DNA from: a virus
IMG/VR virus record: IMGVR_UViG_3300044609_001277
Span: 1-36,549 of that record
Direction: 5' to 3' (one strand)
Length of the DNA: 36,549 nt
The position numbers were made by a program, and so were the translations under genes. Positions 1 to 36,549 of this stretch are shown one piece after another. The notes beneath the pieces were generated by a model that did not search any database, was not told the origin of the DNA, and was given only the letters and a program-made list of their open reading frames with translations. Numbering within the stretch: the first letter of the stretch is position 1; every line of letters starts with the position of its first letter.

Positions 1-1863
1 AAGGTTTGGTTTAAAAAACAAGATAATAAAAACAATACCTTTGTTCGTGGGTGGAATGTAACCAGAGTTCAGAATAGTGCAATAATTCCAGAGAACAGAA
101 TTCAGATTATTGCTGGTAAAGGCATTATTGATAGGTCTGCAGTATGTGGAGTTTATGTCAGTAATGATAAAAAGTTCTATACTTATACACCATTATTCTA
201 TTCTAGAGATGGATTCTGCGAATCTACTTACTTAGAAGATGAATTAGGTAAGTTTATACTGGGTAGTGTTATTCTAAGTGATGATAGTTATTACTTACAG
301 CAGCAATTTTTATGTGTTTCTCCTGCAAATGATGCTGCATATCAGGTGAATAATGTGTTCTGGACGTATTTTAATCGCCCTGCAGAGAAAAATGAGCTTG
401 ACAGTTGGATTTCTAAGCTTTCTTCATCTGATTTTCTTACCATTCAGAAAGAAATTGTTGATACTGAGAGATTAAAATTAGGAACTCGTACTGTCCAAGC
501 AGTAAAAGACTCTGAATGCGATAACAATGTTACTCCAGACTACTCAAAAGTCTACTATCCGCACAGTGAATTTAAGACTTTTAATGAATATATTGCACCA
601 ATTCAAAATGATACTAACTTTGATCCATGTGTTGATGTAAAAACACCTAAAACTTACAGTAAAGAAGAACTTGAGGGTATCATTACATCAAATTTACAGA
701 ATAGTTTTAATTTTGCAAACATCAATTTACCTGAGGAAATGTACAAACAAGTCATTTCCAATGAAAATTCGCTGCAAAACACTCTATTGAGAGCTATTGA
801 AACTATTGGTGGATCTGTACCAAAGAAAACAACTATTCCAAATCTACCTTCACTGATTGAAGGTGAAGATAAATCTAGTCAAGTATTTAAAACTGAAGCT
901 GCATATCGTATTCCACCTAGATTTAAATCTTTAGAATACGTTATTGAAGACTTTAGTTTTGTTGATGATTCTGCATTATTCCCAGATTCTGATGCCAATA
1001 ACATAGAAATTCAGATCAAATCTATTCCTCGCTGGACGGGCAGCATATCTCCATCAAGTGGAACTGGTTGGCAAGCTAATGTTAATGTTGATGGTGAAGG
1101 ATTTATTACTACAGTAACTATTTCTGCAGTTGCTTTCCCAGCTCCACCAATTGGAGGTAGTACTACTGCATGGGCAGCAGGACCAGTACCAACTACCTTC
1201 TGGCATGGTAATGATACAAACTACCAAGTTACCTTTGATAAAATTTTAAATTTTAGAGTAAATGAAGTCAGCAAAAATCTTTCAAGTGCAGTCAAGAACA
1301 AGGGTAACCCATATATGGATGAACCTCCATATGCAAAGCTTACTCAAGAACTAAAAACATCAGATACTACTATTACTGTAAATAGCACTCATGATTTTAT
1401 TTCTGCTGGGTATTTGATTATTCCAAAATTCATTGTGAAGAAAGATGTGAACCCAGAAACAAGAAATGAGACACTATATCATTATTACCTTGGAGAAGAG
1501 ATTATCTATTATAGAGATAAAACTGAAACTCAATTTTTGCAATGCACAAGAGAAATGTTTGATACCATATCATCATTTGAAAAAACTGCAAACTCAGGCG
1601 ATATTCAATCTGAGGTAACCTATATAATTAAGACTCTTGGATCTGTTAACTGGAAAGATTATGGTGCTCCAGATGGATATGGTGTAGGAACTATCTTCAC
1701 TGCAACATCCGATGGATCTGGAACTACTGAAAGTGGAGAAGTTTTGTTATTTGAAAGTACTTTAACTCCATTCTCAGGTAGTAACTATGCAATTCATAGT
1801 TATCAGAAGAATAATTACTTGTCTCAATTTTGGCCAATTTCAATTCAAAATAAAGCCGTATGA
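1..1863 (+). CDS. Baseplate/tail structural protein with DUF4214-like segment (5' end outside window)
   Basis: The reading frame is open from base 1 with no convincing start, so the gene begins upstream; 620 codons are visible. The first internal ATG (346) falls in the middle of conserved sequence and is not the start. Visible residues about 116-158 (VFWTYFNRPAEKNELDSWIS) resemble the DUF4214 repeat of phage and surface proteins. Residues about 456-520 carry a beta module (TTITVNST, then EEIIYYRDKTETQFLQC) that recurs twice in the gp7-like protein of this window. No lysozyme motif is visible, so I do not call it gp5, although it lies where T4-like phages keep baseplate hub genes. Its TGA overlaps the ATG of the PAAR gene (ATGA), implying coupled translation and a role in the central baseplate or spike. 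Function beyond virion structure is inference. Confidence 0.75.
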   Translation, partial: KVWFKKQDNKNNTFVRGWNVTRVQNSAIIPENRIQIIAGKGIIDRSAVCGVYVSNDKKFYTYTPLFYSRDGFCESTYLEDELGKFILGSVILSDDSYYLQQQFLCVSPANDAAYQVNNVFWTYFNRPAEKNELDSWISKLSSSDFLTIQKEIVDTERLKLGTRTVQAVKDSECDNNVTPDYSKVYYPHSEFKTFNEYIAPIQNDTNFDPCVDVKTPKTYSKEELEGIITSNLQNSFNFANINLPEEMYKQVISNENSLQNTLLRAIETIGGSVPKKTTIPNLPSLIEGEDKSSQVFKTEAAYRIPPRFKSLEYVIEDFSFVDDSALFPDSDANNIEIQIKSIPRWTGSISPSSGTGWQANVNVDGEGFITTVTISAVAFPAPPIGGSTTAWAAGPVPTTFWHGNDTNYQVTFDKILNFRVNEVSKNLSSAVKNKGNPYMDEPPYAKLTQELKTSDTTITVNSTHDFISAGYLIIPKFIVKKDVNPETRNETLYHYYLGEEIIYYRDKTETQFLQCTREMFDTISSFEKTANSGDIQSEVTYIIKTLGSVNWKDYGAPDGYGVGTIFTATSDGSGTTESGEVLLFESTLTPFSGSNYAIHSYQKNNYLSQFWPISIQNKAV

Positions 1864-2183
1864 CAAGACCAATAGCAGCATTAGGAAATCCAGATTCGAT
1901 TTCATTTAGACCATGCTGTGTCTATCCACCAAATATTGTGACTCCTATTGTGTCTACCGTATTTGCCAATGGAAGACCCCGAGCCAAGGCAGGGGACGTT
2001 CTAACCCCTGCACCAGGCTTTCCAGTGTGTCCTGACACAAGCTGTGCCCCTCTTGCAAGGACCATCATTGCACCAAGCAAAGTCTTTGTTAACGGAAGGC
2101 CATCTGGGCACGTAGGGGACTTGACAAATACCGTTTCACCCCGTATAATATTACCTGTTCCCACCAACGTATTCGTGAACTAA
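1860..2183 (+). CDS. PAAR-domain spike-tip protein (T4 gp5.4-like)
   Basis: This 107-aa protein has two related half-motifs, VFANGRPRAKAGD (about residues 33-45) and VFVNGRPSGHVGD (about 75-87), each followed by a Thr/Pro-rich turn, plus Cys residues and a His that could bind metal. This is the arrangement of PAAR-like proteins, which form a metal-stabilised cone on the tip of phage and T6SS spikes; in T4 the equivalent is gp5.4. The size is normal for a stand-alone PAAR protein. The start is fixed by an ATGA overlap with the preceding gene. Base composition differs from the neighbours: by hand count about 48% GC over the gene and about 55% in 1981-2100, against roughly 30% in flanking coding DNA. 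Family assignment is strong; metal ligands are inferred. Confidence 0.88.
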   Translation: MTRPIAALGNPDSISFRPCCVYPPNIVTPIVSTVFANGRPRAKAGDVLTPAPGFPVCPDTSCAPLARTIIAPSKVFVNGRPSGHVGDLTNTVSPRIILPVPTNVFVN

Positions 2184-2184
2184 C

Positions 2185-2328
2185 ATGGCAAAAGCACCTA
2201 GTTTTAACAAGTCTGGATACACACCCGGCAATCCCAAAATGACCCGTCAAGGTCGTTCAAAAAACACTCGACTCTCTGCTACAAGTCGTAATGGTCGGAA
2301 AAAAGCTTATCGAGGTCAAGGTCGTTGA
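2185..2328 (+). CDS. Small basic protein, 47 aa, conserved-type cyanophage hypothetical
   Basis: The ATG begins one base after the PAAR stop codon and runs 47 codons to TGA. The product (MAKAPSFNKSGYTPGNPKM at the start, ending KKAYRGQGR) is very rich in Lys, Arg, Gly and Ser and has almost no acidic residues. It has no membrane segment or hydrophobic core, so it may be disordered or bind nucleic acid or another virion protein. Its stop overlaps the TTG start of the next gene (TTGA). It shares the raised GC of the PAAR gene (about 45% by hand count). Tight spacing on both sides and non-random composition argue that it is real. From memory, similar short basic proteins occur at this place in T4-like cyanophages. 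Function unknown. Confidence 0.7.
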   Translation: MAKAPSFNKSGYTPGNPKMTRQGRSKNTRLSATSRNGRKKAYRGQGR

Positions 2329-2921
2329 TTATATCGGATGACATAATCTGGAGAACATGTCATCCCGAAGATCTTTGGGTCTTCGATAAATTAATACTTA
2401 GTCGGGTTTTAGGTTATATTTGTGGTCCTACTGGACTACAAGTTCCTAAGCCCGATTTTTATTGTGTGCGTCCCATTTCAAATTTCATGGGAATGGGCAG
2501 ATATGCAAGAATAGAATGGATAGACAACTCAACTGAACATTTTCACCCTGGAGAATTTTGGTGTGAAGTATTTACAGGTGAGCATTTGAGCGTTGATTTT
2601 TATAAAACTCAACCAAAGTTAATTATTTTGGGGGAAAGATCTTCTGATAATCCTCTGTATAAATGGGATCGGTGGACCAAAGTAAATAGAACCGTTGACT
2701 TCCCCAGTGTTTTGGGTAAATTAAAGGGTAATTATGAGTGGATAAACTGTGAATTCATAGGAGACAAGCTCATAGAGGTTCATTTTAGGCAAAATCCCGA
2801 TTTTTCTTACGGTAATACTGTAGCTATACCTGTATGGGATGATGAGCTTCTAAAAAGTAAGTCTGAATTTGAATTTGTAAGTGATCCAGACTATTATAGA
2901 AAAGGATTTTATATACAATAA
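2325..2921 (+). CDS. Unknown protein, 198 aa, in baseplate cluster
   Basis: I do not recognise a functional domain. The protein is rich in Trp, Tyr, Phe and Asp, with no signal peptide or membrane helix, and looks like a compact globular protein (IIWRTCHPEDLWVFDKLIL near the N-terminus, HFHPGEFWCEVFTGEHLSVD in the middle). I chose the TTG start at 2325 because the next in-frame ATG (residues FMGMGRY) would remove about 50 residues of continuous sequence, because TTG overlaps the upstream TGA, and because a GAGG lies 9 bases upstream (2312-2315). Its last codons run into a late-promoter-like octamer. It may be a non-structural passenger or an assembly factor; the sequence does not decide. Confidence 0.75.
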   Translation: MIISDDIIWRTCHPEDLWVFDKLILSRVLGYICGPTGLQVPKPDFYCVRPISNFMGMGRYARIEWIDNSTEHFHPGEFWCEVFTGEHLSVDFYKTQPKLIILGERSSDNPLYKWDRWTKVNRTVDFPSVLGKLKGNYEWINCEFIGDKLIEVHFRQNPDFSYGNTVAIPVWDDELLKSKSEFEFVSDPDYYRKGFYIQ

Positions 2922-2924
2922 ATA
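2917..2924 (+). promoter_or_regulatory. T4-late-type promoter octamer (AATAAATA)
   Basis: One mismatch from the T4 late consensus TATAAATA. It overlaps the TAA stop (2919-2921) of the 198-aa gene and lies about 60 bases before the 51-aa gene. By T4 rules transcription would start near 2930, at the foot of a small hairpin. Called by motif and position only. Confidence 0.55.
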
Positions 2925-2929
2925 TCATC

Positions 2930-2949
2930 GAAGGGATAGAAACCCCTTT
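2930..2949 (+). promoter_or_regulatory. Hairpin at predicted 5' end of a late transcript
   Basis: AAGGG (2931-2935) pairs with CCCTT (2944-2948) around an 8-base loop, with a possible outer G-T wobble (2930/2949). There is no T-run after it, so it is not a typical terminator. It begins where the late promoter at 2917-2924 should start transcription, so a 5' stabilising hairpin is possible. The stem is short; moderate to low confidence. Confidence 0.35.
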
Positions 2950-2984
2950 AAAAGTTCTGTTAGACCCATTTTTGGAGAAAACAG

Positions 2985-3140
2985 ATGGCAATGCATCCAA
3001 ATCCCGATAGGGACACCACATATATGAAAACTATGTGGGGAACAACTAGATTAGTTACTGACTATGTTCCTCAAAAAACTCAAAAATTAAAAAAATATAG
3101 TATTGATTACTGTGAATACTTTGAAGATGTATCTAAATAG
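2985..3140 (+). CDS. Small protein, 51 aa, unknown
   Basis: The ATG at 2985 is preceded by GGAG (2974-2977) at good spacing and opens 51 codons to TAG. The product begins MAMHPNPDRDTTYMKTMWG and ends KYSIDYCEYFEDVSK: a polar N-terminus, a Lys-rich middle and an acidic aromatic tail. It has no transmembrane segment and no domain I recognise. It fills the only sizeable gap between the 198-aa gene and gene 25, has its own late-promoter-like octamer upstream (2917-2924), and its stop codon overlaps the next promoter octamer. The ribosome site, promoter and exact filling of the gap favour a real gene; function unknown. Confidence 0.6.
   Translation: MAMHPNPDRDTTYMKTMWGTTRLVTDYVPQKTQKLKKYSIDYCEYFEDVSK
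3132..3139 (+). promoter_or_regulatory. T4-late-type promoter octamer (TCTAAATA) for the wedge operon
   Basis: One mismatch from TATAAATA, overlapping the TAG stop (3138-3140) of the 51-aa gene and 27 bases before the gene 25 ATG. It would give a leader of about 20 bases for the 25-6-7 transcript. The leader shows no clear AGGAG-type ribosome site. Confidence 0.55.
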
Positions 3141-3166
3141 TTTATAACTACTAGTTTTTTACCTTA

Positions 3167-3583
3167 ATGTCCACCGTTTCTCAAGAATTAGGCAAAATTT
3201 CTAGGTCTTTTAAAGACATTAGCTTAAATTTTGGTTTAAATCCAGTCACCAAGGACATTGTGGTGTTAAAAAATGAGGAAGCTATTAAGCAATCAGTTAA
3301 AAATTTAGTTTTAACTAAATTAGGTGAAAGATTATTCAATCCATTAATTGGAACGGATACAACTAGTTACTTATTTGAACTAAATTCGACATTTTCTGCA
3401 ACCTCATTAATTGAAGAAATTGAGACTGTACTTATTACATATGAGCCTAGAATTACACTAGAGAATATTACAGTTAATAATGATGATGATTCTAACGAAT
3501 TTGATGTAACTATAGAATATTTCATAGTTGGATTACCTCCAGTTGTGCAAACCGTAGATTTTATCCTCGTAAGAGAAAGCTAA
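3167..3583 (+). CDS. gp25: Baseplate wedge protein gp25 (gpW/gp25 family, sheath initiator)
   Basis: 138 aa, close to T4 gp25 (132 aa). The family core is visible: EEAIKQSVKNLVLTKLGERL (about residues 37-56) followed by FNPLIG, and the YEPRI motif (about 92-96) that carries the conserved EPR triplet. Known role: gp25 binds the gp6 ring of the baseplate and starts polymerisation of the contractile sheath. It is the first gene of the wedge block 25-6-7-8, as in other T4-like phages. A late-promoter-like octamer ends 27 bases upstream. The sequence before the ATG (CTAGTTTTTTACCTTA) has no clear Shine-Dalgarno, unusual for an abundant virion gene. Confidence 0.96.
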   Translation: MSTVSQELGKISRSFKDISLNFGLNPVTKDIVVLKNEEAIKQSVKNLVLTKLGERLFNPLIGTDTTSYLFELNSTFSATSLIEEIETVLITYEPRITLENITVNNDDDSNEFDVTIEYFIVGLPPVVQTVDFILVRES

Positions 3584-3586
3584 TAA

Positions 3587-5767
3587 ATGGAACTACCTAC
3601 TATCTCTGCATTAGAATTCGATCAAATCAGAGAATCCATTAAAAATTTCATCAAAACTAAAACTGACTTCAAAGACTATGACTTTGAAGGGTCCAATTTA
3701 TCCATGTTGGTGGATGTATTGGCATATAACAGCATGTATTCGTCATATAATATTAATATGGCAGCAAATGAATTAAATTTGGATACTGCTGTTCTTCGTG
3801 ATAATGTAGTTTCACATGCAAAAAAACTTGGATATACTCCAAATTCATATGTATCCGCAAAAATTAGCTATAATATTACTGTAAACAATGTTTCTCAATA
3901 TCAATCTGTAAATTTAACCCCAGGACCTATTTTCTCAGTAACTCAAAATAATAAAAATTACACATTTATTCTTAGAAATGAAATTACTAAGGATACTCAA
4001 GGCAATAATAGTGTAACATTTGAAAATGTAGAGGTTCAGGAAGGAGCTGAGTTTTCAATTAGGTATACTGTAGATGAATCTAATGAAAATCAGAGATTTT
4101 TTGTTCCAAATAATTATGTTGATGCAGAATCTATCAAAGTTTATGTAATTTCAGATCCTGCAACAAATTTAGAAGTAGAGTACCAGAAAAAACTTAGTAT
4201 TGTTGGAGTTGGCGCTGCAGATAGAATCTTTTTTGTAGAAGAAGTTCAAGATCAAAAATATGAGATAGTATTTGGGGACGACGTAATTGGTAGAAAGCTC
4301 CAAAATGGAGAGATTGTAGTCGTAAATTATATCGTATCTAGTGGTTCGCAATCAAACAATATTTCTACATCAGAATTAAAATTTATTGGATCTACCATCG
4401 GTTATAATCTTGGAGTTGGTACTCCAATTGGCACAGTAAATGTAGTTCCAACTGCACTAGCAACTAAAACAGATGGTGGATCTGAATTTGAGCCAATTAG
4501 ATCTATCAAGTATAGGGCACCACGTTATTATGCTGCACAACAAAGAGCTGTAGTGGTCAGTGACTATGAAAGTATTTTACAAAATATCTATCCTAATGCA
4601 GATTTAGTCCGAGTTGTGGGCGGAGAAACCAAATCACCACCAGAATATGGTAAAGTTTTCATTTCTATTAAGCCTAAAGTGGGCTCATCTATCTCAACCA
4701 TAGAAAAGAAGAGAATTAAAGACGAAATTCAACCATATACAGTGGGTTCTATCACTCCAATTATAGAAGATGCTATAGCATTTTATATTGAACTTTATAT
4801 TAAAATTATTTTTGATGAAGCAAAATCTAGAAGGACTACATCTACTTTAATTAGTGCTGCTAGGCAAATTATTACAGAATATAATTTAGATGATGAATTT
4901 AAAAATTTTAATGGTGTATTTTCATCATCTAAATTAATTTGTTTATTGCGAGATATTGATCCAAATATTAAATTTGTCATTCTAAAAGCATTATTTAAAA
5001 GATCAGTTACACTAGTTGAGAATATATTCTATAAGTATAAATTAAAATATTACACAAAATTAAAATATAACATCCAAACAAAATATACTTTAATCAGTGA
5101 TCCATTCTGCCTAAAAGGTTTCAATGAACCAGTATTTTTAGGTGCGTTTGGAAATGATTTTTCTGGGTGTGATCAAGATAACAATATTTACTTATTAACT
5201 ACTAGGGAAAGAGTTATTGGTATAGTAGGAACAATTAATTATGAGACTGGAGAAGTAGAATTTTCTATTACTTCCTGCCAAGATACTCCAATAAATATTT
5301 ACGTTATTCCTGAAAATGCTGATATCACCACTGGTGCTGATACATATCCAACTACAGAATTAATTGATATTGAATTTATTGGTACTAATAATACTACACC
5401 AGATGATTTTGATACCACTCAACCACTACCAATTCCATCCGTATTGAATCCAAGTCCGTATCCATCTGGCGATCCGTTTGGCACAGATCCTGTAACAAAT
5501 GTTCCCGGAACAACTGTAACAAACCCAGATGGAAGTGTCACCACCGTAGCTGATGATGGAACTGCAACTACTACAAATCCAGATGGAAGTGTTACGGTAG
5601 ATCAGCCAACTGACTTTATTGATGAATGCCAAAAAATATATAATAAAATTGAAGCCCAAGGATTTACAGATAATGAAAGTGAACAACGACTTATTCAGCT
5701 CGGTTGTCCACCACCAGATCAAAATATTGAAGACTTTACTCCAGTTATTCCAGATACCTGCTCATGA
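3587..5767 (+). CDS. gp6: Baseplate wedge protein gp6 (baseplate J-like) with a variable C-terminal tail
   Basis: 726 aa against about 660 in T4. The N-terminus (LPTISALEFDQIRESIKNF, then SMLVDVLAYNSMYSSYNIN and ELNLDTAVLRDNV) is the conserved gp6 start, and residues about 304-365 (YRAPRYYAAQQRAVVVSDYE) form the baseplate J-like core. gp6 dimers join the six wedges into the inner ring that drives contraction. The last ~120 residues (from about 607) differ: low complexity, rich in Pro, Thr, Asp and Gly, with a repeated NPDGSVT and then a Cys-containing helical end. This tail is probably an added, variable extension. The start ATG lies 3 bases after the gp25 stop; the stop overlaps the next gene as ATGA. 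Confidence 0.95.
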   Translation: MELPTISALEFDQIRESIKNFIKTKTDFKDYDFEGSNLSMLVDVLAYNSMYSSYNINMAANELNLDTAVLRDNVVSHAKKLGYTPNSYVSAKISYNITVNNVSQYQSVNLTPGPIFSVTQNNKNYTFILRNEITKDTQGNNSVTFENVEVQEGAEFSIRYTVDESNENQRFFVPNNYVDAESIKVYVISDPATNLEVEYQKKLSIVGVGAADRIFFVEEVQDQKYEIVFGDDVIGRKLQNGEIVVVNYIVSSGSQSNNISTSELKFIGSTIGYNLGVGTPIGTVNVVPTALATKTDGGSEFEPIRSIKYRAPRYYAAQQRAVVVSDYESILQNIYPNADLVRVVGGETKSPPEYGKVFISIKPKVGSSISTIEKKRIKDEIQPYTVGSITPIIEDAIAFYIELYIKIIFDEAKSRRTTSTLISAARQIITEYNLDDEFKNFNGVFSSSKLICLLRDIDPNIKFVILKALFKRSVTLVENIFYKYKLKYYTKLKYNIQTKYTLISDPFCLKGFNEPVFLGAFGNDFSGCDQDNNIYLLTTRERVIGIVGTINYETGEVEFSITSCQDTPINIYVIPENADITTGADTYPTTELIDIEFIGTNNTTPDDFDTTQPLPIPSVLNPSPYPSGDPFGTDPVTNVPGTTVTNPDGSVTTVADDGTATTTNPDGSVTVDQPTDFIDECQKIYNKIEAQGFTDNESEQRLIQLGCPPPDQNIEDFTPVIPDTCS
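5522..5596 (+). repeat. Short repeat (NPDGSVT) in the gp6 tail
   Basis: The segment coding NPDGSVTT at 5522 recurs as NPDGSVTV at 5576, exactly 54 bases (18 codons) later, separated by a Thr/Asp/Ala linker. It lies in the low-complexity C-terminal extension of gp6, outside the conserved fold. Confidence 0.7.
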
Positions 5768-8700
5768 ACAGTTTAAAGGAAAAGATTGTAGATATTTCTA
5801 CATTAATTGAACGTCAGCTCCCATCCTTTGTAGCAGAAAGTAATCCAAAATTTGTATCTTTTCTAAGTTCATATTACGAATCGCAAGAATCTAGATATGG
5901 GTACCTGGATGTTGTAAAGAATTTTATTGAATATTATAATATTGGATATTACCATCCAAATAGGTTAATAGAATCTACATTATTATCCACATCCATAAAT
6001 GCATCCAGCACTACAATTTCTGTAGATAGCACTATAGGATTTCCAGAAAAAAATGGATATGTGTCAATTGATGATGAAATTATATTCTACAGAACAAAAA
6101 CTCAGACTCAGTTTGTAGACTGCGTTAGGGGAACTAGTGCATTTGTATTAGAAAATAGTCCATTTAATCAAATTTCATATAATACTGGTTCTGCGGCAGA
6201 ACAGCATACTTCTCGCACAAAAGTTATTAATCTTGGGTACTCCTTTGTCATGGAGTTTCTCAGAAGAATTAGATCAGAAATATCGCCAACATTACCAGAA
6301 GTATTAACTGAAGAACTTAATATATCTTCATTTTTAAAGAATATTAAATCCTTTTACTTATCGAAGGGAAGTGAGCAATCTCATCAATTATTTTTCCGAA
6401 TTTTATTTAATGATAAAAAGTTAAAATTAAAACTAGTTCCTGGTGGAAAGGATGCAAAAATTGAAATTTTAAATTATGGTGGAGATATTAGTGCATTTCA
6501 ATTAGTTTCTGGGGGATTAAATTATTACTATGAAGTAGATAACTTATCAAATTTAGTATCTCCCCCAATAATTGATATTCTTGGTTCTGGGACTGGATCA
6601 CCTAATCAACTTAATCAAGTTCCAACCAGTGCTCAAATGGTTGTCACTGGAATGAATTCATCTGGAACCATTACTTCAGTTCAAGTTGTTAATGCCGGAC
6701 AAAATTATATTGGTCCAATTACTGCAAGAGTTAGAGATAGATCTTTTACACAGGGACAAAAAATAATTAATCAAAATGCAAATGGTGTTACAACTGGATC
6801 CGCCAGAGTAGATAGTTGGGATCCTAGAGCAGATGAATTATTATTGACTGAAATTATTGGTTATTTTAGAATCGGAGATAGAATTATTGGAGAAGGCGGG
6901 GAAAACCCAAGATCTTTTATTGCAAAAGCATATCCAATCACAGACATTAATAAAGAAGGAAATCCATCTATTGAGACTATTTCACAAGATCCTACAGTAG
7001 AGTATCCCAAAAATTATTTAATTAAACCTTCTGCTGCGACTTATTATGAGAAGAAAGTAATTAGGTGTGAGTTACTGCAGGATTATAGTCCAATCAAAAA
7101 TCTTGATAATGTTGATTTTATTGAATTAGTTCAATCAAGAGATATCACAAATAAGATTCCAGGAACTTCATTAGATATTTCTGAAATTACAAGAGTAAAA
7201 GATAATGTGTATGAATTTGAAATTGATACTAAATTAAATTATAAAAAACTATACTTACCTTCTTCAACTACTACCACTCAGTCAACTATTGTAACTAGTT
7301 CATCAAGTTCTACAATTACAGTAAATAGTACATTTAATTTCCCACAAAAGAAAGGAAGATTATTTGTAAATAATAAAATTATTCGTTATGAAAGCAGGAC
7401 ATCCACTCAATTTATAAATTGTACTTTAACGACTCCTGGCTCATTAACAGTATCTGCAAATACTAATATATTTCTATATGGTAGAGAATGTTTGACTGCC
7501 GGAGAAGTAAGTTATTTCATCAAAGGATATGTGAATGGAGATAGAAATACAACTCCTATTATCTTTAGATTACATGCGTTGCCATCTCAGCCCATTATTG
7601 CGGATGGCGGATCACTATATCATACTAATGTCTTTGAATTGAATCCAGAAACAACCTACAAACTAAACAAAACTGTATTAACTGCAAATAAGTACAATTA
7701 TGGTGAGATTAATTCAGTAATTATTGAAAATAAAGGAATTAATTATAAAGTAAATGACAAATTAGTAATAAACAATGATGGAAACTTAGGAAGTGGCTTT
7801 AATGCACAAATTGCTAGTGTCGAAGGAAAAGCTATTTCATCATATCAATTATCAACTATCAATGAAAGAGCTGTTATCACATTTACGACTAGTGCTCCAC
7901 ATGGATTAGCGACTAAAGATAAAGTAAAATTTAATAATTTTTTAGATACTCAAACTGTGTACAGCATAGTTTCATCTACACAATTTTCTATTGAAAATGT
8001 ATCAAATCTTAGTGCTATAACTATAGCTGGATTGACTTATATTACAAATTCAAGAACAGCAAGTGGATCAATAGATAAAATTATAATCACAAACAAAGGA
8101 AAAAATTATTCTAGTTTACCCGAAGTGACTGGAATTTTGACTCAAAATGGATATGGTGCATTAATACAATTAAATTCAGATAATATTGGAAAGATTAGTA
8201 AATTTGAATATTCATCAATTGGAAATGAGTTAATTGGCAACAAACTTACACAATATCCAGTTGTAATGCCAACAACTGCAAAGATAACTAATAATTTTCA
8301 AATTGCTAGTATTTTAGTTAAAAGTGGAGGATTAAATTACAATTCAATTACGGATGTAGTAAAAGTTAATGGAGTAGTAGATCCTAATTGTCAATTTAAG
8401 GTAATTACTTCATCTGGTATTGTTACAGAAGTTCAAGTTATTAAAGGGGGATTCAATTTTAGTTCTATTCCAACAATAACCATTGATAGTGCTTTTGGAG
8501 TTGGTGCTGTTCTAGAAGCAAAAATTAAAAGAAAAATCTTAGAAGAAAATGATATATTATCATTCGTGTCCAATGGTTCTAGTGTTACATGTAGAGTAAT
8601 TCATTTTGATGTCCCATCATCTACTGTAGAGTATTATCCAGTTTCTGGAACTATTTCTGAAAATGATATTGTATACACTAAAGATGAAAATGTTTATGGA

Positions 8701-11700
8701 AATATTATAAGCATTAAAACCGCAAGTGCATACTGCACACCATCTCCATACACATCATATTCATACAAATTTTTAGATAATTTTGGTTTTGTCAGTGATT
8801 CAACTCAAAGAATTATTGATAGTAATTACTACCAAGATTGGGCATATACCTTAGTATCTCAAAGAAATACTTCTGAATGGAAGAGTCAAGTAATTCAAAA
8901 TACACACCCAGCAGGATATAAAGTCTTTGGTAAGTATAGAGTAGAGAATACTACAAAATTATCTGAAAGGCAAGAAGATTCATTTAACAGCTCAGTTTTA
9001 TTTAAGGCAACATTATCAAACGTTGCAAATTTAAACTTAAAATTATCCAACTGCACTACACAAACAGTTTATGTTGATAATTATAGTGCATTCTCTGTTG
9101 GAGATTTTGTGTTTGGCAATTTTTCTGGTACAGTAGGATTAATAACATTAATCAAAGATAATTATATAGAAATTCAAGTCTTAAACAATAAATCATTATT
9201 GTTAAGTGAGTATCTCTTTACAATTTCAAGAGATTTTGCATGTCTTGGTATAGATGATACAAATTCATACTTTATCTTTTACTCTGGTATACTACAAACT
9301 CCAAGAATTTCATATTACATATCTGATTCCAATTTTATTCCATCATTCAACTTAAATTCTTCGGATGAAATCATTTCGCATGAGCTAGACACTCCATTCA
9401 CAATAATAGATTATGTTGTTGACAATAATAAATTAATTTTGACTAAAGATGATTTAAATTTTGTGCCAAATTTATATGAAAATTTATTGATTTCTATTAA
9501 TGGAGTTGTCCAAGCACCTACCTACACATTAAGTGGAAATATTGTTACATTATCGCAAACAATACAAAGCTCAGATTCCATTTTTATTTTATATCATGAA
9601 CAGCTAAAGGCATTAACTTTCTCTGGATCTGGAACAACATATTCGATAAACTATTCACCAAGTTCAAGTTGTAATGTATTACTATTTACAAATTCAGTGT
9701 ATCAATCTCAGCTGTTAACTGATTTTTCTGTGATTGGCAATCAAGTTGTGCTATCGGAATCAATCAATGTCTCTGATATATTTGGCTGGTATATTGATGA
9801 AACCATTTCATGCTATATCATTGATCCAGCTACAGTAAATGCTAATAAAATTTTACAACTTGATAATTGCATAATCAAAAAAGTAACTCAATATATTGAA
9901 TCAAATTCAGTAAAAACTCAAGATTCTGTTCATAAGATAACCAAGACTCTGTTAAATGGTACTGTGTATTCTGGCACAGATACTACTACAGTATATGGAT
10001 TAGACACCAAATTTAAATATACTAGCCCAGAATATTCAACTAGCTATGTTGAAGTTTTAAATAAAATTACTTTTGACGGCTCTTCAAAAACATTTAATTT
10101 AACCTATGCAGATGGGCTACCATATACTCCAGTAAATGGGGAAAATAGTTTATTAGTAAATATCAATAATCAAGTATTAGATCACGATCAATATACTTTA
10201 ACTGGATCCTCAATCACATTTGTTCAAACTTACAATTCAACAGATTCCTGCACAGTTATAGATTTTAACAGTAAGTACTTAGCAAATACAACAAACTTCA
10301 AGTCTGCAATATTAGATAGATTAAATGTTGCACAAAATGGATCTAGACAAATCTTTAATTTGTCTGATAGGGGAGTTCCTCAGTACATTGCAAATATTGG
10401 AGATGTATTTGTAATCAAAAATGGAATTTTGTCCAAACTGACTAATCAATCACATACAATTAGTAACAATAAAATTACATTTACAACTGCACCAAGTCTA
10501 TCTGATGTCGTTAAACTTGCATACTTTAATAGGCAACTAGAGCCAGAGAAAACCAAAAATGTATTATTAGATCCGTTTAGATGTTTAGATGGAACTCAAG
10601 ATACTTTCCCATTATCTATAAATGGAATTTTATTTACTCCAATATCTGCACAACATTTAGTTGTAATTTTATCTGGAGTACATCAAAAACCTGGAATTGA
10701 CTTTACTATAACTGGTAGTAGTATTCAATTCGCAAATCCATTACTTGCCGAGGACCAAGTTTCTGTATATTATTCATATGACGGATTAAATCAAAACTTT
10801 GCGATTGATTCTTTCCGAATGTACAATGGCATAGAAACTCGTTTTGGATTAACCTCAAATTATGTTAGCAGCAGCGTATATAGTTCAAGCCACCTACAAG
10901 TAATCAAAAATGGGATGTATCAATATCCAGAAGTAGATTATACAATTGAAGGTCTTGTTGATGCAAGAAATATTAAATTTACTATTCCTCCCACATCAAC
11001 TGATACTATTGATATAGTAAATTATAGTGCTCAAAATTTAGTAAATATTACAAATAGATTTACTCAACTAGATCCATCCTCTCTACAATATACTTCCCAG
11101 TCTCCGACAATTGATACGACTGTATTTTTAGTTTATGTAAATGGTATTTTACAAGTAGGCAATTCATGGAGTTTTAATTCCAGTACCAATATATTGAGTT
11201 TTGCAAATTTTGTTAGTCTAACACTAGACGAAGTTTGCATTATAGCGTTCACAAATCCAAAGCGTGTAATTGACCCAATCACATTTGCATCAGGAACAAA
11301 TACATATAATTTAACCATAAGTGGTAGTACAATAACTACTGACCTACCGGCAACTAAATCTGATTTAATACTCAGCCTTAATGGAACTGAAGCAATAAGT
11401 CCCTCACTGTACAGTATTTCTGGATCAACTATAACATTATTAGACCCATCGTTAATTTCTGGAGATATAATTTATATTTACCAAATTGGATCATCCACTT
11501 ATCAAACTCAAATTGTTGATAATTTGAATGATGATTACAGTAAATCCACTTATAAATTACAAGTAAATTACAAGAGTTTTAATCCACCATCCGCATCCGA
11601 TATATTTGTATTGAGAAATGGAGTGGTTCAAAATCCAATAGAAGATTTTACGATTACAAATGGAAGTATAACATTTACAACAAATATTACTGCAGCCGAT

Positions 11701-13791
11701 AATATCTATCTAGATTATCGTCATGGCTCCAGTAAAATTAATATTTCCAATGTAACTGGAGTTTCGGTAACATTATCTACTACAATATTGCCATCTCAAT
11801 ATAAAGATTTAATATTGTATATAAACGGAGCACCACAATTTTATGAAAATAATTTTACCATTTCTGGAAACGTAGTAACATTGTCATCTTCAGTCACTAT
11901 TGATTCAATTTTTGCAATTTTATATGCCCCAATCACTTACATAGATTCACTTGTCAATTGTCCAGATGGGGTTAAAACTAAGTTTAGACTGTTATATAAT
12001 AATCAAAATTTAATCCAATCAGATATCGTTGAAGATGCTGATGTTTTAGTATCAGTAAATGGTGTAATTCAATATCCTGGTGTACAATATACAATTACTC
12101 CTAATCGAGGACAAATTGAATTTTTGGTTGCCCCGCAAGAAACAGACGACATATTCATGATTAGAATGTATGGCAATAAGGTTATAAATTTAACTTCAGT
12201 ATCTGGATCAAATACTGTATATGATTTAAGTCAACAAATAACATCGCCAGAACAAGAAAATTTAGTAATATTCTCTAACAATACCTGGAAATTTAATGAA
12301 ATAAATGATTACACTTATACTACTACATCGAGAATAACTTTATCCTCCAACAATACATCTACATATGTATTTGGCATTAAATTTGCTGGAATTTTCCATT
12401 TACTAGACCAAATCCACAGACCATATAACGGAATTAACACTAAATTTAATCTATTCTTAAATCAAGAAAATTTTGTGCCTCCTGGCACAATTGAAAATGA
12501 TTCCACTCCATCAGATTCTGGTATAGTTGTTATTAAAAATGGAAAAATTTTAGATCCTGGTGTAGATTATACGTTAGATGGAGATATAAAGAGTCAAATT
12601 ACTTTTACCACTGCTCCGATTCAATCTGATATTATTTCTGTAAAATGTGTTGGATCTTTCATGAAATTACTTAGTATTACTTCTGGATTTGGTGGAAAAG
12701 TATATGATCTTAAAACTCAAACAAATTTTCCATATTATCCAAATGCCAATATTAGTCGTCCAAGACCACATGAAAATCAAATTATAGTTATCAAGGATGG
12801 AAATATTCAAAGTCCATTATATGATTATTATATCGACAACAATCAATTAGTCTTCAATTCCAATACAAGTGCAACCAAAATTGTGGTATTAGATTTTAAA
12901 GGATCTCCAGAAGATATGAAAATTGACAATGTGTATTACCAAGTTAATATTGGAGATAAAATCTTCGTTGATGGCGAAACCACATCAAGAACTGTCACTC
13001 AAATTTTATCACCTACTGTTCTGAAGACGGCATCATATTCTGGAACTTCACCCAGTGGATTTGATGCAACTAGTACATTAGCAAATGGAAAACTTTCTGG
13101 AATTACAATCGCCAATGGCGGAACTAAGTACCGTCATCCAGTTATATTGAGAACTATTGGAAGTGGCTATGGTGCTAAAGCAACCGCACCAGTAAATTAT
13201 ACATTAGGCGGTAAAATTGAATCCCCTGTAACTATTCAGTATCCTGGATACAATCAATATGCTGCTCAAAGAATAGTTCCCACTTCATATATTTTTGCAG
13301 AAACTCAAACACCATTGAGTACTTCAAATATCAGAATTGGAACTAAATTAGCATTAAATATAACTTCCACAACTGAAATTATTCCATTAAGTAATGCTCA
13401 AAATTTTGAAGAAAGTGATATATCAATTAACATTACGTCATCAACTGGATCTTCTGCAACATTTAGACCATTCATCAGCAATGGAAGAATTAGAAAAGTT
13501 GAGGTAATAACTCAAGGAATTGGATATGATGATAGAGATGTAGCACTTACTATTGTTGGTGGTGGTGGAAGTGGATGTGTACTCAAACCAGTATTGGATG
13601 CTATGGGCAGAGTGATATCTGTACAGGTTAAAAATTCTGGTGAAGGATATGATACATTCCGAGTAATTATATCCACAGATGTAATTGAGTACACTAACAT
13701 TATATCAAATCAACTAGTTGGATGTACTCGTTTACTATCATCAACCACACATAATCAAGGAGATGTGGTATACTTTGATAAATTTATTTAA
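5764..13791 (+). CDS. gp7: Giant gp7-like baseplate wedge protein, 2675 aa, multi-repeat
   Basis: Position directly after gene 6 (ATGA overlap) and before gene 8 identifies this as the gp7 slot; T4 gp7 is only about 1030 aa. The N-terminus (IERQLPSFVAESNPKFVSFL, about residues 17-36) is of a type common in large marine T4-like baseplate proteins. Residues about 81-123 and 514-559 are two copies of a beta module (TTISVDST ... DEIIFYRTKTQTQF; STITVNST ... NKIIRYESRTSTQF). Glycine-turn beta motifs of the NKGKNY/NGGTKY type lie near 300, 646, 768, 844, 884, 2441, 2573 and 2614. Residues about 1212-2380 hold some 14 tandem repeats of about 85 aa. The frame is open throughout with no sign of frameshift. 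It is probably the large peripheral wedge protein linking the hub to the fibre-bearing rim. Identity with gp7 rests mainly on position. Confidence 0.85.
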   Translation: MNSLKEKIVDISTLIERQLPSFVAESNPKFVSFLSSYYESQESRYGYLDVVKNFIEYYNIGYYHPNRLIESTLLSTSINASSTTISVDSTIGFPEKNGYVSIDDEIIFYRTKTQTQFVDCVRGTSAFVLENSPFNQISYNTGSAAEQHTSRTKVINLGYSFVMEFLRRIRSEISPTLPEVLTEELNISSFLKNIKSFYLSKGSEQSHQLFFRILFNDKKLKLKLVPGGKDAKIEILNYGGDISAFQLVSGGLNYYYEVDNLSNLVSPPIIDILGSGTGSPNQLNQVPTSAQMVVTGMNSSGTITSVQVVNAGQNYIGPITARVRDRSFTQGQKIINQNANGVTTGSARVDSWDPRADELLLTEIIGYFRIGDRIIGEGGENPRSFIAKAYPITDINKEGNPSIETISQDPTVEYPKNYLIKPSAATYYEKKVIRCELLQDYSPIKNLDNVDFIELVQSRDITNKIPGTSLDISEITRVKDNVYEFEIDTKLNYKKLYLPSSTTTTQSTIVTSSSSSTITVNSTFNFPQKKGRLFVNNKIIRYESRTSTQFINCTLTTPGSLTVSANTNIFLYGRECLTAGEVSYFIKGYVNGDRNTTPIIFRLHALPSQPIIADGGSLYHTNVFELNPETTYKLNKTVLTANKYNYGEINSVIIENKGINYKVNDKLVINNDGNLGSGFNAQIASVEGKAISSYQLSTINERAVITFTTSAPHGLATKDKVKFNNFLDTQTVYSIVSSTQFSIENVSNLSAITIAGLTYITNSRTASGSIDKIIITNKGKNYSSLPEVTGILTQNGYGALIQLNSDNIGKISKFEYSSIGNELIGNKLTQYPVVMPTTAKITNNFQIASILVKSGGLNYNSITDVVKVNGVVDPNCQFKVITSSGIVTEVQVIKGGFNFSSIPTITIDSAFGVGAVLEAKIKRKILEENDILSFVSNGSSVTCRVIHFDVPSSTVEYYPVSGTISENDIVYTKDENVYGNIISIKTASAYCTPSPYTSYSYKFLDNFGFVSDSTQRIIDSNYYQDWAYTLVSQRNTSEWKSQVIQNTHPAGYKVFGKYRVENTTKLSERQEDSFNSSVLFKATLSNVANLNLKLSNCTTQTVYVDNYSAFSVGDFVFGNFSGTVGLITLIKDNYIEIQVLNNKSLLLSEYLFTISRDFACLGIDDTNSYFIFYSGILQTPRISYYISDSNFIPSFNLNSSDEIISHELDTPFTIIDYVVDNNKLILTKDDLNFVPNLYENLLISINGVVQAPTYTLSGNIVTLSQTIQSSDSIFILYHEQLKALTFSGSGTTYSINYSPSSSCNVLLFTNSVYQSQLLTDFSVIGNQVVLSESINVSDIFGWYIDETISCYIIDPATVNANKILQLDNCIIKKVTQYIESNSVKTQDSVHKITKTLLNGTVYSGTDTTTVYGLDTKFKYTSPEYSTSYVEVLNKITFDGSSKTFNLTYADGLPYTPVNGENSLLVNINNQVLDHDQYTLTGSSITFVQTYNSTDSCTVIDFNSKYLANTTNFKSAILDRLNVAQNGSRQIFNLSDRGVPQYIANIGDVFVIKNGILSKLTNQSHTISNNKITFTTAPSLSDVVKLAYFNRQLEPEKTKNVLLDPFRCLDGTQDTFPLSINGILFTPISAQHLVVILSGVHQKPGIDFTITGSSIQFANPLLAEDQVSVYYSYDGLNQNFAIDSFRMYNGIETRFGLTSNYVSSSVYSSSHLQVIKNGMYQYPEVDYTIEGLVDARNIKFTIPPTSTDTIDIVNYSAQNLVNITNRFTQLDPSSLQYTSQSPTIDTTVFLVYVNGILQVGNSWSFNSSTNILSFANFVSLTLDEVCIIAFTNPKRVIDPITFASGTNTYNLTISGSTITTDLPATKSDLILSLNGTEAISPSLYSISGSTITLLDPSLISGDIIYIYQIGSSTYQTQIVDNLNDDYSKSTYKLQVNYKSFNPPSASDIFVLRNGVVQNPIEDFTITNGSITFTTNITAADNIYLDYRHGSSKINISNVTGVSVTLSTTILPSQYKDLILYINGAPQFYENNFTISGNVVTLSSSVTIDSIFAILYAPITYIDSLVNCPDGVKTKFRLLYNNQNLIQSDIVEDADVLVSVNGVIQYPGVQYTITPNRGQIEFLVAPQETDDIFMIRMYGNKVINLTSVSGSNTVYDLSQQITSPEQENLVIFSNNTWKFNEINDYTYTTTSRITLSSNNTSTYVFGIKFAGIFHLLDQIHRPYNGINTKFNLFLNQENFVPPGTIENDSTPSDSGIVVIKNGKILDPGVDYTLDGDIKSQITFTTAPIQSDIISVKCVGSFMKLLSITSGFGGKVYDLKTQTNFPYYPNANISRPRPHENQIIVIKDGNIQSPLYDYYIDNNQLVFNSNTSATKIVVLDFKGSPEDMKIDNVYYQVNIGDKIFVDGETTSRTVTQILSPTVLKTASYSGTSPSGFDATSTLANGKLSGITIANGGTKYRHPVILRTIGSGYGAKATAPVNYTLGGKIESPVTIQYPGYNQYAAQRIVPTSYIFAETQTPLSTSNIRIGTKLALNITSTTEIIPLSNAQNFEESDISINITSSTGSSATFRPFISNGRIRKVEVITQGIGYDDRDVALTIVGGGGSGCVLKPVLDAMGRVISVQVKNSGEGYDTFRVIISTDVIEYTNIISNQLVGCTRLLSSTTHNQGDVVYFDKFI
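9400..12906 (+). repeat. About 14 degenerate ~85-aa tandem repeats in gp7
   Basis: Each unit reads roughly: F.L (preceded by an aromatic or Gly-Thr), a 10-30 residue linker, L.V..NG..Q.P..DYTI.GS.I.F...P...D.I.V.Y. Clear examples: VVILSGVHQKPGIDFTITGS (about 10660), VIKNGMYQYPEVDYTIEG (about 10900), VLRNGVVQNPIEDFTITNG (about 11610), VSVNGVIQYPGVQYTITPN (about 12050), VIKNGKILDPGVDYTLDGD (about 12530). Approximate unit starts: 9400, 9605, 10066, 10320, 10570, 10807, 11040, 11272, 11512, 11730, 11935, 12181, 12394, 12661, with a non-matching insert around 9810-10065. Protein-level repeats; DNA identity is low, implying an old expansion. Confidence 0.8.
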
Positions 13792-13797
13792 TAAATA
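13790..13797 (+). promoter_or_regulatory. T4-late-type promoter octamer (AATAAATA) for gene 8
   Basis: It overlaps the TAA stop of the gp7-like gene (13789-13791) and lies 34 bases before the gene 8 ATG, leaving room for a ~28-base leader with AAGGA (13818-13822). Confidence 0.6.
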
Positions 13798-13831
13798 ATC
13801 ATACAAAGACTAACCATAAGGACATAAAAGA

Positions 13832-15466
13832 ATGCCTTCATTAGTAACTGATAATTTTAGAATTTTTGCAGCTCAGCAATTTATTGAATCTCTAGAAGAG
13901 CCATATAGTTCTACGTTTAATCCTGCATCAGAGGATGCATTAAACTATCCAGCGGAAGCCAATGCTGCACAAAAATATAGAAGCAAAATATACTTGTTTA
14001 TAGGAAGATCTTATAATTGGAATGATACAACAAGTGGAGCTATTGTAGAAAAATATGATGGCGTATCTACCGTTTCAGACTTTCTTCCACCAGATCCAGT
14101 AGACTGTCTGGATGAAATTGATGAAATTTATGATGATATGATTGCAATTAAACGAGTGACTAGATCAGATGTATCTGAGGTAATTCGTAAAAGAACTTGG
14201 CAATCAGGGGTTGTTTATGATATGTATAGACATGATTATGGCACGGTTACAAATGGCGTGACCAAAATCTCTGCAAATGGACAATCTAAATTATATGATA
14301 CTAGTTTTTATGTGATGAATAGTAATTTTCAAGTCTATAAGTGCATTTACAATGGCCAAACTCCATCAACTGAAGCATATCCAAATGGAAAGCCTTCCAC
14401 AGTAGAGCCAACCGGAACAAGCACTGATATTGTTACTTATGGGGATGGATATCGTTGGAAATACATGTATACTATTTCAATCAGTGATTATATCAAATTT
14501 GTATCAACTGACTTCATTCCTGTTAGAGTAGATACTGCAGTACAAACTGCGGCTGTAGATGGTTCTATAAATCAAGTATTAATTACAAATAGAGGTGCAA
14601 GTTTAACTCCAGGTACATATTACGTACCAGTAATTGGAAATGGGGGGCTTGGATTAAATTCCACAAAAGCAGTAGTAAAAATTATTGTACCATCAAGTGG
14701 AAGCTTTGCAAACAAAATTGAAACTGCTACCATGGAACAGTCTGGTAGTGGATATACTTTTGCATCTTTAGATTTAACATCTTCATATTCTAGTCTAAAT
14801 GATGCATTAGCTAGAACTGGAGCTACTACAAGTTTAGGAACAACTGCATCTATTGAAATAATTATTTCTCCTACTGGTGGGCATGGGGCCAATCCAATTT
14901 ATGAATTGGGTGCATATCGTATTATGATTAACAAAAATCTAGAATTTCTAGATGGTAGCGGTGATATTCCAGTCAATATGCAATTTAGAAGATTTGGTCT
15001 TATTGAAGATCCATCTTCAAATAGTGGCATAGACTATATTTCTCCAACTGCAGCAGTTTGCAAAACAATTAAATTTGCATCATCAACTACTGTAAACTAT
15101 CAAAATGGCGAGATTATTACTCAAGCTAATACTGGTGCAAAAGGAAGAGTAATTCATTGGGATTCTATTAATAAAATCTTAAGATACTATCAAAATGAAT
15201 ATATTAGTGCCGAACAGACTGGAAATAACAAAGACAAATTAGTAGAATTTAGTGGTGCAAATGCTATCACTGGATCAATTAGTAGTGTAACTGCTACTCC
15301 AGATACAACCGATAACAGCACTGTAGCTGGCATCACATTTGTATCTGGATATTCTGCTGGAGAAATTAAAAAATATAGTGGTAAAATTTTATACGTGGAA
15401 AATAGAAAACCCGTATTCAGATCTAATGATCAGATTGAAGATGTAAAACTCGTCATCGAGTTCTAA
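13832..15466 (+). CDS. gp8: Baseplate wedge protein gp8, enlarged
   Basis: 544 aa against about 334 in T4. gp8 hallmarks are visible: an N-terminal LVTDNFRIFAAQQFIESL, LYDTSFYVMNSNFQVYKCIY (about residues 154-173) and GDGYRWKYMYTIS (about 206-218). Known role: gp8 dimers sit in the wedge between gp6/gp7 and gp10. From about residue 245 onward it carries extra modules: glycine-turn beta motifs (QVLITNRGASL; MEQSGSGYTFASL) and a segment INKILRYYQNEYISAEQ after GAKGRVIHWD, like modules in gp7 and gp14 of this window. It has a ribosome site AAGGA 9 bases before the ATG and its own late-promoter-like octamer. The family call is secure; the role of the extra modules is unknown. Confidence 0.93.
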   Translation: MPSLVTDNFRIFAAQQFIESLEEPYSSTFNPASEDALNYPAEANAAQKYRSKIYLFIGRSYNWNDTTSGAIVEKYDGVSTVSDFLPPDPVDCLDEIDEIYDDMIAIKRVTRSDVSEVIRKRTWQSGVVYDMYRHDYGTVTNGVTKISANGQSKLYDTSFYVMNSNFQVYKCIYNGQTPSTEAYPNGKPSTVEPTGTSTDIVTYGDGYRWKYMYTISISDYIKFVSTDFIPVRVDTAVQTAAVDGSINQVLITNRGASLTPGTYYVPVIGNGGLGLNSTKAVVKIIVPSSGSFANKIETATMEQSGSGYTFASLDLTSSYSSLNDALARTGATTSLGTTASIEIIISPTGGHGANPIYELGAYRIMINKNLEFLDGSGDIPVNMQFRRFGLIEDPSSNSGIDYISPTAAVCKTIKFASSTTVNYQNGEIITQANTGAKGRVIHWDSINKILRYYQNEYISAEQTGNNKDKLVEFSGANAITGSISSVTATPDTTDNSTVAGITFVSGYSAGEIKKYSGKILYVENRKPVFRSNDQIEDVKLVIEF

Positions 15467-15474
15467 AATAAATA
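15467..15474 (+). promoter_or_regulatory. T4-late-type promoter octamer (AATAAATA)
   Basis: It begins at the base following the gene 8 TAA and lies 36 bases before the ATG of the 2091-aa gene. Predicted start of transcription near 15481. The leader contains GAAGG (15497-15501), partly within a possible AACC/GGTT stem. Confidence 0.6.
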
Positions 15475-15509
15475 ATAAAAAACGAAGCAACCATTTGAAG
15501 GTTAAATAG

Positions 15510-18500
15510 ATGCAAAATACAGATCTCAGTTTGCAGCCATATTTTGATGATTTCAATGAAAGTAAAAATTTTTATAGAGTGCTGTTTAAGCCTAACTATC
15601 CAGTTCAGGCAAGAGAACTAACTACTCTACAATCAATTTTACAACACCAAATTCAAAAATTTGGGCAGCATGTATTCAAAGAGGGGTCTGTAGTAATTCC
15701 TGGACAGACTGGATTTGACTTACAATATAATGCTGTACTTGTTCAGTCTACAATTAATGGAACAAGTTTTGAAACTATCAGGGGAAATTTAACTGATACT
15801 ATAATTAGAGGAACTACTAGTAATGTCACTGCAAGGGTAATCAATAGTATTAGTGCTGCAGATTCTGAAAAATCTACAGCTACATTATATGTAAAGTATA
15901 TTTCATCGGGAAATGTTGTAAACAATACTCAACTGACTAAATTCTCAAATGGAGAAACATTAGTTGATGAATTAAATAATCCAGTAGCTATTACAGCTAC
16001 TCAAAATGCTTCTAGCTTTATTGGAAGTGCCGCATATATCACTGAGGGAGTGTATTTTTTACGAGGATTTTTTGTAACCGTACCATTACAAAGTATAATT
16101 TTAGATCAGTACTCCAATTTCCCATCATATAAGATTGGATTATCTATATCCGAAACTATTGTAACTGCAGATACAGATTCTTCATTATATGATAACGCAG
16201 TAGGCTCTTCAAACTTTACTGCTCCAGGTGCAGATAGATTACAAATTCAAGCAGCATTAGCAAAGCAAGATATTAATTTTTCATCAGATCCAACTTTTAT
16301 TGAATTACTACGTCTAGAAGATGGTAAATTAGTAGAGCAGGCAGATGTATCCATTTATAATGAACTAGAAAAAAATCTTGCAAGAAGGACCTATGATGAG
16401 TCTGGAAATTATACTGTCAATCCTATTAATCTCAGAATTAAAGAAACTTATAACTCTGGTGAAAATAATGGAGTATATAATTTAAACGATGTCTTACCAG
16501 ATGGCAGAAAAATTTTAAATAGAACTCCAATCACTCAAGATGGAAATGCTATTGATGGACGTAATTATTATACAGTGGAATTGGATCCACTAAAAGCATA
16601 CGTAAAAGGTTTTGAAATTCAAAATACTAGTAAAAACTATTTGACAATAGAAAAACCTAGGAAATTTTTATCCACAAACAATCAAGGTGCTGTTGCATCG
16701 TTTGGAAATTATTTTACTTTACAAGCAAATACTATTAACGGTGGAGTTGCACCAGGATCTATATTAATATTAAATAAAACTACAAACAGTGTAGAAACTC
16801 AAATCGGTAAAGCACGAGTTTTATCTTTAACTGCCGAAGAAAGATTATTCGTTGCAGACCTAACATTATTTACAACTATAACAACAGCACAATCAACTCC
16901 AACTGTTGTGATTGGAGATTTTGTATTTTCTACTAATGGAAGTCAAGGAATTGTAGAGTCTATTAGTGGTAATACTATTGTATTGAGTCAAATTTCTGGA
17001 CAATTCTTAAGTGGAGCTACTATTGCAAATAGTAGAGATTCAAATACATATACTATTTCTAGTGTAGAGAACAATAAAATTGAAAACGTTACTAATGTAA
17101 AAACAGCCTCTGGTTTCTCTGCTTCATTAGCATTAACTCAAGTTGCAATTTCTGGAAGTAGTTTTGTAATTAATAATAACATATTAACTGGAACTGGCAC
17201 TTCATTTTTACAAGACTTAAAAGTTCCAATGAAACTTTTAGTTGGATCTTCAACAGTAACAGTATCTGCAGTGTCTTCAGATTCAAGTGTTACCGTGACT
17301 GGCACAGTTGCAAATGGAACTTATTATAATGTCAAAAAATTAGTTCCAAAGTTAAGCTCATTTGGAAATAACTTTTTTGTCAAATTTTCAAATGAATTTA
17401 TTAAATCTTCCAGTGATATGTCTTACTATAAGACAATTACTGAAAATAAAGTTGTAACTTCTGGCACTGTAACTATTTCAACTACATCAGACTATACAAT
17501 TTCAGCTTCTAACATTATTATAACTAATGCATCTGGGACTGTAGCATTTACACCAACAGTTGTTTCTGCTACTAATGTAAATTTAGCTGTAAGTACTTCA
17601 TTGAATGGAACTTCTGTAAATGTCGTATATAAAGTACGAGTTAACAATCCAACAATAAAAATTAAGTCATCAAATAAATTTAATTTCTTATCTGTAGATA
17701 AAGTAAAAAATCTTACGAATTTAGTATATGGAACTAGAATTAGTGATAAAGATATTTCACTGAAGTTCTCGGATGTATATAGAGTTCATGCTATTCATGA
17801 AGCACTGTCTCCTACAGATACCAATCAATCAATGTTTGATTCTTTGGTAATTAATAATGCGTCTGATTTAACTGTTGGAGATATAATTAGATACGAAAAT
17901 ATTAAAGCTAAAATTATTTCAATTAGCGGAACAACTTTATACGTAGTTTACTTGAGTTCCGAAAAGTTTATTCAAGGAACTTCGTTAGCTTTAAGTGTTG
18001 ATATTATTTCTAGTACTTTAATTACTGGCAGATATATCACCACATCAACTCATGGAAGATATAAAGATATTACAACTAACTATGCACTTGTAAAAAATGA
18101 CAATGCAGAATTTTACAATATTTCAAAATTAGTTAGAATTGAAAATAGACCAACCCCAACAAATAAATTTATTGTAGTATTTGATTATTATAATCATGCA
18201 AATACTTCTAATGATTTTTATTCTACAAATTCATACAATGTATCTGAAGTAGATTATGCATTAATTCCAAATACATATGAGGGAACTCCATATACTGATA
18301 TTGTAGATTTTAGATATGAAACCGTTCCATCTACTGGTACTGGTGGCACACTATCCACTCCATATCAAGAAACTAACTCAGCATTGAATTACTATTCACT
18401 AACTAGATCTATTTCAAATTTTGTCTTCCCAGGAGAAATTGTTAGTGCTGATTATGACTACTATCTTGGCAGAATTGATAAAATTTTCCTAGATGAAAAT

Positions 18501-21500
18501 GGCAATTTAGTTGCAATCAAAGGATCTGAAACTAACACTCCACAAGTCCCAGAAAATATTCAAAATGCGTTATTGCTAGCAACTGTCAATATTCCACCAT
18601 ATATGAAGACAGTTTCTTCTGCTTCATTAAATATTGAGCAGTCTAGAAGATATACAATGAAAGATATTGGTTCAATTGATAAAAGACTTGAAACTGTAGA
18701 AACATTAACTTCTCTCAATCTTCTTGAAATTGGAACCAACAGTCTAAGTATTGTAGATGAAGATGGCAATAATAGGTTCAAAACAGGATTTATTGCAGAT
18801 AATTTTAAAACTACTAATCTTGCAGACCTCAATAATATTCAATATACTGCATCTATTGATACAGATAATGCATTAGTAAGGCCATACCCATATGTAAACA
18901 ATGTAAATTTAAATTATGATTCTGCAAACTCAACCACAACTAAAACTGGCTCTTTAGTTACTTTACCATATGATGAGGTTGCATATATTAGCCAAATTTA
19001 TGCAAGTAGAGTAGAAAATTTACAGCCATTTGAGGTTATTGCATGGAATGGTGAATTAGTATTAAGTCCAAATAAAGATGTCTGGTTCGATACAATTAGA
19101 ACTCAAAGAGAGACTCAACAGATAGATTTATCAGAACCAATTAGATTCCTATTTGACAATAGTGGTGCTTCAGGTGAACAATGGGGTGCATGGAATTCTA
19201 CTGGGTCTGCTAGAACAGGTGGCGGCACTAATGTCTTCCAACAGAGAACTGGAGTTGATAATACATTCTCAACATTAACTCAAGAAATTCAAGTTGGGGA
19301 TAGTATTAATAGTATTGGCACAGAAGAGTTTGTCAGATCCCGAATTGTTGATGTAGTTGCATCTAAGTTAAAGCCCAATACATTATTCCACTTCTTTGTT
19401 GATGATGCACTGAATGATTCAATGATATTCCCTAAAAATATCACTGGAATGACCAATAGGACTGGAACTTTTGTAATTGGTGAAACTGTAACTTTACGTC
19501 CAACATTAGCTAGCACTGTCCAAGGAGCTAATGTAATTACTGCAACAGTAATTGCTGATGATCTAGGTTCATATTCTTCAACTTCCACATATTTAAGTAT
19601 TGACAATATTTTAACTATTGATGGAAGTAATATAAATCCAGTTATATTGGGTTCGACTTTTGTTATATCTGGAAATTCTTCAGGTGCAATTGGAACGCTT
19701 ACTCTTACATCACCTAGAGTAAAAACAGATTCATTTGGAGTATTGAACGCCTTCTTGATTATTCCTCCACAAACATACCAGACTGGCACATCTGTGTTTA
19801 AGTTATGTGATGAAATTACTGGAACTTCAATTTATGGAATTTCTCAGTCAAATGCAGAAACAGTATATGATACTTTAGGTGCAAGAGTTAGCTTAACCAG
19901 CAATGTAGTTTCATTACAAACCCCACAAATCACGTCTACACCCATCAGAGGAACTAGAACAGTCTTCATTCCAGATCCACCACCACCACCACCTGCAGGG
20001 GGAGGAGACCCAGTAGCACAGTCATTCTTTGTAGATTCTACTGGCGGAGTGTTTATATCTTCAATTGATCTATACTTCCAAACCAAAGATCCTTCAGTAC
20101 CAGTCTCTGTAGAAATTAGAACTATGGAGAATGGAACACTCACAAATACTGTAGTTCCATATGGAGTTGCTGTCGTAGATGCATCTAATGTAAATGTTTC
20201 TAATAATGCTTCTGTAGCAACCAGATTTACTTTCCCATCATTGGTATATTTAAATCAAGACACATATTATGCATTTATAGTTAGAAGTAATTCTAAGCAA
20301 TATAAAATGTGGATATCTAGACTTACTGAAAATGATGTATTAACTTCATTTATTATTGATAAACAACCATACTCTGGTTCATTATTTAAATCTCAGAATA
20401 TGTCAACTTGGTCACCAGATCAATTTGAAGATGTTAAATTTGTATTAAATAGAGCTAAATTTATTACAAATACTACATATAACTGCAAGTTAAATAACGA
20501 TCCTGTTCCAGATGCAGTATTAAATCCAGATTCTCTATCATTCACAGATAACTCTGCAACTATTGAAGTATATCATCCAAATCATTGCATGAACAGTATA
20601 CAAAATTATGTTAAACTATCTTCTGTTATGTCAGATGCTCCAGATACTAGTTTAAATACTGCAATCACTACCGCATCACAAACTGGAAATATTACTGTTG
20701 GCAATGCAAGTGCTACTACTTGGGGAACTATCAATAAACTTCCAGTATCTCCAACAAATCCTGGATTTGTATTAATCAATAATGAAATTATTAAATACAC
20801 TGGTATTTCTGGAAATACACTTACTATCTCTGAAAGAGGAGTTTCTGGCAGTGTAGCAGCAACACATGCAATTGGTTCTAGTGTAAAATGCTATTCAATT
20901 AATGGAATTCCATTAACACAAATTAATAAAGTACATCAAATCACTCAAGTGGTTGATTTAGATAGATATAAAATTGCAGCAACCACTAATGCAAATTCCA
21001 CTATTATTGCTGGGGGAAATTCTATAATTGCATCTAGAAATATTCAATATGAGGAATTATATCCAAATATTAATACTCTGGTGCTTCCTTCAACAGATTT
21101 ATCATTTACATTTACAAGTGTTACTGGAAATAGCATTTATGCTGCACAATCCTCATTCTCTCAAATTAATGAAGAATCTGTAGAAAATAAGCAGTATTGC
21201 GAAATGACTACACCTAGATTGGTTGTTTCATCTGCAAATAATTCAATTTATTTCCCATCTAATCCATCATCACTAATATTTAATTTGAGAATGTCTACTG
21301 AAATTGATAACATCAGTCCTGTAGTAGATGTAATTGGGTCATCAGCAATTACTGTATGTAATAGAATTAGCAAAAAAATTCTTAATAATGTCGTAGATAT
21401 TTCTGCAGAATTGACTCCAAATTCTGGTAAATATTCATCATATATTACTAAAAAAGTTACCTTACAAAATACTTCGACTGCAATTAAAGTTCTTTTAGAT

Positions 21501-21785
21501 GGTATTAGAAAACAAGGTTTGAATGGAGACTATTCTGAGATTAAGGTATTTGTTAAAATAAATGGTGATGGAAACCTAGGCTCATTTGATGATATGAATT
21601 ATATTGAATTGCCTCCAATTTCATATCCAACTTCAGTGAATTCATCTGACTACAGAGCATTTGAGTTTGAAGTAAAAAATTTACCGGAGTTTAAAGAATA
21701 CTCAATTAAGGTATGTATGATTAGTGCAGATCAAACCAATGTTCCAAAAATTAGAAACTTCAGGGCAATTGCATTAGCAGTATGA
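15510..21785 (+). CDS. Giant DUF4815-type virion structural protein in the gp9/gp10 position
   Basis: 2091 aa. The N-terminus (QPYFDDFNESKNFYRVLFKP, then PVQARELTTLQSILQHQI and FGQHVFKEGSVV, residues about 8-61) is the hallmark of DUF4815 phage structural proteins. Residues about 1044-1072 (RRYTMKDIGSIDKRLETVE) look like a short helical joint, followed by FKTGFIADNF. A proline stretch PDPPPPPPAGGG (about 1487-1498) precedes a conserved C-terminal beta domain (DPVAQSFFVDSTGGVFISSI, about 1500-1610), as in marine myovirus baseplate proteins. Near 20767-20900 lies another EIIKYTG / ISERGVSGS module. It sits after gene 8 where T4 has 9 and 10, so it likely joins the wedge rim to the fibres. The GAAGG ribosome site lies 8 bases before the ATG. 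Function is inferred from family and place. Confidence 0.85.
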   Translation: MQNTDLSLQPYFDDFNESKNFYRVLFKPNYPVQARELTTLQSILQHQIQKFGQHVFKEGSVVIPGQTGFDLQYNAVLVQSTINGTSFETIRGNLTDTIIRGTTSNVTARVINSISAADSEKSTATLYVKYISSGNVVNNTQLTKFSNGETLVDELNNPVAITATQNASSFIGSAAYITEGVYFLRGFFVTVPLQSIILDQYSNFPSYKIGLSISETIVTADTDSSLYDNAVGSSNFTAPGADRLQIQAALAKQDINFSSDPTFIELLRLEDGKLVEQADVSIYNELEKNLARRTYDESGNYTVNPINLRIKETYNSGENNGVYNLNDVLPDGRKILNRTPITQDGNAIDGRNYYTVELDPLKAYVKGFEIQNTSKNYLTIEKPRKFLSTNNQGAVASFGNYFTLQANTINGGVAPGSILILNKTTNSVETQIGKARVLSLTAEERLFVADLTLFTTITTAQSTPTVVIGDFVFSTNGSQGIVESISGNTIVLSQISGQFLSGATIANSRDSNTYTISSVENNKIENVTNVKTASGFSASLALTQVAISGSSFVINNNILTGTGTSFLQDLKVPMKLLVGSSTVTVSAVSSDSSVTVTGTVANGTYYNVKKLVPKLSSFGNNFFVKFSNEFIKSSSDMSYYKTITENKVVTSGTVTISTTSDYTISASNIIITNASGTVAFTPTVVSATNVNLAVSTSLNGTSVNVVYKVRVNNPTIKIKSSNKFNFLSVDKVKNLTNLVYGTRISDKDISLKFSDVYRVHAIHEALSPTDTNQSMFDSLVINNASDLTVGDIIRYENIKAKIISISGTTLYVVYLSSEKFIQGTSLALSVDIISSTLITGRYITTSTHGRYKDITTNYALVKNDNAEFYNISKLVRIENRPTPTNKFIVVFDYYNHANTSNDFYSTNSYNVSEVDYALIPNTYEGTPYTDIVDFRYETVPSTGTGGTLSTPYQETNSALNYYSLTRSISNFVFPGEIVSADYDYYLGRIDKIFLDENGNLVAIKGSETNTPQVPENIQNALLLATVNIPPYMKTVSSASLNIEQSRRYTMKDIGSIDKRLETVETLTSLNLLEIGTNSLSIVDEDGNNRFKTGFIADNFKTTNLADLNNIQYTASIDTDNALVRPYPYVNNVNLNYDSANSTTTKTGSLVTLPYDEVAYISQIYASRVENLQPFEVIAWNGELVLSPNKDVWFDTIRTQRETQQIDLSEPIRFLFDNSGASGEQWGAWNSTGSARTGGGTNVFQQRTGVDNTFSTLTQEIQVGDSINSIGTEEFVRSRIVDVVASKLKPNTLFHFFVDDALNDSMIFPKNITGMTNRTGTFVIGETVTLRPTLASTVQGANVITATVIADDLGSYSSTSTYLSIDNILTIDGSNINPVILGSTFVISGNSSGAIGTLTLTSPRVKTDSFGVLNAFLIIPPQTYQTGTSVFKLCDEITGTSIYGISQSNAETVYDTLGARVSLTSNVVSLQTPQITSTPIRGTRTVFIPDPPPPPPAGGGDPVAQSFFVDSTGGVFISSIDLYFQTKDPSVPVSVEIRTMENGTLTNTVVPYGVAVVDASNVNVSNNASVATRFTFPSLVYLNQDTYYAFIVRSNSKQYKMWISRLTENDVLTSFIIDKQPYSGSLFKSQNMSTWSPDQFEDVKFVLNRAKFITNTTYNCKLNNDPVPDAVLNPDSLSFTDNSATIEVYHPNHCMNSIQNYVKLSSVMSDAPDTSLNTAITTASQTGNITVGNASATTWGTINKLPVSPTNPGFVLINNEIIKYTGISGNTLTISERGVSGSVAATHAIGSSVKCYSINGIPLTQINKVHQITQVVDLDRYKIAATTNANSTIIAGGNSIIASRNIQYEELYPNINTLVLPSTDLSFTFTSVTGNSIYAAQSSFSQINEESVENKQYCEMTTPRLVVSSANNSIYFPSNPSSLIFNLRMSTEIDNISPVVDVIGSSAITVCNRISKKILNNVVDISAELTPNSGKYSSYITKKVTLQNTSTAIKVLLDGIRKQGLNGDYSEIKVFVKINGDGNLGSFDDMNYIELPPISYPTSVNSSDYRAFEFEVKNLPEFKEYSIKVCMISADQTNVPKIRNFRAIALAV

Positions 21786-22015
21786 TGAAAAAGGTAATGG
21801 TTGATGGGCACCCAGGGTTATATCGAGATTCTGATAGTGGTGCCATCGTTAATAGTAATACATATGAGTATGAATCGTATATGAAAAGTTATCAAATGAG
21901 ACAGAATAAATCTCAAAAAATTGATAAAATTGAGAATGAGCTACAAGATCTAAAATCTGAGCTAACTGAAATTAAAACTTTGCTGTTAAAATTAAATGAA
22001 CGATCTACCACTTAA
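21782..22015 (+). CDS. Small coiled-coil protein, 77 aa
   Basis: The ATG overlaps the stop of the giant DUF4815 gene (ATGATGA; the second Met at 21785 is also possible). The first ~40 residues (VDGHPGLYRDSDSGAIVN) are polar; residues about 44-72 form a strong heptad pattern (IDKIENELQDLKSELTEIKT, continuing LLLKLNE), a clear parallel coiled coil. From memory, similar proteins follow the structural genes of T4-like cyanophages. It is likely a small oligomeric virion or assembly factor coupled to the large protein. Its 3' end overlaps the next small gene by 20 bases in another frame. Specific function unknown. Confidence 0.8.
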   Translation: MMKKVMVDGHPGLYRDSDSGAIVNSNTYEYESYMKSYQMRQNKSQKIDKIENELQDLKSELTEIKTLLLKLNERSTT

Positions 22016-22154
22016 CAAACAATTTACTCTTCAAAAAATTTATAATGATATAGATACGTTGAATGAAGAGGGTGCCAAGCACATTGCAAAAGAATTTGCA
22101 AAATTATATCATATCCAACAACAGGTAGTTATGAACTTATTAATAAAAAAATAA
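21996..22154 (+). CDS. Small helical protein, 52 aa
   Basis: The ATG at 21996 lies inside the end of the coiled-coil gene (20-base overlap, different frame) and runs 52 codons to TAA at 22152. The product starts MNDLPLNKQFTLQKIYNDID and continues TLNEEGAKHIAKEFAKLYHI, predicted to be two amphipathic helices. No good ribosome site is visible, consistent with translational coupling. It occupies what would otherwise be a gap of about 140 bases, ending just before the palindrome/promoter region. Helical periodicity and codon pattern support a real gene; I recall similar short proteins in cyanophages but cannot name a function. Confidence 0.65.
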   Translation: MNDLPLNKQFTLQKIYNDIDTLNEEGAKHIAKEFAKLYHIQQQVVMNLLIKK

Positions 22155-22162
22155 TTTATGAG

Positions 22163-22193
22163 GAGGTCTCATTATAAATACTAAGGAGACCTC
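22163..22193 (+). promoter_or_regulatory. 8-bp perfect palindrome with late promoter in its loop
   Basis: GAGGTCTC (22163-22170) and GAGACCTC (22186-22193) are exact reverse complements separated by 15 bases, and those 15 bases contain a perfect TATAAATA (22173-22180). A G-T wobble can extend the stem (22162/22194). The T-run (22206-22211) starts about 12 bases after the stem, too far for a standard terminator. It lies between the small-helix gene and the first fibre-type gene. It could end upstream transcripts, modulate the promoter or be a protein-binding site. Confidence 0.75.
22173..22180 (+). promoter_or_regulatory. T4 late promoter, perfect consensus TATAAATA (in palindrome loop)
   Basis: Exact T4 late octamer, 33 bases before the ATG of the 110-aa gene. 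Predicted transcription start near 22186, at the beginning of the right arm of the palindrome. Probable promoter of the fibre-gene group. Confidence 0.75.
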
Positions 22194-22197
22194 TCTA

Positions 22198-22205
22198 TAT
22201 AAATA
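22198..22205 (+). promoter_or_regulatory. Second perfect TATAAATA octamer
   Basis: Exact consensus, 25 bases after the first. It ends only 8 bases before the ATG at 22214, so a transcript from it would be nearly leaderless (start near 22211). It could be a real second promoter or part of an AT-rich spacer. Confidence 0.5.
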
Positions 22206-22213
22206 TTTTTTAA

Positions 22214-22546
22214 ATGGCAGCTGTAAAAAACCTGTATGTTGATCAAGGCTCTGATTTTAATGCCCATATTACAATTTATGATGATAATAATGCTCCCTGG
22301 AATTTGAGTGGGTATACTGGTCAAGCTAAAATAAGAAAATCTTATTATAGTTCATCGTATGTAAATTTTACTGTGACATTTGCAGCATCCAGATCTAGTG
22401 GAACTATAGTTCTTGAGTTGTCATCTAGCCAAACATTATCCTTAGAACAAGGTAGATACTTATATGATGTTTTGATCACTGATGAGCATGGCAAAAAAAC
22501 TAGAGTATTAGAAGGAATTGTTACCATTAATCCAGGAGTAACATGA
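22214..22546 (+). CDS. Fibre/baseplate accessory protein with BppU-like Ig domain, 110 aa
   Basis: The protein reads YVDQGSDFNAHITIYDDNNA, then NLSGYTGQAKIRKSYYSS, and near the end GRYLYDVLITDEHGKKTRVL followed by EGIVTINPGVT. This pattern (DQG..F, DDN, L.GYT..A.IRKSY, G.Y.YDV, EG.V.V.P.VT) is a small beta-sandwich domain widespread in phage tails and similar to the N-terminal Ig-like domain of BppU-type baseplate proteins. It probably caps or attaches a fibre. There is no ribosome site close to the ATG; two perfect late octamers lie upstream. The stop overlaps the next start (ATGA). The family is recognisable; exact position in the virion is unknown. Confidence 0.8.
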   Translation: MAAVKNLYVDQGSDFNAHITIYDDNNAPWNLSGYTGQAKIRKSYYSSSYVNFTVTFAASRSSGTIVLELSSSQTLSLEQGRYLYDVLITDEHGKKTRVLEGIVTINPGVT

Positions 22547-22779
22547 ACGTAAACGTAAGATTGCAACAAAACGCACAAGTAAAATCTACTGTTTCAAATC
22601 AACCACAGGTAATAACTGTATCAACAAATACTGCAAATAGATTGTCATCATTATCTGATATTGATACGTCTAGTTTGTTACATGGGGCACTTCTTCAATA
22701 TGATAGTGGTTTAAATGCTTGGGTTGCTTCAAACATTATAGAAAGATCTGGGTTAATTATCAATTGCGGCAACTACTAA
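22543..22779 (+). CDS. Short fibre-associated protein, 78 aa
   Basis: ATGA overlap with the preceding gene. The N-terminus is short beta strands rich in Gln, Val and Thr (MNVNVRLQQNAQVKSTVSNQ). The middle, LSSLSDIDTSSLLHGALLQY followed by DSGLNAWVASNI, matches the 'L.DV(D)...G..L.YD...W.A' element commonly found in phage tail fibre proteins. It ends in NCGNY. At this length it is probably an adaptor or a fibre fragment encoded separately from the large fibre that follows 18 bases later. Function inferred from the motif and the neighbours. Confidence 0.7.
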   Translation: MNVNVRLQQNAQVKSTVSNQPQVITVSTNTANRLSSLSDIDTSSLLHGALLQYDSGLNAWVASNIIERSGLIINCGNY

Positions 22780-22797
22780 CCATCACAGGAAACGGAA

Positions 22798-25245
22798 ATG
22801 GCAACCATCATTAAAATTAAAAGATCCAGTACTACCAGTACACCTAATTTGGGGCAAGGTGAATTAGGTTATTCCTGGGGATCTAGTACATATACAGATG
22901 CACAGTCAGCTACTGTAACATCATATGGTAAGCTATTCCTAGGTACTGGAACTGAAACTGGTGGAATTGCTGCCAATATCGAAATTATTGGTGGAAAGTA
23001 TTTTACGGATCTATTGGATCATGGCCATGGTACTCTAACTGCAAACTCTGCAGTTCTAGTAGATTCTGCCAAAAAAATTAATGAGTTTTACGTAGATAAT
23101 ATTGGGTTAGATGCAAATACAATATCATCCACTAATATAGACGGAGATATTGTACTAGATCCAAATGGAGCTGGAGAAATTCAAATTCCAGATGATACAT
23201 ATTTAACATTTGGAACAAGTAAAGATACTAAAATTAGATATGATGAAACAACTAATGATAGACTAGAGGTAGAAGGTGCAGATTGGAATTTTGCAAGCGG
23301 GGTTGCAGTTTCAATTTCAGACACCACTGCATCAGTTGGCACTGGATCTGGAGCTTTAATCGTTTCCGGTGGAGTAGGAATTGCAGGAGACATATATGTT
23401 GGAGGTTCACTTAATGTAGGACAGTCGTTAAATCCAACCGATTTAACAGTTAGTGGAGATTTAACTGTTCAGGGTGGAGATGTAAATTTAATATCTGGGG
23501 CAACAGATTTTAATATTATTGACAATACTGCTGCGGCATTGAACATAACTGAAGGATCAAATTCATATTTTAAAATTGATACTACAAATAATTCTGAACT
23601 AATATCTATTGGAAATACTTTATCCAAGACTAATATTGAAATATTAAATAATGCTGCTAATGTATTTGCAGTAAAGCAAGCATCAAATTCATATATTAAT
23701 GTAACTACTTCTGCAACTTTTGAAACTATTACTTTAGGAAATACACTAACATCAATTAATAGTATTATCAAAGATAATGCTGATAATGCTTTTGTTGTAA
23801 GTGAAGGTGCAAACGAATATGTAAAAATTAATACTACTAATAACCTTGAGCAAATAATTTTTGGAAATGCAATTTCAACAATTCAAACTAATGTAAAAGA
23901 TAATTCTTCAAGTGCGTTTTCAATTAAGCAAGATACCACAAATTATGTAAATATTTCTACAACAGATAATAATGAATTAATTGATATTGGAAATGATATA
24001 ACAAAAGTAAATATTTCAGTTGAAGATAATACAAGTAATGCATTTATATTAAAGCAAGATTCAAATAATTATATAAAAATAGATACTACAACTGGTGCGA
24101 AATTAATTACGTTTAGTACTGGTAATGTTGATATTGACAATGATTTAAACATTGATGGTGGAGATTTAACTACTAATCAAAGTACTTTCAATTTACTCAA
24201 TACTACTGCAACTACAGTAAATTTTGCCGGTGCTGCTACAAATATACAAATCGGTGCATCAACAGGCACAACAAATATTAATAATAGTCTTGATGTTGAT
24301 GGAACCCTTAATATTGATGGTGGAGATTTAACAGTTTCCACAACTACTTTTAATCTTGCAAACACAACTGCAACTACAGTCAATGCATTTGGTGCTGCAC
24401 AAAATTTAAACTTAGGTAATGCATCCACTGAAGTTGACTTTGGTGATTTGAGAATTATTGGTTCTACCATTTATAGTGATAATTCAAATGCACAAACAAT
24501 TACCATTGACCCATATCCAGCAGGTGGAGATTCTGGTGGTAATGTTGTTGTTCGTGGTAATTTACAAGTATCTGGAACTACCACAACTGTCAATTCAACT
24601 GTAATGACAGTTAATGATCCTATCTTTACATTAGGAGATAGCATCAGTGAAAAAACAGTAACTACAGCGGCTTCAAGTGGAGCAACTGAACTTATTCTCG
24701 ATAATGTAATTGGATTGAATGTTGGAGACATTGTTTCTGGACTTGCTTCAATTGTAATTAATACTAAAATTTCTGCGATTAATCCAGGAACTAATGCAAT
24801 TACATTAGATACTGCTATTACATCTGGTATTGCAGCAAGTACAAATACTTCTCCACAAATTTTAACTTTCACTCAAGGTGCTGATGATAATAAAGATCGT
24901 GGTATTGAGTTTAAGTATTATAATGGTGGCATTAAGACTGGTTTCTTTGGTTACGATGAATCTGGTGCCACTGAAGGAGCAAATACCACTTATTATTTTA
25001 CATATATTCCAGACGCAACCAATACTTCACAGGTATTCTCTGGAACAGTTGGCAGTGCATACTTTAACACAACCAAGTTAGAGATTGGTGTTCAGAATGG
25101 TATTGCATTCTTTGATCAATACAAAAAAATTACTACAACTGTAGCAGCAGGAACTGCCGATGCAACCACATCCAATCAAATTCTTACTGTAAATGGATCG
25201 GGTGTTCCAGTTTGGACAACCACAATTGATGGAGGAAGTTACTGA
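22798..25245 (+). CDS. Tail fibre-type virion protein, 815 aa, with beta repeats
   Basis: The N-terminus MATIIKIKRSSTTSTPNLGQ, followed by GELGYSW and a FLGTG-type turn, is the typical start of fibre proteins in T4-like marine phages. Residues 236-443 are five 42-residue repeats; residues about 450-546 hold a 54-residue repeat pair (LNIDGGDLT ... STFNL.NTTATTVN). Then follow GDLTV/VRGNLQVSGTTTTVNST beta-helix-like turns, a FTLGDSI segment, and a C-terminal domain with GIEFKYYNGGIKTGFFGYDE, which resembles a conserved fibre tip or trimerisation region. No chaperone or peptidase motif is evident. AGGA lies 7 bases before the ATG. It is probably a trimeric fibre or whisker; receptor binding is possible but not shown. 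Confidence 0.8.
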   Translation: MATIIKIKRSSTTSTPNLGQGELGYSWGSSTYTDAQSATVTSYGKLFLGTGTETGGIAANIEIIGGKYFTDLLDHGHGTLTANSAVLVDSAKKINEFYVDNIGLDANTISSTNIDGDIVLDPNGAGEIQIPDDTYLTFGTSKDTKIRYDETTNDRLEVEGADWNFASGVAVSISDTTASVGTGSGALIVSGGVGIAGDIYVGGSLNVGQSLNPTDLTVSGDLTVQGGDVNLISGATDFNIIDNTAAALNITEGSNSYFKIDTTNNSELISIGNTLSKTNIEILNNAANVFAVKQASNSYINVTTSATFETITLGNTLTSINSIIKDNADNAFVVSEGANEYVKINTTNNLEQIIFGNAISTIQTNVKDNSSSAFSIKQDTTNYVNISTTDNNELIDIGNDITKVNISVEDNTSNAFILKQDSNNYIKIDTTTGAKLITFSTGNVDIDNDLNIDGGDLTTNQSTFNLLNTTATTVNFAGAATNIQIGASTGTTNINNSLDVDGTLNIDGGDLTVSTTTFNLANTTATTVNAFGAAQNLNLGNASTEVDFGDLRIIGSTIYSDNSNAQTITIDPYPAGGDSGGNVVVRGNLQVSGTTTTVNSTVMTVNDPIFTLGDSISEKTVTTAASSGATELILDNVIGLNVGDIVSGLASIVINTKISAINPGTNAITLDTAITSGIAASTNTSPQILTFTQGADDNKDRGIEFKYYNGGIKTGFFGYDESGATEGANTTYYFTYIPDATNTSQVFSGTVGSAYFNTTKLEIGVQNGIAFFDQYKKITTTVAAGTADATTSNQILTVNGSGVPVWTTTIDGGSY
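23503..24126 (+). repeat. Five 126-bp (42-aa) in-frame repeats in the fibre gene
   Basis: Units start at 23503, 23629, 23755, 23881 and 24007, an exact 126-base period with no indel; the last unit is slightly short. Protein consensus: .I.DN..NAF.IKQ..N.YI.I.TT...E.I.IGN..... Examples: FNIIDNTAAALNITEGSNSY (unit 1), TNVKDNSSSAFSIKQDTTNY (unit 4), ISVEDNTSNAFILKQDSNNY (unit 5). DNA copies have diverged; the amino-acid spacing has not. Confidence 0.85.
24145..24435 (+). repeat. 54-aa repeat pair in the fibre gene
   Basis: LNIDGGDLTTNQSTFNLLNT starting at 24145 recurs as LNIDGGDLTVSTTTFNLANT starting at 24307, 162 bases (54 codons) later. Both are followed by TATTVN, an Ala/Gly turn and an N.Q/LNLGN-type strand. 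The second copy is shorter at its end. Confidence 0.75.
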
Positions 25246-25251
25246 TAAATA
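25244..25251 (+). promoter_or_regulatory. T4-late-type promoter octamer (GATAAATA) for the neck genes
   Basis: It overlaps the TGA stop of the fibre gene (25243-25245), one mismatch from consensus, 20 bases before the ATG of the 73-aa gene. Likely transcribes the 13-14-15-16 group. Confidence 0.6.
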
Positions 25252-25271
25252 ATTAAAATAATGAGGTAATT

Positions 25272-25493
25272 ATGACTCCAGATGAGGCAAACACTCTCAT
25301 GCAAGTCATGAGTAACAAAATTAATCAATTGACTCAACAAAATATAATGTTAGAGTCTAAAGTAATGTACTTGAATTCTATAGTTCAGCAACTACAGAAT
25401 TCTGATGCCCAATTAAATGATGGAGGAACTTTTGATGACACCCCACCAGTAAAACAAAATAATGGCAAAACCAAACAGCAGGGCACAACTTAA
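25272..25493 (+). CDS. Small coiled-coil protein upstream of gp13, 73 aa
   Basis: Starts MTPDEANTLMQVMSNKINQL and continues with a heptad-rich helix (IMLESKVMYLNSIVQQLQ, about residues 25-42), then a disordered polar tail (DDTPPVKQNNGKTKQQGTT). GAGG lies 5 bases before the ATG and a late-promoter octamer is just upstream. The last 32 bases overlap gene 13 in another frame, so the disordered tail may be tolerated only because of the overlap. A coiled-coil protein in this place may be a small neck or fibre-attachment factor; the sequence does not tell. Moderately sure it is expressed. Confidence 0.7.
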   Translation: MTPDEANTLMQVMSNKINQLTQQNIMLESKVMYLNSIVQQLQNSDAQLNDGGTFDDTPPVKQNNGKTKQQGTT

Positions 25494-26283
25494 AGAATAT
25501 TGCCTACGCAAATTAGGTAAACCTGTAATTGAAATTAATGTTGATGACGATCAAATAGAAGATCTCATCGACGACACAATTCAAATTTTTAATGAGAGAG
25601 CCTATAATGGCATGGAAAGGATGTACTTGAAGTACAAACTTACCCAAGAAGATCTTGATAATGGAAAGAAAAGAAATTTTACTACTACTAAAACTGACAC
25701 CAATGATTCTGATTCATCCAGGACTTTAAGTTTTGAAGAAGGAAGAGGATATCTAACAGTTCCAGATCACGTTATTGCAGTGCAAGGCATTTTTAAAGTA
25801 TCAAATGCTTTTGTTAATAACATGTTTGGTTTTAGATATCAGTTCTTTCTAAATGACTTTTATAATTTCTATTCATATGATATTATGAATTATTATATGG
25901 TGCTGACTTATCTAGAAACACTAGATTTTATGTTAGAAGGTAACAAAGATATTCGTTATAATAAAGTTCAAAATAGATTGTATATTGATCTTGATTGGGG
26001 TATGCAATCTAAAGATGATTTTATTGTTATTGATTGTTATAGAGCATTAGATCCAAATGAGTTCAATAAACTTTATAATGAAATTTGGGTCAAAAAATAT
26101 TTAACTTCACTTATCAAAAAGCAGTGGGGTCAAAATTTATCTAAATTTGAAGGTATTCAGATGCCAGGTGGGGTAACTTTCAATGGTCGTCAATTATATG
26201 ATGATGCATCTGGAGAGTTGGATAAGCTATATGAAGAACTTCTAAGTACATATGAACTGCCACCACTTGATATGGTAGGATAA
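25462..26283 (+). CDS. gp13: Neck protein gp13 (head completion)
   Basis: 273 aa, near T4 gp13 (309 aa). The N-terminus (SRAQLKEYCLRKLGKPVIEI, then NVDDDQIEDLIDDTIQIFNE) is the usual cyanophage-type gp13 start, which fixes the ATG at 25462 although it overlaps the previous gene by 32 bases and has no strong ribosome site. Further conserved parts: YLTVPDHVIAVQGIFKV (about residues 97-113) and a Trp/Tyr-rich C-terminal half. gp13 joins with gp14 to form the neck that seals the filled head and receives the tail. It is coupled to gene 14 by a TAATG overlap. Confidence 0.93.
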   Translation: MAKPNSRAQLKEYCLRKLGKPVIEINVDDDQIEDLIDDTIQIFNERAYNGMERMYLKYKLTQEDLDNGKKRNFTTTKTDTNDSDSSRTLSFEEGRGYLTVPDHVIAVQGIFKVSNAFVNNMFGFRYQFFLNDFYNFYSYDIMNYYMVLTYLETLDFMLEGNKDIRYNKVQNRLYIDLDWGMQSKDDFIVIDCYRALDPNEFNKLYNEIWVKKYLTSLIKKQWGQNLSKFEGIQMPGGVTFNGRQLYDDASGELDKLYEELLSTYELPPLDMVG

Positions 26284-27380
26284 TGAAAAACGTTTACTTT
26301 TCCCATGGAACATCATCAGAACAAAGATTGTATGAAGATTTAATTATAGAATCTTTGAAAATTTATGGTTTTGATGTTTATTATTTGCCAAGAGAATTTT
26401 CAGATGATGACAGATTATTCAGAGAAGATCCTCTTGCATTATTTGATGAAAACTACATGATAGAAATGTATGTTTCTAACTACGAAGGATTTACCGGGGA
26501 AGGAACGTTATTAACTAAATTTGGAGTACGTATTGCAGAAGAGGCAACATTTATAATTTCAAAGAGAAGATGGGAAGATCTAATCTCCTCATCAAACAAT
26601 TTACTCACCAACGAAAGACCTAATGAAGGTGATGTAATTTATTTCCCTCTAACAAATCAACTATTTCAAATTAAATTTGTAGAGCACAACAAACCATTTC
26701 GACAATTAGGACAGATTGCGACATATCAACTAGTTTGTGAAGTAATGGAGGATTCCAGTGAAAGATTTGAAACTGGGGTAGAAGAAATAGATAAAATTAG
26801 AAGAGAGGAAGGATATTCTATTACATTTAAACTTACAGAAGGAATTAAGCAAATTAATGTTCTCAATGGAGGCACCGGATATACTGCATCTGGAACTACT
26901 GTAACTTTTGGTATTGTAAGTGGAGCATCTGGTGCTCAAGCTGCTGCTACAGTTTCTGCAGGAGTAATTACAGGAATTAAAATTATTCAACCTGGATCTG
27001 GATATAATTCTGTTCCTGCAGTAATTATCGGTGGTGCTGGAAATGGAGCATCTGCACAGGCCGTATTGGCACCAAAAGGCATCTATAAATTTGAAGAATT
27101 AGTTACTGGTTCTATTAGTGGCGCTACTGGAAAAGTTATAAGATATGATGTAACTAATAAAGAGCTTGAGCTTATAGATATAGTAGGAAAGTTTAAAGAC
27201 GGAGAAACTTTAATCGGAGGAACTAGTAATGCAGAGTGGGTAATCAGTACCTTTAGCTCTATTGAAAATGAAAATGATGACTTCAACGAAAACAAATGGT
27301 TTGAAGATGAAGGTGACCAAATTATCGACTGGTCCGAAAGAAATCCATTCGGTGAATATTCAAATATGGGAGAATTTTAA
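26283..27380 (+). CDS. gp14: Neck protein gp14 with an inserted beta-repeat region
   Basis: 365 aa against about 256 in T4. The conserved parts are at both ends: the N-terminus (YFSHGTSSEQRLYEDLIIES; later MIEMYVSNYEGFTGEGTLLT; then FQIKFVEHNKPFRQLGQIAT) and the C-terminal FNENKWFEDEGDQIIDWSER. Between about residues 186 and 322 lies extra sequence: two glycine-turn beta motifs (VLNGGTGYTASG, IIQPGSGYNSVPAVIIGG) and a SISGATGKVIRYDVTNKELE element like modules in gp7 and gp8 here. The insertion keeps the frame and probably forms a surface domain on the neck. It overlaps gene 13 and gene 15 by TAATG. The gp14 call is secure; the role of the insertion is unknown. Confidence 0.93.
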   Translation: MKNVYFSHGTSSEQRLYEDLIIESLKIYGFDVYYLPREFSDDDRLFREDPLALFDENYMIEMYVSNYEGFTGEGTLLTKFGVRIAEEATFIISKRRWEDLISSSNNLLTNERPNEGDVIYFPLTNQLFQIKFVEHNKPFRQLGQIATYQLVCEVMEDSSERFETGVEEIDKIRREEGYSITFKLTEGIKQINVLNGGTGYTASGTTVTFGIVSGASGAQAAATVSAGVITGIKIIQPGSGYNSVPAVIIGGAGNGASAQAVLAPKGIYKFEELVTGSISGATGKVIRYDVTNKELELIDIVGKFKDGETLIGGTSNAEWVISTFSSIENENDDFNENKWFEDEGDQIIDWSERNPFGEYSNMGEF

Positions 27381-28177
27381 TGTTAGGCACACATTTTTAT
27401 AACGAATCAATTCGTAAAACAATTATTGGATTTGGCACTCTATTTAATAATATAGAACTCAGAAGAAAAGACAAAGATGGAGTTGTTAAGCAATCCATTA
27501 AAGTTCCTTTTGCTTATGGCCCAGTTGAAAAGTTTTTAGCAAGGATTGAAGCAGATCCAGATTTAGATAAAAGAAGACCAACTCAAATTCAGTTGCCCAG
27601 AATTGCATTTGAGTTAAAGGGAATTACATATGATCCCGCAAGAAAGTTAGGACCAACTCAGGTATGCAGAACTCCAAAAAATGGAGAAACTGGTATATCA
27701 TATTCACATTATATGCCAGTTCCATATAATTTAGATTTTGAGCTTGCTATCATTAGCAAAAATAACGATGATGCTGTTCAAATTTTAGAACAAATTTTAC
27801 CTTTCTTTCAACCATATTTTTCAATTACGATCAATATGGTTTCAGAAACAGATGAGAAAAAAGATATTCCAATTTTACTAAATGGTGTAACTATCCAAGA
27901 TGATTATGAAGGAGATTTTGCCACCAGAAGAACTATTATTTACACTTTAACATTTACTGCAAAATCATATATTTATGGACCAGTTACAACTTCAGATGTA
28001 ATCAAGAAGGTCAATATTGATATTGGCACTGCAATTAACGCCAACAGATATGTGACATATAGTGTAACTCCAAAAGCATTAGAAGATAATAATAACGATG
28101 GAGTTATTAATACTCTAGATGATGCTTTAGTAGAAGCAGATGATGATTTTGGATTTAATGAACTTTGGACTGAATAA
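27380..28177 (+). CDS. gp15: Tail completion / sheath stabiliser gp15
   Basis: 265 aa, close to T4 gp15 (272 aa). Conserved features: MLGTHFYNESIRKTIIGFGT at the N-terminus, VPFAYGPVEKFLAR (about residues 43-56), the MPVPYNLDFELAIISKN block (about 113-129), and IPILLNGVTIQDDYEGDF (about 160-177). gp15 caps the finished tail tube and sheath and connects to gp14 of the neck. Translation is coupled to gene 14 (TAATG) and gene 16 begins 2 bases after its stop. The C-terminal end (DDALVEADDDFGFNELW) is strongly acidic. Confidence 0.95.
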   Translation: MLGTHFYNESIRKTIIGFGTLFNNIELRRKDKDGVVKQSIKVPFAYGPVEKFLARIEADPDLDKRRPTQIQLPRIAFELKGITYDPARKLGPTQVCRTPKNGETGISYSHYMPVPYNLDFELAIISKNNDDAVQILEQILPFFQPYFSITINMVSETDEKKDIPILLNGVTIQDDYEGDFATRRTIIYTLTFTAKSYIYGPVTTSDVIKKVNIDIGTAINANRYVTYSVTPKALEDNNNDGVINTLDDALVEADDDFGFNELWTE

Positions 28178-28179
28178 TC

Positions 28180-28599
28180 ATGTCAACATTCGATAAATTA
28201 GATGACGCTTTTAATATTGTCCCTCAAGATACAGTTTCCGAAACAGAAATTGTAAAACTTGAAGATGATATAAAAGATATTGAAAAAGATTATGAATATA
28301 GTAGAGAACAATTATATAATTTAATTGGAAAGGGTCAGGAAGCGATTGATGGCATCATGGATGTAGCTAGAAATAGTGATCACCCAAGGGCATATGAAGT
28401 TGCATTCCAGGGCATTAAAAATATTGCTGATATGACCGATAAATTAATTGATTTGCAAAAAAAGATGAAAACTATGGATGAAGATTCATCTACAAGAAAA
28501 GGTCCATCCACTGTAAATAATACTATGTTTATTGGAAGCACTGCAGAACTTCAAAAGTTTCTAAAGCAATCAAAAATAAATAATACAGAAGAAATTTAG
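28180..28599 (+). CDS. gp16: Small terminase subunit gp16
   Basis: 139 aa; T4 gp16 is 164 aa. The N-terminal part is acidic; residues about 40-100 form the helical core (YSREQLYNLIGKGQEAIDGI, then DHPRAYEVAFQGIKNIADM and KLIDLQKKMKTM), probably the coiled-coil oligomerisation region. The C-terminus NNTMFIGSTAELQKFLKQ matches the cyanophage gp16 tail, which may contact gp17. It recognises phage DNA and regulates the gp17 packaging motor. Placed directly after gene 15 as in T4, but gene 17 is not next: two genes (183 and 347 aa) come between. Confidence 0.92.
   Translation: MSTFDKLDDAFNIVPQDTVSETEIVKLEDDIKDIEKDYEYSREQLYNLIGKGQEAIDGIMDVARNSDHPRAYEVAFQGIKNIADMTDKLIDLQKKMKTMDEDSSTRKGPSTVNNTMFIGSTAELQKFLKQSKINNTEEI
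28575..28582 (+). promoter_or_regulatory. T4-late-type octamer (AATAAATA) inside the 3' end of gene 16
   Basis: Within the last codons of gene 16, 27 bases before the ATG of the 183-aa gene, whose AGGAG site (28598-28602) lies in the predicted leader. Could be a real promoter for the inserted genes and gp17; coding constraint (Lys/Asn codons) makes chance likely too. Confidence 0.4.
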
Positions 28600-28609
28600 G
28601 AGTATCTTA

Positions 28610-29161
28610 ATGTCTGTTTTAAAAGTTGTACAAAATATTGCAGCTGTATCATGTACTGGAGGAAATGCAGCTCAATCTTCTGCAGTTATTGTAAGAAGTG
28701 GAATTTATCGCTTTACTGCTGATGCATCTGATGCTATTCATGTGGCTTGGGGTGGAAATCCAACTGCTGTAGACGGAAATGATTTCCACATTCCAAAAGA
28801 ACAGTCAGAACTAGTTAAGTGTGCCACTCCAAAAAAAGTACAAATTATCTCTATTGATAAAGGTGTCACAAATACTGTATTGAATCTAAACTTGGGTGGT
28901 GGTAGACCAGGACATCCATTTATTGTTGGAGATTACGTAACATTAACTGGGTCTTCTGTTGCAGCTTATAATACTGGAATTGCTCATCTAGAGGTTACGG
29001 CTGTAACTGATACTAGCATTACAGTAGCATTAAATTCATCTGCATATGCAAATTTTACTGGAACTGCAACTCTAAATAATTCAATTAAATTCTCAGTAAA
29101 ACCAGATGGCAATGGTGCTGCAGTTGGTCACATTACTGAAGTTCAAATAGTAGGTGGATAA
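28610..29161 (+). CDS. Unknown beta-rich virion-type protein, 183 aa
   Basis: AGGAG overlaps the gp16 stop and stands 7 bases before the ATG. The protein is beta-rich: GIYRFTADASDAIHVAWGGN (about residues 32-51), followed by DFHIPKEQSE, resembles the small domain seen in several phage structural proteins that begins with a strand pair and an A.GG.PTA turn. The C-terminal half (IVGDYVTLTGSSVAAYNTG, VTDTSITVALNS) looks like the Ig/beta modules of tail proteins. No catalytic motif. I infer a minor head or tail surface protein, but the place between the terminase genes is unexpected. It overlaps the next start by TAATG. Confidence 0.75.
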   Translation: MSVLKVVQNIAAVSCTGGNAAQSSAVIVRSGIYRFTADASDAIHVAWGGNPTAVDGNDFHIPKEQSELVKCATPKKVQIISIDKGVTNTVLNLNLGGGRPGHPFIVGDYVTLTGSSVAAYNTGIAHLEVTAVTDTSITVALNSSAYANFTGTATLNNSIKFSVKPDGNGAAVGHITEVQIVGG

Positions 29162-30204
29162 TGGCTAAACTGAGAGTTCCTACAGAAAAGGAAATCGCCA
29201 AAAAACATGGCGTTTCTGTTGATTATGTCATTAGACAAGCAGAAGTCGGTTCTACTGTAGAAAGAGAGCACGTAACAACTCACCAAGAGGCTTATGGAAT
29301 TGCTCTCCAGCATATTGCTGAGTTTCCAGATTACTACAAGCATTTACTAAAAATGGAAAAGAAATTAAAGGGAGAATGGAAAAACGGCAAAAAAGCTGTT
29401 AAAGAAGAAAAAGAGGAAGTTAGATATTGCCATATATGTGAAAAACCAGAAAAGAAATCAGAATGTTCATATGGTCCTAGTGCATGGGAAATGAATACCA
29501 GTCTTTTGAACATGCAAGAAGATCATAAAGAAATTGCTTCTGGCAAAATCAAAGATCACGAAGGTTACATGGCAAACCTTGAAATGGATCAAATGGAAAG
29601 ATCCATTGAAATGCTTCGTAAAATTATTCGTAAATCAAATCAACAGCTTCCTGCATGGGTCCAATCAAAAATTACACGAGCTGCAGATTTTATTGATACC
29701 GCAGCAGAATATCTGTCATCTGATGCAAAAATTAGTGAGCAGAAATCTTTCTCTCAGTTTATGAATGAGGCAGATAATGTAAGTTTTCAAATTGGTTCTG
29801 GACATAGTGCTGCTAGAAGACAAGCAAAGATTAGAAATCTTGCAGATAGAACAACAAGTGCAGGAGAAGAATCTGCTGCTAAATCTAAATTAAAAGGACC
29901 AGATTACAAAAAACCAAAACCACAAAAAAATGTGTATATTCCAAGAAGCGGCACACAATTAAATACTGAGGGGGCTGCTTGGACAAAAAAGTCTGGTAAG
30001 AGTCCTAGTGGAGGACTCAACGAAAAGGGAAGACGTTCATATGAACGTGAAAATCCTGGATCTGATTTAAAACCACCTCAACCAGAAGGAGGACCACGGA
30101 AAAAATCATTCTGTGCAAGAATGGGAGGCAATCCTGGACCAATGAAAGACGAAAAGGGCAGACCAACAAGAAAAGCATTAGCTCTGCGTAAATGGAAATG
30201 TTAA
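29161..30204 (+). CDS. Mosaic protein: DUF5661-like, Cys cluster, and C-terminal 'FCARMGG' domain, 347 aa
   Basis: Residues about 1-65 (EKEIAKKHGVSVDYVIRQAE, then EREHVTTHQEAYGIALQHI and EFPDYYKHLLKME) match DUF5661-like phage domains. Next comes a basic region with C90, C93 and C102 (CHICEKPEKKSEC), possibly half a zinc site. A helical middle (about 163-190, LPAWVQSKITRAADFIDTA) resembles a domain found in several T4-like phage proteins. A Lys/Gly-rich linker leads to residues about 278-347 (SPSGGLNEKGRRSYEREN ... SFCARMGGNPGPM ... ALRKWKC), a block I know as DUF6321-like (name from memory). The three parts occur separately in other phages. Sitting between gp16 and gp17 with TAATG coupling, it may be packaged or act in packaging; unproven. 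Confidence 0.8.
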   Translation: MAKLRVPTEKEIAKKHGVSVDYVIRQAEVGSTVEREHVTTHQEAYGIALQHIAEFPDYYKHLLKMEKKLKGEWKNGKKAVKEEKEEVRYCHICEKPEKKSECSYGPSAWEMNTSLLNMQEDHKEIASGKIKDHEGYMANLEMDQMERSIEMLRKIIRKSNQQLPAWVQSKITRAADFIDTAAEYLSSDAKISEQKSFSQFMNEADNVSFQIGSGHSAARRQAKIRNLADRTTSAGEESAAKSKLKGPDYKKPKPQKNVYIPRSGTQLNTEGAAWTKKSGKSPSGGLNEKGRRSYERENPGSDLKPPQPEGGPRKKSFCARMGGNPGPMKDEKGRPTRKALALRKWKC

Positions 30205-30219
30205 TTTAAATAAAATATT

Positions 30220-31896
30220 ATGAGTGAAAGATCTAGTTATAAAGGTAATCCTAACCTCAAACCTTCTAACGTACAAATACAATTTACTTCTGAACAGTTA
30301 GAAGAGTATTTGACATGTCAAGAAGATCCAATTTATTTTGCAAAAAAATACATCAAAATTGTTTCTCTTGATGAAGGTCTAGTCCCATTTAAAATGTGGG
30401 ACTTCCAAGAAAAATTGATTGACAATTTCCATAAACATAGATTTAATATCGCAAAGCTTCCAAGACAGACTGGAAAATCAACTACGGTTGTTTCCTACCT
30501 GTTACATTATGCTTTGTTCAACCCCAACGTAAAAATCGCAATTCTTGCAAACAAAGCAGAGACCTCAAGAGAACTTCTATCCAGATTGCAGTTATCATAC
30601 GAAAACTTACCTAAATGGTTACAGCAGGGCGTGGGTTCTTGGAACCGTGGATCACTGGAGCTAGAGAACGGATCCAAGATTATTGCTGCTTCTACTTCAT
30701 CATCTGCTGTCCGAGGAAACTCATTCAACATCATCTTCCTGGACGAATTTGCGTTCATTCCGAACCACATTGCAGAACAGTTCTTTAGTTCTGTATACCC
30801 TACTATTTCATCTGGTAAAACTACTAAAGTAATTATCATTTCTACTCCAAATGGAATGAACATGTTCTATAAGTTCTGGCACGATGCAGAACGAGGAAAG
30901 AACAGTTACACACCATTGGAAGTTAATTGGTGGGATGTTCCAGGAAGAGACCAGAAGTGGAAAGAAGAAACTATTGCAAACACTTCTCAACGACAGTTTG
31001 AGCAAGAATTTGAATGTACCTTCCTAGGATCTGTTGATACTTTAATCAATCCAAATAAACTTCGTGCAATGGTTTATGAGGATCCACTGAAGCGAAGTGG
31101 TGGATTGGATGTATATGAAGACCCAATAGATGGTCATGATTATGTAATGACCGTTGACGTTGCCAGGGGAGTTGGAAATGATTACTCTGCCTTCGTGGTA
31201 ATGGATGTCACTACAATCCCTTATAAAATGGTAGCAAAATACAAGAATAATGAGATAAAACCTATCCTCTTCCCCAATATCATAGATACAGTCGGCAAAA
31301 ACTACAATAATGCCAATGTATTGGTAGAAGTCAATGATATCGGTGGGCAGGTAGCAGATATCCTGCAGTTTGACCTAGAGTACGATAATTTATTAATGTG
31401 TGCAATGAAAGGTCGTGCAGGGCAGATTGTTGGAACTGGATTTTCTAATAAAGCACAACTTGGGGTTAAGATGACCAAAGCAGTTAAGAAGTATGGATGT
31501 GCTAACCTAAAAGCAATGATTGAAGATGATAAACTTTTAGTTCCAGATTATGACATTATTAGTGAGTTAACTACATTTATTCAAAAAAGTGACAGCTTCT
31601 CTGCTGAAGAAGGTTGTAATGATGACTTAGCTATGTGTCTCGTAATTTTCTCTTGGTTATCAACTCAACCTTATTTTAGGGAGCTTACTTCAAATGATGT
31701 TAGGAAAAGAATTTTTGAAGATCAAAGAGAGGCTATTGAGCAGGATATGGCTCCATTTGGTTTTATATTGGATGGCTTGACTGATACTGAAACTACATTT
31801 GTAGATACTAAAGGAGATTATTGGACTGCTGCTACGGATGATAAGTGGAATGTTGATGAATATGGTGATATGGCTTATATGTGGGAATATAAGTAG
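30220..31896 (+). CDS. gp17: Large terminase subunit gp17 (packaging ATPase/nuclease)
   Basis: 558 aa; T4 gp17 is 610 aa. ATPase: Walker A RQTGKST (R82-T88, with K86), Walker B IIFLDEF (D175, catalytic E176), and the coupling motif STPNGMNMF (about residues 208-216). Nuclease: D313 in VDVARG, E370 in VEVNDIGG, and D468/D469 in CNDDLAM give the expected acidic triad of the RNase H-like fold. All key residues are present, so the motor looks intact. It pumps DNA through the gp20 portal and cuts the concatemer. The ATG follows a 15-base AT-rich spacer with no Shine-Dalgarno; TTTAAATA at 30205 is too close to be a normal late promoter. Confidence 0.97.
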   Translation: MSERSSYKGNPNLKPSNVQIQFTSEQLEEYLTCQEDPIYFAKKYIKIVSLDEGLVPFKMWDFQEKLIDNFHKHRFNIAKLPRQTGKSTTVVSYLLHYALFNPNVKIAILANKAETSRELLSRLQLSYENLPKWLQQGVGSWNRGSLELENGSKIIAASTSSSAVRGNSFNIIFLDEFAFIPNHIAEQFFSSVYPTISSGKTTKVIIISTPNGMNMFYKFWHDAERGKNSYTPLEVNWWDVPGRDQKWKEETIANTSQRQFEQEFECTFLGSVDTLINPNKLRAMVYEDPLKRSGGLDVYEDPIDGHDYVMTVDVARGVGNDYSAFVVMDVTTIPYKMVAKYKNNEIKPILFPNIIDTVGKNYNNANVLVEVNDIGGQVADILQFDLEYDNLLMCAMKGRAGQIVGTGFSNKAQLGVKMTKAVKKYGCANLKAMIEDDKLLVPDYDIISELTTFIQKSDSFSAEEGCNDDLAMCLVIFSWLSTQPYFRELTSNDVRKRIFEDQREAIEQDMAPFGFILDGLTDTETTFVDTKGDYWTAATDDKWNVDEYGDMAYMWEYK

Positions 31897-31909
31897 TTCA
31901 AAATATAAA

Positions 31910-31921
31910 GATAAATAAATA
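31910..31921 (+). promoter_or_regulatory. Overlapping late-promoter octamers before gene 18
   Basis: GATAAATA (31910-31917) and AATAAATA (31914-31921) overlap, 36-40 bases before the gene 18 ATG. Sheath is a very abundant protein, so a strong separate promoter is expected here. Confidence 0.65.
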
Positions 31922-31925
31922 GTTT

Positions 31926-31942
31926 TGAGAAAAAAAATCTCA
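31926..31942 (+). promoter_or_regulatory. Small hairpin in the gene 18 leader
   Basis: TGAGA (31926-31930) and TCTCA (31938-31942) pair around seven A residues. It falls at the predicted 5' end of the gene 18 transcript and just before the ribosome site GAGG (31945-31948). It might stabilise the mRNA. The stem has only 5 bp. Confidence 0.4.
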
Positions 31943-31956
31943 TAGAGGTAATAAAC

Positions 31957-33972
31957 ATGGCGTTTGCTTCACCTGGAGTATCTATTAAGGAAATTGATTT
32001 AACTCCTACAATTAATGTATCCGATCAAAATGTTGCTGCAATTGTAATTGCAGCAGAAACTGGTCCTGTAGATACAGTAACTTACATCACTAGTGAAAAG
32101 GAATTAGTAGACACATTTGGCAAACCAAATGATAACAATTATGAGTCTTGGTTTGCTGCATTAACCATTATTCAATATGGTGGAATTGCTGCAGTAGTAA
32201 GACCAACAAGTTCAAATATTGTACTCAATTCATCATCAGATGCTGGGGCAACTAACTTTATCATCAAGAGTAAGTTTGATTTTGATAACTATAGTGGAAC
32301 TGCTTTTAAATTTGCAGGAAGAAGTGCAGGTTCACTTTTTAATTCAATTAAAGTTGTTGCAGTAGATCATGGTGCAGACCAGATCATCACTTATACTGGT
32401 ACAGATCCAACTATAGCTGCTGGAGATGCTATCAGAATTCTAAATGGTGGCACATTAATTGGTACTGGTTGGATTTATAAAGTAGATACTACCGCAAATA
32501 CAATTCATATCATCTTAAATAATAGCACACAAAGAATTCCTACAACTGGAAATTCAACTTACAGCATCACTGATAATGCTGGGACTCCAGTAGTACTAGT
32601 TGCTGCAGGAGAAATTAGTTCAGTAAATAACACATACTACGATACTTTAGAGTATGCATCTGGACTAAAGTGGAGAGATGTTGCTCCTCAGCCAGGAACT
32701 TCATCATCAGTAGCTACAAAAGGTGGCAAGTTTGATGAGATGCACATCTTAGTTTTAGACGAAGATGGTATTGTTACTGGAACTCCAAATACAATTCTTG
32801 AAAAGTATCTATTTGTTTCAAAAGCAAAGGATGCAAGCACTCTAGATGGTTCATTAGTATATTTCCACACTGCAATTGCAGAAAGATCTAATTATGTATT
32901 CCCAGGATATTCAACTGGTATTGATTTCATCTCGACTAATAAAATTACACTAGAGGGTGCAACCAACACAACTATTGGAGAAACTAATAGTTCAAACAAA
33001 GTATTCTCACCAATTTCCAATTCAAATTCCCCAGTTATTGGATTTAGCTTAACTGGTGGAACAGATTATAATTTCAGTGGTGATGCAGTTGATGTAACAA
33101 CTGCAATAGACAATGGATATGAACTATTCAGAGATTCTGAAAGTTTCAATGATATTGATTTCTTACTCCCTGGAGCTATAAGTTCAGATAGAGCAGCTAA
33201 GCTTATTGATATTGCAGAATCAAGAAGAGATTGTGTAGCTGCAATTTCTCCAAGAAGATCAGATGTAATTAATAGTTCTACCAGTGCTGTTAAAACTGAA
33301 AATATTGTAGATTTCTTTAGTGGAATCGCAAGTAGTTCATTTGCAATATTTGACTCTGGTTATAAGTACATTTATGATAAGTTCAACGATACTTATCGTT
33401 ATGTCCCATGTGCAGCAGATGTTGCCGGTCTTTGCATCAATACCACTATTAATTCTGAGACTTGGTTCTCTCCTGCAGGATATAATAGAGGAAATCTGAG
33501 AAATGCAACTAAGCTTGCATATTCACCAAAGCAATCAGAAAGAGATAGACTTTACACTAATAGAATCAATCCTATTGTTTCATTCCCTGGACAAGGTATT
33601 GTTTTATTTGGTGATAAGACTGCACTATCTTCTCCTAGTGCATTCAACAGAATTAATGTTCGTAGACTATTCATCGAACTTGAAAAAAATGTTGCAAGAT
33701 TCTCTAAATTCCAGTTGTTTGAAGTAAATGATGAGGTAACTAGAAGTTCCTTCAAATCTGCCGTTGAACCTTATTTAAGAGGTGTTCAAGGAAGAAGAGG
33801 TATCTATGATTTCCTTGTGGTGTGTGATGAAACCAATAATACTCCAGATGTCATTGACAGAAATGAATTTAATGCTGAAATTTATGTGAAGCCTGCAAGA
33901 AGCATCAACTTCATCACAATTACTTTTGTTGCTACGAGAACTGGCATTTCCTTTGGCGAACTAACTCAGTAA
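31957..33972 (+). CDS. gp18: Tail sheath protein gp18
   Basis: 671 aa; T4 gp18 is 659 aa. The N-terminus FASPGVSIKEIDLTPTINV, then AAIVIAAETGPVD and YGGIAAVVRP, is the conserved sheath start. The C-terminal sheath domain (about residues 531-671: LYTNRINPIVSFPGQGIVLF, then NVRRLFIELEKNVARFSKF and PARSINFITITFVATRTGI) contains the strand-swapped hand-shake region that links sheath subunits. The middle is more variable, as in other sheath proteins. Hexameric rings stack around the gp19 tube and contract on infection. It has its own late-promoter motif, a leader hairpin and a GAGG site. Directly upstream of gene 19, as in T4. Confidence 0.97.
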   Translation: MAFASPGVSIKEIDLTPTINVSDQNVAAIVIAAETGPVDTVTYITSEKELVDTFGKPNDNNYESWFAALTIIQYGGIAAVVRPTSSNIVLNSSSDAGATNFIIKSKFDFDNYSGTAFKFAGRSAGSLFNSIKVVAVDHGADQIITYTGTDPTIAAGDAIRILNGGTLIGTGWIYKVDTTANTIHIILNNSTQRIPTTGNSTYSITDNAGTPVVLVAAGEISSVNNTYYDTLEYASGLKWRDVAPQPGTSSSVATKGGKFDEMHILVLDEDGIVTGTPNTILEKYLFVSKAKDASTLDGSLVYFHTAIAERSNYVFPGYSTGIDFISTNKITLEGATNTTIGETNSSNKVFSPISNSNSPVIGFSLTGGTDYNFSGDAVDVTTAIDNGYELFRDSESFNDIDFLLPGAISSDRAAKLIDIAESRRDCVAAISPRRSDVINSSTSAVKTENIVDFFSGIASSSFAIFDSGYKYIYDKFNDTYRYVPCAADVAGLCINTTINSETWFSPAGYNRGNLRNATKLAYSPKQSERDRLYTNRINPIVSFPGQGIVLFGDKTALSSPSAFNRINVRRLFIELEKNVARFSKFQLFEVNDEVTRSSFKSAVEPYLRGVQGRRGIYDFLVVCDETNNTPDVIDRNEFNAEIYVKPARSINFITITFVATRTGISFGELTQ

Positions 33973-34003
33973 TCATTTTTCGCAAACCATCTAGGAGAAC
34001 ACA

Positions 34004-34639
34004 ATGGCTAAGAGTATTTCAGATTTCAAATCATATTTAAAGAAAGGTGGGGCAAGACCTAATCTATTTCTAGTTAGATTAAATTTCCCACCTCAGCTAA
34101 ATCAAATTGGGGATGTTGGCGGTCCAGCATCAACCTCATCACCAAATTTAACCACTCAAGCTGAATTTCTTGTAAAAACTGCTCAAATCCCAGCATCAAA
34201 CATTGGAACTATTGAAGTTCCTTTCCGTGGAAGAATGCTTAAAGTTGCTGGAGATAGAACTTTTGAACCATGGTCAGTTACCATAGTAAATGATGGTAAT
34301 TTTGAAATTCGTAAAGCGTTTGAAACATGGTCAAGAGGAATCAATGCCTTAACTGAAAACGTATCACAGTTAGGGTATGGTGCAGATGGTGGAGCTTCAT
34401 ATTGTGTGGATATGACAGTATTCCAACTCAGCAGAGATGGGCAGACACCTTCCAGGGGTCCAGACTCAACTAATGGTGGAACAGATGGCATGGAAACAAT
34501 CCGTGCATATAAATTCTATGATGCATGGCCTTCTGCAATTTCATCTATTGATTTATCATTTGAAGCGAATGATCAGATTGAAGAATTCACTGTAGAGTTC
34601 CAATATAACTTCTTTGAAGTAACCAAGGACAGAGTTTGA
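34004..34639 (+). CDS. gp19: Tail tube protein gp19
   Basis: 211 aa against 163 in T4. The family pattern is clear: ISDFKSYLKKGGARPNLFLV at the start, FLVKTAQIPASNIGTIEVPF (about residues 51-70), then RTFEPWSVTIVNDGNFEIRK (about 84-103), and the C-terminal FEANDQIEEFTVEFQYNFFE. gp19 hexamers form the inner tube through which DNA passes. The extra length lies mainly in a Gly/Ser/Asp-rich loop (about 143-165, DGQTPSRGPDSTNGGTDG). AGGAG (33993-33997) stands 6 bases before the ATG. No separate late octamer; probably read through from gene 18. Confidence 0.96.
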   Translation: MAKSISDFKSYLKKGGARPNLFLVRLNFPPQLNQIGDVGGPASTSSPNLTTQAEFLVKTAQIPASNIGTIEVPFRGRMLKVAGDRTFEPWSVTIVNDGNFEIRKAFETWSRGINALTENVSQLGYGADGGASYCVDMTVFQLSRDGQTPSRGPDSTNGGTDGMETIRAYKFYDAWPSAISSIDLSFEANDQIEEFTVEFQYNFFEVTKDRV

Positions 34640-34640
34640 T

Positions 34641-34648
34641 AATAAATA
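34641..34648 (+). promoter_or_regulatory. T4-late-type promoter octamer (AATAAATA) for gene 20
   Basis: It starts two bases after the gene 19 TGA and 31 bases before the gene 20 ATG; AGGA at 34663-34666 follows in the predicted leader. Confidence 0.6.
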
Positions 34649-34671
34649 CATAAAAGAGTTATAGGATTATT

Positions 34672-36333
34672 ATGACGCAACTATTTGGTTTCTCTATTGA
34701 AGACAGAAAGAAGAAACCAGCAAAGGCGTTTTCACCAGCGCCTCCTAATGATGATGATGGCACCTCGGTAGTCGCCGCAGGTGCCTATTTTGGTCAGTAT
34801 CTAGATCTAGATGGCGTTGGCCAACATAATAATGAATTTGAGCTGGTTAGAAAATATAGAGAAATTGCATTACATCCAGAGATTGATAGTGCTATTGATG
34901 ATATTATCAATGAAGCTATTAGTAGTGATTTGGATTATGCTCCAGTATCTGTAGAGCTTTCTACTCTTCAAGCAAGTGATAAAATTAAAAAATCAATTAA
35001 AGAAGAATTTGCTAATATTTTACGTCTTTTAAATTTTGATAAAAAATGCCATAATATTTTTCGCCGCTGGTATATTGATGGCAGATTATATTACCATAAA
35101 ATTATTGACTTTGATAAACCAAAAGAAGGTATCAAAGAACTTAGATATATTGACTCTCTAAAAATCAAAAGAGTCCGAGAAATTAAACGACAGAAAAACG
35201 TAGACTCTCTCACTACAATGGAGGGTCAAAAGTATGATTATGGTGAGTTTATTGAATACTACATTTATTTTCCAAGAGGTTACAAAGGTTCTGATGCAAA
35301 TGGCATCAAAATTTCTAATGATGCTGTAACTTATGTTCCTTCTGGACTATTTGATCATAACAGAAACATGGTCTTGAGTTATCTATACAAGGCTATTAAA
35401 TCTGTCAATCAACTCCGAATGATTGAAGACTCACTTGTAATTTACAGACTTTCAAGAGCACCAGAACGTCGTATTTTTTATATCGACGTAGGTAATCTAC
35501 CTAAAGTGAAGGCAGAACAATATCTACGTGAAGTTATGGGTAGATATAGAAATAAAGTTGTATATGATTCTGCAACTGGTGAAATCAGAGATGACAGAAA
35601 GCATATGAGTATGCTTGAAGACTTCTGGCTACCTCGCCGTGAAGGTGGTCGAGGTACAGAAATTACTACGCTTCCTGGCGGACAGAACTTAGGAGAACTA
35701 GAGGACGTTAAGTATTTCCAGAAGAAACTTTACAAATCTCTTAATATTCCTCTTTCAAGACTAGAGCAAGAATCTTCATTCACCATCGGAAGAACTAACG
35801 AAATCACTAGAGACGAACTTAAATTTGCTAAATTTGTTGGTAGACTTCGTAAGCGTTTTAGTGATTTATTCCATGATCTTCTCAGAACTCAGTTAATTCT
35901 AAAAGGAATTATTACTGCAGATGATTGGGAAGAAATGAAAGAATATATTCAATACGATTATATTTTTGATAATCATTTCAATGAATTAAAAGAATCTGAA
36001 ATCTTGAATGATAGACTTAATATTGTAAATCAAGTTGAACCATATTTAGGTAAATATTTCTCAGTAGAATATGTTCGTAGACAAATTCTAAAACAAACTG
36101 ATGATGAAATTGAAGAGATTGATATGCAAATTGAAAAAGAGAAAGAAATTGGAATTATCCAAGATCCAAATCAAATGATGATGGATCAGCAGGGTATGTT
36201 GCCCCCAGGTCAAGATCAACAGGTACAACCTGATGTAGCTGCATCTGGAGAAGCTGGCCCAGCAGGAGGCGGAATTAACAGTCAATTTAAAGACTTTATC
36301 GCTCCATCTGATTATGGGAAAGGTAAATTTTAA
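34672..36333 (+). CDS. gp20: Portal vertex protein gp20
   Basis: 553 aa; T4 gp20 is 524 aa. Conserved blocks include VRKYREIALHPEIDSAIDDI (about residues 59-78), ESLVIYRLSRAPERR-type sequence here as DSLVIYRLSRAPERRIFYID (about 255-274), REGGRGTEITTLPGGQNLGE (about 323-342), and KKLYKSLNIPLSRLEQESSF (about 350-369). Twelve copies form the portal through which gp17 packages DNA and to which the neck attaches. The C-terminal ~40 residues (QMMMDQQGMLPPGQDQQ, GEAGPAGGG) are low complexity, likely flexible. This gene is a widely used marker for cyanophage diversity. Confidence 0.97.
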   Translation: MTQLFGFSIEDRKKKPAKAFSPAPPNDDDGTSVVAAGAYFGQYLDLDGVGQHNNEFELVRKYREIALHPEIDSAIDDIINEAISSDLDYAPVSVELSTLQASDKIKKSIKEEFANILRLLNFDKKCHNIFRRWYIDGRLYYHKIIDFDKPKEGIKELRYIDSLKIKRVREIKRQKNVDSLTTMEGQKYDYGEFIEYYIYFPRGYKGSDANGIKISNDAVTYVPSGLFDHNRNMVLSYLYKAIKSVNQLRMIEDSLVIYRLSRAPERRIFYIDVGNLPKVKAEQYLREVMGRYRNKVVYDSATGEIRDDRKHMSMLEDFWLPRREGGRGTEITTLPGGQNLGELEDVKYFQKKLYKSLNIPLSRLEQESSFTIGRTNEITRDELKFAKFVGRLRKRFSDLFHDLLRTQLILKGIITADDWEEMKEYIQYDYIFDNHFNELKESEILNDRLNIVNQVEPYLGKYFSVEYVRRQILKQTDDEIEEIDMQIEKEKEIGIIQDPNQMMMDQQGMLPPGQDQQVQPDVAASGEAGPAGGGINSQFKDFIAPSDYGKGKF

Positions 36334-36339
36334 TAAATA
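36332..36339 (+). promoter_or_regulatory. T4-late-type promoter octamer (AATAAATA)
   Basis: It overlaps the gene 20 TAA (36331-36333) and lies 34 bases before the last ATG in the window, with GAGG (36365-36368) in the predicted leader. Confidence 0.6.
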
Positions 36340-36373
36340 GTTATTGTAATTTTCATATATTATTGAGGTTTTT

Positions 36374-36549
36374 ATGTCTTTGTCACAAGAAATTGTTGAT
36401 AGCATTATTGCTAGAAACAATATTAATGCAAATGAAAAAATTTATGATACTCTGTTTGGTCTTGCCTCAGAAAAGATCGGAATGAGAAAAGTTGAACTTG
36501 CTCAGAATATGTTTGCAACAGGAAACTATGAAGATGAGGATGATTATTA
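36374..36549 (+). CDS. Small prohead-region protein (3' end outside window)
   Basis: The ATG at 36374 has GAGG 5 bases upstream and a late-promoter octamer further up. The 58 visible codons begin MSLSQEIVDSIIARNNINAN and continue with a helical segment (EKIYDTLFGLASEKIGMRKV) and an acidic end (YEDEDDY), with no stop before the window ends. In T4 genes 67 and 68 (prohead core) lie here between 20 and 21, and T4-like cyanophages have a short gene in this place. Position and helical, acidic character fit a small core or scaffold-type protein, but I cannot show homology to gp67. Confidence 0.75.
   Translation, partial: MSLSQEIVDSIIARNNINANEKIYDTLFGLASEKIGMRKVELAQNMFATGNYEDEDDY

Follow-up and report, generated by a model that had tools for sequence, protein, structure and literature searches.

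Two perfect T4-type late promoter octamers, one between the arms of a hairpin and one just beyond it, stand at the left edge of a tail-fibre gene block that has been exchanged once together with the hairpin and both promoters. We put at about an even chance the reading, drawn from sequence comparisons, that the element is a fused transcription-unit boundary: the hairpin would shield the fibre block from upstream RNA, and the promoters in and beyond it would restart transcription. The tandem promoters, P1 and P2, would drive the tail-fibre genes, and only RNA reading through from the upstream baseplate unit would form the hairpin, with P1 in its loop. The folded read-through RNA would insulate the fibre unit, most likely through pausing or ending of the upstream transcript or protection of its 3' end, and less likely by blocking ribosomes from re-initiating at the fibre ATG, and late RNA from P1 and P2 would escape the hairpin. 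The boundary reading is favoured because the comparisons with start-site hiding, termination and protein sites, taken in combination, point to it.

The window, i.e., the whole stretch of DNA that was analysed (36,549 nt; IMGVR_UViG_3300044609_001277, positions 1 to 36,549; one strand), comes from a T4-like phage and covers part of its genome, with genes for baseplate, fibre, neck, terminase and tail on the + strand. The closest terminases in the phage collection are those of cyanophages, with 76.5% identity to Synechococcus phage S-CREM1. The small ORF ahead of the hairpin (Table 1) belongs to phrog_27081, a family of unknown function, and its homologues precede the same hairpin/promoter element in relatives. 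For the first gene after the promoters, the matches are phrog_1084, a family of unknown function (E 6.6e-30), and, at E 1.8e-27, phrog_3304 (L-shaped tail fiber protein assembly). The head-tail adaptor gene at the other end of the fibre block is one that we take to be T4 gp13-like. The neck-protein gene at 26283-27380 (Pfam T4_neck-protein) has an additional C-terminal part that resembles portions of baseplate and fibre PHROGs families, and the stretch 24120-24400 of the 815-aa fibre gene has several matching places in locus L587, which suggests a change of repeat copy number in the fibre.

Table 1. Coordinates of the hairpin, the tandem late promoters and the adjoining genes in the window.
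Feature	Position	Strand	Basis or remark
52-aa ORF (MNDLPLNKQF...)	21996..22154	+	Stop codon 22152-22154; final cistron upstream of the hairpin
Segment replaced relative to G008 (L584)	22157..25527	+	Takes in the hairpin, both promoters, the fibre genes and 66 nt at the start of the adaptor gene
Hairpin 5' arm, GAGGTCTC	22163..22170	+	Sequence, RNA fold, pair counts
P1, perfect T4-type late promoter octamer TATAAATA	22173..22180	+	Between the hairpin arms
Hairpin 3' arm, GAGACCTC	22186..22193	+	P1 RNA predicted to start at 22186, 13 bases after the first base of the octamer
P2, second perfect TATAAATA	22198..22205	+	Predicted start 22211; 3-nt leader to ATG 22214
110-aa gene, tail-fibre-assembly type	22214..22546	+	First gene after P1/P2
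Head-tail adaptor gene	25462..26283	+	phrog_211; right neighbour of the fibre block

The preliminary description of this DNA had placed a perfect octamer within the 15 bases between two exactly complementary 8-bp arms, with a second octamer 25 bases further on, and this geometry holds in full: the arms pair perfectly across a 15-nt spacer (22171-22185), and P1 and P2 lie 25 bp apart, start to start. The 5' arm begins 8 nt past the stop codon of the upstream ORF, and the fibre ATG sits 20 nt past the 3' arm with no visible Shine-Dalgarno sequence. In the predicted RNA fold, the first two bases of the P1 octamer also pair, with 22182-22183. The region 22150-22215 folds at -18.1 kcal/mol (z -4.1), a value equalled by one of 200 shuffles, and the enclosing-palindrome score was equalled by 9 of 3000 constructs in which the octamer was given random window flanks; the hairpin exceeds chance expectation. 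It had also been remarked that these are the only two perfect octamers noted at gene boundaries and that they precede fibre-type genes. A search of both strands of the window finds P1 and P2 alone, fewer copies than expected (shuffles: mean 7.3, sd 2.6), and the gene that starts at 22214 is of the fibre-assembly type by its phrog_3304 match. Elsewhere in the window, late-type octamers take the form AATAAATA or GATAAATA; seven such sites lie 28-47 nt upstream of listed gene starts. Folding energies of their regions range from -2.0 to -7.9 kcal/mol, and the strongest of these folds, at 13790, is A+T-rich and encloses its octamer. P1 lies at the usual distance from the ATG (41 nt), and the 16 nt of P2 are atypical.

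By sequence and position, the element agrees with a T4-type, gp55-dependent late promoter as defined in a passage of PMC2988020, namely TATAAATA about one helical turn before the start, at a late gene boundary. The same source numbers the late octamer from -13, so that +1 is expected thirteen bases past its first base, at the two starts given in Table 1. Since P1 RNA is predicted to begin with the first base of the 3' arm, and P2 RNA beyond both arms, the hairpin should be formable by upstream read-through RNA only. AGGAG occurs at 22161-22165 and 22184-22188, and the second copy ends 25 nt upstream of the ATG, in agreement with the earlier remark that the AGGAG of the arms cannot serve this start codon. 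Inspection by eye revealed no leader peptide following the 3'-arm AGGAG and ahead of ATG 22214.

The fibre-assembly gene is encoded at 47 loci and the upstream 52-aa ORF at 28, and the window together with the latter 28 yields 18 distinct 43-nt sequences around P1. An exact octamer is present at the P1 position in the window and in all 28 loci, and an in-register hairpin in 13 of the 18 distinct rows. In one further row, L259, the pairing is between AGAGGT and ACCTCT, whose spacing differs (18-nt loop, -5.5 kcal/mol). The other four rows (L249, L255, L258 and L261) have no hairpin, with folds of -0.7 to -4.9 kcal/mol, and nest within hairpin-bearing rows in a tree of the upstream DNA, indicating that the hairpin is dispensable and can be lost. 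Twelve of the 13 hairpin rows also have P2, which is missing in L269 and in the four rows without a hairpin; its distance to the ATG is 15-16 nt in 11 of the 13 (once as CATAAATA) and 20 nt in L268. Both octamers with absent or weak pairing were seen in L041, L047, L083 and L039, all outside the 18-row set. The hairpin tracks homologues of the upstream ORF even when a different gene comes next: in L087 and L094 it follows the ORF homologue and directly precedes a homologue of the head-tail adaptor gene, with no fibre block between them.

Co-variation of the arms, proposed earlier as a check, was positive against shuffles on three of five measures, both for the 13 hairpin rows (alignment A2, picked from the 18 after the pairing had been inspected) and for all 18. 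In the 13 rows, 89.0% of the cells are paired (reached by 3 of 500 shuffles), 11 cells are changed on both sides (0/500) and covariation is 0.236 vs 0.160 (0/500). The corresponding values for the 18 rows are 78.2% (1/500), 15 cells (3/500) and 0.212 vs 0.161 (4/500). The number of double-changed pairs (5 in the 13 rows, 40/500; 6 in the 18 rows, 200/500) and of further pair types (13, 38/500, and 16, 131/500) does not rise above the shuffles in either set. These shuffles ignore relatedness, and the cell counts overstate independent events. Slid controls gave 35-57% pairing, one of them in the 18-row set having 14 double-changed cells vs the 15 real ones. All three C-to-T changes in 5'-arm columns 12 and 14 keep a U-G pair. 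On the evidence of these alignments, the pairing of the hairpin is maintained by two-sided changes. The 3'-arm GGAGA is invariant across the 13 rows and the 5' arm is more variable, so that part of the arm conservation may belong to the promoter start region.

A scattered repeat was considered as an origin of the element and rejected. The core TTATAAATAYTARGGAGA occurs in 36 viral-contig stretches, 15 of them with the hairpin and every one of these at the present boundary; the other 21 are without it, two (L083 and L099) at the same gene and 19 elsewhere. The scan detects this core alone, and hairpins with other stems would be missed. Relatives of the fibre-assembly gene occur in 108 records, and this boundary was inspected in six named isolates among them (Melnitz-1, Melnitz-3, Mosig, HTVC008M, DSL-LC03 and P-HM1), and none has the hairpin; a weak 5-bp version (p 0.039) stands at the same boundary in Melnitz-1.

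Predicted terminators recur at this gene boundary. Terminator-like hairpins were found in 21 of 70 distinct regions upstream of the fibre-assembly gene (L028, with insufficient upstream DNA, is omitted), compared with 24 of 1000 window segments taken as the null. Nineteen of the 21 fall among the 37 regions in which the octamer lies more than 16 nt from the ATG, and the remaining two, in L012 and L045, are the window-type hairpin itself. In 17 of the 70 regions (e.g., L547, L556 and L563) the stem ends 5-7 nt upstream of a late octamer. These relatives share with the window an orthologous boundary with a hairpin and a late octamer and differ in that their stem ends before the octamer and carries a U-run, whereas the window has its octamer in the loop and no clear U-run. 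In its tail, TCTATATA, the best 8 nt hold four T, and six of the 13 hairpin rows attain at least five T in eight, at the most favourable stem length. Of the two hallmarks of an intrinsic terminator, the window thus has the stable, G+C-rich hairpin but not the U-run right after the stem. Of the predictions suggested earlier, RNA folding gave the strong fold described above; a rule-based terminator scan, which allows loops of 3-8 nt and demands a T-run, did not report the window hairpin. The proposal that the structure ends or pauses upstream transcription and the promoter restarts it fits the relatives' stems, although the tail of the window hairpin itself is weak in U. L384 and L132 have homologous tail-fibre genes (proteins MALTRVTSGG, which is phrog_529, and MALTRITSGG), each preceded by a U-tailed stem that holds a late octamer in its loop; the two stems are unrelated, AACCCCT/AGGGGTT (p 0.0035) and ATCTAG/CTAGAT (p 0.02).

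A promoter inside a hairpin calls to mind T4 gene e and I-TevI, where the fold in read-through RNA would hide the ribosome site and late RNA started within the hairpin would be freely translated. Passages in PMC3014915 and PMC2988022 describe such hairpin-embedded late promoters, with the ribosome site hidden in earlier RNA, for T4 e, I-TevI, I-TevII, I-TevIII, segB and the Aeh1 mobE. The window element resembles this group in that the octamer lies within hairpin-forming sequence and late RNA would be without the 5' arm. The T4 e leader is laid out in the same way: TATAAATA occurs twice in tandem, arms of 7 bp flank the second copy, and the 3' arm carries AGGAGG. Nevertheless, we regard control of this type at the fibre start as unlikely. 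The opening energy of positions -18..+12 in read-through vs P1 RNA is predicted at 5.8 vs 3.8 kcal/mol for the window; the values for comparison are 17.4 vs 4.3 for T4 e, 22.8 vs 3.3 for the DSL HNH gene, 14.2 vs 5.5 for the G001 HNH gene and 14.5 vs 9.5 (a difference of 5.0) for I-TevII. The start region of the window is somewhat more paired in read-through RNA (unpaired 0.33 vs 0.53 in P1 RNA), and two of the 13 relatives are partial exceptions (L087, 15.7 vs 7.5, i.e., 8.2; L001, 9.7 vs 5.2, i.e., 4.5); the other 11 differ by -1.5 to 2.5. Furthermore, the 3'-arm AGGAG lies too far ahead of the ATG, as noted above, and would be incomplete in P1 RNA. The window element is thus predicted to combine the T4 e layout with little start-site hiding, and it differs from the T4 e group also in the 20 nt between 3' arm and ATG, in having no visible Shine-Dalgarno sequence and in serving a late structural gene behind other structural genes. 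An unhidden start region behind a hairpin is also found in seg43 of Aeromonas phage 25, described in PMC2988022 as having a very stable hairpin just upstream of, not over, its ribosome site; the passage mentions no loop promoter there.

The survey of octamers in loops scored 175 contexts, taken from 17 of 19 records (all but G011 and G013), out of 218 octamer sites listed for the 19. Five contexts reached p <= 0.0035 (~0.6 expected), one of them a copy of the window element, and 12 reached p <= 0.05 (~9 expected), two being copies of it. The enrichment of promoters in loops is confined to the extreme tail, and some of the contexts are homologous. The five strongest matches include T4 I-TevII, the annotated HNH endonuclease of DSL-LC03 and the HNH endonuclease ORF of G001. 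The T4 e loop octamer falls outside the survey by its edge rule; with its 7-bp arms it scores 9, the 99th percentile of the T4 null.

The remaining alternatives deny the hairpin a role in RNA. If P1 and P2 were two ordinary late promoters, the palindrome would have no function and would have arisen as a by-product from the promoter start region (CTTATAAATAYTARGGAGA) together with recombination. The rows without a hairpin would be expected, the locus does recombine, the number of double-changed pairs stays within the shuffles, and GGAGA is retained in L083 and L099 (=L039) despite weak folds of -1.8 and -4.2 kcal/mol. Against this stand the paired cells, double-changed cells and covariation, which exceed nearly all shuffles, and the perfect stems of 12 bp in L001 and 14 bp in L012, which extend well past the promoter; a mere by-product is distinctly unlikely. 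The preliminary description had also suggested that a protein might bind the arms and control fibre expression. In such a case the palindrome would act in DNA as the site of a dimeric protein controlling P1. A perfect inverted repeat around the promoter would suit such a protein, but the arms change sequence jointly with pairing kept, no single fixed site is conserved, and the spacing differs in L259, so the suggestion has lost support and is now very improbable. Finally, phage N4 virion polymerase promoters open as an extruded DNA hairpin, and the arms could in the same manner extrude and present the octamer, which does lie between them, single-stranded to the late polymerase. Loops of 7-15 nt are not known as the N4 promoter form, and arms of this kind accompany few late octamers in related genomes, as the survey shows. 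PMC2988020 describes late promoters as comparatively slow to open and as having higher activity when the DNA is supercoiled, which fits such a mechanism; we nevertheless hold it to be extremely unlikely.

The boundary reading gains a further dimension from the comparison of the window with G008 (L584), a phage contig nearly identical to it outside the exchanged stretches. Identity is 99.61% over 16778-22156, drops to 70.23% over 22157-25500 and returns to 98.68% over 25501-27400. Mismatches start at 22157 (the previous two are at 22016 and 22064), and the last of the block is at 25527, so that the left edge of the exchanged block is the foot of the hairpin and the right edge lies 66 nt into the adaptor gene. 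The hairpin core differs between the two genomes and is still paired (AGGTCT/AGACCT vs AGATCT/AGATCT), and the fibre block was therefore replaced together with the hairpin and promoters. The pair is mosaic: it diverges again at ~28.5-30.2 kb and ~32.2-32.9 kb, which makes the hairpin one break point among several. Among locus pairs at least 93% identical upstream and with enough upstream sequence for comparison, a change at this boundary occurred only between the window and L008 with its copy L010. The exchange at the hairpin border is one independent event, in a mosaic pair. Of the other diverged stretches, the one spanning 28400-30200 begins near a AATAAATA late-type octamer at 28575, and the other spans 32200-32900.

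A promoter and a stem-loop tied to gene shuffling are known from T4-like phages as PeSL (promoter early stem-loop) elements, according to PMC4503421. The window element shares with them, as they are described there, the link to gene shuffling and the position at the border of exchanged gene blocks (one exchange, and L087 and L094 without the fibre block). It differs in that its promoter is late and in the loop and that its core with the hairpin was met at one boundary only, whereas PeSL elements, by the same definition, combine an early promoter with a stem-loop at high density in shuffled regions. A more far-reaching, tentative and rather unlikely interpretation is that the element is a late counterpart of PeSL: a late-promoter stem-loop cassette that would act as a self-insulating start module, with one promoter in the loop of a conditional hairpin and another behind it, near-leaderless late mRNA and a role as the travelling left border of swappable fibre blocks. 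A new fibre set would then be expressed correctly whatever its upstream context. There are precedents for late promoters as such, for late promoters embedded in hairpins and for borders made of a terminator plus a promoter. The combination seen here (a loop promoter, a little-hidden start, predicted near-leaderless RNA from P2 and the border of swapped fibres) had no match in the literature passages and listings covered, including PMC2984593, PMC9004378 and PMC3037559, with PeSL compared through one citing passage. If the boundary reading is right, the element would form the left border of a fibre block open to exchange, and T4-like phages could swap host-recognition (fibre) genes without loss of expression, the block bringing its promoters and the hairpin shielding it. 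One promoter-in-hairpin layout would then serve two separable jobs, the hiding of a start codon and the marking of a transcript boundary.

Several other arrangements of late octamers came to light in the related genomes. Upstream of the fibre-assembly gene in L518-L545, 18 of 47 distinct regions have an octamer (NATAAATA) whose first base lies exactly 13 nt ahead of the ATG, and in one more the distance is 14 nt. The 13-nt spacing would put the predicted start on the A of the ATG, giving an apparently leaderless late mRNA with the spacing strictly kept. Titles and abstracts in the open-access subset of the literature yielded no paper on leaderless T4-like late mRNA or on promoters in terminator loops. 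In L385 (G001:79800-81600) and in OR003938 at 40821, 12-bp hairpins enclose a late octamer in their loop, an arrangement shared with T4 homing endonucleases; the downstream ORFs are, respectively, an HNH endonuclease ORF (phrog_2255, E 1.6e-31; no Pfam match) and an annotated HNH endonuclease. A late octamer is instead part of the 5' arm of a long hairpin in L127, L136, L143, L149 and L159 (contigs G001-G004 and G008), where the other arm reaches up to the start codon of a small ORF (MTSTQKLYESYF...). In L143, the arms are GGAGTTTTTATAAAT and ATTTATAAAAACTCC, and the opening energy of 17.3 vs 2.7 kcal/mol suggests a start-site block like that of T4 lysozyme.
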